Under the pieces are notes generated by a model. The model was not told the DNA's origin and ran no database searches. It saw only the letters and a program-made list of their open reading frames with translations. A DNA stretch of 60,091 bases from a bacterium (GTDB lineage Bacteria > Actinomycetota > Acidimicrobiia > Spongiisociales > Spongiisociaceae), in contig JAPPGV010000054.1 of NCBI GenBank assembly GCA_028821235.1, positions 1-60,091 of the forward strand, read 5' to 3'. A program made the position numbers and the translations under genes. Below, piece after piece: positions 1 through 60,091 of the stretch. How positions within the stretch are numbered: the first letter of the stretch is position 1; each line of letters starts with the position of its first letter.

Positions 1-239
1 GGTACGAGCGTCTCCGTCCGTGCTTCAGGCGCGAGCAGCCACTCCTTGATGTTTCGTCGTGTGGCGCGTTCCATCCGGCGCCACTGCTCGATCGGGATCA
101 CGACCGCTGTCTCCACACCGCGGTATGTGACGACCTGGGGACCTTCCGCCAGGCTCTTCCGGAGCAGATCGCTGAACCGAGCCTTCGCTTCCTGAACCTG
201 CCACGTTGCTTCCATACGATCCTCTTCGCCTCGGGACAT
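1..239 (-). CDS. Phd/YefM-family antitoxin (partial, runs off left edge)
   Basis: Reverse-strand reading gives about 79 residues with the typical Phd/YefM start: a short strand (W-Q-V-Q-E-A-K), then A-R-F-S-D-L-L and later P-Q-V-V-T-Y-R-G and A-V-V-I-P-I-E-Q-W. This is the N-terminal DNA-binding fold of type II antitoxins. I chose the ATG at 239 because AGGAG lies 7 nt upstream (247-251); an in-frame ATG at 215 is the alternative. The 3' end and the expected toxin gene lie beyond the window. An 8-bp inverted repeat sits just upstream, as expected for autoregulation. The family call is from sequence pattern only. Confidence 0.8.
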   Translation of the reverse strand, partial: MSRGEEDRMEATWQVQEAKARFSDLLRKSLAEGPQVVTYRGVETAVVIPIEQWRRMERATRRNIKEWLLAPEARTETLV

Positions 240-253
240 CCTGGAACTCCTAG

Positions 254-277
254 CTGACTAGATAGCAGACTAGTCAG
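254..277. promoter_or_regulatory. Inverted-repeat operator upstream of Phd antitoxin
   Basis: CTGACTAG (254-261) and CTAGTCAG (270-277) form a perfect 8-bp inverted repeat with an 8-bp spacer, just upstream of the ribosome binding site of the antitoxin. Phd/YefM antitoxins repress their own promoters at such palindromes. The rest of the gap to 407 shows no gene that I can support. Confidence 0.6.
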
Positions 278-407
278 TTCAGGTCCTTTCACCAGTCAAA
301 TATGCGGCAAACAAGGGGGCAGGTCAACCCCTATGCCTCTTGATCTAGCGCTCACCTTGCTGCTACGAGACCAGCGAGGGATGTTCATGGCGGCTATGGA
401 GGACCCC

Positions 408-1334
408 TCAGACCGGGTGTCCCGCGGCGATGCGCAGAGCGCGTTCCAGTAGGTGGGCGTCGCCGAGTCGCCTACGTAACTCTCGCTCGATCCCGCTTAT
501 TGGGTACAGGTTCTGTGGCGCCCTTGGCTCCTTGTGGGGCTCGCTGGCGAATTGGGGAAGGCAGGCGCTGACGTGGTCGGCACGTTCGACAGCCGCGGCC
601 GCGGTACCCGTCCCCGGGAGTTCGAGCCGGACGATCCCTGACATCGGGTGGACCCGTGGGCCGGGCAGGCGCAGGTACCAGGACCAGCGGCCGCCTCCCG
701 GGCCTCCGCTGAGGAAGAAGAGGGGCGTTCGCTGGCCGTCGCCCAGGTCGCCGAGTATCGCCTGTACTGCGGGTGGGAGGTAGACCTTGTGGTGGGTCTT
801 GATGTAACCGACGCCTCGCTGGTCTCCCTGTCCGCGCAACGGGCCATCGAACACGATGAGACCGCAGGAGACGGAGTGGGCCACGCCGACCTCCAGTTCG
901 GTACGGCGCCCGTGAATGGCCAGGTAGGTGGCTTCGGGCGTCGCGTCTTGGGCGGGCACGAAGTCGTAGGTGGCGTGGCGGGTGCCGATCGGCCCCGCCG
1001 TGGAGGAGGCGGGAGCGATGAGCGCACGGGCGACCCGCACGCCCTGGGTGGTGGCCGTTCCGGGCGCGCAGACCGTTGCGCCGGCAGCCACCGACACGCA
1101 TACGGCCGGGGTGGAGATGCCATTCTCGTGTATCCAGATGCGCGCGTCGATGCGCTGGATGCCATCGATGAAGGCGATCTCATCGGGCCTGGTCGCAGGT
1201 GCCGGGTCGATGGGAGTCCACTCGTCGAGCCGGCACTCGACGGTGGCATCGGTCTGGTCGTCGGTGTCTTCGATCGCCGATACGTTGAGGGACGATCCGT
1301 ATTCGGGCGCCCAGGACTCGACGCTGAACTCCAT
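408..1334 (-). CDS. nurA: NurA-domain nuclease, partner of HerA
   Basis: A 308-residue protein with the two acidic motifs expected of NurA 5'-3' nucleases: A-F-I-D-G (Asp57) near the N terminus and L-I-V-F-D-G-P-L in the middle, followed by G-Y-I-K-T-H-H, where NurA proteins have a conserved Lys. A C-terminal helical tail (P-I-S-G-I-E-R-E-L) is also NurA-like. NurA works with the HerA translocase to resect DNA ends. It is the last gene of a four-gene operon; its ATG shares one base with the sbcC stop (TGATG at 1332-1336), so translation is probably coupled. The family call rests on motifs plus context and is stronger than either alone. Confidence 0.75.
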   Translation of the reverse strand: MEFSVESWAPEYGSSLNVSAIEDTDDQTDATVECRLDEWTPIDPAPATRPDEIAFIDGIQRIDARIWIHENGISTPAVCVSVAAGATVCAPGTATTQGVRVARALIAPASSTAGPIGTRHATYDFVPAQDATPEATYLAIHGRRTELEVGVAHSVSCGLIVFDGPLRGQGDQRGVGYIKTHHKVYLPPAVQAILGDLGDGQRTPLFFLSGGPGGGRWSWYLRLPGPRVHPMSGIVRLELPGTGTAAAAVERADHVSACLPQFASEPHKEPRAPQNLYPISGIERELRRRLGDAHLLERALRIAAGHPV

Positions 1335-4201
1335 CAGGTCTCGATCCTTTCCACGCTTGCGGACCCTCCCGTCTTGGTGACCTCCAGGCGTACGGGCATG
1401 CGGTCGGCGAGTTCCCGGATGTGGGTGACGATCCCCACGAAGCGCCCTGTGGTCCCCAGCTCCTCGACCGCGGTGGCGACGGTGTCGAGGGTGTGGGGGT
1501 CGAGGGTTCCAAATCCTTCGTCGAGGAAGATCGACTCCATCCTCGGCGCTCCCTCGGGGGCCAGTTCCGCGGTGGCGTCGGCCACAGCCAGCGCCAGCGA
1601 AAGCGAGGCCAGAAACGTCTCGCCGCCCGAGAGGGTCCGTGCACTGCGGACCTCGTCGGCGTTGGTGTGATCACGCACCGCGAAATTGCTCTTGTCGTCC
1701 GAAGTGAGCGAGTACTGGCCGCCGGACAGCTCGTAGAGCCGTCCGGTTGCCCGGGCGACCAACTGTTCGAGCGTCGCTTCCAACAGCCATCGCTCAAACA
1801 TGTTCGCCCTTAGGAGCCGTCCGAGGCGTTCGGCCACCACCTTCTGCTCCTCTAACGCCCTGATACGCTCACGCTGCTCCTCATGCTTGCTACGGCGTCG
1901 GTCGAAGTCCTTGAGTTCAGCATCGGATGTCGCACGGTTCGTGGCGAGCATCTCGCCCAGATCGTCCACCGATGCACGGGGATCGGACCCCCCGAAGACA
2001 GCGGCGCATCTTTCCCGGAGCGCACCAACGATCTCGTCTCGGCGAGTCGACTTCGCGGACCGTTTCGCGTCGGCGGTCTCCCGCTCGTCGCGGGCGATAC
2101 GCAACTCATCTCGGATCCATCCTTCCAGCACCTCCCAGCCTGTCGCCGGGTCGGATGGCTCTAGTGCCGGCGGTCCGAAGGCGGCGATCCGGTCGCGACT
2201 CTCAAGGAGGTATCTAATGGCCTGATCACGCCGACCCTTCACCTTCTCAAACTCGGACTTCGCCTTCTCGTAGGCTGAATCCGCCTCGCTGGACGCGGAC
2301 TCGGCGACATCCAGGTCTTCCTTCAGCCGGTTGGCTTCCTCCAGTTGCGCTTCCAGTTCATCCTTCCCGGGGATGCTTGCTATTTCGGAACGGAGCAATT
2401 CGAGCTGGCTGCTCAAGAGCTCCTTGGACGCGGCTAACCCGGCGACTTGCTGTTCCGCATCCTGCTCAACTCTTAGAGCGTCGCTGTAAGCGGACGATTC
2501 CCGGTGTTGTATGGCAGCGATGTTGGCGTCCCGCGTCGCCTCTTCCGCGCGGGCCACCGCCTTGCTCAGCCCTTCGGCCTCAGACCGCAAGGCATCGAGT
2601 TCCTCGGTTTGCGGGATCGAAGCGATTTCGGCCTCGCGGTCCGCCAGACTCTTCAGAGCGGCGGAGGCGGCCGCGCCCGCTGTAATCCGTTCCCTTTCCG
2701 CGTCCTCGTATGCTCGCTTGGCCTCTGCACATCGGCTTTGGGCGAGCTCATGGTCCGTCTGCGCTTGTTCGAGGTGGACGTCGAGGTCATGAACGGGCAG
2801 CTCGTGGACCTCTTGACTGCAGAGAGGACAGGCCGATCCCACTCTGAGCAGGTCGACCAGACCGAGCACACCGGCGCGGCGACGTAATTCGGCAAGCCGA
2901 TCCGAGCTTTTCTGGGCAGCGGAATGGGCGTCTTCGAAGACGACCAGGAGTGGATGCACCGACTCCTCGGCAGACCGGGCGGCGAGCGTGGCCTGGCCGG
3001 CATCCTTCGCGGAGGCCTCATGGCGGGCGTGCGCCGCGGCCCACGCTTCAACCTGGCGGGTCGTAACGCCCGACGCGAGGGCGGCTTGCGCGCTCCGTTC
3101 CGACTCCCTGGCCTGCTGGAGCAACCCTTCTAGTTCGCCTTGCCTCGTGCGGGCTTGGTCGGCCACCTTCTTTGCCGACTCGTGCGTTCGGGTGGCTTGC
3201 CCGTGCCGCGCCACGACCGCTGCGTGGTCCAGGCTTCGCTGCGCTAGTTTGGAGTGTTTCTCCAGGCCCAGCTTGACGATGGCTTCCTCGGGACCGTTCT
3301 CAAGGGCTTCCCTGAATGCGAGTCTCGTCGCACTTAGTTCTCTTCGTTTCTCTTCCGCCTTGATCCGGGCCTCGCTCGCTTTGGTGATCTGATCGGCCAA
3401 CTCGGTGAGGCCGTCGGGTTTCTCGATGGTTCCCATCCGGTCAAGTTGCCCATCAAGCACTTCGATGTAGGCCTTGAGGTCACGCAGTTCGGTGTCGAGT
3501 GCGGTGATCTTTAGCCGATCAGCCTTGAACCGGCCATGCGCCGAGTCCAGCTCTTGTATGCGACTCTCGATTGCGGCACGCCGCTCGTCGATTAGTTCTC
3601 GGGCCTCTCTATCGAAGTCCGGTCGTAGCGCATCAACCTGGTTGCCAGCCCGGGTTGCTCGCCGACGCGCGGCTTGGCCTATCCGCTGGTACAGCTCCAC
3701 TCCGAGCAGTCGGACCAACGTGGCTTGCCGGTCTTTCGGCTTGTCGTGGAGAAAGGTGGCGAACTTGCCCTGCGGGAGCACGACCGTCCGGTTGAACTGC
3801 TCCACATCCAGCCCCAGAATCCCCTCGACTTCCTGAGACATGGAGGTGGCGTCGTCGGCGAGAACGTTGTCGCCCTGCTCGAGGCGAGCCTCCCTGGTGG
3901 TCGCACCGCCACCGGTGGTCCGGCGCACGACGCGGGCGGCGGTCAGAACCTGCCCGTCGAGCTCGAAGTCGAGCGCCACCCGGGCCTCGTTGCTGGTCTG
4001 GTTTATCACCGGCGCCACCAGACGGTTGTCCTCGTAGCGGGCGACCGTTCCGTAGAGGGCGAAGGTGATGGCGTCGATGATCGTCGACTTGCCCGACCCG
4101 GTGGGCCCTACCAGCGCGACGAGGTCGACGTCGGCGAGGTCGATGTCCGTCCGCTCGCGGAACGTTCCGAAACCCTTCATGGTGATGCGTAGCGGTCTCA
4201 T
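1334..4201 (-). CDS. sbcC: SbcC/Rad50-type SMC-like exonuclease subunit
   Basis: A 955-residue protein with Walker A G-P-T-G-S-G-K-S-T at residues 32-40, long Glu/Arg-rich coiled coils, a zinc-hook C-P-L-C (Cys458 and Cys461) at mid-length, an ABC signature L-S-G-G-E near the C terminus and Walker B F-L-D-E-G-F-G. This is the Rad50/SbcC layout: the ATPase opens DNA ends for the Mre11/SbcD nuclease. The start at 4201 overlaps the sbcD stop by 4 bp (ATGA), and an upstream extension in the same frame would run through sbcD. It sits between sbcD and nurA. Confidence 0.95.
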   Translation of the reverse strand: MRPLRITMKGFGTFRERTDIDLADVDLVALVGPTGSGKSTIIDAITFALYGTVARYEDNRLVAPVINQTSNEARVALDFELDGQVLTAARVVRRTTGGGATTREARLEQGDNVLADDATSMSQEVEGILGLDVEQFNRTVVLPQGKFATFLHDKPKDRQATLVRLLGVELYQRIGQAARRRATRAGNQVDALRPDFDREARELIDERRAAIESRIQELDSAHGRFKADRLKITALDTELRDLKAYIEVLDGQLDRMGTIEKPDGLTELADQITKASEARIKAEEKRRELSATRLAFREALENGPEEAIVKLGLEKHSKLAQRSLDHAAVVARHGQATRTHESAKKVADQARTRQGELEGLLQQARESERSAQAALASGVTTRQVEAWAAAHARHEASAKDAGQATLAARSAEESVHPLLVVFEDAHSAAQKSSDRLAELRRRAGVLGLVDLLRVGSACPLCSQEVHELPVHDLDVHLEQAQTDHELAQSRCAEAKRAYEDAERERITAGAAASAALKSLADREAEIASIPQTEELDALRSEAEGLSKAVARAEEATRDANIAAIQHRESSAYSDALRVEQDAEQQVAGLAASKELLSSQLELLRSEIASIPGKDELEAQLEEANRLKEDLDVAESASSEADSAYEKAKSEFEKVKGRRDQAIRYLLESRDRIAAFGPPALEPSDPATGWEVLEGWIRDELRIARDERETADAKRSAKSTRRDEIVGALRERCAAVFGGSDPRASVDDLGEMLATNRATSDAELKDFDRRRSKHEEQRERIRALEEQKVVAERLGRLLRANMFERWLLEATLEQLVARATGRLYELSGGQYSLTSDDKSNFAVRDHTNADEVRSARTLSGGETFLASLSLALAVADATAELAPEGAPRMESIFLDEGFGTLDPHTLDTVATAVEELGTTGRFVGIVTHIRELADRMPVRLEVTKTGGSASVERIET

Positions 4202-5355
4202 GAGGCGAGCCCGGCCGGCACATCGCCCTGTTCCTCGAGCAGTTCCCCGAAGAGTTCGCGGACCCGGCGGTCCTCGATGTTCTCGTGCTTCAGGTACTCG
4301 CCGAAGAGTTCTTGCGGCGACCGGCTGCGGTGATCGAGGTTCCGCCTCCGGGCATCCGAGGCGGGTGCTTCGACCCGAACGTCCACCACCCCCGGACCGA
4401 GGAGTTCTCGCACGGTCTGTGCTAGCCCGGCCCGGCCGGGGCCTTGGACGACTACCTTCAGCCAAGCGTCGTCCTCCGCGCGCATCTCACTCAGTTCCTC
4501 GAGGGTGCCCGTCAGCGTCCGCAGCGGACGGCCGGCTGTGAGGAGCACTGGCTCGACATCGGCCGGTGTGCCCGGTTCGATGGTGACCACATTCACCTGC
4601 TTGACCTGCTCGGCCTCGCCGAAGTCCAGCTGCAGCGGCGAACCGCAGTAGTGGAGCGGGTGTCTGACGGCCTGTGGACGGTGGAGGTGCCCGAGCGCGC
4701 CGTACCCGACCGTGACGGGGAAGGATTGTGCCGTGATGGCGTACTCCTCGACCAGGTGGGCCGGACGTTCGCCACCTCCGGCCTGGCCGCCGAGTACGAA
4801 GGCGTGGGTCGTCAAGAGGTTCACGGTGTCGGTGCCGAACGGCTCGCACAGCCGTTCGATCAGGAGGCGTAGCCGGTCGCTGTAGTGCTGGGCGTTCTCG
4901 AAGGCTTCTCCGGCCATGAGGTGCTTGGCGCGCACGATGCCGCGCTTGGACACGAACGGAAGCATCGCCAACCGGACGTCCGATCCGTCACGGGCGCGCA
5001 ATTCGATGACGCCGCCGTCTCCGGGACGGGTCGGCTCGGCAACCACGTGTACCTGTCCGAGCTGCAGCAGGGGAGCGACCGCCCGGAGCCGGCGGGGGTT
5101 GTCGTGATTGCCGGCGATCACGGCCACGTCGGCCCCGGTGTCCGCCAGGTCTAGGAGGGCCCGGTAGACGATGCTCTCCGCCTCGGCGGACGGAGCAGCC
5201 GAGTCGAACAGGTCGCCGGCCACGATGACCAGATCGACCTCCTCACGCGCCGCTATGTGCGCGATCTCGGCCAGGACGGTGGCGTGTTCATCCGCCCGCG
5301 ATGCCCCCCGGATCGTCTTTCCAACGTGCCAGTCCGAAGTGTGCAGAAGCTTCAA
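4198..5355 (-). CDS. sbcD: SbcD/Mre11-type DNA double-strand-break nuclease
   Basis: A 385-residue calcineurin-like phosphoesterase with all Mre11 motifs in order: S-D-W-H near residue 8, V-A-G-D-L-F-D, A-G-N-H-D, T-T-H-A and G-H-L-H. These bind the two metal ions for the nuclease reaction. It forms a complex with SbcC, encoded directly downstream with a 4-bp overlap. Its own ATG overlaps the herA stop by 4 bp (5352-5355). The length fits bacterial SbcD (about 380-400 residues). Confidence 0.95.
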   Translation of the reverse strand: MKLLHTSDWHVGKTIRGASRADEHATVLAEIAHIAAREEVDLVIVAGDLFDSAAPSAEAESIVYRALLDLADTGADVAVIAGNHDNPRRLRAVAPLLQLGQVHVVAEPTRPGDGGVIELRARDGSDVRLAMLPFVSKRGIVRAKHLMAGEAFENAQHYSDRLRLLIERLCEPFGTDTVNLLTTHAFVLGGQAGGGERPAHLVEEYAITAQSFPVTVGYGALGHLHRPQAVRHPLHYCGSPLQLDFGEAEQVKQVNVVTIEPGTPADVEPVLLTAGRPLRTLTGTLEELSEMRAEDDAWLKVVVQGPGRAGLAQTVRELLGPGVVDVRVEAPASDARRRNLDHRSRSPQELFGEYLKHENIEDRRVRELFGELLEEQGDVPAGLAS

Positions 5356-7067
5356 GGCCCGGCTTCAGTCAGCCCGTCGAAGGGGTCGGCAGGTTGATCG
5401 CTCCGCTCTCCGCTCAGATCGGCTTCAGCGACCCTGGTGGCCCAGGCCGGGAACGGGAACTCGAGCAGGACGGGCACGGGAAGGCGGGGTTGGGAGACGA
5501 ACATGGAACCGGGCTTGAGGATCGTGGCCCGCTGCCGCTGCACAGCCGGCAGGAACCCGTACTGCTCGCGCCCGGCCTCGGCGGCATCGAGCCGGCCGAC
5601 CACCCGGACCGCGGAGTTCGAGACGACCCGCCGTTCCACCTCGCTGGCCGTCTGCTGGGCGCCGATGAGGATCATCCCGAGGCTGCGGCCCCGCTCCGCC
5701 ACGTCGAGCAGGATCTCCTTGATCGGGCTCGACGAGTCACGGGGCGCGTACTTGTTCAACTCGTCCAGGACCACGAACTGCAGCGGCTCGGCGGTGCCGG
5801 CGGCCTCCTTCGCCTCGAACGCCTGCCGGAGCACCACGCCCACCACGAAACGCTTCGCCCGGTCATGGAGCATGTGCAGGTCGACGACGGTGACCTGCTG
5901 GGAGTCGAGGTCGATGGCGTGCGTCTCGGCATCGTCGATGTCGGCCCGTATGAGGTGTGCGACGTGCCGTTCCGCCGAGGAGAGGCGGCGCACGAACGCG
6001 TTGATCGTCCCGGTGTAGATCGATCGCCCGGTCCACTGCGGATCGGCGTCCTCGTCCGGGTCCTCCGGAAGCAGCTTGTCGCAGATGATCGTGACCAACT
6101 GGGAGAAGGTGCGCGCCGTCCTCCCGTCGATCCGTACGGCGCCGTCCGAGGTGTGGGACTGCCTCGCGCAACGCTGCAGCTGCGCCGTGACCGACTGCAC
6201 GACGATGGTGTACTGCTGGCGCTCGTCCTCGGCATCGGCGAACAGGAACGGCAGGAGCCCCTGCTCGCAGAACTGGGCGACCGTCCAGTACAGCGGCCGG
6301 ACGCCTCTGGTCCGTGCGCCGGTGGCCGGCGTAGCGTTGGGATCGCCCTTGCGGGGTGGGGCGAGCACCCTCATCGAACGGAACGGCCCCGCCTCGAGCC
6401 CTAGCGCGGCATAGCGGTCCCGCTCCGTATCGTCGAGGCGGGTGTTGGCATGGTCGAGGAAGAGCAGATCCTCGCCCTTCACGTTGAAGATGAGCCCCTT
6501 GGTGTTCGTGGCGGCCGCACCGAGCACGCCCGAGTTGAACAGCGAGTAGAGCAGGAACGTCGCGTAGCTGGTCTTGGTGGCGACTCCGGAGATCCCCGAG
6601 ATGTTGACGTGGGCGCCCTTGGTGCCGTCGATGAACTCGAGGTCGAGTACCACCGGCTGGCCGTCGCGCGTGAGGCCGGCCGGCAACCGATGCTCGACAT
6701 CGACCATGTCGAGCGCCTCGTCGCGCTCCTCGTCGACTGCCTTCCGTACCTCGGCGCCCGGCAGCGGTGGTACGAACGTTTCAGGCACGACCCGGGTGAC
6801 CTGGATCTGGGCTGCCTCCGACACGTCTGCCGGCAGGACACCATCGGCGATCAGGAAGACGTCCGAGTCGAACCGAGCCCCTTCATGACGCGCCCGCACC
6901 TGCCCGACGATCCCGTAGATCGAGATGACCTCGCCGGTCGGCAGGATCCGGTCGAGCGCGACGATGTCGTCAAGCTGTAGATGCTCACCGTTCGCGACCG
7001 CTACCCAGAACTCGAGCGGAGTCGAATCATCGGTGCCGAGCACCCTTCCCACTGTCTGATTCGTCAC
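5352..7067 (-). CDS. herA: HerA-like hexameric DNA translocase/helicase
   Basis: About 571 residues. The N-terminal beta-barrel-like region opens V-G-R-V-L-G-T, followed by a DUF87/HerA-FtsK ATPase core. The P-loop reads G-I-S-G-V-A-T-K-T-S with Lys165; Walker B is V-V-L-D-E-L-N. A late G-A-Q-Q-T-A-S-E-V segment fits the HerA/FtsK sensor region. HerA pumps DNA and drives NurA resection. The GTG at 7067 precedes the conserved block; an in-frame ATG at 7100 is possible, and neither has a clear ribosome site. It leads the herA-sbcD-sbcC-nurA operon. The residue before the P-loop Lys is Thr, not the usual Gly. Confidence 0.85.
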   Translation of the reverse strand: MTNQTVGRVLGTDDSTPLEFWVAVANGEHLQLDDIVALDRILPTGEVISIYGIVGQVRARHEGARFDSDVFLIADGVLPADVSEAAQIQVTRVVPETFVPPLPGAEVRKAVDEERDEALDMVDVEHRLPAGLTRDGQPVVLDLEFIDGTKGAHVNISGISGVATKTSYATFLLYSLFNSGVLGAAATNTKGLIFNVKGEDLLFLDHANTRLDDTERDRYAALGLEAGPFRSMRVLAPPRKGDPNATPATGARTRGVRPLYWTVAQFCEQGLLPFLFADAEDERQQYTIVVQSVTAQLQRCARQSHTSDGAVRIDGRTARTFSQLVTIICDKLLPEDPDEDADPQWTGRSIYTGTINAFVRRLSSAERHVAHLIRADIDDAETHAIDLDSQQVTVVDLHMLHDRAKRFVVGVVLRQAFEAKEAAGTAEPLQFVVLDELNKYAPRDSSSPIKEILLDVAERGRSLGMILIGAQQTASEVERRVVSNSAVRVVGRLDAAEAGREQYGFLPAVQRQRATILKPGSMFVSQPRLPVPVLLEFPFPAWATRVAEADLSGERSDQPADPFDGLTEAGP

Positions 7068-7193
7068 CAGCCGATTATGACATGCGGTTGTGACGGCCAT
7101 GAGGTGGTCAATGGTCGGGGATCGTTCCGCCCGCTGCCGCCAACCCATGAACGCGGTTTGCTTGAATACCGGACATCACGTGAGGAGGATGCC

Positions 7194-8141
7194 CTGACCA
7201 TAAACTCGCCGCGACGACCACTAGGCGGCTCCGAGCTGGAGGTGTACCCGCTGGCCCTGGGAACGAACACCTTCGGCTGGACGGCCGACGAGGCCACCTC
7301 GTGCGCAGTCCTGGACGCCTACGCCGCAGCCGGTGGCAACTTTCTCGACACCGCTGACTCGTACTCGGCCTGGGCGCCGGGTAACAAAGGCGGGGAGTCC
7401 GAGACCATCATCGGCCGGTGGATGAAGAACCGGGGCAACCGCGAGGACATGGTCATCGCGACCAAGGTCAGCCACCATCCCGACTACAAGGGTCTGGCCC
7501 CCGCCACCATCAGGGCTGCCATCGAAGCCTCTTTCAGGCGTCTGGGAACAGATGTCATCGACCTCTACTACACCCACTACGACGACCCCGACACACCCCT
7601 CGAGGAGACCATCGGAACCCTGTCGGAACTGGTGGATGAGGGCAAGGTGCGCTACCTGGGCCTCTCCAACTACTCGGCGGACCGTCTCGAGGAATGGGTG
7701 CGCGTCACGGAGGCCGGCGGCTTCCACCGTCCCATCGCCCTGCAGCAGATGTACAGCCTGGTCGAGAGGGGTGTCGAGCAGACGACCCTTCCTATCTCCC
7801 GGCGCGAGGGATGGGCCTTCCTGCCCTACTACGTACTGGCGGTAGGTTTCCTGACCGGTAAGTACTCGTCGGGGCAGCAGGTCGACAGCCCTCGGGCCGG
7901 CACCGCCTCCGCCTACCTGAACGAGCAGGGACGGCGCATCCTCGCCGTGATGGAGGAGGTGTCCGGGTCTCACGGGGTCGGGCTTGCTTCCGTCGCGCTG
8001 GCATGGGTGGCTGCCCAGCCGGGGGTGGGGGCCGCGCTGGCGGGTGTCCGCAACCCCGAGCAACTGGAACCGCTGATCGAGTTCACGACAATGACGCTCA
8101 CCGAGGACGAGTTGGCCGCGCTGGACGAGGTCTCCCGATAG
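7194..8141 (+). CDS. Aldo-keto reductase
   Basis: About 315 residues with the AKR barrel pattern: G-G-S-E-L-E-V-Y-P-L-A-L-G-T-N-T-F-G-W at the start, D-T-A-D-S-Y (catalytic Asp and Tyr), I-A-T-K-V (Lys), Y-Y-T-H-Y (His) and later Y-L-G-L-S-N-Y. It is likely an NADPH-dependent carbonyl reductase of the AKR5/AKR11-like type; the substrate is unknown. No ATG/GTG fits well: AGGAGG at 7183-7188 lies 5 nt before an in-frame CTG at 7194, so I take that unusual start. It is transcribed away from herA. Confidence 0.85.
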   Translation: MTINSPRRPLGGSELEVYPLALGTNTFGWTADEATSCAVLDAYAAAGGNFLDTADSYSAWAPGNKGGESETIIGRWMKNRGNREDMVIATKVSHHPDYKGLAPATIRAAIEASFRRLGTDVIDLYYTHYDDPDTPLEETIGTLSELVDEGKVRYLGLSNYSADRLEEWVRVTEAGGFHRPIALQQMYSLVERGVEQTTLPISRREGWAFLPYYVLAVGFLTGKYSSGQQVDSPRAGTASAYLNEQGRRILAVMEEVSGSHGVGLASVALAWVAAQPGVGAALAGVRNPEQLEPLIEFTTMTLTEDELAALDEVSR

Positions 8142-8143
8142 CT

Positions 8144-8170
8144 TCAAACCAGACAGCCATCTGAGGTTTG
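8144..8170 (+). terminator. Weak hairpin after aldo-keto reductase
   Basis: CAAACC at 8145-8150 pairs with GGTTTG at 8165-8170, with additional AGA/TCT pairing inside. There is no T-run after it, so it could be a weak or Rho-assisted terminator separating the reductase from the purine operon. Judged by eye only. Confidence 0.3.
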
Positions 8171-8220
8171 TCCGAGTTGCCGACCACCCACGTAGGCAGG
8201 CGGTCCGGGGAGACAGGGGC

Positions 8221-11073
8221 GTGACGGTACGCATCCAGGTGACATCCTCTGACGACCCGAGAGCGGGCCGGATCGTGGAGGGAGCTCGCCATCTGGGCGT
8301 AGCCGGCCTGGTGGCCTGCCGGGTCAGCAGGGTCCACTACCTGCAGGGAGACCTGTCCGCGGTCGACATCGACCGGCTCTGCCGCGAGGTACTGGCCGAC
8401 CCGGTGGTGGACCAACTGGTGGTGGGTCCCCCGGAGGCCACGCCCCATCCGGCGGTGGAGGTGGCGCCGCGTCCGGGTGTCACCGATACCGAGGCGCGGG
8501 AGCTCGAGCGGGCCGCGGCCGCCCTGGGACTGCCCCCGGTACGGGCTTCGACCGCCCGCAGGTACGAACTGATCGGCGACCTCGACGCGGCCGCGGTCTC
8601 GGCCGTAAGCAGGCGGTTGCTGGCCAACGACACCATCGAGCAGTATTCGCTCGGTTCCATACCGCCCGCCTTCGACGCACCGGCCAAGGCGGGCGCCCGC
8701 GTCGATTCCGTCCGGCTGTCCGGCCTGGCGGACGCGGATCTCATGAGTCTCAGCCGGGAACGTCTCCTCTCGCTGGATCTGGCCGAGATGCGGGCCATCC
8801 AGGAACACTTCGGGTATGAGGGAAGGGATCCGACCGATGCCGAGCTGGAGACGTTGGCGCAGACCTGGTCGGAGCACTGCATGCACAAGACGTTCCGGGC
8901 CCGTGTCCGCCTAGAGCACACCGGGGCGGACGGCTCCGTCACCGTCGCTCACTACGACGGCCTGCTGGCGGCGCTGCGGACGGTCACGGAAGAGCTCGCT
9001 GCGCCCTGGCTCCGGTCGGCTTTCGATGACAACGCCGGCATCGTCGCGTTCGACGGTGACTTCGACCTAGCCTTCAAGGTTGAGACCCACAACCATCCAT
9101 CGGCGTTGGAACCATTCGGGGGTGCCAATACGGGTATCGGCGGGGTGGTTCGAGACGTGATGGGAGTGTCGGCGCGGCCTATCGCCTGCACCGACGTCCT
9201 CTGCTTCGGGCCTCCCGATCTGGCGGACCGGGATCTGCCGGCCGGTGTCCTCCATCCCCGGAGGCTCCGCGACGGAGTGGTGGCCGGGATAGGCGATTAC
9301 GGCAACAAGCTGGGCCTTCCCACCGTCAACGGCGCGGTGCTCTACGACGAGGGATACATCGCCAATCCGCTCGTCTACTGCGGGGCGCTGGGCCTGCTGC
9401 CGTCGGGATCGCATCCCACCGAGCCGAGGGTCGGCGACCGGATCATCGCCATCGGGGGCCGGACCGGCCGGGACGGCATCCACGGGGCCACCTTCTCCTC
9501 CGCCGGGATGGACGAGGCGACCGCCGAGCAGGCCGGGACGGTGGTCCAGATCGGCGATCCGATCACCGAGAAGGGCTGCATCGAGGTGGTCGAGGAGGCT
9601 CGCGACCGCCGCCTCTACAACGCCATCACCGACTGCGGCGCGGGCGGGTTCTCGTCGGCGGTGGGCGAGATGGGCGAGCACCTCGGCGCCGAGGTGGACC
9701 TGGCGGGAGCACCTTTGAAGTACGAGGGCCTGGAACCGTGGGAGATCTGGCTGTCCGAGGCCCAGGAGCGCATGGTCATGGCGGTGCCGGGGGGCGAGGT
9801 CGAGACCCTCCGCCGCCTGTGTGACCGCCACGACGTGGAGATGACCGATCTCGGGTCGTTCACCGGCACCGGACGCCTGGTGGTGCGTTACGCCGAGACC
9901 CCGGTGGTCGAACTCCCCATGGACTTCCTGCACGGGGGTGTCCCGCGACGGGAGATGGTCGGTCGATGGGCCGACCCGACACCGGCGCCCGTGCGCGTAC
10001 CCGATGCCGACCCGGCCCAGCTCGTTCTCGACCTCCTGTCCCATCCGACCGTCGCCTCGAAGGAGGCCATCGTCCGTACCTACGACCATGAGGTCCGGGG
10101 AGGAACCGTCGGCCGGCCGTTCGTAGGCGTCCGGGCCGACGGGCCGGGGGACGGTGCGGTGCTCAAACCCCTGGGCACCTGGGGCCATGACATGGCCGTG
10201 GCGCTGGCCGTGGGCATCAACCCGCGCGTCGGGCGGCTCGATCCCTGGGCCATGGCATTACATGCGGTCGACGAGGCGGTGCGCAATCTCGTCGCGGTGG
10301 GGGCCGATCCGGGACGGGTCGCCCTGCTCGACAACTTCTGCTGGGGCGACCCCACCAAGCCGGACCGGCTCGGATCGCTGGTGAGGGCGGTGGAGGGCTG
10401 CCTGGAGGGGGCGCGCCGCTACCGCATGCCCTTCATCTCCGGCAAGGACAGCCTGTTCAACGAGTTCGCCGGGGAGGCGATCCCAGGCACGCTGCTCATC
10501 TCGGCCCTGGGACTGGTTCCCGACCTGCACCGGACGATCGGCAGCGCCCTCACCCGCACCGGTCACGATCTCTGGCTGGTGGGGGAGCCCTCGGAGCGGC
10601 TCGGGGGCTCGCTCGTGGACGACCTGCTGGGCATCGGCGACCGGCTGGTCCCACCCGCGGTGGAGGATCCCCTGCGGCGCTACCTGGCGGTGCACCGGCT
10701 GATCGCCGAGGGAAGCGTCACCGCCGCCCACGATGTGAGCGACGGAGGTGTCGCGGCGGCGCTCGCAGAGATGGCAGTCGGTGGAAGGCTCGGGGTCGAC
10801 GTGACCGTCCCGGCTCCAGGAGAGAACGTCGTGGTAGCGCTCACCAACGAGGCGCCTGGACGGTTGCTGCTGGAGTCGCCCCGGGCGCGGCGCGACCGCA
10901 TAGCGACCCGGCTGGGTTCGCTCGGACGCCGCATCGGTTGGGTGACCGCAGCGCCCTACATCCGTATACGTGTGGCTGGGCCGGTGGCCGGCCTTGAGCC
11001 GGTTACGATCGACCTCGATGCGGCGGTGCGAGCCTTCACCGGACGAGGAACATCCCCGGACGGACGCCCTTGA
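8221..11073 (+). CDS. purL: Phosphoribosylformylglycinamidine synthase with N-terminal double PurS-like domain
   Basis: A 950-residue enzyme of de novo purine synthesis (FGAR to FGAM). Residues about 1-75 and 80-155 each look like PurS (the second reads P-G-V-x-D-x-E-A, then Y-x-L-x-G-D-L and L-L-A-N-x-x-I-E-x-Y). PurL proper follows: T-W-S-E-H-C-M-H-K (catalytic His region), E-T-H-N-H-P-S and G-G-A-N-T-G-I-G-G. Small PurL is about 740 residues and needs separate PurS, so this looks like a natural PurS-PurS-PurL fusion, mimicking the N domain of large PurL. GTG start at 8221. First gene of the purine operon. Confidence 0.93.
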   Translation: MTVRIQVTSSDDPRAGRIVEGARHLGVAGLVACRVSRVHYLQGDLSAVDIDRLCREVLADPVVDQLVVGPPEATPHPAVEVAPRPGVTDTEARELERAAAALGLPPVRASTARRYELIGDLDAAAVSAVSRRLLANDTIEQYSLGSIPPAFDAPAKAGARVDSVRLSGLADADLMSLSRERLLSLDLAEMRAIQEHFGYEGRDPTDAELETLAQTWSEHCMHKTFRARVRLEHTGADGSVTVAHYDGLLAALRTVTEELAAPWLRSAFDDNAGIVAFDGDFDLAFKVETHNHPSALEPFGGANTGIGGVVRDVMGVSARPIACTDVLCFGPPDLADRDLPAGVLHPRRLRDGVVAGIGDYGNKLGLPTVNGAVLYDEGYIANPLVYCGALGLLPSGSHPTEPRVGDRIIAIGGRTGRDGIHGATFSSAGMDEATAEQAGTVVQIGDPITEKGCIEVVEEARDRRLYNAITDCGAGGFSSAVGEMGEHLGAEVDLAGAPLKYEGLEPWEIWLSEAQERMVMAVPGGEVETLRRLCDRHDVEMTDLGSFTGTGRLVVRYAETPVVELPMDFLHGGVPRREMVGRWADPTPAPVRVPDADPAQLVLDLLSHPTVASKEAIVRTYDHEVRGGTVGRPFVGVRADGPGDGAVLKPLGTWGHDMAVALAVGINPRVGRLDPWAMALHAVDEAVRNLVAVGADPGRVALLDNFCWGDPTKPDRLGSLVRAVEGCLEGARRYRMPFISGKDSLFNEFAGEAIPGTLLISALGLVPDLHRTIGSALTRTGHDLWLVGEPSERLGGSLVDDLLGIGDRLVPPAVEDPLRRYLAVHRLIAEGSVTAAHDVSDGGVAAALAEMAVGGRLGVDVTVPAPGENVVVALTNEAPGRLLLESPRARRDRIATRLGSLGRRIGWVTAAPYIRIRVAGPVAGLEPVTIDLDAAVRAFTGRGTSPDGRP

Positions 11074-11893
11074 GGAAGGAACCTGTGAGAACAGCCCGAA
11101 GGAGGATGCCGTAGCCGCGCCGCCGATCCTCATCCTGTATTCTCCTGGGACCAATCGCGATGCGGAGGCCGCGCTGGCTGTGAAGCTGGCCGGAGGAGAC
11201 CCGAGCATCGTCTCCATGAACGACCTCCGTGGGGGAGCGGTGTCGATGTCCGGCTTCGCCGCCCTGGTGCTTCCCGGCGGGTTCTCCTACGGTGACGCCC
11301 TGGGCGCCGGCGCCCGCCTGGCTCTCGAGCTCCGGACGTGGCTGTACGAGGAACTGGCCGGCGCTGTCCGGTCGGGGCGACCAGTGCTGGGAATCTGCAA
11401 CGGGTTCCAAGCGCTGCTCAAGTCCGGCCTCCTGGTGGAACCGGGAACGCCGAGGCGGGTGACGCTCACCGACAACGCCAACGGGCGTTTCGAGTGTCGT
11501 TGGGTCAACCTGCGTGTCGAGCCCGGTTGCCGGTCCGGCTGGCTGAGCGCCATCGAGGGCGCCCTGATCCGGTGCCCGGTGGCCCATGGCGAGGGCCGGG
11601 TGGCCGTGACCGACCCCGAGGTCGTCAGGATCCTGGAGGATGAGGGGCTGGTCGCCTTCCGCTACCTATCGGAGGACAGCCGCGCTGGAACGGATCAGGT
11701 GGCGGGCGGGCGCTACCCGGCCAACCCCAACGGGTCGGTGGGCGACATCGCCGGCCTCTGCGACCCGACCGGGACGGCGGTCGGGCTGATGCCGCATCCG
11801 GAGGACCACGTTGTCGACTGGCAGCGACCGGGCGGCCCGCCCGGCGGCCTGGGCCTGGCCATCTTCGAGGCGTTCGTCGATGCCGCCCGGTAA
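11018..11893 (+). CDS. purQ: FGAM synthase glutaminase subunit PurQ
   Basis: A class I glutamine amidotransferase supplying ammonia to PurL. It has L-P-G-G-F-S-Y-G-D, the nucleophile motif G-I-C-N-G-F-Q and a late M-P-H-P-E-D segment with the catalytic His/Glu. The core starts near A-P-P-I-L-I-L-Y-S-P-G-T-N at about 11114. The only canonical in-frame start nearby is ATG 11018, which overlaps purL by 56 bp and adds about 31 unusual residues. A strong AAGGAGG at 11099-11105 instead points to codon 11111, which reads GTA, so the true start is uncertain. It overlaps purC at its 3' end. Confidence 0.9.
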   Translation: MRRCEPSPDEEHPRTDALEEGTCENSPKEDAVAAPPILILYSPGTNRDAEAALAVKLAGGDPSIVSMNDLRGGAVSMSGFAALVLPGGFSYGDALGAGARLALELRTWLYEELAGAVRSGRPVLGICNGFQALLKSGLLVEPGTPRRVTLTDNANGRFECRWVNLRVEPGCRSGWLSAIEGALIRCPVAHGEGRVAVTDPEVVRILEDEGLVAFRYLSEDSRAGTDQVAGGRYPANPNGSVGDIAGLCDPTGTAVGLMPHPEDHVVDWQRPGGPPGGLGLAIFEAFVDAAR

Positions 11894-12872
11894 GGGGTCC
11901 GGCGTCGACCTCGGCCCGGCGATGGCCCGGCCGTTCACCGGGATCGATCCCGCCTCCGTGGACGACCTCGGCCCGGTGGTGAGGGGCAAGGTGCGCGACG
12001 TGGTGGATCTGGGTGAGCGCCTGGCGCTGATCGCCACCGACCGCCTGTCCGCTTTCGACCGGGTGCTGGGAACGGTCCCGTACCGCGGCCAGGTCCTCAA
12101 CCAGCTGTCGGCCTGGTGGTTCGACCAGATCGCCGATCTGGTTCCCACCCACATGGTCGCGACGCCGGACCCCAACGTGATGATCGCCCGCAAGTGCCGG
12201 ACCCTGCCGGTGGAGGTGGTGGTCCGGAGCCGGCTCACCGGCAGCACCGGCACCTCACTCTGGACCATGTACGCGGCCGGCGCCCGCCACGCCTACGGCA
12301 TCCGCCTCCCGGACGGGCTGCGGAAGAACGACCCGCTGCCCCGGCCCATCATCACCCCCACCACCAAGGGGGCGGCGGGCGCCCACGACCGGCCGACCAC
12401 CGAGCGCGACATCGTGGAGGATGGCCTGGTGGAGACCGGGATCTGGGAGGAGGTACGGAGCGTGGCGCTGGCCGTCTTCGAGCGGGGCCGGGAGGCGGCC
12501 GAGGAGGCCGGGCTGGCGCTGGTCGACACCAAGTACGAGTTCGGGGTCGACCCGGACGGCGGCGTGGTCATCATCGACGAGGTGCACACGCCCGACTCGT
12601 CGCGCTTCTGGCGGAGCGCCACCGTCGAGGAGCGCCGCGCCGCCGGCGCGGAGCCCGAGAACCTGGACAAGGAACTGGTGCGGCTCGCCTATGCCGCGCA
12701 GGGATTCACCGGCGACGGCGACCCGCCGCCGCTCGGCGCCGATCTCGCCGCCAGGGCGGCCCGGGCCTATCTGGAGGTGTTCGAGGCCCTTACCCGCCGG
12801 CCGCTGGCGCCGGCGCCCTATCCGGCAGCACCGCGAGCCGTCGCCGCGCTGCGCGCCTACCATGGTCCATGA
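11880..12872 (+). CDS. purC: SAICAR synthetase PurC
   Basis: About 330 residues. The N-terminal G-K-V-R-D-V (nucleotide loop), A-T-D-R-L-S-A-F-D-R, then P-V-E-V-V-V-R-S-R-L-T-G-S and the late D-E-V-H-T-P-D-S-S-R-F-W are hallmark SAICAR synthase motifs. The enzyme ligates aspartate to CAIR. The start is taken as ATG 11880, overlapping the purQ end by 14 bp; ATG 11922 (M-A-R-P-F) is an equally readable alternative. It lies between purQ and purE. Confidence 0.93.
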   Translation: MPPGKGSGVDLGPAMARPFTGIDPASVDDLGPVVRGKVRDVVDLGERLALIATDRLSAFDRVLGTVPYRGQVLNQLSAWWFDQIADLVPTHMVATPDPNVMIARKCRTLPVEVVVRSRLTGSTGTSLWTMYAAGARHAYGIRLPDGLRKNDPLPRPIITPTTKGAAGAHDRPTTERDIVEDGLVETGIWEEVRSVALAVFERGREAAEEAGLALVDTKYEFGVDPDGGVVIIDEVHTPDSSRFWRSATVEERRAAGAEPENLDKELVRLAYAAQGFTGDGDPPPLGADLAARAARAYLEVFEALTRRPLAPAPYPAAPRAVAALRAYHGP

Positions 12873-12921
12873 CCGCACCCCCTGACGGCCGCGCCGCGAG
12901 CGAGAGGGGTAGGACAGCAGC

Positions 12922-13413
12922 GTGACCGATCGACCACTCGTCGGGGTCATCATGGGAAGCGAGTCCGACTGGCCCACCATGCGCCGCGCCGCCGAGGTGC
13001 TCGAGAACTTCGGCGTCCTGCACGAGTGCCGGGTCGTCTCGGCGCACCGAACGCCTGACCTGATGGTGAGCTACGCCGAATCGGCCGCCGGGCGGGGGCT
13101 CCAGGCCATCATCGCCGGCGCGGGCGGCGCCGCCCACCTTCCGGGGATGGTGGCCGGACACACCGTCGTCCCGGTCATCGGCGTCCCGATCATGAGCAGG
13201 GCCCTGAAGGGCATGGACTCGCTCCTGTCGATCGTCCAGATGCCCGCCGGGGTGCCCGTGGCCACCATGGCGATCGGGGAGGCGGGGGCCACCAACGCCG
13301 GCCTCTACGCGGTGGCCATGCTGGCCCGCAACGATCCGCAACTGGCGGAGCGGCTCACCGCCTACCGCGCCGGGCGAGCCGCCGAGGTCATGGCGAGCGA
13401 GCTCGAACTGTGA
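12922..13413 (+). CDS. purE: N5-carboxyaminoimidazole ribonucleotide mutase PurE
   Basis: A 163-residue protein with class I PurE signatures: [26 protein letters not shown] and P-V-I-G-V-P. It converts N5-CAIR to CAIR, downstream of PurK. GTG start at 12922. The purK ATG at 13413 overlaps its stop (TGATG), implying coupling. Confidence 0.95.
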
Positions 13414-14573
13414 TGGAACGGGCCTTGGCGCCGGGCGCGACCATCGGCATCGTGGGGGGCGGGCAGCTCGGGAGGATGCTGTCCTTCGAGGCGCACCGGC
13501 TCGGGTACCGCGTGGCCGTGCTGACCGGAGGGGCCAAGGACACGCCGGGAGGGCGGGTCGCCGAGGTCGAGGTGGCGGCCGGCTATGACGACGACCTGGC
13601 CCTGCAGCGCTTCGTCGATCTCTGCGATGTCATCACCTGGGAGTTCGAGAACGTCGAGGTAGGCCTGCTGGGGGAGTTGGCCACCCGGTCGGGCGTACCT
13701 GTACGGCCTTCCGGGCGGGTCATAGCAGCAGCGCAGGACCGCGGCCGCGAACGGCGCGCCCTGATGGCGGCCGGGGGCCCGGTGGCGGCCTTCAGAGAGG
13801 TCTCCACCGCGACCGGACTGGTCCGGGCTGTGGAGGAACTCGGTCCGCCGGTGATCGCCAAGCGAGCCAGGTTCGGGTACGACGGCCGGGGCCAGGTGCG
13901 GCTCACGGCGGTAGATGAGTCCACGGCGCGCCAGGTGGTCGGCAGTCTCGACGGCGAGCACATGGTGGTCGAGGAAGTGGTTCCCTTCGATGCCGAGATC
14001 TCGGTCATCGTCGCCCGCGGTCTCGACGGTGAGGTGGCCCATCACGGCGTCATGGAGAACGTCCACGTCAACCGCATCCTCGACACGACCGTCACCCCTC
14101 CCGTGTCGGTTGCTACCGGCGTTGCCGCCGCGGCGCTGGAACTCGCCACCGCGATCGCCCGCCACCTCGACCTGGTCGGAGTGCTTTGTGTGGAGATGTT
14201 CGTGACGGGTGAGGACCTGGTGGTCAACGAGATCGCACCCCGGCCCCACAACAGCGGCCACTGCACCATTGAGGCCGCCCCGACCAGCCAGTTCGCCCGC
14301 CAACTGCGGGCCATATGCGGTCTGCCCCTCGGTGACGGGGCCTGCCGCCCGGCGGCCATGGTGCAACTTCTCGGGGACCTGTGGGGCGACGGAGCCACCC
14401 CACCCGACTGGCCGGCTGCGCTGGCCGACCCGGGCGTTCACCTCCACCTCTACGGCAAGGACGAAGTGCGGCCCGGCCGCAAGATGGGCCACATCACGTG
14501 TACGGACAACTCCCCCGAGCGCGCCCTCGAGCGGGCTCTGGCGGCCCGGCGCCGACTCGGGAGGGGGTCATGA
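13413..14573 (+). CDS. purK: N5-CAIR synthetase PurK
   Basis: An ATP-grasp enzyme of about 386 residues: G-I-V-G-G-G-Q-L-G-R-M at the N terminus, T-W-E-F-E-N-V, K-R-A-R-F-G-Y-D-G-R-G-Q, and N-E-I-A-P-R-P-H-N-S-G-H near the C terminus. It carboxylates AIR with bicarbonate and feeds PurE. A GTG three bases earlier (13410) is also in frame. It overlaps purF by 4 bp. Confidence 0.95.
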   Translation: MERALAPGATIGIVGGGQLGRMLSFEAHRLGYRVAVLTGGAKDTPGGRVAEVEVAAGYDDDLALQRFVDLCDVITWEFENVEVGLLGELATRSGVPVRPSGRVIAAAQDRGRERRALMAAGGPVAAFREVSTATGLVRAVEELGPPVIAKRARFGYDGRGQVRLTAVDESTARQVVGSLDGEHMVVEEVVPFDAEISVIVARGLDGEVAHHGVMENVHVNRILDTTVTPPVSVATGVAAAALELATAIARHLDLVGVLCVEMFVTGEDLVVNEIAPRPHNSGHCTIEAAPTSQFARQLRAICGLPLGDGACRPAAMVQLLGDLWGDGATPPDWPAALADPGVHLHLYGKDEVRPGRKMGHITCTDNSPERALERALAARRRLGRGS

Positions 14574-16003
14574 TGCCCGGCGTGGACCGGGACAGCCCCC
14601 GCGAGCAGTGCGGGGTGATAGGTGTCTACGCGAGGGACCGGGAGGTGGCCCGGATCGCCTTCTTCGGGCTCTTCGCCCTCCAACACCGTGGTCAGGAAGC
14701 CGCCGGGATCGCCACCTATGACGGCCGTTTCGCTCACGTGCACAAGGGTGAGGGGCTGGTCGGCTCGGTCTTCAACGAGGACGTCCTCTCCGGTCTGAGA
14801 GGCGGCGCCGCCATCGGCCACACCCGCTACAGCACCACCGGTGGATCGACCCTGCGCAACGCCCAGCCCCAGGTCATCGAGACCATCGACGGCCCGCTGG
14901 CGGTGGCGCACAACGGCAACCTCGTCAACGCGCCCCGGCTGCGCCGGGAGCTGCTGGAGAGCGGCATCGGCCTGCAGACCTCCTCAGACACCGAGTTGAT
15001 GTTGCACCTCCTCGCGACGACCCAGGGCAGCCGGCTGGACCGGATCCGCGCGCTCATGCAGAGGGCCGAGGGCGCCTACTCGCTGGCGATCCTCACCCGT
15101 GACGCCGTATACGGAGTACGGGATCCCTGGGGTTTCCGTCCGCTGGTGATCGGGGAGATCGAGGGCGGCTACATCCTGGCCTCGGAGACCTGCGCCTTCT
15201 CGACGACGAGGGCCGATTTCGTGGCGGAGCTGCAGCCGGGTGAGATCGCCCGCATCGACGCCCGCGGTCTCCACATCAGCCCGGGCGGGCCGCCGCCACC
15301 GCCCCGCGCCTTCTGCACCTTCGAGCACATCTACTTCTCCCGACCCGACACCGTGCATGACGGGAAGCTGGTGCACAGCGTCCGCCAGCGTCTCGGCCGC
15401 CAGCTGGCCCGCGAAGCCCCGGTGGACGCCGACCTGGTCCTGTCGGTGCCCGACTCGGGGACACCCCACGCGGTCGGGTTCGCCCAGGAGGCCAACCTGC
15501 CCTACACCGAGGGACTTATCAAGAACCGCTACGTGGGAAGGACCTTCATCGAGCCGACCCAGGATCTCCGCGAGGCCGGGGTCGCCATGAAGTTCAACCC
15601 GCTCCGCGACAACCTCGCGGGCCGGCGGATCGTGATGGTCGACGATTCGATCGTGCGGGGGACGACCGGCGGGCAGTTGGTTCGCATGCTGCGCGACGCC
15701 GGGGCCTCGGAGGTCCACGTCCGGGTGGCGTGTCCGCCGATCACCCATCCCTGCTACATGGGCATAGACATGGCCACCCCCGACGAACTGGTCGCCTCGC
15801 GCCTGTCGGTGACCGAGATGTGCGAGGAGATCGGCGCCGACTCGCTCGCATTCCTGTCGCTCGACGGGCTGATGCGGGCGCTGGACGCCGAGGACGGCTT
15901 CTGCAACGCCTGCTTCACTGGCGTGTACCCGTTCCAGCGGGAGCGGTATGTCCAGCTGCGGTTCGGCGTCAAGGATCGGTTCGCCTCCGTGTGGGGAGAG
16001 TGA
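14570..16003 (+). CDS. purF: Amidophosphoribosyltransferase PurF (Fe-S, propeptide type)
   Basis: About 477 residues. A 13-residue propeptide precedes Cys14 (C-G-V-I-G-V-Y), the Ntn glutaminase nucleophile. H-T-R-Y-S-T and N-G-N-L-V-N complete the glutaminase domain. The PRPP motif V-M-V-D-D-S-I-V-R-G-T-T lies in the C-terminal half. Cysteines at F-C-T-F, V-A-C-P-P and F-C-N-A-C-F match the [4Fe-4S] ligands of the Bacillus-type enzyme. This is the first committed step of purine synthesis. ATG 14570 overlaps the purK stop (ATGA); ATG 14573 is also possible after GGGAGGGGG. Confidence 0.95.
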   Translation: MMPGVDRDSPREQCGVIGVYARDREVARIAFFGLFALQHRGQEAAGIATYDGRFAHVHKGEGLVGSVFNEDVLSGLRGGAAIGHTRYSTTGGSTLRNAQPQVIETIDGPLAVAHNGNLVNAPRLRRELLESGIGLQTSSDTELMLHLLATTQGSRLDRIRALMQRAEGAYSLAILTRDAVYGVRDPWGFRPLVIGEIEGGYILASETCAFSTTRADFVAELQPGEIARIDARGLHISPGGPPPPPRAFCTFEHIYFSRPDTVHDGKLVHSVRQRLGRQLAREAPVDADLVLSVPDSGTPHAVGFAQEANLPYTEGLIKNRYVGRTFIEPTQDLREAGVAMKFNPLRDNLAGRRIVMVDDSIVRGTTGGQLVRMLRDAGASEVHVRVACPPITHPCYMGIDMATPDELVASRLSVTEMCEEIGADSLAFLSLDGLMRALDAEDGFCNACFTGVYPFQRERYVQLRFGVKDRFASVWGE

Positions 16004-16007
16004 ACTC

Positions 16008-17320
16008 GTGAGCGCGGTGCTCGTGGTGGGCGGCGGCGGCCGGGAGCATGCGATCTGCCGTTCCCTGGCCCGTTCCGCCCGGGTGGAACGGATTCTGGTG
16101 GCGCCCGGCAATGCCGGCACCGGCCGGGAGGAACGTTGCGAGAACGTGGCGGTGGGCGCCGGCGACGTGGCCGGCCTGGTGGCTCTCGCCGAGCGCGAGT
16201 CGGTCGACCTGGTGGCGGTGGGTCCCGAGGCTCCGCTGGCCGAAGGCCTGGCCGATGCGCTGGAGGCGGTCGGCATCCCCACTTTCGGACCCGGCGCGGC
16301 CGGTGCCCGTCTCGAGGCGTCCAAGGCCTACTGCAAGACCTATCTCGACGCGCTCTCGATACCGACCGGCGCGTCGGCTACGTTCCGCGCAGCCGGTCCG
16401 GCCCTGGCACATCTCGACCGGCTTCCCTCGGTCCCGGTCATCAAGGCGAGCGGGCTGGCCGGAGGCAAGGGCGTGGTGGTCGCCGAGACCCGCGGCGAGG
16501 CGGCTGATGCCATCCGCGCCATGCTGGTGGAGGGGCGGTTCGGGGATGCCGGCCGCGAGGTCGTGGTCGAGGAACGCTTGCGGGGCGTCGAGGTGTCGGT
16601 CCTTGCGTTCTGCGACGGGGCCGACTTCGCCGTGATGCCGCCGGCCCAGGACCACAAGAGGCTGCTCGACGGGGATGCCGGACCGAACACCGGCGGGATG
16701 GGCGCATTCGTCCCATCACCGGTCGCCACCGGCGACCTGCTGGCCGGAGTCGGTGACCGGTTCATCCGCCCCATCCTCGACGCGCTCGGCGAGGCGGGCA
16801 CGCCCTACCGGGGCGTCATCTACCTCGGGCTGATGCTCACCGCCGCCGGCCCGAAGGTGCTCGAGATCAACTGCCGCCTGGGCGATCCGGAGACCCAGGC
16901 TGTCCTGCCGCTCCTGGAGGGGGATCTCTTCGAGATCATGGCGGCTTGCGCCACCGGTTCGCTGGGCGGTCTCTCCGTCGAATGGTCGCGGTCGGCGTGC
17001 ACCACCGTGGTGATGGCTTCCGCCGGCTACCCGACCGCTCCGGCCCGCCCCGCGCCGATCACCGGCCTCGACCGGGCGGCGGCGGAAAGATGCGTGGTGT
17101 TCCACGCCGGAACCGACCGCATCGGCGGTGTGACCCGCGCCACCGGCGGCCGGGTGCTGGCGGTCACCGCTCTGGGAAGCACCCTGGAGAAGGCGACCGA
17201 GCGCGCCTACGCAGGGGTGGAGGCCATATCCTTCGAGGGCGCCCACTACCGGCGGGACATCGGCCGCCGCTCACCCGGGGCCGCGACCGGCGCCGCGCCC
17301 TTCCCGAAGGCGGCCGGGTG

Positions 17321-17321
<1 letters not shown>
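16008..17321 (+). CDS. purD: Phosphoribosylamine-glycine ligase PurD
   Basis: An ATP-grasp ligase of about 437 residues: V-V-G-G-G-G-R-E-H-A at the start, I-K-A-S-G-L-A-G-G-K-G-V, D-H-K-R-L-L-D-G-D-x-G-P-N-T-G-G-M-G-A and E-I-N-C-R-L-G-D-P-E-T-Q are diagnostic GARS motifs. GTG start at 16008, 4 nt after purF. The stop overlaps the start of purM by one base. Confidence 0.95.
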
Positions 17322-18312
<991 letters not shown>

Positions 18313-18322
<10 letters not shown>

Positions 18323-18948
18323 CCGCCCGGCTGGTGGTCCTGGCATCCGGATCGGGCACCAACCTCCAGGCACTGATCGATGCCGTGGAGGCGGGTCGGA
18401 TTCGAGCCGAGCTGGCCAGGGTGATCGTCAACCGCAATGGAGCGCCGGCCCGCCGGCGGGCCCGCCGGGCCGGGATCCCGGAGGAATGCCGCCTGCTCGG
18501 GCCGTATCTCGAGAAGGCCCGCGATCGCGCGACTGCCCGCCGTCGCTACGACGCCGACCTGGCCGGAGCGGTGGCAGCCGAGCAGCCCGACCTGGTCGTG
18601 CTGGCCGGTTGGATGCACCTCCTGTCCTCGGCGTTCCTCGACCGGTTCCCGGAGCAAGTGGTCAACCTCCATCCGGCGCTACCCGGGGCGTTTCCCGGCG
18701 CCAACGCCATCGAGGACACCTGGACGGCATACCGGACCGGAGAGGCCGCCTCGGCGGGGGTGATGGTCCACTACGTGGTGGACGAGGGGGTGGACGACGG
18801 CCCGGTCATAGCCAGCGAGGAGGTACCGATCCTTCCCGACGACTCGATCCACACCCTCGAAGAACGGATCCATCGGGTGGAGCACCGGCTGCTGGTCGAC
18901 ACGGTGGCGACCCTGCTGGAAGGGCGCCGACCGCGCTGCACCTACTGA
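18313..18948 (+). CDS. purN: Phosphoribosylglycinamide formyltransferase PurN
   Basis: A 211-residue folate-dependent GAR transformylase: L-A-S-G-S-G-T-N-L-Q-A-L (phosphate loop), L-A-G-W-M-H-L-L, V-N-L-H-P-A-L-P-G-A-F-P-G (catalytic Asn/His), and V-D-E-G-V-D-D-G-P-V (catalytic Asp). GTG 18313 or GTG 18319 (4-bp overlap with the purM stop) may start it. Last gene of the operon; it meets the convergent next gene with a 7-bp overlap. Confidence 0.95.
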
Positions 18949-19235
18949 ATCGGGGTCAGCATCCGGGCGTCGACCCTGGTGATGTAGTCCATGGGGTTGA
19001 ACGACATCTCGTCGCGACGAGGATCGGCGTAGTAGCGCTTGTCGACTTCCTCGAAGGGCTCGTCGCCGTCGTGGTGGACGATCCACACGTACTGGTAGGA
19101 CTCTTCTACGATCCATGGGCCGCTGCGCCGGAAGCCGTGGTCCAGGCGGATGGGTAGTAGCTCTTCGTCCACTTTGGCCGCGAACTCTTCCATCATTCCC
19201 GGCTTGATGTCATAGATGCGGAGTTGGGCGTTCAT
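18942..19235 (-). CDS. Small dimeric alpha/beta-barrel protein, NIPSNAP-like
   Basis: A 97-residue protein starting M-N-A-Q-L-R-I-Y-D-I-K-P-G-M-M-E-E-F, with a middle G-P-W-I-V-E-E-S-Y-Q-Y-V-W-I-V-H-H. This is the pattern of NIPSNAP and antibiotic-monooxygenase-like ferredoxin-fold proteins. Function is unknown. It stands alone and converges on purN. ATG start at 19235. Confidence 0.7.
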   Translation of the reverse strand: MNAQLRIYDIKPGMMEEFAAKVDEELLPIRLDHGFRRSGPWIVEESYQYVWIVHHDGDEPFEEVDKRYYADPRRDEMSFNPMDYITRVDARMLTPIQ

Positions 19236-19300
19236 GCTCCCATCGTACCGCAGTGTTCACGATCCCCCCGATGGTGCTGATCGCAGATTCGGGACAGGCC

Positions 19301-20311
19301 TCAGGCGACGATGCCGTGCCCTTCCTGCGTGGGCACCCGGTCCATGAGACTCTTCATAGCCTCCTGGACGGTCTCACCCTGGTAGAGGATCCTCCCCACC
19401 GCCTCCGCGATCGGCATTTCCACGCCATGCCGGGCTGCCAGCTGGAGAACGGCCTCGGTGGTCCGCACCGCTTCGGCGACGGTTTTCATGCCCGTGGTGA
19501 TCTCGCCGATCTCGCGTCCCTGGCCCAGCTGGTATCCCACCTGGTGGTTGCGGCTGCTCGGGCTCCCACAGGTCGCCATGAGATCACCCACGCCTGCGAG
19601 ACCCCCGAAGGTGAGAGCCTCACCGCCGAGTACTACGCCGAGGCGGGTCATCTCCGCCAGGCCGCGCGTCGCCAGGCCGGCCATGGTGTTCATGCCGAAT
19701 CCCATACCGAGCGACACCCCGGCCGCCAGGGCGATGACGTTCTTGGTGGCGCCGGCCACCTCCACCCCGATCAGGTCCGGGTTGGTGTACACCCGGAACC
19801 GGGGCGTTCCCAGGATGGACTGGATCTCCCGGCCCACCGTCCGGTCGGGCATGGACAGGACCGTGGCGGCGGGCTGGCCCTGCATGATCTCTTCCGACAG
19901 GTTCGGGCCGGACAGGGCGCCCACCCGGTTCGGATCGTGACCGTCGAGCACGTCCAGGGTGACCTCGGACATTCGCAGGCCGGTGGACACCTCGATGCCC
20001 TTGGCAAGGCTGATCACCGGTATGGAGGTCGGGATGATGCCGCGCGCCTTCTCGAGGACGTCCCGGTAGCCGTGTGATGGCACCGCGACCAGCACGGCCG
20101 CCGCTCCGTTCACGGCCCGGGTGAGGCCGGTGGTGGCTGTGACCTGGTAGGGCAGGCGGACCCCGGGAAGGTACTCGGCGTTCTGCCGGTCGGTGTTGAT
20201 GTCCATGGCCAACTCGGCCCGCCTGGTCCACAACCCCACTGAGGCGTTGGCGGACGCGAGCTTCGCTATGGCCGTTCCCCAAGATCCGGCCCCGATCACC
20301 GCTAAGCGCAT
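19301..20311 (-). CDS. gpsA: Glycerol-3-phosphate dehydrogenase [NAD(P)+]
   Basis: A 336-residue enzyme making sn-glycerol-3-phosphate for phospholipids. The N-terminal dinucleotide motif is V-I-G-A-G-S-W-G-T-A. S-L-A-K-G-I-E, the L-S-G-P-N substrate segment, A-T-K-N-V-I-A-L-A-A-G (catalytic Lys) and F-G-G-L-A-G-V-G-D-L-M-A-T-C follow. The usual family length is 330-340. The ATG at 20311 immediately precedes the Rossmann strand. It is divergent from ychF. Confidence 0.95.
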   Translation of the reverse strand: MRLAVIGAGSWGTAIAKLASANASVGLWTRRAELAMDINTDRQNAEYLPGVRLPYQVTATTGLTRAVNGAAAVLVAVPSHGYRDVLEKARGIIPTSIPVISLAKGIEVSTGLRMSEVTLDVLDGHDPNRVGALSGPNLSEEIMQGQPAATVLSMPDRTVGREIQSILGTPRFRVYTNPDLIGVEVAGATKNVIALAAGVSLGMGFGMNTMAGLATRGLAEMTRLGVVLGGEALTFGGLAGVGDLMATCGSPSSRNHQVGYQLGQGREIGEITTGMKTVAEAVRTTEAVLQLAARHGVEMPIAEAVGRILYQGETVQEAMKSLMDRVPTQEGHGIVA

Positions 20312-20397
20312 GACTGACCATCGTAGATGGTTCTCCACCCGGTTGACGGCGCCAGCACCTCCGAACCCGAGCATTTTGTGGGTACCCTCAGCGCTTC

Positions 20398-21459
20398 ATG
20401 ACGAGCGCCGGCCTTCTCGGCTTTCCAAACGTCGGCAAGACCACGCTGTTCAACGCGCTGACCGGTCTTGAGGCGTTCACCGCGCCCCACCCCTACACCA
20501 CCACCCAGCCAAGGATCGGCACGGTGCGGCTGCCGGACCGAGCCCTCGACCGGCTGGCGGCCCTGGAGGGGTCCCGCAAGGTCACCCATGCCGGTCTGGA
20601 CCTGGTCGACCTACCGGCGGTCCGCCCCGGTGCGATCCGGGGGCTCGGCGCCGGGCGGGAGCCGGACCTGCTCCTGGCGGTGCTGCGGGCTCACGACTCG
20701 TCGGCGGTGCCGACCGACGAGCACGGAACCGATCCGGCCGGCCAGGCCGAAGACTTGCTGTTGGAAGTGGCCCTGTCGGACTTCGAGATGTTCGAACGCC
20801 GCAACGAGCGCCTCACGAAGGAAGCCGCCGCCGACCCGCGCCTGCGCCCGGTGGCCGAGGCGGTTACCAGGGCGGCCGAGCGGTTGGGGGAGGGGGTCCC
20901 GCTCCGGCGGTCGGACTGGTCCGACATCGAGGTCCGGGCCTTCCGCGACATGGCGCCGCTCAGCCTGCTGCCGTGCGTGTGGCTGGTCAATGTCGTCGAG
21001 GACGATGTCGGGAACGACAGGCTCGTCGAACAGGTTCGAGCGGTCGTGCCCTCCACGAATCCGGTGCTGGCGGTCTCGGCACTCATCGAGGAGGAGGTGG
21101 CCGGCCTCGACGCATCGCAGCGAGCCGAGGTCTACGAGGGGCTCGGCCTGGGGGAGGGCGCTCCGACCAGGGTCCTGCGGGCGGTCCAGGACGCCATGCG
21201 TTCGGTTACCTTCTACACGGTCAACCGCAGGGAGTCCCGGGCGTGGACGGTTCCCGAAGGGACCCCGGCGCGGGAGGCGGCGGGAAAGATCCATTCGGAC
21301 ATGGAGAGAGGTTTCATCCGGGCCGAGGTGGCCACGATCCCGGAGGTGATCGGATGCGGCGGCTGGGCGAAGGCCAGGGCAGGCAGCGCCGTGCGGGTCG
21401 AAGGCGGGGACTACCAGGTCCGGGACGGGGACGTGATGATGGTCCGGTTCTCCGTATGA
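20398..21459 (+). CDS. ychF: YchF/OLA1-family translation-associated ATPase (divergent)
   Basis: A 353-residue protein: P-loop G-F-P-N-V-G-K-T-T, an N-V-V-E motif in place of the NKxD of GTPases (YchF binds ATP), and a C-terminal TGS domain (F-Y-T-V-N-R-R-E-S-R-A-W-T-V, then G-K-I-H-S-D-M-E-R-G-F-I-R-A-E-V). The G3 region reads D-L-V-D-L-P-A rather than D-I-A-G-L-V, so it is a diverged member. It probably binds ribosomes. No clear ribosome binding site precedes the ATG. Confidence 0.88.
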   Translation: MTSAGLLGFPNVGKTTLFNALTGLEAFTAPHPYTTTQPRIGTVRLPDRALDRLAALEGSRKVTHAGLDLVDLPAVRPGAIRGLGAGREPDLLLAVLRAHDSSAVPTDEHGTDPAGQAEDLLLEVALSDFEMFERRNERLTKEAAADPRLRPVAEAVTRAAERLGEGVPLRRSDWSDIEVRAFRDMAPLSLLPCVWLVNVVEDDVGNDRLVEQVRAVVPSTNPVLAVSALIEEEVAGLDASQRAEVYEGLGLGEGAPTRVLRAVQDAMRSVTFYTVNRRESRAWTVPEGTPAREAAGKIHSDMERGFIRAEVATIPEVIGCGGWAKARAGSAVRVEGGDYQVRDGDVMMVRFSV

Positions 21460-21499
21460 GACCGGTCACGCGGCTTCGAACCGGGCCGGTAAGGCACCT

Positions 21500-22411
21500 G
21501 TGAACCGTCCTGCCCGTCCCTCCGTGGCGAGCACGTTGCTGCTGGCTCTCAGGGGCTACGCGATCGGCATGGCCGACCTGGTCCCGGGGGTGTCGGGGGG
21601 GACCGTGGCGCTGGTCTCCGGCATCTACCCGCGCCTGGTGTCCGCCGTCTACGCCGGCGCCAGCTCGGCCGGGAGAGTTCTCAAGGGCGACTTCAGGGGC
21701 GCCCGCCGCGCCGCGGGACGGGTCGACTGGTGGTTCCTGACCCCGGTCGTGCTGGGCGCGGCTCTCGCCGTGATCTCGCTGGCGCGGGTGGTGGAGGGGT
21801 TGCTACGCGACCATCCTGTCCGGACGGCCGCCGTCTTCTTCGGCCTCATCGCCGGATCCGTATGGGTGGCGTGGCGGATCATCCGCGAGCCCGGTGTCCG
21901 TCACGGCCTCGTGGCGGGACTCGTAGGCATCGGGTCGTTCGTCCTGTTCGGGTTGCGATCGTCGGTGGTCACCGATCCGGGCTGGTATGTCTTCGTGGGC
22001 GCCGGCGCCCTGGCCATCTGCGCGTTCATCCTGCCCGGTGTCAGCGGAGCGTTCATGCTGCTGGCGATAGGCATGTACCAGCACGTGCTGGCGATCGTCA
22101 ACGACGCCCGCCTCGGTCACCTGGCGGCCTTCGCCATCGGAGCGGCCGTCGGCTTGGGCCTCTTCTCGCGGTTCCTCCACCGGCTGCTGGACCGTCACCA
22201 CGATCTGGTGGTGGCCGCCATGATCGGCCTGATGCTCGGCTCGTTCCGCATCCTCTGGCCGTGGCCCGCCGGGCTGGGCGACGAGACCGGCGCCGGCGCC
22301 ACCACCCTGGGACCGCCCGGCCCGGACCTGGCCGTGCCGGTGGGATTGGCCGCCGTCGCCGCCCTCGTAGTCGTCGGTTTCAGCGCCTGGGCCCACCGCC
22401 GAGCCCGCTGA
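21500..22411 (+). CDS. DUF368 membrane protein, polyprenyl-phosphate transporter (PopT-like)
   Basis: A 303-residue multi-pass membrane protein. Two related motifs, D-L-V-P-G-V-S-G-G-T near residue 25 and I-L-P-G-V-S-G-A-F-M in the middle, are the inverted-repeat signature of DUF368. DUF368 members (PopT) have been shown to recycle undecaprenyl phosphate across the membrane for wall synthesis. About eight hydrophobic segments are visible. GTG start at 21500; it follows ychF by 40 nt. Confidence 0.85.
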   Translation: MNRPARPSVASTLLLALRGYAIGMADLVPGVSGGTVALVSGIYPRLVSAVYAGASSAGRVLKGDFRGARRAAGRVDWWFLTPVVLGAALAVISLARVVEGLLRDHPVRTAAVFFGLIAGSVWVAWRIIREPGVRHGLVAGLVGIGSFVLFGLRSSVVTDPGWYVFVGAGALAICAFILPGVSGAFMLLAIGMYQHVLAIVNDARLGHLAAFAIGAAVGLGLFSRFLHRLLDRHHDLVVAAMIGLMLGSFRILWPWPAGLGDETGAGATTLGPPGPDLAVPVGLAAVAALVVVGFSAWAHRRAR

Positions 22412-22559
22412 CCGAACCATCGTCCCGCGGCGACAACCAGTCGAGCACCCACCATGTCAAGCCGTAACGGGGGTGACGCCCCACATCCCAGGCCCTGCCA
22501 GGCCACACACCGGAGGCCCGCCGGGTTAGAGTCGGGGCAGGAGATACCAAGGGAGGACC

Positions 22560-22844
22560 ATGCGACGCTTCGTCATCGAACGGGACATTCCTGACATCGG
22601 TTCGGCCGAGCGCGAGCAGTTGCGCGCCGCAGCCGAGCAGTCCAACTCGGTTCTACGAGCGATGCAGTCCGAGGGCAAGCCCATCCAGTGGGAGCACAGC
22701 TACGTAGCCGGCGAGAAGACCTTCTGCATCTACGTCTGCGATAGCCCGGAGTTGATCGACGAGCACGCCGAACGCAGCGGGTTTCCGGCTACGGTCGTCA
22801 CCGAGGTCGGCAAGATCATCGACCCGACGACCGAGAAGAGCTAG
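22560..22844 (+). CDS. DUF4242 small protein (SCO4226-like, nickel-binding type)
   Basis: A 94-residue protein: M-R-R-F-V-I-E-R-D-I-P-D-I-G, then V-L-R-A-M-Q-S-E-G-K-P-I-Q-W-E-H-S-Y-V and I-Y-V-C-D-S-P-E-L-I-D-E-H-A-E-R-S-G-F-P. This matches DUF4242, a ferredoxin-like fold with a described nickel-binding member in Streptomyces. A good GGGAGG ribosome site precedes the ATG. Physiological role unknown. The 148-bp gap upstream holds no gene. Confidence 0.85.
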   Translation: MRRFVIERDIPDIGSAEREQLRAAAEQSNSVLRAMQSEGKPIQWEHSYVAGEKTFCIYVCDSPELIDEHAERSGFPATVVTEVGKIIDPTTEKS

Positions 22845-22891
22845 TCGTCAGCCGTATCATCGACTAAGGCGCGACCCCCGGATCGCCCGGC

Positions 22892-23734
22892 TCAGGGCGA
22901 CGAGATCTGGTGGTATGTCTCCGGGCGGCGGTCCCGGTAGAAGGCCCAGTGATGGCGCACCTCCTCGATCAGGTCGAGGTCCAGGTCGCGGACGACAACG
23001 TCGTCGGCGGTGTCGGAGCCCGTGCCGCCGATGATCTCCCCGCGGGGTGATGCGAAGTAGGAGCTCCCGTAATAGTCGGTGTCCTCCAGGTCCTCGCTTC
23101 CGACCCGGTTGATGGCGCCGACGAAGTACTCGTTGGCCACGGCTGCCGCCGGCTGTTCCAGCTCCCACAGGTACTTGGAGTGTCCGCGGGTGGTGGCTGA
23201 GGGGTTGAAGACGATCTTGGCGCCGGCCAGCCCCAGTTCTCGCCATCCTTCCGGGAAGTGGCGGTCGTAGCAGATGTACACCCCGACCTGGCCCACCGCG
23301 GTGTCGAACACCGGGAACCCGAGGTTGCCGGGACGGAAGTAGAACTTCTCCCAGAACCCCGCCACCTGCGGGATGTGGGTCTTGCGGTACTTGCCCAGGA
23401 AGGTGCCGTCAGAGTCGATGACCGCGGCGGTGTTGTAGTAGTGGCCGGTGTCCTCGACCTCGAAGATGGGCACGACCAGCACCATCCCGGTCTCCCTGGC
23501 GAGATCGATCATCTTGGTGACGGTGGGCCCGTCCGGGATCGGTTCCGCGGTGTCGAAGTGCTCGTTGCGCTGCTCGGTGCAGAAGTAGGGACCGCTGAAG
23601 ATCTCCTGGAAGCAGAGGATCTGCGCGCCCTGGGCGGCGGCCTGGCGGGCGTACTCGATGTTCTTGGCGACCATCGATTCCTTGTCGCCGGTCCACTCGC
23701 TCTGAACGAGAGCAGCCCTCACTACGTTCGGCAT
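22892..23734 (-). CDS. Carbon-nitrogen hydrolase, beta-ureidopropionase/N-carbamoylputrescine amidase-like
   Basis: A 280-residue nitrilase-superfamily amidase with the catalytic triad in context: Glu in C-F-Q-E-I-F, Lys in Y-R-K-T-H-I-P and Cys in Y-I-C-Y-D-R-H-F-P-E. G-F-W-E-K-F-Y-F-R-P-G-N is typical of ureidopropionases, which release CO2 and ammonia from N-carbamoyl compounds. The start is ATG 23734 after GGGAGG; longer in-frame starts would run through the operator. Divergent from an N-carbamoylase, so both probably share a control region. Confidence 0.9.
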   Translation of the reverse strand: MPNVVRAALVQSEWTGDKESMVAKNIEYARQAAAQGAQILCFQEIFSGPYFCTEQRNEHFDTAEPIPDGPTVTKMIDLARETGMVLVVPIFEVEDTGHYYNTAAVIDSDGTFLGKYRKTHIPQVAGFWEKFYFRPGNLGFPVFDTAVGQVGVYICYDRHFPEGWRELGLAGAKIVFNPSATTRGHSKYLWELEQPAAAVANEYFVGAINRVGSEDLEDTDYYGSSYFASPRGEIIGGTGSDTADDVVVRDLDLDLIEEVRHHWAFYRDRRPETYHQISSP

Positions 23735-23787
23735 TGCCTGGCCTCCCTTGCCACCCGAGGCATCCCCTTCAGGGGGAGTCTCACCCA

Positions 23788-23804
23788 TTTTACAAACTGT
23801 AAAG
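23788..23804. promoter_or_regulatory. Palindromic operator in divergent carbamoylase promoter
   Basis: TTTTACA-AAC-TGTAAA at 23788-23803 is a 6-bp perfect inverted repeat (TTTACA/TGTAAA, 3-bp spacer) in an AT-rich patch between two divergent hydrolase genes. A near copy with the same spacing precedes the xdhD-like gene at 36365-36382. It is probably bound by a GntR- or similar-family regulator; no such gene is evident here. Confidence 0.55.
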
Positions 23805-23831
23805 TAGGACGGCCAAAACAGAGGAGCAAGG

Positions 23832-24779
23832 ATGCCAAGACGGATCACGGTCGGAGCGGGCCAGATGGGCGCGATAGCCCGCGATGAGTCGAAGGACGAG
23901 GTTGTCGATCGCCTCATGGCGCTCCTCCATGAAGCAGGGGAACAGAGGGTGGACCTGCTGGTCTATCCGGAGCTGGCCATGACGACCTTCTTCCCGCGGT
24001 GGTTCGTGGAGGATCCCGCCGAGTTCGACCACTACTACCACCGTGAGATGCCCGACCGGCACACCAAGCCGCTGTTCGACGAGGCCCGGCGCCTCGGCAT
24101 CGGTTTCGCCCTCGGCTACGCCGAACTCCACACCGACGAAGAGGGTGTCGAGCATCGTTACAACACCTACATCCTCGTGGAGCGGGACGGCTCGGTGGTG
24201 TCCAAGTTCCGCAAGATCCATATCCCTGGCCATGCCGACTACGAGCCGTCGCGCCCGTTCCAGCACGCCGAGCGCCACTACTTCGAGCCCGGCCCGCACG
24301 GTTTCGGCGCATGGCAGGCCTTCGAAGGCGTCGTGGGGATGGCCATCTGCAACGATCGCCGCTGGCCGGAGACCTACCGGGTACTGGGTTTGCAGGGGGC
24401 GGAGCTGATCCTCATCGGGTACAACACGCCCCTGTACTACTCTCCCGATCCCACCCAGAACGCCCTGTCAGGGTTCCACAACCACCTGGTCATGCAGGCC
24501 GGCGCCTACCAGAACGGCGCGTACGTAGTCGGGGTGGCCAAGGGGGGTTTCGAGGAGGGGGTGGAGAGCCTGTCCCAGAGCGTGATCATCGCCCCGTCGG
24601 GCCAGATCATCGCCCAGGCCATCACCCTGGAGGACGAGTTGATCACGGCCACCATCGATCTCGATTTCTGCGAGACATACAAGGGCACCCTGTTCAACTT
24701 CGACTACTACCGGATGCCCGAGCACTACGGCCTGGTGACCGAGCGGCGAGGCGCGGTCGCGCCCCCGGCCAACGACTGA
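23832..24779 (+). CDS. N-carbamoyl-D-amino acid hydrolase-like amidase
   Basis: A 315-residue nitrilase-superfamily protein: Glu in Y-P-E-L-A-M-T-T-F-F-P-R-W, Lys in F-R-K-I-H-I-P-G-H and Cys in I-C-N-D-R-R-W-P-E-T-Y-R. This combination, followed by G-L-Q-G-A-E-L-I-L-I-G-Y-N-T-P, is characteristic of D-carbamoylases, which convert N-carbamoyl-D-amino acids to D-amino acids. These enzymes act after hydantoinases or in pyrimidine/purine ureide breakdown. No hydantoinase is in the window. Confidence 0.88.
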   Translation: MPRRITVGAGQMGAIARDESKDEVVDRLMALLHEAGEQRVDLLVYPELAMTTFFPRWFVEDPAEFDHYYHREMPDRHTKPLFDEARRLGIGFALGYAELHTDEEGVEHRYNTYILVERDGSVVSKFRKIHIPGHADYEPSRPFQHAERHYFEPGPHGFGAWQAFEGVVGMAICNDRRWPETYRVLGLQGAELILIGYNTPLYYSPDPTQNALSGFHNHLVMQAGAYQNGAYVVGVAKGGFEEGVESLSQSVIIAPSGQIIAQAITLEDELITATIDLDFCETYKGTLFNFDYYRMPEHYGLVTERRGAVAPPAND

Positions 24780-24870
24780 TGGATCACCTCGTCGGGGGCT
24801 CGGTCGACGAAGCCTGCAGCCAGTGGGGCTCCGAACTGGCGAGCCGTTCGTCCGATCCGGCCCGGCGCCG

Positions 24871-24948
24871 GAGAACGCGAAAACCGCTCCGGCCGCGCCG
24901 CCAGCCCTTACGGGCTGCCCACCCCCGCCACCACCGATCCAGGTCCGG
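24871..24948 (+). repeat. Intergenic element copy A (GAGAACGCGAAAA family)
   Basis: It starts with GAGAACGCGAAAA (24871-24883), contains a CAGCCC-TTAC-GGGCTG hairpin, then CCCCCGCCACCACC and ends at GGTCCGG. It begins 92 nt after the stop codon of the upstream gene. Copies B (32535-32607) and C (46638-46709) share the order of blocks but differ in hairpin sequence, suggesting conserved RNA structure. The function is unknown. Confidence 0.7.
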
Positions 24949-24962
24949 CCGCGCCGGCGGGT

Positions 24963-25001
24963 GGGCGGAATCGAACTCTCTTCGAGAGTGGAAAATCGCC
25001 C
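24963..25001. other. Nested stem-loop in intergenic region
   Basis: GGGCG (24963-24967) pairs with CGCCC (24997-25001) around an inner perfect hairpin ACTCTC-TTC-GAGAGT (24975-24989). The minus strand contains GTTCGATTC like a tRNA T-loop, but no cloverleaf can be drawn. Part of the structured 430-bp gap before the PLP-enzyme pair. Confidence 0.4.
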
Positions 25002-25069
25002 TTCCTCGCAACGGAGACCCGTGTTGCTAATCCGTGTGGAGGCTTCACCCGTCCGGCGCAGTCCGGATG

Positions 25070-25131
25070 ATCACCAGGTCCGGACCCGGTGATGTTTGTA
25101 GAGACATATTGGAATATGCCGATAATCGGCA
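25070..25131. promoter_or_regulatory. Cluster of three palindromes before PLP-enzyme operon
   Basis: Three adjacent inverted repeats: ATCACC (25070-25075)/GGTGAT (25088-25093) flanking a self-complementary GGTCCGGACC; CATATT-GG-AATATG (25105-25118); and TGCCGAT-A-ATCGGCA (25117-25131). The first could be a terminator or attenuator stem. The latter two are AT-richer and resemble operators for dimeric repressors. They lie 80-140 bp before the likely GTG start at 25210. Confidence 0.5.
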
Positions 25132-25150
25132 GCAATTTCAACCCCTTATA

Positions 25151-25162
25151 TTTCGCGTTCTC
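25151..25162 (-). repeat. Inverted partial copy D of GAGAACGCGAAA motif
   Basis: The 12-mer GAGAACGCGAAA recurs here on the minus strand, facing copy A about 270 bp away. The downstream hairpin and C-rich blocks of copies A-C are not present, so it is a partial or unrelated copy. Confidence 0.45.
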
Positions 25163-25209
25163 GACCCGGCGGCCTCCTCATGACCCCGCCGGTACCGGAG
25201 GCGTCTGAA

Positions 25210-26517
25210 GTGTTCCTGACCGGTCTGCGTTGCACCGTCTGCTCCGACACGTACCGGCCGGCGCCGGGTAGGTACGTATGCGACAGTTGCGGGGAGGTGG
25301 GCACTCTCGACGCCCGTTACGACTACGCAGCCATCGGCCGGGTGCTGAGCCCCGACAGCCTGGCGGCCGACCCGGAGCGATCCATCTGGCGCTACCGGCC
25401 GCTGCTTCCTGTCGGGTCCGGCGTGGCGGTCTCGGCCCTGGGAGTGGGGGGAACGCCGCTCATCGAGGCGGAGAGGCTGGCCGAACGCTGGGGAGTGCAC
25501 CGGCTGTGGATCAAGGACGAGGGCCGCCAACCCACCGGCTCGCTCAAGGACCGGGCCTCGGCGGTGGCGCTGGCCAGGGCGGCCCAAGAGGGGGCCGAGA
25601 CGGTGACCACCGCCTCCACGGGTAACGCCGCCGCCGCACTCGCGGGTCTGGCGGCCGGGACCGGCCAGACCGCGGTCATCTTCGTCCCGGAGACGGCGCC
25701 CGAGGCGAAGGTGGCCCAGTTGCTGGCCTACGGGGCCTTCGTGATGCTGGTCGAAGGCACCTACGACGACGCGGTCCGGCTGTGCCAGGAGACGGTCGAC
25801 CGCTTCGGCTGGTACAACCGCAACACCGGTATCAATCCCTACGTGGGGGAGGGCAAGAAGACGGTCGCCCTGGAGATCGCCGAGCAGTTGGGCTGGGAGG
25901 CGCCCGATGCGGTGTTCGTGAGCGTGGGGGACGGGTCGATCATCGGAGGGGTGCACAAGGGCCTCAAGGATGCTCTGGAACTGGGGTGGATCGACCGCAT
26001 GCCCCGCATCTACGGGGTGCAGGCCGCCGGCAGCTCCTACATGGTGGACGCCTGGCGGAACGGAGAGGACCTGATCACGAAACCGCCGGTCAGCGCCCGC
26101 ACCGCCGCCGACTCGATCAGCGCCGACCTGCCCCGGGATCGGGTAAAGGCGATGGCAGCGGTGGTTGACACCGGCGGCGGCTGGGTGTCGGTCGATGACG
26201 ATGCCATCCTGGAGATGATCCCGACGGTGTCGGCCGATTCCGGCATCTTCCCGGAGCCGGCCGCGGCCGCCGCCTTCGCCGGGCTGGCCGAGGTGGTGGC
26301 GGGAACGCAGGAGGGCGTCCCGCCGGTGGGAACCTCCGACCGGGTGGTGGTCATCTCCACCGGATCGGGGTTGAAGGACATCCGCGGGGTCATGCGCGGG
26401 ATCGACCGGACCGGCGCCGTGCCGCTCCCGGTGCGGCGGGGTCCGGACGGGCTCGACCCGGACGAGATTGCCGCCAGAATGGAACAGTGGCTCGAGAACC
26501 TAAGGAAGCAGGCATGA
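25210..26517 (+). CDS. Threonine synthase-like fold-type II PLP enzyme with zinc ribbon
   Basis: About 435 residues. The N terminus has a C-x2-C...C-x2-C zinc-ribbon (R-C-T-V-C and V-C-D-S-C). The PLP lysine is in T-G-S-L-K-D-R-A-S; the phosphate-binding loop is S-T-G-N-A-A-A-A-L. S-V-G-D-G-S-I-I-G-G-V-H-K-G-L follows. This is the threonine-synthase branch, but no thrA/thrB genes accompany it. It may act on another beta- or gamma-substituted amino acid. I prefer GTG 25210 (GGAGG 8 nt upstream) over ATG 25180, which lacks a ribosome site. It overlaps the next PLP gene by 4 bp. Confidence 0.85.
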   Translation: MFLTGLRCTVCSDTYRPAPGRYVCDSCGEVGTLDARYDYAAIGRVLSPDSLAADPERSIWRYRPLLPVGSGVAVSALGVGGTPLIEAERLAERWGVHRLWIKDEGRQPTGSLKDRASAVALARAAQEGAETVTTASTGNAAAALAGLAAGTGQTAVIFVPETAPEAKVAQLLAYGAFVMLVEGTYDDAVRLCQETVDRFGWYNRNTGINPYVGEGKKTVALEIAEQLGWEAPDAVFVSVGDGSIIGGVHKGLKDALELGWIDRMPRIYGVQAAGSSYMVDAWRNGEDLITKPPVSARTAADSISADLPRDRVKAMAAVVDTGGGWVSVDDDAILEMIPTVSADSGIFPEPAAAAAFAGLAEVVAGTQEGVPPVGTSDRVVVISTGSGLKDIRGVMRGIDRTGAVPLPVRRGPDGLDPDEIAARMEQWLENLRKQA

Positions 26518-27974
26518 TCGATCTGACAGTTGATGAGGCCACCCTCGAGGTGGTGGCCGTCCACACCCGGGACCGCGGGGTGCGCGTACCCACCCTCGCG
26601 CAGATGCGGGATCCGGGTCTGATCCCCTCCGACGTCCGTGAGGGGCTCGAGGACATCGGGCTGTGGGATCTCCACCCGCTCAACCTCTTCCGGATCACCT
26701 GGCACAACCAGCCCGTCTCCCGCGGGGGAGGCTTCGGCGGGGTGAACTACGTGGAGTGGCCCTCCGAGTTGACCGGCGTCGACGCCCGGATCATCTCCCT
26801 GATCGGCAAATGGTTCCCCACGGGTGCACACAAGGTGGGCGCCGCCTTCGGGTGTCTCGTGCCCCGCCTGGTCACCGGCCAGTTCGACCCCGGATCCCAG
26901 AAGGCCGTCTGGCCCTCCACCGGGAACTACTGCCGGGGAGGCGCCTACGACTCCAACCTCCTGGGTTGCGAGTCGATCGCGATCCTCCCGGAGGGCATGA
27001 GCCGGGAGCGTTTCGAGTGGCTGCAGACAGTGGCGGGGGAGATCATCAAGACCCCCGGTTCCGAGTCGAACGTCAAGGAGATCTTCGACAAGTGCAACGA
27101 GTTGGCCGCGTCGGGCGAGGACCTGGTGATCTTCAACCAGTTCGACGAGTTCGGCAACTACCTGTGGCACGTGTCGGTGACCGGCCCCGCCGTGGAGGAG
27201 GTGCTGGCCGAGGTGATGGGGGAGGGGGACCGGTACCGCGGCTTCGCGGTGACCACCGGCTCGGCGGGGACCATCGCCGCCGGCGACTACCTCAAGCAAC
27301 GCTTCCCCGGCTCGGTCATCGCCGGTGGGGAGGCCATCCAGTGCCCGACCATGCTGCTCAACGGCTTCGGGGAGCACCGGATCGAGGGCATCGGTGACAA
27401 GCACATCCCCTGGGTCCACAACGTCAAGAACACCGACTTCGCCATCGGACTGGACGACGAGGCCGCCATGTCGCTGACCCGCCTGTTCAACGAGGCGGCA
27501 GGCCAGGAGTACCTGGTGTCCCGAGGAGTCGATCCCGACGTCATCGAAGGCCTCCCCCTGCTCGGCATCTCCGGCGCCGCCAACCTGCTGTCCGCCATCA
27601 AGCTGGCCAAGTACTACGAGATGACCGGCCGGGACATCGTGGTGACGATCGCAACCGACTCGATGGACATGTACCGGAGCCGGCTCCACGAGTTGAGCGA
27701 GGACCGGGGCACGTTCACCACGCACGACGCGGTGGCCGCCTACCACCGGCACCTGTTGGGGACGTCCACGGAGCACGTCCACGAGCTCGGCTACTACGAC
27801 CGCAAGCGCATCCACAACCTCAAGTACTACACCTGGGTGGAGCAGCAGGGCAAGACCTACGAGGAGATCCAGGCCCAGTGGTACGACGACGACTACTGGA
27901 CCGGCATCCAGGCCCTCGCCGACCCGATCGACCGACTCATAGCGGAGTTCAACTCGCTGACCGGCCTGGGCTGA
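26514..27974 (+). CDS. PLP-dependent enzyme, cysteine synthase/ammonia-lyase superfamily
   Basis: 486 residues. F-P-T-G-A-H-K-V-G-A-A-F holds the likely PLP lysine (Lys107); S-T-G-N-Y-C-R-G-G-A-Y resembles the substrate loop, and T-T-G-S-A-G-T-I-A-A-G the phosphate-binding glycines. It is translationally coupled (ATGA) to the threonine synthase-like gene, so the two probably form one pathway. In E. coli the related purine/urate cluster carries YgeX, a PLP diaminopropionate ammonia-lyase; an equivalent role here is inference. The exact reaction is unknown. Confidence 0.78.
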   Translation: MIDLTVDEATLEVVAVHTRDRGVRVPTLAQMRDPGLIPSDVREGLEDIGLWDLHPLNLFRITWHNQPVSRGGGFGGVNYVEWPSELTGVDARIISLIGKWFPTGAHKVGAAFGCLVPRLVTGQFDPGSQKAVWPSTGNYCRGGAYDSNLLGCESIAILPEGMSRERFEWLQTVAGEIIKTPGSESNVKEIFDKCNELAASGEDLVIFNQFDEFGNYLWHVSVTGPAVEEVLAEVMGEGDRYRGFAVTTGSAGTIAAGDYLKQRFPGSVIAGGEAIQCPTMLLNGFGEHRIEGIGDKHIPWVHNVKNTDFAIGLDDEAAMSLTRLFNEAAGQEYLVSRGVDPDVIEGLPLLGISGAANLLSAIKLAKYYEMTGRDIVVTIATDSMDMYRSRLHELSEDRGTFTTHDAVAAYHRHLLGTSTEHVHELGYYDRKRIHNLKYYTWVEQQGKTYEEIQAQWYDDDYWTGIQALADPIDRLIAEFNSLTGLG

Positions 27975-28141
27975 TGACGGGCGGCAGGTTCGAGCTAATC
28001 GGTTGGTGCCTGTTCACCGTCTCGGGGGTCATGTTCCTGGTCGCAGCCGTGCGTGCCGGTGACCCCCTCCTGCTGTGGGGCTCGATCACCTGGCTGGCCG
28101 GCGTGGGCTTCTTCCTGGCCCGCCACCGCCGCCGCAATTGA
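27974..28141 (+). CDS. Small two-helix membrane protein
   Basis: A 55-residue ORF whose ATG shares a base with the preceding PLP gene stop (TGATG at 27972-27976). Two hydrophobic segments (L-I-G-W-C-L-F-T-V-S-G-V-M-F-L-V-A-A-V and L-L-W-G-S-I-T-W-L-A-G-V-G-F-F-L-A) are separated by a short charged turn. It ends in H-R-R-R-N. No family recognised. The coupling and hydrophobic pattern suggest it is real. Confidence 0.55.
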   Translation: MTGGRFELIGWCLFTVSGVMFLVAAVRAGDPLLLWGSITWLAGVGFFLARHRRRN

Positions 28142-28178
28142 TCTTGCCTTGCCATCCTATTGAGGACGACCCGTCGGG

Positions 28179-28202
28179 TATAGTCAGATAAATATGACTA
28201 TA
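28179..28202. promoter_or_regulatory. Inverted-repeat operator/promoter of Phd-VapC locus
   Basis: TATAGTCA (28179-28186) and TGACTATA (28195-28202) are a perfect 8-bp inverted repeat with an 8-bp spacer. A consensus -10 TATAAT overlaps its right arm (28199-28204), placing the transcription start at or next to the ATG at 28211. Autorepression by the antitoxin is the expected role. Confidence 0.7.
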
Positions 28203-28210
28203 ATGACCGT

Positions 28211-28507
28211 ATGGCCGAATCACGCCCCCTCTCATCGGAACGCTCGGTGCCCGCAGGGGAATTCAAGGCGCATTGCCTGCGTCTCATGGATGAGGTGCAG
28301 GAGACGGGAACAGCGATCGTCGTCACAAAGCACCGGCGACCGGTTGTGAGGGTCAGCCCGTTCCGCGAGGAGCGTCCCCGGTTGGTCGGATCGTGCCAGG
28401 GTCAACTGCGGATCATCGCCGACATCGACGACTACCCGGCAATTCCCCTGGACGATTGGGACATGATCGATGACCGTGGCGGATCCGGGACCGGCGATCC
28501 GGTCTGA
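28211..28507 (+). CDS. Phd/YefM-type antitoxin
   Basis: A 98-residue protein: P-A-G-E-F-K-A-H-C-L-R-L-M-D-E-V-Q-E-T-G, then A-I-V-V-T-K-H-R-R-P-V-V-R-V-S-P is the standard Phd N-domain. The acidic C-terminal half would wrap the toxin. It lies 15 bp before a PIN-domain toxin. There is no ribosome site before the ATG, and the -10 is so close that the transcript may be leaderless. Confidence 0.88.
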   Translation: MAESRPLSSERSVPAGEFKAHCLRLMDEVQETGTAIVVTKHRRPVVRVSPFREERPRLVGSCQGQLRIIADIDDYPAIPLDDWDMIDDRGGSGTGDPV

Positions 28508-28522
28508 CGGCGGGACATCCCG

Positions 28523-28984
28523 GTGAACCTGCTGCTGGACACCAGTGTCCTGCTCCGGCTCACGATTGCCAGTGACGAGATCAGCGAGTCGTTCATGCAA
28601 GTGGTCGAGTCCGGTCTTGAACACGGCAGCGTCGCGGTATCCACTATGACGTTCGTGGAGACCACGCGCCTGCACCATCACGGGCGGATCGATCTGGGAT
28701 GCCATCCCGGCGTCTGGCGTCGCGACAGGCTCCGATCAGGACTGCGCGAGATCCCGATCGGCGGCGAGATAGCCGTCGAGTCGGTATTGCTGATGAACAC
28801 CGGATTCCACAACGACCCTGCGGATCAACTGATCGTTGCCACGGCCATGCTCGCGGGGTTGCGTCTTGCCACGACGGACCGAAAGATCATCGACTGGGCC
28901 CACCGGACCCGGCTTGTCCCGCTACTCGACCCGAGAGTCGTGCCGGCGGCTGAGGGTCCGAGGCAGCAGACCAACAAGGGCTAG
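28523..28984 (+). CDS. PIN-domain toxin (VapC-like ribonuclease)
   Basis: A 153-residue PIN domain with the acidic active site: Asp6 (L-L-L-D-T-S), Glu46 (F-V-E-T), Asp98/Asp101 (N-D-P-A-D-Q-L-I-V-A-T-A) and Asp119 (T-T-D-R-K-I). VapC toxins cleave RNA and are neutralised by the antitoxin encoded upstream. GTG start at 28523. It converges on the alpha/beta hydrolase gene. Confidence 0.88.
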   Translation: MNLLLDTSVLLRLTIASDEISESFMQVVESGLEHGSVAVSTMTFVETTRLHHHGRIDLGCHPGVWRRDRLRSGLREIPIGGEIAVESVLLMNTGFHNDPADQLIVATAMLAGLRLATTDRKIIDWAHRTRLVPLLDPRVVPAAEGPRQQTNKG

Positions 28985-29021
28985 ACCTCGAGGTCGCATC
29001 CGCCGGCCCGCACTGGGGTCG

Positions 29022-30071
29022 CTAGATGGATCCCAGGAAGGTGAAGAAGATCTCCGACCAGCGATCGGCGGCGTCGATGTGGGGGCCGTGGCCGGAACCT
29101 TCGAGCATCTCCATCTCGACCCGTCCTCCGTTGGCGGCGTAGCGTTCCAGCACGTCCCTGATCTGGGTGACCATGGGCTGGGGCGGGAACACGTCCAGGC
29201 CGGGCCAACCGGGGATGACCTCCATCTGGCCGAGGGTGCCCATCTCCCAGACGGAACCGTCGGCCACCACCAGGTCGTTGGAACCGTGGGTCCAGAGCAC
29301 CGGTGGCTTGGGATCCAGGTCGGGCAGGTCCGCCCAGTTGCAGTACTTGCCGGACAGCGCGTTGAGTATTCCCCGGGTGCCGGGGGCGATCATCGGCCAG
29401 TTGTCCGAGGGTGTCAGGTCTCCGGGATAACCGTCGTCTCCGGAGACGGTCAGCAGCACCTCGTCCAGCAGGATATCCTCCCGTTCCGCCGGAAGGCTGA
29501 ACTCGGTCGACCAGTAGGCGGCGTTCATCACACTACGGGGCGAGACCGGTGTCTCGGAGGTTCGGTCCCCGGAGGCCAGCCGCTGGGTGTAGTCGGGATT
29601 GCCGGTCCCGCCGCCCGTGCCGGCCCAGTCCGGGTAGCAGGGGGTGCCGTCCCGGTGGGTGCCTCCGAAGCCGAAGGGCGACACCGGGTCGATGAAGGTC
29701 AGGGAGGCGGCCGGATGGCGCATGGCGTAGGAAGCGATGGCGGCTCCGCCGGTCGACCATCCCACCAGGTGGGGAGGGGTGTCGATCCCCAGGGCCTCGA
29801 CCAGCGCCCACGTGTCGTCTGCCCAGTCGTCAAGCCCGCGGGTGGCGTCGATGGGGGCCGGGTCGGACCGTCCGAATGAGCGCATGTCGGGGGCTACGAA
29901 GAGGCACCGGTCGGGTGCGTCGCCCCACAGGTGCTCGTAGAAGCGCCCGGTCGACAGGTTCCCGTGGATCATCACGACCGGGATGCCGTCGGGCGGTCCG
30001 GATCGGTAGTAGTGGGTGCGGAGCCGGCTGGTGGTGATCGATTGGGCTTCCACGCCCGGCAGCAGGTTCAT
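29022..30071 (-). CDS. Alpha/beta-fold hydrolase
   Basis: A 349-residue hydrolase: oxyanion H-G-N-L, nucleophile elbow G-W-S-T-G-G, and a late G-S-G-H-G-P with the catalytic His. The acid is probably in H-G-S-N-D-L. The substrate cannot be read from sequence. It lies downstream of and probably in one transcript with the PPOX-family and YgfK-like genes (gap 32 bp), so it may act in the same catabolic route. Confidence 0.85.
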   Translation of the reverse strand: MNLLPGVEAQSITTSRLRTHYYRSGPPDGIPVVMIHGNLSTGRFYEHLWGDAPDRCLFVAPDMRSFGRSDPAPIDATRGLDDWADDTWALVEALGIDTPPHLVGWSTGGAAIASYAMRHPAASLTFIDPVSPFGFGGTHRDGTPCYPDWAGTGGGTGNPDYTQRLASGDRTSETPVSPRSVMNAAYWSTEFSLPAEREDILLDEVLLTVSGDDGYPGDLTPSDNWPMIAPGTRGILNALSGKYCNWADLPDLDPKPPVLWTHGSNDLVVADGSVWEMGTLGQMEVIPGWPGLDVFPPQPMVTQIRDVLERYAANGGRVEMEMLEGSGHGPHIDAADRWSEIFFTFLGSI

Positions 30072-30103
30072 CGTTCGACCTCCTCGGTATGGGGTTGATG
30101 CGC

Positions 30104-30538
30104 TCAGCCTGACCCGGTTATCCGGGCGGGTTCGATGAAGACGGCGGTGCGGTGTTCGGCGGCCATCACCCGGTCGTACTCGTCCCAGTCCTCGTGGGTG
30201 CCGCCCGCAGCCGTGAACACGTCCCTCAGCAGCTGGGGAACCCGTGCCGGGTCGAAGCCGTCGAGGTGGTCGTCAGGGCCGATGATGGTGGTGACGCCCT
30301 CCATGCCGATCCACGACCAACCCGATTTGAACAGGATCGTGGCCCTCGGGGTGTGGCGCCAGTGGCGGAGCTTGACCGTGTTGCCCCGCACCACCAGGGC
30401 CACCGATTCCACTCCGGTGACAGGATGATCCATCACTCCTGCATTCACCAGGGACGAGTGCACCGAGCCGTCCGGCCGGGCGAAGGAGACCACGGCCAGA
30501 CCCTGATCCGCCCTGACGAAGCGCCGGACGTCCTCCAT
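30104..30538 (-). CDS. Pyridoxamine-5'-phosphate-oxidase-family (FMN/F420) protein
   Basis: A 144-residue split-barrel protein: L-A-V-V-S-F-A-R-P-D-G-S-V-H-S-S-L-V-N-A-G, V-K-L-R-H-W-R-H-T-P-R-A-T-I-L-F, then W-S-W-I-G-M-E-G. This is the PPOX-class layout common among F420-dependent actinobacterial enzymes. ATG 30538; an in-frame TTG at 30550 would overlap the YgfK-like stop by 4 bp. Substrate unknown. Confidence 0.75.
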   Translation of the reverse strand: MEDVRRFVRADQGLAVVSFARPDGSVHSSLVNAGVMDHPVTGVESVALVVRGNTVKLRHWRHTPRATILFKSGWSWIGMEGVTTIIGPDDHLDGFDPARVPQLLRDVFTAAGGTHEDWDEYDRVMAAEHRTAVFIEPARITGSG

Positions 30539-30546
30539 GGAGAGGG

Positions 30547-32370
30547 TCAAGCCGGCTGCTCCGTCTGGTAGAGGTCGGCCCGCTCCGGATCCTCGGTCCA
30601 GGGCTTGGCGGAGGGTGGGAGCACGAAGCCCTCCTCGCCGTTGAGCAGGAGGAGCAGATCGCCGGTGTGGTCGGCCGCCGCCGCGTTGGGCTGCACCCAG
30701 TATCCGTCCGGGTCCTGGTGGATGAGGAACGCCTGGTCCGTCTCGGCCTCGAAGCGGTCCGGGTCGATGAACAGCCGCGGCTTGATCACCGCCGGGTCGC
30801 CGATCTCGGGGCAGAACACCATGCAGTTGCCGCACTCGTTGCACAGTTCGGTGAGCACCAGGTACTGCTGGAGGCCGGTGGCATCCAGCTCATCGGGGGT
30901 GGGAATCCGGAAGAAGGCGTCGTTGGGGCAGACTGTGACGCAGAAGTTGCAGGCCACGCACCCCCACATCTGGAGCTCGTGGTCCACGGAGCGGGGCAGC
31001 TTGGAGTTGCCGGCCAGGGTGTACTTGCGGTTGGTGGCCGGATTGTGGAGCGTGGCGATGTAGGAGGAGACCGCGCCCTGGCCATCGGCGAGTTCGGCCT
31101 GGTGCGCCTGCCAATCCGGCAGCGACCCGGCGCCGACCCGGTCCATGGCCTTCCAGAGGGCCTTCAACATCGGGGCAAGGCGCCCGTACCCGCCCGGCTT
31201 GAGCAGGTCGGAGCACACGGTCAGTGGCGCCAGGCCCAGTCCGGCCGCCGCTGGCAGGTTCTCCTTGGTGATCCCGGCCGAGAAGGACACCTGCACCGGG
31301 CCGTCCTGGCCGTCCACCCGAAGCATTCCTGGCAACGCCTTGTGGAGCTCTCCCAGGAGGGTGGTGGAGACCACGTGGAGGGGCGGTCCCGACAGGTACA
31401 TGGTGTTGTCGGGCATGAAGCCCTTGGTGTTCTCGACCACCAGCGTGTTGGTGAGCTTGATCCCGAATCGGCGCCCGTGATCGGCCGCGAACGTGTTGAG
31501 CTGGCCGATCAGTTCGAGCCCCCGGGGGAACTGCAGATCGTTGTCGAAGTCCTCCTTGCGGAGCACCGTCGTGTCGTAGCCCAGGGTCTCGGTGACGATC
31601 TCCTTCACCCGTTCGAAGCCCAGGAGGGTGGGGTTGAGCTTGACGATGACGTCCAGCCCGTGCCGGGTGATCAGGTGCTTGGTGATCGACTCGATCTCGT
31701 CGGGAGGGCAGCCGTGGAAGGTGGATAGGGTGACGGTGTCGGCGATCCGGGCGGGGAAGTCCATGTCGCGGAACCGGGCGAACTCCCCTCCGATCTGGGG
31801 CCGGAGCCGCTCGATCTCCTCCCGGGCGTCCATCATCGAGTCGATGAACCAGGCCACCCGGTCGGTGGATATGCCGGCCAGGTCGTAACCCACCGAGAGG
31901 TCGAAGATGAGCGGTCCGGTATCCGTACCCAGGAGGGGGGTGACCTCGTCCCAGCGGCGCAGCATCTCGATGATCATCCAGGCCTTGACGTACTCCTCGA
32001 GCGACTGGGGGATCTTGAGCTCCTGGCTCCACTCGATGTTGTAGCCGATGGTCTCCATGTCGATGCATGGCCGCCCGATCTCGAGTTCGTCCATGATCTG
32101 GACGGTCTTGAGCTCCATGAGCCGGGAGCCTCCCAACCAGGACAGCACGATGTTCTGGGCCATCTGGCTGTGCGGCCCGGCCGCCGGGCCGACCGGAGTC
32201 GCCGCCGGCCGTCCCAGGAAGTCGATCGATATGTCGGGGCCCTTCGACACGTTGAAGAATCGGGCCGTCGGCAGGTCGTAGATACGGTGCCGGCTCTCCC
32301 ACTCGTGGCTGATCCGGGCCAGGAGGTCGGACAGGCTGAAGGGCGTGAGGGGCTCGTGGGCCTCGGTCAT
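30547..32370 (-). CDS. ygfK: YgfK-like dehydrogenase/Fe-S protein lacking the NAD(P)H domain
   Basis: 607 residues. The first about 430 resemble the N-terminal DHOD-like barrel of E. coli YgfK: A-T-P-V-G-P-A-A-G-P-H-S-Q-M-A-Q-N-I, L-M-E-L-K-T-V-Q-I, T-L-S-T-F-H-G-C-P-P and V-K-L-N-P-T-L-L-G. The C terminus has two complete [4Fe-4S] motifs, Cys471-474-477-481 and Cys510-513-516-520. YgfK has a GltD-like FAD/NAD(P) domain between these parts (about 1030 residues in total); here it is missing, so another electron donor is needed. YgfK belongs to the purine/urate degradation cluster. It follows the ssnA- and xdhD-like genes. Confidence 0.82.
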   Translation of the reverse strand: MTEAHEPLTPFSLSDLLARISHEWESRHRIYDLPTARFFNVSKGPDISIDFLGRPAATPVGPAAGPHSQMAQNIVLSWLGGSRLMELKTVQIMDELEIGRPCIDMETIGYNIEWSQELKIPQSLEEYVKAWMIIEMLRRWDEVTPLLGTDTGPLIFDLSVGYDLAGISTDRVAWFIDSMMDAREEIERLRPQIGGEFARFRDMDFPARIADTVTLSTFHGCPPDEIESITKHLITRHGLDVIVKLNPTLLGFERVKEIVTETLGYDTTVLRKEDFDNDLQFPRGLELIGQLNTFAADHGRRFGIKLTNTLVVENTKGFMPDNTMYLSGPPLHVVSTTLLGELHKALPGMLRVDGQDGPVQVSFSAGITKENLPAAAGLGLAPLTVCSDLLKPGGYGRLAPMLKALWKAMDRVGAGSLPDWQAHQAELADGQGAVSSYIATLHNPATNRKYTLAGNSKLPRSVDHELQMWGCVACNFCVTVCPNDAFFRIPTPDELDATGLQQYLVLTELCNECGNCMVFCPEIGDPAVIKPRLFIDPDRFEAETDQAFLIHQDPDGYWVQPNAAAADHTGDLLLLLNGEEGFVLPPSAKPWTEDPERADLYQTEQPA

Positions 32371-32534
32371 CCGGCCCCTCCCGACTCCGGCTGATCGAAC
32401 CGCCGGATCGTGTCACACCCCCCGGATACGTTGGTGGACGCCAAGGCACCGGCGGCCGGAACAGGACGTCCCTCCGGCCGGATCGGGTTCATCAGACCGG
32501 AAGGCCACCCCGGCAGGGGCTTAGCGGGCCGCGT

Positions 32535-32607
32535 CCGGTCCCTCGGAAAGGTGGTGGTGGGGGAGGGCCCGGCGCAGAGCGCCGGTTCGGGCGATTTTCG
32601 CGTTCTC
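32535..32607 (-). repeat. Intergenic element copy B (GAGAACGCGAAAA family)
   Basis: On the minus strand: GAGAACGCGAAAA (32607-32595), then a CCGGCGC-TCT-GCGCCGG hairpin, GGGCCC, CCCCCACCACCACC and a terminal GGACCGG-like block. It starts 92 nt after the ssnA-like stop and points toward the ygfK-like gene. The remainder of the 328-bp gap holds no gene. Confidence 0.7.
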
Positions 32608-32698
32608 GGTGGGGTGGGTCGGCCAGGTTCGCGGGGAGATCGCGGCTCGGTCAGAACCCTCGTGGCGGCTCCCGACCGTAGGGCGTGCGTCGTGACGG

Positions 32699-33718
32699 TC
32701 ATAGGCGGGCGTGCAATCGGGCTGCCTGCTCCCGCGCCTTGGCGCGGATCTCGGCGGCGTCCACTCGGGTAGGGGTGCCGTCCTTGAAGATGATTTCACC
32801 TTCTACTTCAACTTCAATTGGGCGGATACTCGGGGTGAAGGCGATGTGCCACGGGTCCATCGGGTCGTAGCTCCAGGTGACCCGGTCGCTCCTGGCTTCG
32901 GGGATCAGGTTCCATCCGTTCTCCAGCCATCCCCACGCCGTGTCCGGGGTGGCGGTCACATCCACCGAGCGCTGCATCACGTAGGCGAGGCGGAAGGTGT
33001 CGATCATGTTGGCGCCGATCCCGTCAGTGCCCAGCGCCACCGGGTTGGCGAAGCGGGCCGGGTTGGCATAGCCCACCGAGTTGTTCAGGTTGGAGCGTGG
33101 TTGATGGAGGACCGTGCCCCGGAGCCCGTGGTCGTCGGGGAGATGGACGCAATGGGCCAGCAACCAGTTGTCTTCAGTCAGCCCCGACAGATGCCGCACG
33201 CAGTCAGCGTCCTCCGGGCCCTCGGCCACATGGACGTGAACACCCACGCCCAACTCCCGGGCCAGCGCGGCCGCCTTCTCCAGCGTCTCGGGCTCGCAGG
33301 TGAACGCGGCGTGGATACCCACCATCCCGCTCCCGCCCTCGCTCAGGTAGCGGCGGTTCTCCTCGAGGCCGCGCCGGGCGCCATCCGGCCCGTGCCGGTC
33401 GGTGACTCCGTAGCAGGCCCGCACCCGCACCCCCACCTCCCGGCAGGCCTCCTCGATCACGGAGAGGCTTCCCTCGATGGCGTTGGGAGACTCATGATGG
33501 TCCACGATCCCGGTCGTGCCCGACTCCAGTGCTTCGAGAGCCCCCAGCATGGCCGACCAGCGGATCATCTCCAGGTCGAGGGCCGTGTCGAGCCTCCACC
33601 AGATCTGCTCGAGGATCCCCAGGAAGCTCGTGGCCGTCTCCGGGGGCGCCGGCATCCCTCTCGTCAGGGTGGAGTACAGATGGTGGTGTGCACACACCAT
33701 CCCGGGCGTGGTGGTCAC
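32699..33718 (-). CDS. ssnA: SsnA-like amidohydrolase, N-terminally short
   Basis: A 339-residue metal-dependent hydrolase. C-A-H-H-H-L-Y-S-T-L-T-R-G (His11/His13 metal ligands), L-E-Q-I-W-W-R-L-D-T-A-L, G-I-H-A-A-F-T, H-V-H-V-A-E, S-N-L-N-N-S-V-G-Y and G-T-D-G-I-G-A-N-M match E. coli SsnA block by block. SsnA is about 442 residues with some 55 residues before the first metal motif; here only ten precede it. GTG 33718 overlaps the xdhD-like stop by 4 bp, so no room exists for the missing N-terminal beta-sandwich half. Likely a deaminase/hydrolase on a purine-derived ring. Confidence 0.8.
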   Translation of the reverse strand: MTTTPGMVCAHHHLYSTLTRGMPAPPETATSFLGILEQIWWRLDTALDLEMIRWSAMLGALEALESGTTGIVDHHESPNAIEGSLSVIEEACREVGVRVRACYGVTDRHGPDGARRGLEENRRYLSEGGSGMVGIHAAFTCEPETLEKAAALARELGVGVHVHVAEGPEDADCVRHLSGLTEDNWLLAHCVHLPDDHGLRGTVLHQPRSNLNNSVGYANPARFANPVALGTDGIGANMIDTFRLAYVMQRSVDVTATPDTAWGWLENGWNLIPEARSDRVTWSYDPMDPWHIAFTPSIRPIEVEVEGEIIFKDGTPTRVDAAEIRAKAREQAARLHARL

Positions 33719-36300
33719 GTCTTCGCGGCCTGGTGGTGGATGTTCATCGGCAGATGGTTCCTCCACTCCCCGTCGATATCGTGGAAGGCGGCGGCCACCG
33801 CGCCGGCGGTCGGCACCAGGCCGATCTCGCCGACTCCCTTGATCCCGTACGGCGCCTTCGGCTGCGGGACCTCCACCAGGATGACCTCGACATCCGGCAT
33901 GTCCTTCGGCCTGATGATGCCCAGGCTCCGCAGCGTCATGTTGGTGGGTCGGCCCTCCTCGTCGGCGGGGAAATCCTCGCTGAGCGCGTATCCGAGGCCC
34001 ATGTGGACCGAGCCTTCGATCTGGCCCTCGCACAGGATCGGGTTGATGGCCCGACCTACGTCGTGGGCCGCGACCACCCGTTCGATCTTGCCGGTGCGGC
34101 GGTCAGCGATCACCAGTTGCGCCGCGTACCCGAAGGCGGAGTGGATGATCGGGTTCTCGACCTTCTCCTTGAGCGAATTGGTCCAGTCCACGCGGTACTC
34201 GCCGTGGTAGTCGACATCCGGGAGCCGTCCGCCGGCGTCTGCGGCCCGGCAGGCGGACCTGACCGCTCCGGCGCCCATCAGGGTGCCCCGAGATCCGGTG
34301 GTCTGGCCGGCGCCGAGTTCCCGGCTGGTGTCCACTATCACCCGGATCCGCTTCGGGTCGATCCCCAGTTCCTCCGCCGCGACCTGTTGGGCCACCGTAT
34401 GGATCCCCTGGCCCATCTCGGTCCAGCAGTGGCGAACCTCGACGGCGCCGTTCCTGGTGAACCGCACCACCGCTCCGGCGATCTCCTTGAAGCCGTTACC
34501 GAGGCCGCTGTTCTTGAGCCCGAGGCCCACTCCCACGGCCTTACCCGCGGCGCGAGCGGCGTCGTAATGGGGCTTGACCGCGTCCAGTGACTGGCGAGCG
34601 CCCCGGCAGCCGTCGTCCATGATCTGGCCGGGACCCCAGAGCGCGCCGGGTTCCACGACGTTGCGGCTCCGCATCTCCCAACCCGAGATCCCCACCGAAT
34701 GCGCCAGACGATCCATCACGCCCTCCATGGCGAACTGGGCCTGGTTGGCGCCGAAGCCCCGGAAGGCGCCGCAGATGGGGTTGTTGGTGCGGGCGGCCAC
34801 TGCCTCGACGTCGATGTTGGGCACGATGTAGGGGCCGCTGGCGTGCCCGGCGGCCCGCTCCAGCACCTTCATGCCCACCGAGGCGTAGGCGCCCGAATCG
34901 CCCAGCATCCGGGCCTTGAGGGCGGTCAGCCTGCCGTTCTCGTCACATCCGGCCCACAGCTCGATCCGGATCGGATGCCGCTTGGCATGGATCCGGAGCG
35001 ACTCCTCCCTCGACAGGGTGCACTTGACCGGGCGGCCCAGTAGGTGGGCGGCCAGAGCCGTCTGCGCCTGGTTGGCCATGTCCTCCTTGCCGCCGAACGC
35101 CCCGCCATTCGACACCAGCTCGGCCGTTACCAGGGATGGATCGATGCCGAGCACCGAGGCCACCTGGTCTCGGTCGTCCCAGACACCCTGGCCGCCGGAA
35201 TAGAGCATGAGCCGGCCGTTGCCGGCCGGTACCACCAGCGTCGACTCGGGTTCCAGGAAGGCGTGTTCCACCCGCTGGGTGATGAACGTCTCGTGCACCT
35301 GGTGGGCGGACGCCCGGTAGGCGGAGTCGAAGTCGCCGCGGGCATACTTGGACGTGGAGAGGACGTTGCCTTCCAGACCCCAGACCGCGTCCTCCGAGGA
35401 GGCCACCGCTTCGGCCGGGTCGGTGAAGGGCCTGAGCACCCGGTATTCCACGTCGACCGCCTCGGCGGCCTCACGGGCTGTCATCCGGTCCACCGCCACC
35501 ACCACGGCCAGGACGTCGCCGTAGTAGGAGGTGCGACCGCCCTCGGGGATCAGGACCGGCCAGTCCTTGTGGATCAGGCCCACCTTCAGCTCGCCCGGAA
35601 CGTCGGCGGCGGTGAAGACGGCTTCCACGCCGGGCATGGCCAATGCCCGGCTCGTGTCGATCCGCACCACGTCGGCCCGGGCGTGGTCGGTCAACCGGAG
35701 CGCGGCGTGGAGCATCCCGTCCAGGCGCATGTCGTCGATGTAGTCGCGGTCGCCGAGGGCCAGCTCGTAGCCCTCGTACTTGATGCCGGCCTTCCCGATT
35801 CCGGAAGGGGTCTCGAGCGGGGGGATGTCGCCCCGGGCCAGCATGTCGATGGCGTCGAAGATCTTGGTGTAGCCGGTGCACCGGCACAGGTGGGCGCCGA
35901 GCCGGCCGGCCGCGACCTTCCGGGTCAGTCCCGCACCCTTCTGATCGATCAACGCCTTCGCGCGCACCACGATCCCGGGGGTGCAGAACCCGCACTGGAG
36001 GGCGCCGGTGGCGGCGAAGGCGGACGCAAGGCGGTCCCGCTCCGCCGGGTCGAACCCTTCGAGGGTGACCACTTCCTTGCCCTCGATCTTCTCCAGCGCC
36101 AGCACGCAGGCCACGAAGGCGCGTCCGTTGACCAGGACGGTGCAGCACCCGCACTGGCCCGAGGGCGCGCAGCCGTCCTTGACCGATGTGACGTCGAGCT
36201 CCTCGCGAAGGGCAGACAGCAGGTGGGGATGGTCGGCGCGGACGGAGACGGCCCGGCCGTTGAGAGTGAAGTCGATGGTCCTCTCTGCGATCAGGGTCAT
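33715..36300 (-). CDS. xdhD: XdhD/selenium-dependent-type molybdenum hydroxylase (fused 2Fe-2S and Mo domains)
   Basis: An 861-residue xanthine dehydrogenase-family protein. Residues about 1-170 bind two 2Fe-2S clusters (G-C-A-P-S-G-Q-C-G-C-C and C-G-F-C-T-P-G with C-R-C-T-G-Y). The molybdopterin domain follows, with F-G-G-K-E-D, A-F-R-G-F-G-A-N-Q and the active-site Glu in G-V-G-E-I-G-L. No FAD subunit is encoded nearby. Fused architecture and neighbours (SsnA, YgfK) match E. coli XdhD and clostridial purine degradation clusters. AGGAGG precedes ATG 36300. An operator-like palindrome lies upstream. Confidence 0.85.
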   Translation of the reverse strand: MTLIAERTIDFTLNGRAVSVRADHPHLLSALREELDVTSVKDGCAPSGQCGCCTVLVNGRAFVACVLALEKIEGKEVVTLEGFDPAERDRLASAFAATGALQCGFCTPGIVVRAKALIDQKGAGLTRKVAAGRLGAHLCRCTGYTKIFDAIDMLARGDIPPLETPSGIGKAGIKYEGYELALGDRDYIDDMRLDGMLHAALRLTDHARADVVRIDTSRALAMPGVEAVFTAADVPGELKVGLIHKDWPVLIPEGGRTSYYGDVLAVVVAVDRMTAREAAEAVDVEYRVLRPFTDPAEAVASSEDAVWGLEGNVLSTSKYARGDFDSAYRASAHQVHETFITQRVEHAFLEPESTLVVPAGNGRLMLYSGGQGVWDDRDQVASVLGIDPSLVTAELVSNGGAFGGKEDMANQAQTALAAHLLGRPVKCTLSREESLRIHAKRHPIRIELWAGCDENGRLTALKARMLGDSGAYASVGMKVLERAAGHASGPYIVPNIDVEAVAARTNNPICGAFRGFGANQAQFAMEGVMDRLAHSVGISGWEMRSRNVVEPGALWGPGQIMDDGCRGARQSLDAVKPHYDAARAAGKAVGVGLGLKNSGLGNGFKEIAGAVVRFTRNGAVEVRHCWTEMGQGIHTVAQQVAAEELGIDPKRIRVIVDTSRELGAGQTTGSRGTLMGAGAVRSACRAADAGGRLPDVDYHGEYRVDWTNSLKEKVENPIIHSAFGYAAQLVIADRRTGKIERVVAAHDVGRAINPILCEGQIEGSVHMGLGYALSEDFPADEEGRPTNMTLRSLGIIRPKDMPDVEVILVEVPQPKAPYGIKGVGEIGLVPTAGAVAAAFHDIDGEWRNHLPMNIHHQAAKT

Positions 36301-36364
36301 GGTCGCCTCCTCCAGCCAGGAGGGCCTGCTCGCCGGTCTTCGCGACCGGCTCCTCCGGGCTATC

Positions 36365-36382
36365 TTTTACATTTTGTCAAAA
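36365..36382. promoter_or_regulatory. Operator-like site upstream of xdhD-like gene
   Basis: TTTTACA-TTT-TGTCAAAA resembles the palindrome at 23788-23803 in sequence and spacing. On the minus strand it contains a consensus -35 hexamer TTGACA (36380-36375), so a repressor bound here would block the xdhD-ssnA-ygfK transcript. Confidence 0.5.
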
Positions 36383-36463
36383 TCCTAGCAATCCCCGAAG
36401 CAAATTCGGCAACCATGCGGCGGGGTATAACCTCGTAACGTCCAAGATCAAGGAGTGTGGAGA

Positions 36464-36694
36464 GTGCTTGCCCGAGCCGAGTTCACTGTGGAGCCTTTCA
36501 CCGAGGGCAGGCAGGGTCCCCACGTCCAGGCGGCCATAGAGGCGCTCGCTCCGTTGTCGCCTGACATAGGCCCGTTCGGAACCGCTGTCGAGGGCGACCT
36601 TGACGTGGTGCTCGACAGGGCGGCCGCGGGTATCAGGGCGGCGATGGAGGCCGGGGCCACCCGGGTGGCGGTGACCATGACGGTCACTCCATGA
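36464..36694 (+). CDS. MTH1187/YkoF-like thiamine-binding protein
   Basis: A 76-residue ferredoxin-like protein: A-E-F-T-V-E-P-F-T-E-G-R-Q-G-P-H-V-Q-A-A-I-E-A, then G-P-F-G-T-A-V-E-G-D and a C-terminal V-A-V-T-M-T-V. These features match the thiamine-binding (DUF77) family; some members bind thiamine or its pyrimidine part. GTG 36464 has AAGGAG about 10 nt upstream; GTG 36455 is too close to it. It overlaps the HTH gene by 4 bp. Confidence 0.75.
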   Translation: MLARAEFTVEPFTEGRQGPHVQAAIEALAPLSPDIGPFGTAVEGDLDVVLDRAAAGIRAAMEAGATRVAVTMTVTP

Positions 36695-37053
36695 GGGAGG
36701 AGCACCCCCTGCTCGAGGCGGTCCGGCCCCTGGTCGAGGCGATGGGGGCCGAGATCGTCGACCCGAACGGGACCGACGGCGACTGCATACCCCTCGAGTG
36801 GGAGGGGGAAACGGTGGCGGCGGTACGCGTCCTGACCCTCCACGACGCCCTGGATCACCTGGTCGCCCAGGTGGAAGGGGAGTTGGGCGGAAGGCTGGAC
36901 GAGCTGGGACGGGTTCAGAAGCAGGTGGCGGTCCGGCTGCTGGACGAGCGCGGGGCCTTCCGGCTCCGCCGCTCGATCAACGAGGTGGCTGACGTGATGG
37001 GGGTGAGCCGCATCACCATCTACAACTACCTGAACTCGATCCGGGGCGAGTAG
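36691..37053 (+). CDS. HTH_22 (YheO/DauR C-domain) transcriptional regulator, short form
   Basis: 120 residues. The C-terminal third (F-R-L-R-R-S-I-N-E-V-A-D-V-M-G-V-S-R-I-T, then I-Y-N-Y-L-N) is the helix-turn-helix of the YheO/DauR family. The N-terminal half is a small domain, shorter than the PAS_6 sensor of those proteins. It is coupled to the thiamine-binding gene (ATGA), suggesting that a small molecule sensed by the pair controls nearby genes. Target unknown. Confidence 0.75.
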   Translation: MREEHPLLEAVRPLVEAMGAEIVDPNGTDGDCIPLEWEGETVAAVRVLTLHDALDHLVAQVEGELGGRLDELGRVQKQVAVRLLDERGAFRLRRSINEVADVMGVSRITIYNYLNSIRGE

Positions 37054-37058
37054 GGAAG

Positions 37059-37382
37059 GTGCGAAAGCGCATCCTCGGCGCGGCCGCCGCCGTCGCCTTG
37101 GCGGCGGTGATGGCGGCGTGCGGAGGCTCGGAGTTGCCCGAGGACGCCACCGGACAGGAGATCTACGTCCAGATGTGCGCCCGCTGCCACGGTTCGGACC
37201 TGCGGGGCGGAACCGGCGTGGCTCTCGTGGGCGAGGGCGCCGGATCGATCGACAAGCCCGAGCGCTACTTCGTCCAGTCCATCTACGCCGGGATCGGGAG
37301 TATGCCCGCCTTCCGGCGTACCCTCTCGGACGACCAGATCCTCCGCGTGGCCCGATACATCATGCGACAGCAGGGCAGGTAG
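37059..37382 (+). CDS. Cytochrome c lipoprotein
   Basis: 107 residues. It has a signal peptide with lipobox V-M-A-A-C (Cys21), a heme motif C-A-R-C-H (Cys40, Cys43, His44) and a likely sixth ligand in G-S-M-P-A-F (Met82). It is a small class I c-type cytochrome anchored on the outer face of the membrane. GTG start, 5 nt after the HTH gene; the operon link to a regulator is unusual. Confidence 0.9.
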   Translation: MRKRILGAAAAVALAAVMAACGGSELPEDATGQEIYVQMCARCHGSDLRGGTGVALVGEGAGSIDKPERYFVQSIYAGIGSMPAFRRTLSDDQILRVARYIMRQQGR

Positions 37383-37425
37383 TGGTCAGTAGTTGCTGGT
37401 TGTAGTGGATCAAACGACCTGGCAA

Positions 37426-39366
37426 TTAGACCTTGAGGCGATTGATGGCATCCACGGCGGCGGGGTTCTCGAGGCTGGTCAGGTCGCCTGGTTCCTGACC
37501 CAGGGCCCGGGCTCGCACCACCCGGCGCATGATCTTGGCCGACCGGGTTCGCGGCAGGTCGTCGACCAGCTCGACCGCCATCGGCCGGAAGGCCTTGCCC
37601 AGATGGTCCACCACCTGGCCGGAGATGGCTTCCACAAGTTCCGGGCTGTGGTCGGTCCCGGCCGTAGGCACGGCGTATATCGCGATGGCCTCGCCCTTGA
37701 CGGGATGCGGCACGCCGATGGCCGCCGCCATCACCACGCCGGGATGGGCAACCGCGGCCGATTCGATCTCCGCCGGGCCGATCCGCTTGCCGGCGATGCT
37801 GAGCGTGTCGTCCGAACGTCCGTGCAGGTACCAGAAGCCGTCCTCGTCCACCGATGCCCAGTCGCCGTGCACCCAGATGTCCGGCCAGCGGTTCCAGTAG
37901 GTGTCGAGGTACCGGTCGTCACTGCCCCAGAAGCCCCGGGTCATGCCGGGCCACGCCTTTGAACACACCAGCTCACCGACGTCGCCCCTCAGGGGGTGTC
38001 CTTTCTCGTCGTACACGTCGACCGCCATGCCGAGAGCCGGACCGCCCAGAGAGGTGGGCTTGATGCCTTGGAGCATGTTTACCGAGAGCAGGCAGGCCCC
38101 GATCTCGGTCCCGCCCGAGATGTTGATGATGGGCACCCGCTCGCCCCCGACCTCCCGGAACAGCCACCACCACGGGTCCGGATTCCACGGCTCGCCGGTC
38201 GAGCCGATGGCCCGGAGAGCCGACAGGTCGCACGCGGCGGCATGGTGGGCGCCGTGGGGCTGGAGGGCGCGGATCAGGGTGGGGGATATGCCCAGGACCG
38301 TGATACCCAGCGTCTCGACCAGCTGCCAGGTGCGCCCGGGCGTCGGGTAGTCGGGGGCGCCGTCGTAGCAGCCCAGGGAAGCGCCGTTGCTCAGGCCGGC
38401 CACCACCATCCAAGGCCCCATGATCCAGCCCAGGTCGGTCATCCACATCACCCGGTCTGCTGGCGCTATTTCGAACTGGAAGGCGCCCTCCACCGCCAGC
38501 TTGACGGCCAGACCACCGTGAACATGGACCACCCCCTTGGGTTTCCCCGTGGTGCCCGAGGTATAGGCCAGCAGTACCGGATCCTCGCTGCCGGTAGCGA
38601 CCGCGCCCAGGCGGGCGGCGGTCTCGATCGACTCCTCCCACCAACGGTCCCGTCCTGCTGTCCAGGGTGTGTCCGGTCGCCCCACGTTCGAGACCACGAT
38701 CACGTTGGGCGCGACGCCCGCCGCCTCGATGGCCCGGTCGGCCGTCTCCTTCATTCCGATCGGATTGCCCCGGCGGGTGTATCCGTCGGCGGTCACCATC
38801 ACCGCGGGTTGCGAGGCTTCGAGCCTGGAGGCGACCGCCTCGGTACCGAATCCCGAGAAGATCGGCACGTAGATGGCGCCGATCCGGGCGGCCGCCAGCA
38901 TCGAGACCACGGCCTCGGGGATCATCGGGAGGTAGCCGGCCACCGTGTCGCCCTTGCCGACGCCGGCCTCCGCCAGGGCGCCGGCCGCCCGCTCCACCAT
39001 CTCCAGCAACTCGCCGAAGCTGTAGCTCCGCTGGGCTCCGTCCTCCCGCTCCGCCACCAGCGCGGTCCGCTCGGGATCCTGCACCACCCAGCGATCCACG
39101 CACACCTCCGAGAGGTTGATCTCCCCGCCCGAGAACCACCGGGGAAACTGGATCCCGTCGCTGGTATCGACCAGGGTGTGATAGGGCTCCGAGAAGGGGA
39201 CGCGCAGATAGCCGATGGCGGCCTCCCAGAACCACTCTGGATCGGCGATGGAGCGTTCGACCAGGTCCTCGTAGGTGTCGATCCCGTGGCGGGCCATGAA
39301 GTCGACGGTGCGTGAGCGGGCCACCTCCGCATCGGAGGCCTTCCAGACGATCGGTTGCCTGTCCAT
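37426..39366 (-). CDS. Acetyl-CoA synthetase-like AMP-forming ligase
   Basis: A 646-residue adenylating enzyme: Y-T-S-G-T-T-G-K-P-K-G-V-V-H (P-loop), W-M-T-D-L-G-W-I-M-G-P-W, G-S-T-G-E-P-W-N-P, H-G-D-W-A, G-R-S-D-D-T and the catalytic Lys region R-T-R-S-A-K-I-M-R-R. Length and motifs match acetyl-CoA synthetase; the substrate could be acetate, propionate or a related acid. The S-A-K-I-M-R-R lysine is the usual acetylation control site. It is divergent from the AI-2E family gene. Confidence 0.88.
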   Translation of the reverse strand: MDRQPIVWKASDAEVARSRTVDFMARHGIDTYEDLVERSIADPEWFWEAAIGYLRVPFSEPYHTLVDTSDGIQFPRWFSGGEINLSEVCVDRWVVQDPERTALVAEREDGAQRSYSFGELLEMVERAAGALAEAGVGKGDTVAGYLPMIPEAVVSMLAAARIGAIYVPIFSGFGTEAVASRLEASQPAVMVTADGYTRRGNPIGMKETADRAIEAAGVAPNVIVVSNVGRPDTPWTAGRDRWWEESIETAARLGAVATGSEDPVLLAYTSGTTGKPKGVVHVHGGLAVKLAVEGAFQFEIAPADRVMWMTDLGWIMGPWMVVAGLSNGASLGCYDGAPDYPTPGRTWQLVETLGITVLGISPTLIRALQPHGAHHAAACDLSALRAIGSTGEPWNPDPWWWLFREVGGERVPIINISGGTEIGACLLSVNMLQGIKPTSLGGPALGMAVDVYDEKGHPLRGDVGELVCSKAWPGMTRGFWGSDDRYLDTYWNRWPDIWVHGDWASVDEDGFWYLHGRSDDTLSIAGKRIGPAEIESAAVAHPGVVMAAAIGVPHPVKGEAIAIYAVPTAGTDHSPELVEAISGQVVDHLGKAFRPMAVELVDDLPRTRSAKIMRRVVRARALGQEPGDLTSLENPAAVDAINRLKV

Positions 39367-39574
39367 CTCCGGGCGTTCCTGTTCTCGTGCGGAGGTCTAC
39401 TCTAGGAGCGTACCGAGGACGTCTCGTCGGCCTGCCGGCCGGCAACGAAACCCCAGGTCGAGGCATCGCCGCCAGACCGTCCCCGTCTCTCCCAGCACCC
39501 TTCTACCGGCGGGGTACGGCCCGGGCGACCCGGGTCCTCATCCGGATCAGCCCTTCCCGTTAGGCTTTTCCGGT

Positions 39575-40714
39575 ATGGAGCACGACGGAAGCCGGAAGCA
39601 CGACGGCATGCCGCCGTGGGTACCTCGTGTCATCGTGCTCGTGGTGCTGGCATTCCTCGGCACCTACCTCCTCGTGTGGTCGATCATCCGGCTGAGAAGT
39701 TTTCTCCTGGCGCTGCTGCTCTCCCTCTTCGCGTCCTTCGCGCTGGAGCCGGGTGTCGACTTCCTGGCCAGGCGGGGATGGCGCCGGGGATTGGCCACCA
39801 GCGTGGTGTTCGCGGCGGCCTTCGTGGTCGGTCTGGTGTTCGCGGCGGTCACGTTCCCGCCCATGGTGGTGGAGATCGCCTCCCTGATATCCAACATCCC
39901 CGGCTGGTTGACCGACCTGAGCGCCCTCCTGAACGACCGGTTCGGTCTCAACCTGAACCTCTCCAACTTGTCGGCCGGGATGCTCGACCTCCAGGGGTCG
40001 TTCCAGACCTACGCCACGTCCGTGGCCAGCGGCGTGCTCGGTGTGGGCGCGCAGGCCGTCAACCTGTTGCTCCAGCTGTTCACCATGGCGCTGTTCACCT
40101 TCTACCTGCTGGCGGACGGGCCCCGCTTCCGCAGGACGGTGCTGTCGCTGGTGCGTCCCGAGCGCCAGGCCGAGGTGAGCCGCATCTGGGAGATCGCGAT
40201 CCGCAAGACCGGCGGCTACGTCTACTCCCGTGCCCTCCTGGCCCTGATCTCGGCGGTGTTCACCTACGTCTTCCTCCTGATCGTGGGGGTCCCGTACGCC
40301 CTGGCGCTGGCGGTGTGGGTTGGGGTGGTCAGCCAGTTCATCCCGGCTGTGGGTACCTACCTGGCCGCGCTGGTTCCGGTGCTGGTGGCCCTGACCGTGC
40401 GGCCCATCACCGCGGTGGTCGTGATCGTCGGGCTGGTGGTCTACCAGCAGATCGAGAACATCGTCCTCTCTCCCCGTATCACCGCCCGCACGATGTCGCT
40501 CCATCCCGCGGTGGCGTTCGGGTCGGTGCTGGTCGGTACCTCGCTCCTCGGCGTGGTCGGCGCGCTGGTGGCCCTTCCGGCAACCGCGATCATCCAGGCG
40601 TTCATCTCCACCTACGTCGAGCAGCACCACGTGGACGAGGAGCACCTCGGTGCGGCCTCTGAGCAGCCCGCGGGTGTCGAAGGGCCGCCCGCCGGAGACG
40701 GGGCGGACAGCTGA
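39575..40714 (+). CDS. AI-2E family (PerM-type) membrane permease
   Basis: About 379 residues with seven or eight hydrophobic segments. L-L-L-S-L-F-A-S-F-A-L-E-P near residue 50, a soluble loop, then L-L-A-D-G-P-R-F-R, W-V-G-V-V-S-Q-F-I-P-A-V-G and Q-Q-I-E-N-I-V-L-S-P-R-I are the conserved blocks of the AI-2E/PerM exporter family. The transported compound is not known. The C-terminal tail is acidic. The 208-bp divergent gap before it holds no gene. Confidence 0.88.
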   Translation: MEHDGSRKHDGMPPWVPRVIVLVVLAFLGTYLLVWSIIRLRSFLLALLLSLFASFALEPGVDFLARRGWRRGLATSVVFAAAFVVGLVFAAVTFPPMVVEIASLISNIPGWLTDLSALLNDRFGLNLNLSNLSAGMLDLQGSFQTYATSVASGVLGVGAQAVNLLLQLFTMALFTFYLLADGPRFRRTVLSLVRPERQAEVSRIWEIAIRKTGGYVYSRALLALISAVFTYVFLLIVGVPYALALAVWVGVVSQFIPAVGTYLAALVPVLVALTVRPITAVVVIVGLVVYQQIENIVLSPRITARTMSLHPAVAFGSVLVGTSLLGVVGALVALPATAIIQAFISTYVEQHHVDEEHLGAASEQPAGVEGPPAGDGADS

Positions 40715-40752
40715 ATACCTCCGGTGAGGATCGATTTCCAGATTCCAGGGTG

Positions 40753-40790
40753 TTCCTTTAATATAGGAACTTCTTCCCTATGTAAAGGAA
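40753..40790. promoter_or_regulatory. Large AT-rich palindrome before Fic gene
   Basis: TTCCTTTA (40753-40760) and TAAAGGAA (40783-40790) are perfect outer arms; TAGG (40764-40767) and CCTA (40777-40780) pair inside, with a 3/2-nt bulge and a 9-nt centre. It stands out as AT-rich in GC-rich DNA, ends 9 bp before the ATG, and probably is the operator for the Fic protein's own winged-helix domain. Confidence 0.6.
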
Positions 40791-40798
40791 TAACGGAA

Positions 40799-41905
40799 AT
40801 GTTGTTCCAGCCCCCTGCACCCGACAATGCGGAACTGGAGGTGGTCGCCGCGATCGATGGTGTCCGGCATCGCCTGCGATATCAACTGTACGAACCGCGC
40901 CGATGGGGTGGGCTACTCCGGAGGCTTCTGGAAGCCGACTCCATCCGGGCATCGACCGGCATCGAAGGCCATCATGTGAGCCGTGATGATGCGGTGGCGT
41001 CTGTGGATAGGGCCGAGCGGTTCGATGCATCCGACCCCGACTGGGCGGCTCTGGCCGGTTACCGGGATGCTATGGGATACGTCATCCAGATGAGCGACGA
41101 TCCTCATTTCTCCTACAGTGACGGGTTGCTCCGCAGCCTCCACTACATGATGATGCAGCACGATCATGACAAGCTCCCTGGCCTGTACCGACCTGGTCCT
41201 ATCTTCGTGGGTGACTACGAAGGTCCGGCTAGCGAGATGGTGCCCGGGCTGATGCGGGAACTCGCCGAGCGGCTCAACGAGGCCGGCGACAAGAGCCCAC
41301 CGATCGTGCAGGCCGGAATGGCGCACCTCAACCTGCTGATGATCCATCCCTTCAAGGACGGGAACGGTCGGATGGCGCGCGCCCTACACACGCTGGTCAT
41401 GGGCCGCAACGGCACGCTGGATCCCTGGTTCTCGAGCATCGAGGAGTATCTCGGGATCAACACGCCTCGCTACTACAGAGTGCTGGCCGAGGTGGGGGGG
41501 ACCGGCTGGGCGCCGGAGCGCGATGCTCGACCCTGGATTCGGTTCGTCCTCGGCGCCCACTACCACCAGGCGCACTCGATGGAGTGGCGGATCGAGGAGT
41601 CGAACCGCGTGTGGGCAACCGTGGACCGGGTGCGTGCCGAGGCCGGCTTGGACGAACGGAACATGGGTTCGCTGTTCGACGCGGCGGAGGGGTACCGGGT
41701 GCGGCGGTATCGGCACGTCGCCTACGCCGACACAAGCGAGCGCGTGGCATCGGCCGATCTCAGGAAGCTGGTGGATCTCGGGCTGCTACGACCGGTGGGA
41801 GAGCGGCGGGGCCGCTACTACCTAGCGTCGGAGCAGTTCCTGTCGCGCGTGGCGGAGGCGCGAACGTTCCGACCACAGATACCCGACCCTTTCGGCTCGG
41901 TCTGA
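40799..41905 (+). CDS. Fic-family AMP transferase with inhibitory motif and winged-helix tail
   Basis: A 368-residue protein. The N-terminal inhibitory motif S-T-G-I-E-G (residues 52-57) fits (S/T)xxxE(G/N) of class II Fic proteins, where the Glu blocks ATP. The Fic core motif H-P-F-K-D-G-N-G-R begins at His183. The C-terminal L-R-K-L-V-D-L-G-L-L-R-P-V-G-E-R-R-G-R-Y-Y is a winged-helix wing. It transfers AMP or similar to a protein target, unknown here. ATG 40799 keeps the palindrome outside the coding region. Confidence 0.88.
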   Translation: MLFQPPAPDNAELEVVAAIDGVRHRLRYQLYEPRRWGGLLRRLLEADSIRASTGIEGHHVSRDDAVASVDRAERFDASDPDWAALAGYRDAMGYVIQMSDDPHFSYSDGLLRSLHYMMMQHDHDKLPGLYRPGPIFVGDYEGPASEMVPGLMRELAERLNEAGDKSPPIVQAGMAHLNLLMIHPFKDGNGRMARALHTLVMGRNGTLDPWFSSIEEYLGINTPRYYRVLAEVGGTGWAPERDARPWIRFVLGAHYHQAHSMEWRIEESNRVWATVDRVRAEAGLDERNMGSLFDAAEGYRVRRYRHVAYADTSERVASADLRKLVDLGLLRPVGERRGRYYLASEQFLSRVAEARTFRPQIPDPFGSV

Positions 41906-41991
41906 TCGTCCGGCGTAGTCTTCTCCGGCTGTGGCCGGCTCCAAGCACGCTGTACTCGTCTACCGTTCCTGGTAGCCAGAGAGGAGGGGCA

Positions 41992-42207
41992 GTGGCACAG
42001 TTCGATATCGATGCGATGCTGGAACGCTTCCGAAACCGCGCCGAAGCCGTGCGCCAGCGTCCCCTGCCCCCGGTGGCGGGCGAGGGCCGGAGGGCGTTCA
42101 TAGAGCAGGCCGAGACGGACTACACCGATTTCGCCCTGGTCGGCGGGGCGGTCTGGTCGGTGGAGCAGGATCACCTGGTCCTGAGGATCCCGCTCGCAGG
42201 GGGGTAG
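41992..42207 (+). CDS. Small conserved-looking protein of unknown function
   Basis: A 71-residue ORF with an AGGAGG ribosome site just before GTG 41992. It opens with an amphipathic helix (A-Q-F-D-I-D-A-M-L-E-R-F-R-N-R-A-E-A-V) and ends with D-F-A-L-V-G-G-A-V-W-S-V and L-V-L-R-I-P-L. No family recognised. It lies 3 bp before the next gene, so the two are probably co-transcribed. Confidence 0.7.
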   Translation: MAQFDIDAMLERFRNRAEAVRQRPLPPVAGEGRRAFIEQAETDYTDFALVGGAVWSVEQDHLVLRIPLAGG

Positions 42208-42210
42208 CCG

Positions 42211-42948
42211 ATGGACGTGAGCGCCTGGATCGGGTCGCTGCGCTCCGAGGGCCGGCGCATGGCCACTGTGGCTGCCGGCCTGTCCCTGGATGATCCGGTG
42301 CCAACCTGTCCCGAGTGGAACGTGCGGCAGTTGTTGCGCCACACCGGCTGGGTGCACCGATGGGCGGGCACGATGGTCCGGGATGCCAGGCCGGAGCCTC
42401 CCGGCCGTGAGGATATGCTCCCCGGCGGCTGGCCCCCCGACGGAGGGCTGGTGGACTGGTTCCGGGAGGGTCACGCGCGGCTGGTGTCGGCCCTGGAGTC
42501 GGCCCCCGACGATCTCGACTGCTGGACCATCATGCAGATGCCCGACTCCCGGGCGTTCTGGGCGCGGCGCCAGGCCCACGAGACCGCCATCCATCGGGTT
42601 GACGCCGAGTTGGTCGCCGGCGCCGTCTCCGGATTCGATGCGGAACACGCCGCGGACGGGATCGACGAGTTGATGGTGTTCTTCATCTCGCGACCCGACC
42701 GCGGTCCGAGAGCTCCCGAGGCTAAGACCCTCAGGGTGGTCGCCACCGATGCGGGCCGTCACTGGACGGTCTCCTTCGGACCGGCCGACTCGGCCGGCCG
42801 TGCCGGGGGAGAGGGGCCGGTGGATTGCACCGTGACGGGCCGGGCCTCCGACCTGTACCTGTACCTCTGGAACCGGATCCCGCCCGATGACATCCGGGTG
42901 GAAGGCCGGGGCGACGTGCTCGACTACTGGAGCGAGACCTCGTTCTGA
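42211..42948 (+). CDS. Maleylpyruvate isomerase-family (mycothiol-dependent, DinB-like) protein
   Basis: A 245-residue protein: P-T-C-P-E-W-N-V-R-Q-L-L-R-H-T-G-W-V-H-R-W (first metal His), a middle R-R-Q-A-H-E-T-A-I-H-R-V-D-A-E (two further His ligands) and a C-terminal SCP2-like domain ending W-N-R-I-P. This is the actinobacterial TIGR03083/MDMPI family, whose characterised member uses mycothiol. The actual substrate is unknown. It supports an actinobacterial host. Confidence 0.88.
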   Translation: MDVSAWIGSLRSEGRRMATVAAGLSLDDPVPTCPEWNVRQLLRHTGWVHRWAGTMVRDARPEPPGREDMLPGGWPPDGGLVDWFREGHARLVSALESAPDDLDCWTIMQMPDSRAFWARRQAHETAIHRVDAELVAGAVSGFDAEHAADGIDELMVFFISRPDRGPRAPEAKTLRVVATDAGRHWTVSFGPADSAGRAGGEGPVDCTVTGRASDLYLYLWNRIPPDDIRVEGRGDVLDYWSETSF

Positions 42949-42987
42949 TGGGTCGGCGCGACCGGATCAGGCCGCGAAATTCACTTG

Positions 42988-43013
42988 GCGGCAATTACCG
43001 CGATTGCTGCCGC
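42988..43013. terminator. Hairpin between MDMPI-family gene and thyA
   Basis: GCGGCAAT (42988-42995) pairs with ATTGC-T-GCCGC (43003-43013, one bulge). There is no T-run, so this is a possible weak terminator. A TTGACC hexamer at 43028-43033 beyond it may be a -35 for thyA, but no well-spaced -10 is evident. Confidence 0.35.
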
Positions 43014-43063
43014 GCGCCTGATTAACTTTGACCTGTGTTCCCGACATACCGCACCGGTAGACG

Positions 43064-43858
43064 ATGCAGCAGTATCTGAGCTTGCTGCAAGAGGTCAGGT
43101 ACGAGGGAACCCTGAAGGAGGACCGTACCGGCGTCGGCACCTACAGCCTCTTCGGACGCCAACTCCGCTTCGACCTCGACAGGGGTTTCCCCCTGCTCAC
43201 GACCAAGAAGGTCCACCTGCGCTCGGTGGTCCATGAGCTCCTGTGGTTCCTGGCCGGCGACTCCAACGTCCGGTATCTGCAGGACAACGGGGTGTCTATC
43301 TGGGACGCGTGGGCCCACCCGGGTACCGGCGACCTGGGTCCTATATACGGCGTGCAGTGGCGCAGCTGGACCGGCGCCGACGGCCGGACCATCGACCAGC
43401 TGTCAGACGTGGTGGACCGGATCCGTACCGACCCCGACTCCCGGCGGCTGGTCGTCTCGGCCTGGAACGTGTCCGACCTGCCGGAGATGGCGCTCCCTCC
43501 GTGCCACGTGCTGTTCCAGTTCTACGTGACCCACGGTCGCCTGAGCCTCCAGCTCTACCAGCGCAGCGCCGACATCTTTCTGGGAGTGCCCTTCAACATC
43601 GCCTCGTACTCGCTGCTCCTGATGATGGTGGCCAGGGTGACCGGCCTCCGTCCGGGAGAGTTCGTCCACACCTTCGGTGACGTGCACCTGTACAGGAACC
43701 ATGTCGAGCAGGCCGATGCGCAGCTCCGGCGGCGGCCCAGGCCTCTCCCGTCGCTGGTCCTTCCCGAGCGGAACGACCTGTTCTCGTATCGCTACGAGGA
43801 CATCCGCGTGATCGGCTACGACCCCCACCCGGCCATCCCGGCACCGGTGGCCGTCTGA
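43064..43858 (+). CDS. thyA: Thymidylate synthase ThyA
   Basis: A 264-residue dTMP-forming enzyme, the same length as E. coli ThyA. It shows the N-terminal D-R-T-G-V-G-T, L-T-T-K-K, W-F-L-A-G-D, nucleophile Cys147 in [27 protein letters not shown] and G-D-V-H-L-Y. It uses methylene-tetrahydrofolate. No dihydrofolate reductase gene is adjacent. Confidence 0.97.
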
Positions 43859-43970
43859 GCATCGGCCCGCTCGCACCACCCGCCGCGGGCAGAGTCTGCA
43901 ACCACGGTGGAGCTTGTAATCTGGTCCGTGGATCGGTACCGGATCATCCGGACCGCAACCAGGAGCGTGA

Positions 43971-44846
43971 ATGAAGATCGTCGTGGTAGGCCCGGGACGG
44001 GCCGGTGGATCGCTGGCGGTGGCCGCTCGAGCCGCAGGTCACGAGTTGGTGGGTATCTTCGGCCGCCGGACCCGCCACCAGCCGCTGGCCGAACACCTCG
44101 GAGTCCGGATCCGCCTTATCGGAGAGCCGATGCCCGAGGCCGATCTGCTGGTGGTGGCGGTCCGGGACGATGCCCTTCCCGAGGTGGCCGCAACCCTGTC
44201 TCCGCCGGCGGACCGGATACGCGGCGCCATCCATCTCTCGGGCCTGACATCGGTCCGGGTCCTGGACCCGCTCCGCGAGGCCGGCCTGGTGACCGGCAGC
44301 TTCCACCCGCTGCAGACCTTGCCGGGCTGGGAGGCCGGATCGCGCGCCTTCCCAGGCGCCTTCGTCGGGATAACCGCCCCCGACGATTGGGCTACCGAGC
44401 TGGAGTCCTTCGCCCGGTCGCTCGGGTGCCGACCGTTCCGGGTGGCGGATGATCGCAAGCCGCTGTACCACGCGGCGGGAGGCGTGGCCGCCAACTACGT
44501 CTCGGCGGCGCTCTGCGTGGCGGAGTACATGTTCACGGAGGCCGGCGTCGATCCCGCGGCGGCCCGCCCGATGGTGGAACAGGCGGTTGCCAACGCCTTC
44601 GACCTGGGATTCCGGGAGTCGTTGACCGGGCCGATCTCGCGGGGCGACCTCGGGACCGTCCGGCGCCAGATCGAGGCGGTCGACCGCCACGCGCCGGACG
44701 CATCGGAAGCCTTCCGGGTTCTGACCAGGCTGACCGCCCAGCTGGCCGGGAGGGTCGAGGTGGAGGAGATACTCCAGGTGACCGCCCGCCCGCCGGGAGG
44801 ATCTCGTTCGCCGGGTCCGGTCATCGAGGGAGGGGGGTCGCCCTGA
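43971..44846 (+). CDS. Rossmann/DUF2520 protein, candidate PanG-type ketopantoate reductase
   Basis: 291 residues. The N-terminal V-V-G-P-G-R-A-G-G-S is a dinucleotide-binding loop and V-V-A-V-R-D-D follows; the C-terminal half (Y-H-A-A-G-G-V-A-A-N-Y, then a helical bundle) is DUF2520, a 6PGDH-like domain. The gene is immediately before panC, as in mycobacteria, and DUF2520-type proteins have been linked to alternative ketopantoate reductases (PanG). The role in pantothenate synthesis is therefore likely but inferred. Confidence 0.75.
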   Translation: MKIVVVGPGRAGGSLAVAARAAGHELVGIFGRRTRHQPLAEHLGVRIRLIGEPMPEADLLVVAVRDDALPEVAATLSPPADRIRGAIHLSGLTSVRVLDPLREAGLVTGSFHPLQTLPGWEAGSRAFPGAFVGITAPDDWATELESFARSLGCRPFRVADDRKPLYHAAGGVAANYVSAALCVAEYMFTEAGVDPAAARPMVEQAVANAFDLGFRESLTGPISRGDLGTVRRQIEAVDRHAPDASEAFRVLTRLTAQLAGRVEVEEILQVTARPPGGSRSPGPVIEGGGSP

Positions 44847-44848
44847 GA

Positions 44849-45778
44849 GTGGTAACCACCATGGCGGAGGCCAGGGCGCAGGCCGGCGGCTTGGTGGGAC
44901 TCGTGCCGACCATGGGCTTCCTCCACGAGGGCCACCTCTCGCTGATGGAGCGCGCGGTGGCCGAGTGCGATCAGACGATGGCCACGCTCTACGTGAACCC
45001 CTTGCAGTTCGAAGACCCCGCCGACCTGGCCCGCTACCCGAGCGATCCGGACCGCGACCTGACGCTCGCCGAGGCATGCGGCGTGGACCTGATGGTCGTG
45101 CCCGGCCCGGAGGAGATGTTTCCGAGCAGGCCCCTGACCGGAGTGACGGTGGCCGGTATCGGGGAGCGGCTGGAAGGGGAGTTCCGTCCCGGCCACATGG
45201 ACGGGGTGGCCACCGTGGTGACCAGGTTGCTGGCGGGCCTGCAGCCCCACCGGGCCTACTTCGGGCGGAAGGACGCCCAGCAGCTCGCGTTGATCGCCCG
45301 CCTCGTCCAGGACCTGGGTTTCCCGGTCGAAGTGGTGGGCTGCCCGCTCGTGAGGGAGGTCGACGGCCTGGCCTTGTCGTCGCGCAACGTCCTGCTGGGA
45401 GCGCGCCGAGCCGAGGCTCTGGCCCTGTCGATCGGGCTGATGCTGGCGGCCGACCGGTTCGACCGGGGTGAGCGGAGAGCTACCGTGTTGGAGGCGGCCG
45501 TGCGGAGCGCGGTTCCCGAGGATGCATTGGAGTACGCCCGTCTGTGCGAGGCCGCCACGATGACCCCGGCGACCATCGCCGAGGGCGAGACGGTTCTGGT
45601 GGCGGCTGCGCGCTTCGGGCCGGTCCGGATCATCGATAACGTTCATCTGGTCGCCGACCGTCATGGCGCGTCGGCGGACCGCGGAGTCAGGCTGGGACGG
45701 CCCAGCCTCCTTTACGGATCGGAGGGAACCATGACCGCGCGTGAACAGGCCATGGAGCCACCGGGCGGGGCGGCCTGA
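44849..45778 (+). CDS. panC: Pantoate-beta-alanine ligase PanC
   Basis: A 309-residue pantothenate synthetase: V-P-T-M-G-F-L-H-E-G-H-L-S-L-M (HIGH-like), Y-V-N-P-L-Q-F, R-Y-P-S-D-P-D-R-D, F-R-P-G-H-M-D-G-V-A-T-V-V, Y-F-G-R-K-D-A-Q-Q and L-S-S-R-N (KMSKS-like region). GTG 44849 follows a GAGGGAGG block; the previous gene ends 2 nt before it. It is followed by coaX without panD, which usually lies between them in mycobacteria. Confidence 0.95.
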   Translation: MVTTMAEARAQAGGLVGLVPTMGFLHEGHLSLMERAVAECDQTMATLYVNPLQFEDPADLARYPSDPDRDLTLAEACGVDLMVVPGPEEMFPSRPLTGVTVAGIGERLEGEFRPGHMDGVATVVTRLLAGLQPHRAYFGRKDAQQLALIARLVQDLGFPVEVVGCPLVREVDGLALSSRNVLLGARRAEALALSIGLMLAADRFDRGERRATVLEAAVRSAVPEDALEYARLCEAATMTPATIAEGETVLVAAARFGPVRIIDNVHLVADRHGASADRGVRLGRPSLLYGSEGTMTAREQAMEPPGGAA

Positions 45779-45780
45779 CC

Positions 45781-46557
45781 ATGTTCCTGGCAATCGACAT
45801 CGGCAACACCCAGACGGTGATCGGTCTGTTCGACGGTTCCGAGATTGTCGCCCGTTGGCGCCTCTCGAGCGGTCGGGAACGGACCGAGGACGAGTTCACG
45901 ATCCTGTTGCGGGGCTTGCTGGGCCCGACCGGCTATCGCGCCGCCGACTTCGATGGGGCGGCCATGTCTTCGGTGGTTCCGCCGGTGGCAACCGCCCTGC
46001 GCTCGTCGCTGGAGAAGCTGGTCGGGTCGCGGGTTCTGGTGGTGGGGCCGGGGGTGCGGACCGGTATGGCCATCAAGATCGACAATCCCCGGGAGGTAGG
46101 GGCCGACCGGGTGGTCAACTCCGTGGCGGCGCGGGAGCGCTACGGCGCTCCCTCAGTGGTGGTGGACTTCGGTACCGCCACGACGTTCGACGTGGTGGAT
46201 GCGGACGGCGCCTACATCGGCGGCGCAATCGCTCCCGGGCTCGAAGTCTCGATGGACGCGCTGGTGTCGGCCACGGCCGCCCTGCGGCGGGTGGACCTGG
46301 TGGAGCCCCGGTCCGTGGTGGGTCGTGGCACCGTGGAAGCCATCCAGAGCGGGCTGCTCTACGGCTACGCCGGCCTGGTCGACGGAATCCTGGCCCGGAT
46401 CCTCGAAGAGGCGGAGGGGAGAGGCGGGGGGCCGGTGGCGACGGTTGCCACCGGCGGGATCGCCTCGGTAATAGTCCCGCTGTCGCAGTTGGTGAGCACC
46501 GTCGACCCCACCCTGACCCTTGAAGGCCTCAGGCTCGTATGGGAGCGCAATCTCTAG
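45781..46557 (+). CDS. coaX: Type III pantothenate kinase CoaX
   Basis: A 258-residue ASKHA-fold kinase: A-I-D-I-G-N-T-Q-T-V (phosphate-1), W-R-L-S-S-G-R-E-R-T-E-D-E-F, G-A-D-R-V-V-N, V-D-F-G-T-A-T-T-F-D (phosphate-2) and G-G-A-I-A-P-G. It phosphorylates pantothenate, the first step to coenzyme A. It begins 2 nt after panC. Confidence 0.95.
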   Translation: MFLAIDIGNTQTVIGLFDGSEIVARWRLSSGRERTEDEFTILLRGLLGPTGYRAADFDGAAMSSVVPPVATALRSSLEKLVGSRVLVVGPGVRTGMAIKIDNPREVGADRVVNSVAARERYGAPSVVVDFGTATTFDVVDADGAYIGGAIAPGLEVSMDALVSATAALRRVDLVEPRSVVGRGTVEAIQSGLLYGYAGLVDGILARILEEAEGRGGGPVATVATGGIASVIVPLSQLVSTVDPTLTLEGLRLVWERNL

Positions 46558-46637
46558 GAGTGTGCTCAACAACCGGACGTCTTCAGTGCCCTCCTATTGT
46601 CTTGATTCGGGGATTCGTCATCAGTCTCGGAGACATC

Positions 46638-46709
46638 GAGAACGCGAAAAACGCCGGAATACGCCCTCCCCGGCGGGCCCATCCCCCAGCCACCACCTCC
46701 TTCGGTCCG
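46638..46709 (+). repeat. Intergenic element copy C (GAGAACGCGAAAA family)
   Basis: GAGAACGCGAAAA (46638-46650), then CGCCGG pairing with CCGGCG, GGGCCC, CCCCCAGCCACCACC and a final GGTCCG. It begins 81 nt after the coaX stop, pointing toward lysS 321 nt further on. The 472-bp gap shows no gene; a GTGAC-TG-GTCAC inverted repeat near 46881 is the only other structure noted. Confidence 0.7.
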
Positions 46710-47029
46710 AACGCGTCCCGCTATCCCCCTACGGGTCCGCTCCCGAATTGATCCCGGTTCCGGTTCCCTCGACGTCGAAAGCAGGAAACCGGCGGTGCTT
46801 GTGACTGCCGGACAGTATGCGGCAGGTATGTGACGTGTTCAACCCCTTTGTCCGGACGCCGGACCCGCGCCGTCCGCCACGGTGACTGGTCACAGAACAC
46901 GGCGACGAAGGACCCGGGACACCAGCTCCAGCGTCTCATATGTAGGGCTTTATGGGAGTAGGGGGGGTGGTGGGCTTTGGGAACACGAATGCTCAGGGCT
47001 ATCCGCCGGGGCGAGTAGCCTGCCGACCG

Positions 47030-48553
47030 ATGGCTGAGCCCGAGACACCACCCGAGCGCGAGGTTCCCGAAGGGGCCGGTCTGGCCGAGCACCCTCTTAC
47101 CTCGCGTCGCCTGGACAAGGTCGCCCGGTTACGCGCCGGTGGCGTCGAGCCCTACCCGCTGGGATACGACCGGGACGCAGCCGCCGCCGAGCTGCACGAG
47201 AGGTTCGGCAGCCTGGAGGCGGACACCAGGACCGGGGTGGAGGTCCGGGTGGCCGGACGCCTCATGAACACCCGGCGCCTCGGCCGGTTGATCTTCGGTG
47301 TGCTCCAGGACTATTCGGGACGTATCCAACTGTTCGCCGAGGCCGGGGGTCTCGGCGAGGAGGGTTTGGCCGGCTTCGAGGATCTGGATCAGGGCGACTG
47401 GATCTGGGCCCTAGGGGAGGTGATGACCACCCGCCGTGGCGAGTTGAGCGTCCACCTGGCCGACTTCGCACTGCTGGCCAAGAGCCTGAGGCCCCTGCCG
47501 GCCAAGTGGCACGGACTCAAGGACACGGAGGTCCGGTTCCGCCGCCGCGAGCTGGACCTGCTGGTCAACCCCGAATCCCGGCGGATAGCAGAGGTCCGGG
47601 CCGGGGTGGTGTCCGAGTTGCGCCGCCAGTTCGAGGAGCGGGGTTTCGTCGAGGTGGAGACCCCGGTGCTGCAGGTTCAGGCGGGCGGCGCGCTGGCCCG
47701 TCCGTTCGAGACCTACCACAACGCGCTCGGGCTACCGATGTACCTGCGGATCGCCACGGAGCTGCACCTCAAGCGGCTGGTCGTGGGCGGCATGGAGCGG
47801 GTGTTCGAGCTGGGCCGGGTCTTCCGGAACGAGGGGATCGACGCCAGGCACAACCCCGAGTTCACCACCCTAGAGGCCTACCAGGCGCTGGCCGACTACC
47901 ACGACATCATGCGCCTGATGGAGGAGGTGATCCCGGCTGTGGCGGAGCGGGTGATCGGCGCCACCGGGCTCAGCTACCAGGGTCGTCCCCTCGACCTCCG
48001 GCCTCCCTACCGGCGGGTCCCCATGCTCGAGCTGGTGTCCGAGGCGCTGGGCGCCGCCATCACGCCGTCCACTCCCGTTGCCGAGCTACGAGCCCTGGCC
48101 GGCTCGGCCGGTTTGCAGGCCGATCAGGATTGGGGATTCGGGAAGCTGGTCGAAGAGGTGTTCGACCAGCGCGTCGAGCAGCATCTGTGGGAGCCCACCT
48201 TCGTGATCGACCATCCCATCGACATCTCCCCGCTGGCCCGCCAGCACCGTTCGGTCGAGGGCCTGGTGGAACGCTTCGAGCTATACATCGCCGGCGCCGA
48301 GTATGTGGACGCGTTCACCGAACTCAACGATCCGCTCGACCAGCGGGCTCGGTTCGAGGCTCAGGCGGCAGCCCGCGCGGCCGGTGACCAGACCGCCCAC
48401 CCGGTGGACGAGAGCTTCCTGCAGGCGCTGGAACTGGGCATGCCCCCCACCGGAGGCCTCGGCATCGGCGTCGACCGGCTGGTGATGCTGTTGACCGGCC
48501 AGCGGAATCTCCGCGAGGTGGTCCTGTTCCCCCACCTGCGCCCTGAAGCCTAG
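47030..48553 (+). CDS. lysS: Lysyl-tRNA synthetase (class II)
   Basis: A 507-residue enzyme. An OB-fold anticodon domain (V-A-G-R-L-M-N-T-R, L-Q-D-Y-S-G-R-I-Q-L) is followed by class II motif 1 (F-V-E-V-E-T-P-V-L), motif 2 (F-R-N-E-G-I-D-A-R-H-N-P-E-F-T) and motif 3 (G-L-G-I-G-V-D-R-L-V-M). The motif order and P-L-A-R-Q-H segment fit LysS. The expected K-L-F-E-T-like segment is replaced by R-P-F-E-T-Y-H-N. ATG 47030 lacks an obvious ribosome site. Upstream of it lies element C. Confidence 0.92.
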   Translation: MAEPETPPEREVPEGAGLAEHPLTSRRLDKVARLRAGGVEPYPLGYDRDAAAAELHERFGSLEADTRTGVEVRVAGRLMNTRRLGRLIFGVLQDYSGRIQLFAEAGGLGEEGLAGFEDLDQGDWIWALGEVMTTRRGELSVHLADFALLAKSLRPLPAKWHGLKDTEVRFRRRELDLLVNPESRRIAEVRAGVVSELRRQFEERGFVEVETPVLQVQAGGALARPFETYHNALGLPMYLRIATELHLKRLVVGGMERVFELGRVFRNEGIDARHNPEFTTLEAYQALADYHDIMRLMEEVIPAVAERVIGATGLSYQGRPLDLRPPYRRVPMLELVSEALGAAITPSTPVAELRALAGSAGLQADQDWGFGKLVEEVFDQRVEQHLWEPTFVIDHPIDISPLARQHRSVEGLVERFELYIAGAEYVDAFTELNDPLDQRARFEAQAAARAAGDQTAHPVDESFLQALELGMPPTGGLGIGVDRLVMLLTGQRNLREVVLFPHLRPEA

Positions 48554-48611
48554 TCGCTAGTCGTTAGTGCTTAGTAATAACTAGCGACTAGGAACTAGCA
48601 ACTAGCGACTC
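48551..48611. repeat. Degenerate CTAGCGACTAG repeat tract between convergent genes
   Basis: TAGTCGCTAGT (48551-48561) and ACTAGCGACTA (48580-48590) form a perfect 11-bp inverted repeat; a further ACTAGCGACT is at 48601-48610, with degenerate copies between. The tract supplies the stop codons of both convergent genes and may act as a bidirectional terminator, although no T-run is present. Confidence 0.6.
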
Positions 48612-49609
48612 GCTCCGACGGATCCCACTCGGTCGACTAGGAAGTCACCCATGCGCCGGAAGACCTCCCGGGCCTCGATGTCGGGCAGGCCGGCGGTGGC
48701 TTCGGCGGCCCTGGCGAGCCGGTGCCGGCACTCGTCGAGCACCCGCTGGACGTAGCCGCCCTCCCTGACCAGGCCGATCACCTCACCGACCGCATCCTCG
48801 GTTACGGGTCCCTCCTGTTGCAGGAGGGCCATGATCCGGCTTCCTGCCGACCCTTCCAGGGCGTAGAGGACCGGCAGCGTGTACACGCCATGGCGGATGT
48901 CGCTCCCGGCCGGCTTACCCAGTTCCTCCCCGGTGGACACCAGGTCGAGGGCGTCGTCGGTCAGCTGGAACACGATCCCCAGCTCCCAGGTGGCGGTGGA
49001 CACCGCCTCGACCGTATCGTCCGCCGCGTCGGCGGCCAGCGCACCCAGGCGGGCCGAGGTCCTGATGAGGCTGGCGGTCTTACCCCCGATCACCCGGTAA
49101 TGATCGGCGGGCCCGTGGCTGACGTCGCCTGTCAGCTTGAGCTCCAGGGCCTGGCCGGTCACGAGGTCCCGGTAGGTGTGCGCCAGGAGCTCGACCGAAG
49201 CCATGCCCAGGTACGTAGCAGCGATCTCCGATGCCCGGGCGATGAGGAAGTCGCCGGCCAGGATGGCGAGCGAGTTGTCCCACCTGGCATTGACCGACGT
49301 GGTGCCGCGGCGCGTGTGGGCGCCGTCCATCACGTCGTCGTGGTACATGGATCCGATATGGATCAGCTCCACCGCCGCGCCGGCCTCGATCAGCCGGCGG
49401 TCGCGGGTGGGCCCGAACTCACCGGCCAGCTGGGTGAGGACCGGCCGGTAGCGCTTGCCTCCCGCGAGCAGCAGGTGTTGGGAGATCTCGGTGAGAAAGT
49501 CGTCACCGGCGCGGGACACGTCGAGCAGCCGTTGCTCGACGCGTTCCATTCGCTCCCAGACCCCGGGAATCTCGATCAGGGCCCTGATGGTGTCGGTGGA
49601 CAATGGCAT
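48602..49609 (-). CDS. Polyprenyl diphosphate synthase
   Basis: A 335-residue trans-isoprenyl synthase: G-G-K-R-Y-R-P, first aspartate-rich motif D-D-V-M-D (residues 91-95), G-K-T-A-S-L, and second motif L-T-D-D-A-L-D. It condenses isopentenyl diphosphate to a long-chain product for menaquinone or similar. The small side chain pattern two to five residues before the first motif (H-I-G-S-M-Y-H) suggests a long product. It is divergent from clpC. Confidence 0.92.
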   Translation of the reverse strand: MPLSTDTIRALIEIPGVWERMERVEQRLLDVSRAGDDFLTEISQHLLLAGGKRYRPVLTQLAGEFGPTRDRRLIEAGAAVELIHIGSMYHDDVMDGAHTRRGTTSVNARWDNSLAILAGDFLIARASEIAATYLGMASVELLAHTYRDLVTGQALELKLTGDVSHGPADHYRVIGGKTASLIRTSARLGALAADAADDTVEAVSTATWELGIVFQLTDDALDLVSTGEELGKPAGSDIRHGVYTLPVLYALEGSAGSRIMALLQQEGPVTEDAVGEVIGLVREGGYVQRVLDECRHRLARAAEATAGLPDIEAREVFRRMGDFLVDRVGSVGASR

Positions 49610-49770
49610 CCGTTCGCCGCCGCGGTAGAGCGCCGTATGGTAAGCGGATTGCCCCGCTCTTCTCCCATCGGCTTGTCACCGGCTTGCGTTATAGTCGCCG
49701 GTTACCGGGACGAGTACTCCTAAGCTTGTATCCTGTGAGCCAGAGCCGCCGAGTCGGAGGTTGACCGCCA

Positions 49771-52260
49771 GTGTTCGAACGCTTCACCGACCGGGCCCGC
49801 AGAGTGGTGGTCCTGGCCCAGGAAGAAGCGCGGCTACTCAACCACAACTACATCGGCACCGAGCACATCCTCCTCGGCCTCATCCACGAAGGCGAGGGGG
49901 TCGCCGCCCGGGGTCTGCTCAACCTCGGTATCCGGCTGGACTCCGTGCGTAGCCAGGTGGTGGAGACCATCGGCCAGGGGCACCAGTCCCCGGCCGGCCA
50001 CATCCCGTTCACTCCCAGGGCCAAGAAGGTACTGGAGTTGAGCCTGCGGGAGGCCCTGCAGCTGGGACACAACTACATCGGCACCGAGCACATCCTCCTC
50101 GGCCTGATCCGCGAGGGTGACGGGGTGGCCGCGCAGGTGCTGGAGAAGTTGGGCGCCGACCTGCCCAGGGTGCGGCATACGATAATCCAACTCCTCTCCG
50201 GCGGTTCGGGAGACGAGCCCGCCCGGGCCGGTACCGCTCCGTCCGGCAGGGGTTCGTCCCAATCGGGTTCCACCGTGCTGGACCAGTTCGGACGCAACCT
50301 CACCCATATGGCCCGTGATCACGCGCTCGATCCGGTGATCGGTCGCTACCCCGAGATCGAACGGGTCATGCAGATCCTCTCGAGGCGCTCCAAGAACAAC
50401 CCGGTCCTGATCGGTGAGCCCGGGGTGGGCAAGACGGCGATCGTGGAGGGCCTGGCCCAGCGGATCGTGGCGGGCGAGGTACCCGACACCCTCAACACCA
50501 AGCAGATCTACACCCTCGACCTGGGCGCCCTGGTGGCGGGGTCCCGCTACCGCGGCGACTTCGAGGAACGCCTCAAGAAGGTCCTGAAGGAGATCAAGAA
50601 CCGGGGAGACATCGTCCTCTTCATCGATGAGATCCACACCTTGGTGGGTGCGGGAGCGGCGGAGGGCGCCATCGACGCCGCCAGCATTCTGAAGCCCATG
50701 CTGGCCCGGGGCGAGCTGCAGACCGTCGGGGCGACCACCCTGGAGGAGTACCGTAAGTACCTGGAAAAGGACTCCGCCCTGGAGCGCCGGTTCCAGCCCA
50801 TTCACGTGGACGAGCCCACCGTTGCCGAGACGGTCCGGATACTGCACGGGCTCAAGGACCGGTACGAGGCCCATCACTCGGTGCGCTTTACGGACAGCGC
50901 GCTCAAGACGGCCGCCACCCTCGCCGACCGCTACATCTCGGATCGCTTCCTCCCCGACAAGGCCATCGACCTGATCGACGAGGCGGGCAGCCGCAACCGG
51001 ATCTTCCGGAGCTCCTCCAGCTCCCAGATCCGCCAGATCGACGACCAGTTGAGCGCGGTCCGCAACGACAAGATGGAAGCGGTCTCCGCGCAGCAGTTCG
51101 AGCGGGCGGCCCAACTCCGCGACCAGGAACGGGCTCTGATCTCCGACCGGGCCCGCTACAAGGCCGAGTCGGCCGAGTCGTCCGCTGTGGTGGACGACAC
51201 GTTGATCGATGAGGACGAGATCGCCGACGTGCTCGCCCAGTGGACCGGCATTCCGGTCCATCGGCTCACCGAGGAGGAGACCGCCCGGTTGGTCCACATG
51301 GAGGAGGAGCTCCACAAGCGGATCATCGGGCAGCACGACGGGATCTCGGCGGTGAGCCGGGCCATCCGCCGCACCAGGGCCGGCCTCAAGGATCCGAAGC
51401 GGCCGAGCGGTTCGTTCATCTTCCTCGGGCCGTCCGGAGTGGGGAAGACCGAGACCGCCAAGGCGCTGGCGGAGTTCCTGTTCGGCGACGAGGACTCTCT
51501 CATCCAGCTCGACATGTCGGAGTACATGGAGAAGCACACGGTGAGCCGCCTGGTCGGATCGCCACCCGGTTACGTGGGTTACGACGAGGGTGGCCAGCTC
51601 ACCGAGGCGGTGCGCCGCAAGCCCTTCTCGGTGGTGCTGTTCGACGAGATCGAGAAGGCCCATTCCGACGTCTTCAACACCCTTCTCCAGATCCTGGAGG
51701 ACGGTCGCCTGACCGATGCTCAGGGTCGGGCCGTGGACTTCAAGAACACCGTGATCATCATGACCTCCAATCTGGGTTCCGAGTCGTTGCGCAAGAAGGC
51801 GGTGGGATTCCAGCAGGAGAGCGACGAGGTCACCTACGAGAAGATGAAGGAGAGGCTGACCGACAACCTGAAGAAGCACTTCCGGCCCGAGTTCCTCAAC
51901 CGGATCGACGAGGTGATCGTCTTCCACCAGCTCACCACCGACGAGGTCAAACAGATCGTCGACCTGATGCTGGTACGGGATCGGGAGCAGTTGGCCACCC
52001 AATCCCTCGACCTGGTGCTCAGCGACGCCGCCAAGACCTTCCTGGTCTCCAGGGGCTACGACCGCGACCTGGGCGCCCGCCCGTTGCGCAGGGCCATCCA
52101 GCGGTACCTCGAGGATCCGCTGGCCGAGCAGGTGTTGCTGGGCGAGTACACGCCGGGTACCACCATCGTGGTGGATGCTGATCCCGACGGCGACTCGCTC
52201 ATCTTCGAGATGGTCGACACCCCCGACAGCCCCCCGTTGGATCTGGTCGACTCCTCCTGA
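49771..52260 (+). CDS. clpC: ATP-dependent Clp protease ATPase subunit ClpC
   Basis: An 829-residue HSP100: two N-terminal Clp repeats (each with [14 protein letters not shown]), AAA-1 Walker [10 protein letters not shown], a UVR middle segment ([13 protein letters not shown]), and AAA-2 Walker [10 protein letters not shown]. It unfolds substrates for ClpP. GTG start at 49771. The 161-bp upstream gap, shared with the divergent synthase, has promoter-like bits (TATAGT at 49690) but no well-spaced pair. Confidence 0.96.
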
Positions 52261-52405
52261 CTGTCGGCTGTCTAACCGCTCCGCGCATCCGGCGCGAGGC
52301 GGTCACATCCTCCGGCTCCCCATTAGCGGCGACCGTTCACCCGGCGTAGAATGTCCAACCCACCCGTCCCTGTACATCGGGGCCCGAATCAAAGGATCCA
52401 GAATC

Positions 52406-54475
52406 ATGCGCGTTAAGACCAGGCTGTTGATCGTGCTGGCGGCCTTCGGGCTGCTGGCGGCCGCTTGCGGCGGCGATGAAACGCCCGCCACGACCGCAGC
52501 CCAGGCGACCTCCGCGACCTCCGCCACCACCCAGGCTCCGGCGGGTGAGCCCATCAGTATCGGTCTGGTCTATGACATCGGCGGTCGGGGTGATCAGTCG
52601 TTCAACGACGCGGCGGCGGCGGGCCTCGACAAGGCGGCCGCGGAGTTGGGGACACAGAACTCGGAGGCGTCTGCCAACGAGGACGGGACCAACCGTGAGG
52701 AGCTGCTGGCCTTGCAGGCGTCGGAAGGCTCCGATCTGGTGATCGGGGTCGGGTTCCTGTTCGGCGAGCCGATGGCGAACGTGGCGGCGGAGTATCCGGA
52801 CACGAGCTTCGCGATCGTGGACTCAGTGGTGGACGCTCCAAACGTGGCCGGTCTCATCTTCGCCGAGGAGCAGGGGTCCTTCCTGGTGGGTGTGATAGCG
52901 GCTCTCAAGACGCAGACCGGTACGGTCGGTTACATCGGTGGGGTGAACATCCCGTTGATCCACGCTTTCGAGGCCGGGTTCCTGGCCGGGGTGCAAGCCA
53001 TCGACCCCTCTATCCAGGTGATCTCCCAGTACGTGACGGAGCCGCCCGATTTCAGCGGGTTCAACGATCCGGCGGCGGGTCGGGTGATCGCGCAGTCGAT
53101 GTTCGAGCAGGGCGCCGATGTGGTGTACCACGCGGCGGGCGGCACCGGGGGCGGTCTGTTCCAGGCCGCCAAGGACTACTCCGAGGCCAACAACACCCAT
53201 GTGTGGGCGATCGGGGTCGACTCCGACCAGTACCTCACCGCGGGTGCGGACTTCCAGCCCTACATCCTGACGTCGATGCTCAAGCGGGTGGACGTGGCGG
53301 TGTTCAACACCATCCAGGCGATCCAGTCGGGCACGTTCGCGCCGGGTCCGCAGGTGTTCGACCTGTCGGTGGACGGTGTCGGGTACTCGACCTCCGGCGG
53401 TTACGTGGACGACATCGCGGGCCAACTCGACAACTGGAAGGGGCGGATCGTCTCCGGTGAGATCGTGGTGAGCCGCGACCCGACCGACCTGGGGGTGGTG
53501 CCTCCGCCGCCCGCGACAGGCGAGCCGGTGAGCGTCGGTCTGGTCTATGACATCGGCGGTCGGGGTGATCAGTCGTTCAACGACGCGGCGGCGGCGGGCC
53601 TCGACAAGGCGGCCGCGGAGTTGGGGACACAGAACTCGGAGGCGTCTGCCAACGAGGACGGGACCAACCGTGAGGAGCTGCTGGCCTTGCAGGCGTCGGA
53701 AGGCTCCGATCTGGTGATCGGGGTCGGGTTCCTGTTCGGCGAGCCGATGGCGAACGTGGCGGCGGAGTATCCGGACACGAGCTTCGCGATCGTGGACTCA
53801 GTGGTGGACGCTCCAAACGTGGCCGGTCTCATCTTCGCCGAGGAGCAGGGGTCCTTCCTGGTGGGTGTGATAGCGGCTCTCAAGACGCAGACCGGTACGG
53901 TCGGTTACATCGGTGGGGTGAACATCCCGTTGATCCACGCTTTCGAGGCCGGGTTCCTGGCCGGGGTGCAAGCCATCGACCCCTCTATCCAGGTGATCTC
54001 CCAGTACGTGACGGAGCCGCCCGATTTCAGCGGGTTCAACGATCCGGCGGCGGGTCGGGTGATCGCGCAGTCGATGTTCGAGCAGGGCGCCGATGTGGTG
54101 TACCACGCGGCGGGCGGCACCGGGGGCGGTCTGTTCCAGGCCGCCAAGGACTACTCCGAGGCCAACAACACCCATGTGTGGGCGATCGGGGTCGACTCCG
54201 ACCAGTACCTCACCGCGGGTGCGGACTTCCAGCCCTACATCCTGACGTCGATGCTCAAGCGGGTGGACGTGGCGGTGTTCAACACCATCCAGGCGATCCA
54301 GTCGGGCACGTTCGCGCCGGGTCCGCAGGTGTTCGACCTGTCGGTGGACGGTGTCGGGTACTCGACCTCCGGCGGCCACGTGGACGACATAACGGCCGAG
54401 CTCGACGCCTTCAAGGAGAAGATCGTTTCCGGCGAGATCGTGGTGAGCCGCGACCCCGCCGACTACGCGGGTTGA
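52406..54475 (+). CDS. BMP-family nucleoside-binding lipoprotein with duplicated domain
   Basis: 689 residues. Signal peptide with lipobox A-A-A-C (Cys21), a Thr/Ala-rich linker, then two BMP/Med periplasmic-binding domains (residues about 50-365 and 375-689) joined by V-P-P-P-P-A-T-G. Each opens I-G-L-V-Y-D-I-G-G-R-G-D or V-G-L-V-Y-D-I-G-G and continues D-Q-S-F-N-D-A. Normal family members have one domain. The DNA of the two domains is identical over 841 bp. It captures (deoxy)nucleosides for the transporter encoded next. A TAGAAT at 52347 may be the -10. Confidence 0.93.
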   Translation: MRVKTRLLIVLAAFGLLAAACGGDETPATTAAQATSATSATTQAPAGEPISIGLVYDIGGRGDQSFNDAAAAGLDKAAAELGTQNSEASANEDGTNREELLALQASEGSDLVIGVGFLFGEPMANVAAEYPDTSFAIVDSVVDAPNVAGLIFAEEQGSFLVGVIAALKTQTGTVGYIGGVNIPLIHAFEAGFLAGVQAIDPSIQVISQYVTEPPDFSGFNDPAAGRVIAQSMFEQGADVVYHAAGGTGGGLFQAAKDYSEANNTHVWAIGVDSDQYLTAGADFQPYILTSMLKRVDVAVFNTIQAIQSGTFAPGPQVFDLSVDGVGYSTSGGYVDDIAGQLDNWKGRIVSGEIVVSRDPTDLGVVPPPPATGEPVSVGLVYDIGGRGDQSFNDAAAAGLDKAAAELGTQNSEASANEDGTNREELLALQASEGSDLVIGVGFLFGEPMANVAAEYPDTSFAIVDSVVDAPNVAGLIFAEEQGSFLVGVIAALKTQTGTVGYIGGVNIPLIHAFEAGFLAGVQAIDPSIQVISQYVTEPPDFSGFNDPAAGRVIAQSMFEQGADVVYHAAGGTGGGLFQAAKDYSEANNTHVWAIGVDSDQYLTAGADFQPYILTSMLKRVDVAVFNTIQAIQSGTFAPGPQVFDLSVDGVGYSTSGGHVDDITAELDAFKEKIVSGEIVVSRDPADYAG
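52560..53400 (+). repeat. Direct repeat copy 1 (841 bp) in BMP gene
   Basis: It reads identically to 53535-54375 at a constant 975-bp offset; shared predicted overlapping frames on both strands also agree. Sequence diverges on both sides, so the duplication is bounded within the binding-domain coding sequence. Confidence 0.95.
53535..54375 (+). repeat. Direct repeat copy 2 (841 bp) in BMP gene
   Basis: Second copy of 52560-53400. The flanks differ: upstream G-E-P-V-S-V versus G-E-P-I-S-I, downstream G-H-V-D-D-I-T-A-E versus G-Y-V-D-D-I-A-G-Q. A recent duplication or ongoing gene conversion would explain the exact core. Confidence 0.95.
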
Positions 54476-54534
54476 CGGAGGCCCGATCGGGAGACAAGGT
54501 GACGAGCGTCGGCTGACGAAGGGATGATGAGCCG

Positions 54535-56046
54535 ATGAGCGTCGCGGTGCGGTTGAAGGGAATCACCAAGCGATTCCCCGGTGTGCTGGCCAACGACCGC
54601 ATCGACCTCGTAGTGGAGGCGGGCGAGATCCACGCCATCTGCGGCGAGAACGGCGCCGGCAAGTCGACGCTCATGAAGATCCTCTACGGGATGCAGGCTC
54701 CCGATGAGGGAAGCATCGAGGTGCTCGAGCAGGAGCGCACCTTCTCCTCCCCCAGGGAGGCGATCGACGTGGGTATAGGGATGGTCCACCAGCACTTCAT
54801 GCTGGCCGACAACCTCACCGTGATCGAGAACGTGATCCTCGGTGCGGAGCCGTCCAAGGGGGCGTTGATCGACTTCGCCACCGCCCGGTCCCGGCTGAGG
54901 GAGCTGGGTGAGGCCTACGGCTTGGCGCTCGACCTCGATGACGCCGTCGGTACCTTGGAGGTGGGGGAGAGGCAGCGGATCGAGATCATCAAGATCCTCT
55001 ACCGCGGGGCGCGCATCCTCATCCTGGACGAGCCCACCGCGGTGCTGGTTCCCCAGGAGGTGGAGGAGTTGTTCCGCAACCTGAGGGAACTCAAGACCGA
55101 GGGACACACCATCATCTTCATCGACCACAAGCTGGACGAGGTGCTGGAGATAGCAGACACGATCACGGTGCTCCGCCAGGGCCGGTCGGTGGCGCGGGTC
55201 AAGCCGGAGGACGTGACCGCCCAGGATCTGGCCGAGTTGATGGTGGGCTCGGAACTTCCCACTCCCGAGACGCGTGAGGCGACCGTCACCGACCGGACCG
55301 CCGTCGAGGTCAAGGGGATCTCGGTGGTGGATGAGGCCGGGGTGACGAGGTTGCGGGACGTCGGATTCTCGGTCCAGTGCGGCGAGATCGTCGGGGTGGC
55401 AGGTGTGGAGGGCAACGGCCAGGGTGAGTTGGTGGAGGCGATCCTGGGAATCGCACCGGTGACCGGAGGCTCCATCCATCTGCACGGCGACGACGTGACC
55501 GGCTGGTCGGTGCGGCAACGCCGGGAGGCCGGCCTCGGGTATATCCCCGAGGATCGCCACCGGCGGGGACTGCTGCTGCCGGCGCCGGTCTGGGAGAACA
55601 GCATCCTGGGTCACCAGACGCGGCGGCGCTTCCTGAGCTCCCGGGTATGGATCGACGATGAGGCTTCCAGGGACCATGCCGCCAACGTGGTCGAGCGCTT
55701 CGACGTGCGCACACCCGGTGTCCACACGCCCGTCCATGCCCTTTCCGGCGGCAACCAGCAGAAACTGGTGGTGGGCCGGGAACTGGCCATCGAATGCAAC
55801 CCGCTGATCGCAGCCCACCCCACGAGGGGAATCGACGTCGGCTCGCAGGCCGCCGTCTGGGAGGACCTGCGCCGGGCCCGGGCGGAAGGTTTGGGACTGC
55901 TGCTGATCTCGGCCGATCTCGAGGAGCTGATCGGCCTGAGCGACACGCTCCTAGTGATGCTGCGCGGTGAGATCGTGGCCAGGCTGGATCCGGCCAGGGT
56001 CACGCCGAGGGAGTTGGGCGCCTACATGACAGGGGCAGCCGCGTGA
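54535..56046 (+). CDS. Nucleoside ABC transporter, double ATPase subunit
   Basis: 503 residues with two nucleotide-binding domains. The first has G-E-N-G-A-G-K-S-T, a Q-loop in H-Q-H-F-M-L, signature L-E-V-G-E-R-Q-R and Walker B L-I-L-D-E-P-T. The second has the degenerate P-loop G-V-E-G-N-G-Q-G-E and signature L-S-G-G-N-Q-Q-K with A-A-H-P-T-R-G-I-D, as usual for BMP/nucleoside-type (NupA/YufO) transporters. ATG 54535 follows the BMP gene by 59 nt. Confidence 0.93.
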   Translation: MSVAVRLKGITKRFPGVLANDRIDLVVEAGEIHAICGENGAGKSTLMKILYGMQAPDEGSIEVLEQERTFSSPREAIDVGIGMVHQHFMLADNLTVIENVILGAEPSKGALIDFATARSRLRELGEAYGLALDLDDAVGTLEVGERQRIEIIKILYRGARILILDEPTAVLVPQEVEELFRNLRELKTEGHTIIFIDHKLDEVLEIADTITVLRQGRSVARVKPEDVTAQDLAELMVGSELPTPETREATVTDRTAVEVKGISVVDEAGVTRLRDVGFSVQCGEIVGVAGVEGNGQGELVEAILGIAPVTGGSIHLHGDDVTGWSVRQRREAGLGYIPEDRHRRGLLLPAPVWENSILGHQTRRRFLSSRVWIDDEASRDHAANVVERFDVRTPGVHTPVHALSGGNQQKLVVGRELAIECNPLIAAHPTRGIDVGSQAAVWEDLRRARAEGLGLLLISADLEELIGLSDTLLVMLRGEIVARLDPARVTPRELGAYMTGAAA

Positions 56047-57164
56047 GCTGGACCGGTGTGCGCCGTGTGGTAGGGCCGCCATTGGCCGCGGTGGGGCTGG
56101 CGCTCCTGGTGGCCGCGCTCGTTCTGGTGGTGTCCGGGGCCGACCCCCTCGTGGCCTTCGGCAACATATGGGAGTACGGCAGCCGGCTGGAGACGGTCAT
56201 CGAGTCGTTCAACCGGGCCACCCCGCTCTACCTGTCGGGCATCGCCTTCGCCATCGCCATGAGGATGAACCTCTTCCAGATCGGCGTGGAGGGCCAGTAC
56301 ATCCTGGCGGCATTCTTCGCCGCCTACGTCGGCGCCGGCGTAGGTTCCCTGTTCCCGCCGCTCCACATAGCCATCATCCTCGTGACGGCGATGATCGTGG
56401 GTGCGGCCTGGGCCGGGCTGGCGGGCTGGATGAAGGTGACCCGGAACGTCCACGAGGTCATCTCCACCATCATGCTCAACGCCATCGCGGTGTCCGGCGT
56501 GGTGTCGTTTCTGCTGGGCCGGTGGAAGATCGAGTCGGAGTCGCTCGACACCCGCCTGGGTGACATCGCCACCACCGGTTGGTTCCCCAGCCTCAACCCT
56601 ATCGTCGAGCTGGTGACCCGCGAGATCAAGCGGGTCGAGTTGACCGGGTTCATCCTCGTGGCGGCGCTGGTGGGCGTCGCGTACCACCTCATCATCAACC
56701 GCTCCCGGCTCGGATACGACCTGCGCGCCACCGGCGCCAACCCCTGGGCCGCCGAGGCGAGCGGCGTGCCGCCCAAGCGGACCATCGTCCTGGCCATGCT
56801 GCTCAGCGGGGCGGTGGCCGGGCTGGTCGGCATGGCGGACCTGCTCGGAGACCAGCACTTCTACAGCCTCCGGTTCCCGCAGGGCCTGGGCTTCGCCGGG
56901 ATAGCGGTGGCGCTGCTCGGCCGCAACCACGCGGTGGGGGCGGCCGTGGCCGCGTTGGCGTTCGGCTGGCTGGAACGGGCGTCGGGCGTGCTGGAGGTAC
57001 GCGGGGACGCCCCGCGTGAGATCGTCACGATCATGGTGGCCGTGATCATCCTGTTCGCCGTGATCGCCTACGCACTGGCTCAGCGGCGCAGGAGGATCGA
57101 GGCCGCAGCGGCCGCGTCCTCACAGGTCGAGAGCGCCGCCGGAGCCGAGGAGGCCGACACGTGA
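56043..57164 (+). CDS. Nucleoside ABC transporter permease 1
   Basis: A 373-residue multi-pass inner membrane protein of the BPD_transp_2 family. It includes F-A-I-A-M-R-M-N-L-F-Q-I-G-V-E-G-Q-Y-I, the coupling-region V-H-E-V-I-S-T-I-M-L-N and R-A-T-G-A-N-P-W-A-A-E-A-S-G-V. GTG/ATG overlap with the ATPase gene is 4 bp (start 56043), and it overlaps the next permease likewise. It is the YufP/NupB-type subunit. Confidence 0.92.
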   Translation: MSWTGVRRVVGPPLAAVGLALLVAALVLVVSGADPLVAFGNIWEYGSRLETVIESFNRATPLYLSGIAFAIAMRMNLFQIGVEGQYILAAFFAAYVGAGVGSLFPPLHIAIILVTAMIVGAAWAGLAGWMKVTRNVHEVISTIMLNAIAVSGVVSFLLGRWKIESESLDTRLGDIATTGWFPSLNPIVELVTREIKRVELTGFILVAALVGVAYHLIINRSRLGYDLRATGANPWAAEASGVPPKRTIVLAMLLSGAVAGLVGMADLLGDQHFYSLRFPQGLGFAGIAVALLGRNHAVGAAVAALAFGWLERASGVLEVRGDAPREIVTIMVAVIILFAVIAYALAQRRRRIEAAAAASSQVESAAGAEEADT

Positions 57165-58444
57165 GTGCCCTGCGCGAGCGGCCGACGATGAGCCTCGGGG
57201 CGAACCTCGTGAGCGGGAATCGCCGCTGGATCGTCTACGGGTTGGGCGCGGTGCTCCTGCTCGCCTCCACCCAGCAGTTCGCCTCCCTGCCGACGGACGA
57301 TCTGACCTCGAGCGGAACGTGGGCCATCGCCCTGGCCTGGTCGGTGCCCATCCTGATGGCCGGCATGGGCGGGATCTTCTCGGAACGGTCCGGGGTGGTC
57401 AACATCGGCCTGGAGGGGATGTTGATCCTGGGTACCTGGTTCGGGGCCTTCGGGACCATGATCGGCGGCCCCTGGTTCGGAATGCTCCTCGCGGCCGTGG
57501 CAGGCGCCATGGGAGGCCTCGTCATGGCGGTGGCCGCGGTCGGGTTCAACGTGGATCACATAATCGCCGGGGTCGCCATCAACCTGATGGCTCCCGGCCT
57601 GACCCGGTTCCTGTCCGACCTGCACTTCTCGGATCGCGGCGGCTCGATCACTCAGTCCCCGACCATTTCCGGGGTGAGCAACTTCACGCTGCCGGTCCTG
57701 GCGGGCGGCACGATCTTCGGTTGGGAGAGCCCGGACGTCCTCGGCGCGATAGAGCGCGGCGGAATCTTCTTCATCTCGGACCTGGCCGGGATACTGCGCG
57801 GCTTCATGTTCCAGATGTCATGGCTCACCCTGATCGCCTACCTGGCGCTACCCATCTCGATACTCGTCCTGTGGAAGACCAGTTTCGGGCTGCGGCTGCG
57901 CAGCTGCGGCGAGCACCCGCACGCAGCCGACTCGTTGGGCGTCAACGTCTACAAGTACAAGTACTACGGCGTGGTGATCAGCGGCTTCCTGGCCGGGCTC
58001 GGGGGCGGTTTCCTGGCGATCCAGCTGTCCGGGCTGTACAAGGAGGGCCAGACCCAGGGGAAGGGCTACATCGGGTTGGCGACCATGATCTTCGGTAACT
58101 GGAACCCGATCGGCACCGCACGCGGGGCGTTGCTCTTCGGTTTCACCGAGACCCTGCGCCTTCGGGACGAGAACGCCGCCCACGGCCTGCTGCTGCTGGT
58201 GGTCCTCGCCATCGCCTTGCTGGTGCTGTGGCGCATCCTGAAGCGGAGGGGATACACCGGGACGCTGCAGCTGGCCATAGTGGCGATCGCGGTGGGGTTC
58301 TGGTACATGAACTCGACCAGCGTTCCCAACCAGCTCCCGGCCATCACCCCCCACATCGCGGTCCTCGTGGTGCTGCTGTTCGCCACCTCCCGCCTCCGCC
58401 CACCCGCCGCCGACGGCCTCCCCTTCCGCAAGGGCGAGACGTAG
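57161..58444 (+). CDS. Nucleoside ABC transporter permease 2
   Basis: 427 residues, about ten hydrophobic segments. F-S-E-R-S-G-V-V-N-I-G-L-E-G-M-L is the signature of the second permease (YufQ/NupC-type); V-D-H-I-I-A-G-V-A-I-N and L-R-S-C-G-E-H-P-H-A-A-D-S-L-G-V follow. A C-terminal extension of roughly 100 residues carries extra membrane helices. It is coupled to permease 1 by a 4-bp overlap and ends the operon. Confidence 0.92.
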   Translation: MSALRERPTMSLGANLVSGNRRWIVYGLGAVLLLASTQQFASLPTDDLTSSGTWAIALAWSVPILMAGMGGIFSERSGVVNIGLEGMLILGTWFGAFGTMIGGPWFGMLLAAVAGAMGGLVMAVAAVGFNVDHIIAGVAINLMAPGLTRFLSDLHFSDRGGSITQSPTISGVSNFTLPVLAGGTIFGWESPDVLGAIERGGIFFISDLAGILRGFMFQMSWLTLIAYLALPISILVLWKTSFGLRLRSCGEHPHAADSLGVNVYKYKYYGVVISGFLAGLGGGFLAIQLSGLYKEGQTQGKGYIGLATMIFGNWNPIGTARGALLFGFTETLRLRDENAAHGLLLLVVLAIALLVLWRILKRRGYTGTLQLAIVAIAVGFWYMNSTSVPNQLPAITPHIAVLVVLLFATSRLRPPAADGLPFRKGET

Positions 58445-58519
58445 CGGCCTAGCGGCTCCGGAATCCGGATCGCCTCAGGTCATCTGTTTGAAGCGACCCG
58501 TATCTATGGCCTGCCTACG

Positions 58520-58843
58520 TCAGTACTGGATGTCGAGGGCGTAGCGCAGAGCCCGATCCATCATGGCCCTCTTGAACTCGCCAAGCCGTCCCACCGGACT
58601 TGAGTCGAGATACGAGATCGGGACGGTGATGAGGCTGTCGCAGTTGACTGCACAGGGTTCGGGTAGTCCTTCGTCTGGACCTACCTCTACTTCCGACCTG
58701 ATACCCCGCACGGTACGGGTGATGGGCGCGCACGTGACAGAGGTGAGCACCGCGGCCGCTGCGTTCCGCGTAACCACGCACACGGGCCGCCTTCCGGCAG
58801 GTGGACCGAGATCTGCCCAGTAGATCTCGTTTCTCAAAACCAC
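58520..58843 (-). CDS. MazF/PemK-family mRNA interferase toxin
   Basis: A 107-residue protein: R-N-E-I-Y-W-A-D-L-G-P-P-A-G-R-R-P-V-C-V, then V-T-C-A-P-I-T-R-T-V-R-G and C-A-V-N-C-D-S-L-I-T-V-P are the MazF barrel motifs (usual 110 residues). MazF cleaves mRNA at short sites. GTG 58843 directly abuts the antitoxin stop (TAG-GTG). Confidence 0.9.
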   Translation of the reverse strand: MVLRNEIYWADLGPPAGRRPVCVVTRNAAAAVLTSVTCAPITRTVRGIRSEVEVGPDEGLPEPCAVNCDSLITVPISYLDSSPVGRLGEFKRAMMDRALRYALDIQY

Positions 58844-59089
58844 CTACCACTCGGGGACAGTGCGGGCTGCTAGCCGTGCCGCTGATCGTACGAGCGCCGG
58901 ATCCGGAGGTAGGCGTCGGTAGGCCTCGGCCAGTTCGCGGTCGGCGGCCGCAGCTTCCTCGGCTGCGATAACCGCTCGTGCTCCACGGCGCAGGAGTTCG
59001 GAACGGTTGGTGCCCGATGCCTTGGCCAAGCGGTCTAGTTGGTCCACGAGGTTGTCATCGAGCTGTACCAGAACTTCACGGCGGGCCAT
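58844..59089 (-). CDS. Ribbon-helix-helix antitoxin paired with MazF
   Basis: An 81-residue protein: E-V-L-V-Q-L-D-D-N-L-V-D-Q-L-D-R-L-A, then G-T-N-R-S-E-L-L-R-R-G-A-R is a classic ribbon-helix-helix DNA-binding domain. The C-terminal Ala/Arg-rich tail would bind the toxin. ATG at 59089, next to paired CATATGG sites that probably are its operator. Confidence 0.87.
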   Translation of the reverse strand: MARREVLVQLDDNLVDQLDRLAKASGTNRSELLRRGARAVIAAEEAAAADRELAEAYRRLPPDPALVRSAARLAARTVPEW

Positions 59090-59092
59090 GCA

Positions 59093-59112
59093 CCATATGG
59101 TAATACATATGG
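59093..59112. promoter_or_regulatory. Paired CATATGG sites upstream of MazEF-like genes
   Basis: Two copies of CATATGG at 59094-59100 and 59106-59112, each with the palindromic core CATATG, 12 bp apart. They lie immediately before the antitoxin ATG and overlap the expected -10 region on the minus strand, so autorepression by the ribbon-helix-helix antitoxin is likely. Confidence 0.55.
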
Positions 59113-59212
59113 GCTCGCATGGAAGCTGTGGTGGAGTCGGTCTTCCGGGTGAGCGGCTCGGCGAGCGGCAGCGGCGATGGCTGGAAGACCTACTCGGCGG
59201 ACGCGAACAGGG

Positions 59213-60091
59213 CTAGCCGGCGGCTGCGTCGAAGATCATCTGCTTGAAGCGGTCTGTGTCTATGGCCTTGACTACCTCGACGTTGGCCGGATTTCCCGTT
59301 ACGTCCAAGGAGTCGACCACCGACATTCCCCTGGTCAGCGGGCTCTCTGCCTCCACGTCCACGTAGTGGCGGGAGCTGGCGGTCACCACCCTGCGCTTGT
59401 CGATCGCCACCGCCATGGCGGTCGGGTCGGGGAGTTCCAGCCGGCGGGTGCCCGACTGCCGGTGGGCGGACTCGATCGCAGTGGAGTTGCAGTCGAGGAA
59501 GAAGTGGGCCAGGGGAGTGTCCAGTGCTCGGAGCGCGGACTGCTCGGTGGGGTCCAGGCCGGCCTCGCCGCGACAGATCTCCCAGCCGACCATCTCGATC
59601 GGAAGGCCGGAGGCGAAGACCATGCGGGCGGCGTGGGGATCGAACCACAGGTTGAACTCCGCCGCGGGGGTGACGTTGCCCACCTTGTTGGCGGTGCCTC
59701 CCATGACCACGCAGCGGCCCACCAGGTCCACGATGTCGGGCGCCTGTGCCAGGGCGAGCGCCACGTTGGTGAGCGGCCCGAGGGTGACCAGGGTGGAGCA
59801 GGGATTCCCGCGTATGTGGTTGATGAGGGCGCTTACGCCGTCCTCGTCCTCGGCGGATCGGGACGGGTGCGGGTATCCCTGGTCACCGAGCCCGTCCATC
59901 CCGTGGAACCAGGTAGCCGGGCGAGCCTTCACCAGCAGGGGACGGTCGGCGCCCGCGTAGACGGGTACGGCTGATCCGCACAACTCCGCTGTGTAGAGGG
60001 CGTTGCGGGTGGTGTCCTTCAGGGAGCAGTTACCGGCCACTGTCGTCATCGCCACCACGTCCACGTCGGGGTGGTTGAGGGCCATCGCCAG
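59213..60091 (-). CDS. Inosine-uridine nucleoside hydrolase family protein (5' end beyond window)
   Basis: About 293 residues are visible. V-A-M-T-T-V-A-G-N, P-V-Y-A-G-A, the active-site loop T-L-G-P-L-T-N-V-A-L-A, V-M-G-G and A-E-F-N-L-W-F-D-P-H-A-A are IUNH motifs. The N-terminal D-x-D-x-G-x-D-D metal site is missing only because the window ends. It hydrolyses nucleosides to base and ribose, and lies near the nucleoside transporter, though on the opposite strand with a toxin-antitoxin pair between. Confidence 0.9.
   Translation of the reverse strand: MAMALNHPDVDVVAMTTVAGNCSLKDTTRNALYTAELCGSAVPVYAGADRPLLVKARPATWFHGMDGLGDQGYPHPSRSAEDEDGVSALINHIRGNPCSTLVTLGPLTNVALALAQAPDIVDLVGRCVVMGGTANKVGNVTPAAEFNLWFDPHAARMVFASGLPIEMVGWEICRGEAGLDPTEQSALRALDTPLAHFFLDCNSTAIESAHRQSGTRRLELPDPTAMAVAIDKRRVVTASSRHYVDVEAESPLTRGMSVVDSLDVTGNPANVEVVKAIDTDRFKQMIFDAAAG

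Follow-up and report, generated by a model that had tools for sequence, protein, structure and literature searches.

Receptors of the PnrA/BMP family (PF02608), among them TmpC/PnrA of Treponema pallidum (2FQW), BmpA and BmpD of Borrelia and the pneumococcal PnrA, carry a single lipobox and are encoded in ABC operons together with an ATPase and BPD_transp_2 permeases. The solved relatives consist of one domain, and their nucleoside pocket comprises a Phe sandwich, formed by two stacking residues, together with Asp and Lys contacts to the ribose (PMC13325309, PMC7093131). The gene described here, located in a 60,091-nt contig (the window) of a metagenome-assembled genome (MAG), shares with those systems the family, the pocket residues, the single lipobox and the type of operon. 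In contrast to the solved proteins, its product carries two domains on one anchor; the single-domain architecture that is customary, though not defining, for PnrA/BMP proteins is replaced by two domains in one open reading frame (Table 1).

Base-by-base comparison and a repeat finder both identified an exact direct repeat of 841 nt at an offset of 975, an identity beyond any chance model. The two copies are in frame, and PF02608 was recovered separately on each half of the protein (D1, 9.5e-59 and 199.3 bits; D2, 6.5e-61 and 206.4 bits), both exceeding the gathering cut-off of 24.1 bits. These results bear out an earlier sequence-only reading, which had claimed an exact internal duplication giving rise to a two-domain BMP lipoprotein with diverged linker and outer ends. 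Indeed, unlike the 841-bp core, the linker and both outer ends differ between the copies; mismatches start at once on both flanks (first at 52559/53534 on the left and at 53401/54376 on the right), and divergence climbs beyond the repeat, with 32 mismatches across 52500-52559. The only other repeated 30-mers in the window were nine within the ClpC N-terminal repeat. A consensus scan for a promoter found none, and two terminator-like matches were identical sites within the repeat copies. Cys21, the predicted lipidation site, is invariant across the eight double-domain proteins described below, and the single signal peptide would provide one lipid anchor for both domains.

Table 1. Coordinates of the two-domain gene, its segments and the downstream genes in the window.
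Feature	Position	Strand	Evidence or remark
Two-domain PnrA/BMP lipoprotein gene, 689 aa	52406..54475	+	Single uninterrupted ORF (ATG at 52406, stop at 54475); PF02608 twice; full-length in 7 further genomes
Signal peptide, lipobox-like LAAAC, predicted lipidated Cys21 (codon 52466-52468)	52406..52468	+	Translation
Repeat copy 1, 841 nt, bulk of domain D1	52560..53400	+	Identical to copy 2 throughout
C-terminal part peculiar to D1 (DNWKGRI...; last helix in the modelled domain), not homogenised	53401..53488	+	Copy-specific sites common to several species
Proline-rich interdomain linker LGVVPPPPATG	53489..53521	+	Translation; proline-rich linker in 8/8 genes
Repeat copy 2, 841 nt, bulk of domain D2	53535..54375	+	Identical to copy 1 throughout
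C-terminal part peculiar to D2 (DAFKEKI...DYAG stop), not homogenised	54376..54475	+	Copy-specific sites common to several species
ABC ATPase, two nucleotide-binding domains, 503 aa	54535..56046	+	PF00005, two stretches; follows the BMP gene in relatives too
Permease A	56043..57164	+	PF02653; start overlaps the ATPase gene; order conserved
Permease B	57161..58444	+	PF02653; overlapping start; order conserved
Inosine-uridine-type nucleoside hydrolase, its start lying outside the window	59213..60091	-	PF01156, 1.3e-82

The double-BMP gene lies downstream of clpC (49771-52260) and heads a complete nucleoside-type ABC import operon with a salvage enzyme encoded nearby. The downstream transport genes, with BPD_transp_2 permeases, are closely spaced or overlapping, the permeases being separate open reading frames not fused to the binding domains; a nucleoside hydrolase gene is also close to the operon in most of the double-domain relatives. 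The nearest named models for the transport genes were those of NCBIfam for a putative B6 transporter, whose scores were far under the cut-offs and thus give no basis for a substrate assignment. The model ABC_BMP_B6 (putative vitamin B6 binding protein) was likewise rejected for the receptor (180.3 bits against a curated cut-off of 400).

Two side observations concern the surroundings of this operon. Genes for a PemK/MazF-like toxin (58520-58843) and a ribbon-helix-helix antitoxin (58844-59089) lie on the reverse strand, separating permease B from the nucleoside hydrolase; as only about 30 bp separate the permease B and hydrolase genes in a relative (L037), the toxin-antitoxin pair looks like an insertion. 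Elsewhere in the same genome, a single-domain BMP paralogue (L005, G000:C99:6929-7996; 53% identical) adjoins its own ABC ATPase gene, and this locus, found in most congeners too, is a second PnrA-type transporter.

A homologue search across 149 related genomes, within an overall sampling that covered only Actinomycetota, yielded the full-length double-domain gene in eight genomes (G000, which contains the window, G002, G004, G005, G008, G009, G010 and G011). They belong to three genera, all of the window's own family Spongiisociaceae. In each of the eight, the complete gene sits at one and the same clpC-linked locus, accompanied by the same ATPase and permease genes. Incomplete copies, cut off by a contig end or a gap, turned up in G003, G001, G013 and G006, as well as on contig C36 of the window's MAG. 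The double gene was absent from two genomes of a fourth genus, both of low completeness, G007 carries only a paralogue, and a phylum-wide sample of 396 genomes yielded no additional full-length double match. Other Acidimicrobiia carry a single-domain gene, which in L018, L019, L049, L051 and L053 is flanked by the same two genes, clpC and that of the ATPase; the earlier statement that members of this protein family carry one domain is correct for all full-length relatives found outside the window's bacterial family. Long open frames in other Actinomycetota had hinted at double ORFs, but these proved to be separate neighbouring genes. In Streptosporangiaceae and other members of the phylum (L070, L076, L087, L096, L104, L127-L132), two distinct BMP genes side by side precede a single ATPase gene, an independent route to two receptors per transporter.

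This distribution bears on the age of the duplication. A very recent duplication of a single-domain gene in the window's species, one of the two origins offered by the sequence-only reading, would fit the 841 identical bp and the fact that other families have a single-domain homologue at this locus. Nevertheless, its probability is close to nil, as the double form and a proline-rich linker are common to all eight genomes, D1- and D2-specific tail residues are common to relatives (at domain position 297, W in D1 and F in D2 in seven genes), and independent duplications with the same breakpoints would be needed in all relatives. Because the tails of D1 and D2 keep copy-specific sequence across genera, the tandem duplication is old, predating the split of the genera and probably dating to the ancestor of the window's bacterial family. 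The other origin offered earlier, duplication plus homogenisation by gene conversion, is supported by the tracts and concerted sites described below. The concern that the two-domain architecture might be an assembly artefact was dispelled, since this architecture recurs in eight genomes and one copy, that of G011, sits in a single contig of 3,007,243 bp (OY282370), a length that implies long reads.

D1 and D2 of the eight complete genes were aligned codon by codon. The longest exact run shared by the two halves was 936 nt in G009 (counted across a three-column gap present in both copies), 841 in G000, 621 in G002, 371+146 in G011, 338 in G005, 198 in G008, 128 in G004 and 68 in G010, and the agreement runs at polymorphic sites exceeded all 5000 permutations in seven of the eight genes (p<=0.0002; for G010, p<=0.0022). 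Within the tract shared by G000 and G002 there are 16 differing sites, and all 16 had changed in both copies; the ratio of such changes to any other variable pattern was 16:0 for this pair, 237:0 for G000/G009 and 117:1 for G011/G009. Summed over all pairs, concerted sites outnumbered positional ones by 12-30:1 in the core, versus 0.67:1 in the last 95 columns, where the model places the domain's C-terminal helix and tail. Counts of fixed differences based on seven or five genes are partly circular inside the tracts, as they include G000 and G002; in an independent version, 28 diagnostic sites were defined without these two genomes, and 15 of them fell in the last 96 columns.

Across genera the D1 tails follow the pattern NWK..I and lead into the proline linker, and the D2 tails follow FK..I...DY.G. 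An exception is G009, where the C-terminal helix was converted as well, although the last residues were not. Trees of these short tails, built with FastTree and then IQ-TREE, are in agreement at modest support: seven genes formed a D1 clade at 80% and the D2 clades stayed below 50%. Both copies in the window show one identical mosaic, in which columns 106-114 and 260 carry D2-type states and columns 248, 454 and 669-713 D1-type states; several exchanges in both directions are the simplest reading. Together, the greater likeness of the halves within than between genomes and the sharp ends of the tracts argue for concerted evolution by intragenic recombination, and the sequence data are equally compatible with gene conversion and with unequal crossing-over.

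The base-exact identity of the 841-bp copies depends on the assembler, because the bin holds two strains at this locus. The window is one contig of a 162-contig MAG with an estimated contamination of 4.99%. The second strain's copy (L116, G000:C36:1-15814, matching 37695-54110 of the window) shares with it exact blocks of 4470, 914, 660 and 545 bp amid DNA about 90% identical, a pattern that could reflect strain recombination or assembly chimerism. In G006 (L117, G006:C161) the scaffold of the double gene spans a run of roughly 100 N and only one of its domains is assembled, which illustrates how short-read assemblies lose the repeat.

The exact identity could therefore be partly assembler-made, and copies in other MAGs may have been evened out in the same way. 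A stronger version of this explanation, in which the copies truly differ by a few per cent and bubble collapse in the strain-mixed metagenome produced one consensus, would account for the exact blocks between the strains, for a sister-strain copy whose D1 and D2 are only 91.5% identical across 588 comparable columns, for the mosaic nature of the window copies and for the gaps or breaks inside the gene in G006, G001, G013, G003 and C36. We consider it unlikely, though worth keeping in mind, as C36 kept its D1 and D2 distinct in the same assembly and the D1 and D2 tails stay separate in nearly all genes. Moreover, the G011 gene, on its 3.0-Mb contig, has about two D1/D2 mismatches over the 529 aligned columns from 317 to 845, next to a 5' part that diverges strongly, which supports the view that the process itself is real and not made by assembly.

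Regarding function, the nearest solved relative is 2fqw (phmmer 2.7e-49, 305 residues). The residues aligning to TmpC are D57/D382, D63/D388, F66/F391, N67/N392, D139/D464, F219/F544, D272/D597 and K293/K618 (D1/D2), and none of the compared pocket residues varies in either domain among the eight proteins. Both the sequence and the predicted model indicate the two-lobed binding-protein fold: a single-domain AlphaFold model from 18 diverse sequences reached a pLDDT of 93.9 and a pTM of 0.91, and a full-length model from eight close sequences, with a pLDDT of 44.9, was unusable for the domain-domain arrangement. The pocket residues and the gene context make nucleoside binding by D1 and D2 likely. 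Between-species dN/dS was about 0.06-0.12, alike for D1 and D2 where estimable, and such similar purifying selection implies that neither half is decaying. As both domains keep the pocket residues under similar selection, the protein probably serves to offer two equivalent sites on each lipid anchor, and the earlier suggestion that two tandem domains raise capture efficiency is plausible.

Alternatively, the two copies might be kept for different substrates, their identity being a transient accident of conversion. In the least converted genes (G004, G008 and G010), D1 and D2 do differ at 27-47 aligned positions; even so, the invariance of the pocket and the recurrence of conversion in most lineages make this improbable.

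The explanation that we favor, with considerable confidence, is an ancestral tandem doubling of the PnrA/BMP domain in the receptor of a nucleoside importer, followed by recurrent homogenisation of D1 and D2 and resulting in two equivalent sites. According to this explanation, a single domain would have been duplicated in tandem in the ancestor of the window's bacterial family, and D1 and D2 would since have been rewritten from one another again and again through homologous recombination inside the gene, over stretches of about 130-940 bp; the 841-bp exact repeat would be the latest state of this process in the window's species. Comparison of the genes shows that mostly the linker, the C-terminal helix and the outermost ends escape overwriting and keep their D1- or D2-specific sequence. 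One anchored chain would then present two equivalent nucleoside sites, alternating in delivery to one permease pair, and homogenisation would keep the pocket and the docking surface alike in both halves. It may be hypothesized that the identity is maintained by selection for a common docking surface, although drift with frequent conversion would look similar. A more elaborate and tentative proposal, which we hold with less than even confidence, is that recurrent conversion, retained by selection for the shared permease-docking surface and pocket, blocks divergence, so that the chain acts as a bivalent shuttle in which positional specialisation is confined to the C-terminal helix and the linker.

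In summary, the locus combines ordinary parts in an unusual arrangement, and its duplication is real, old and family-wide, with recurrent homogenisation. The genes form a natural series, from fully matching to unmatched halves, of how a duplicated domain inside one gene stays uniform, and would allow a test of whether nucleoside uptake is faster with two identical receptors on one anchor. They also carry a warning: in short-read MAGs, genes of this kind are broken or gapped, and may be equalised.

No earlier report of a double BMP protein was found in the searchable literature, which did not cover subscription sources. The closest parallels in architecture are GlnPQ and related importers, which likewise have two tandem binding domains per chain, with a short linker between them (14 aa in GlnPQ), for one transporter; the tandem domains of GlnPQ work largely independently (PMC8025302). 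In GlnPQ, however, the domains are permease-fused, belong to another class of binding proteins and have different specificities, whereas the window encodes a free lipoprotein with near-identical domains. The adjacent BMP gene pairs of Streptosporangiaceae and other Actinomycetota likewise supply two BMP domains per transporter, but as two genes with clearly diverged copies, each with its own signal peptide where this was read out. Concerted evolution by gene conversion in bacteria has been described for rRNA operons (PMC6002687, PMC8022953) and release factors (PMC4530459), where, as in the present case, paralogous stretches are closer within a genome than between species and the tracts are patchy; the difference is that here the exchange would take place between the two halves of a single protein-coding gene.
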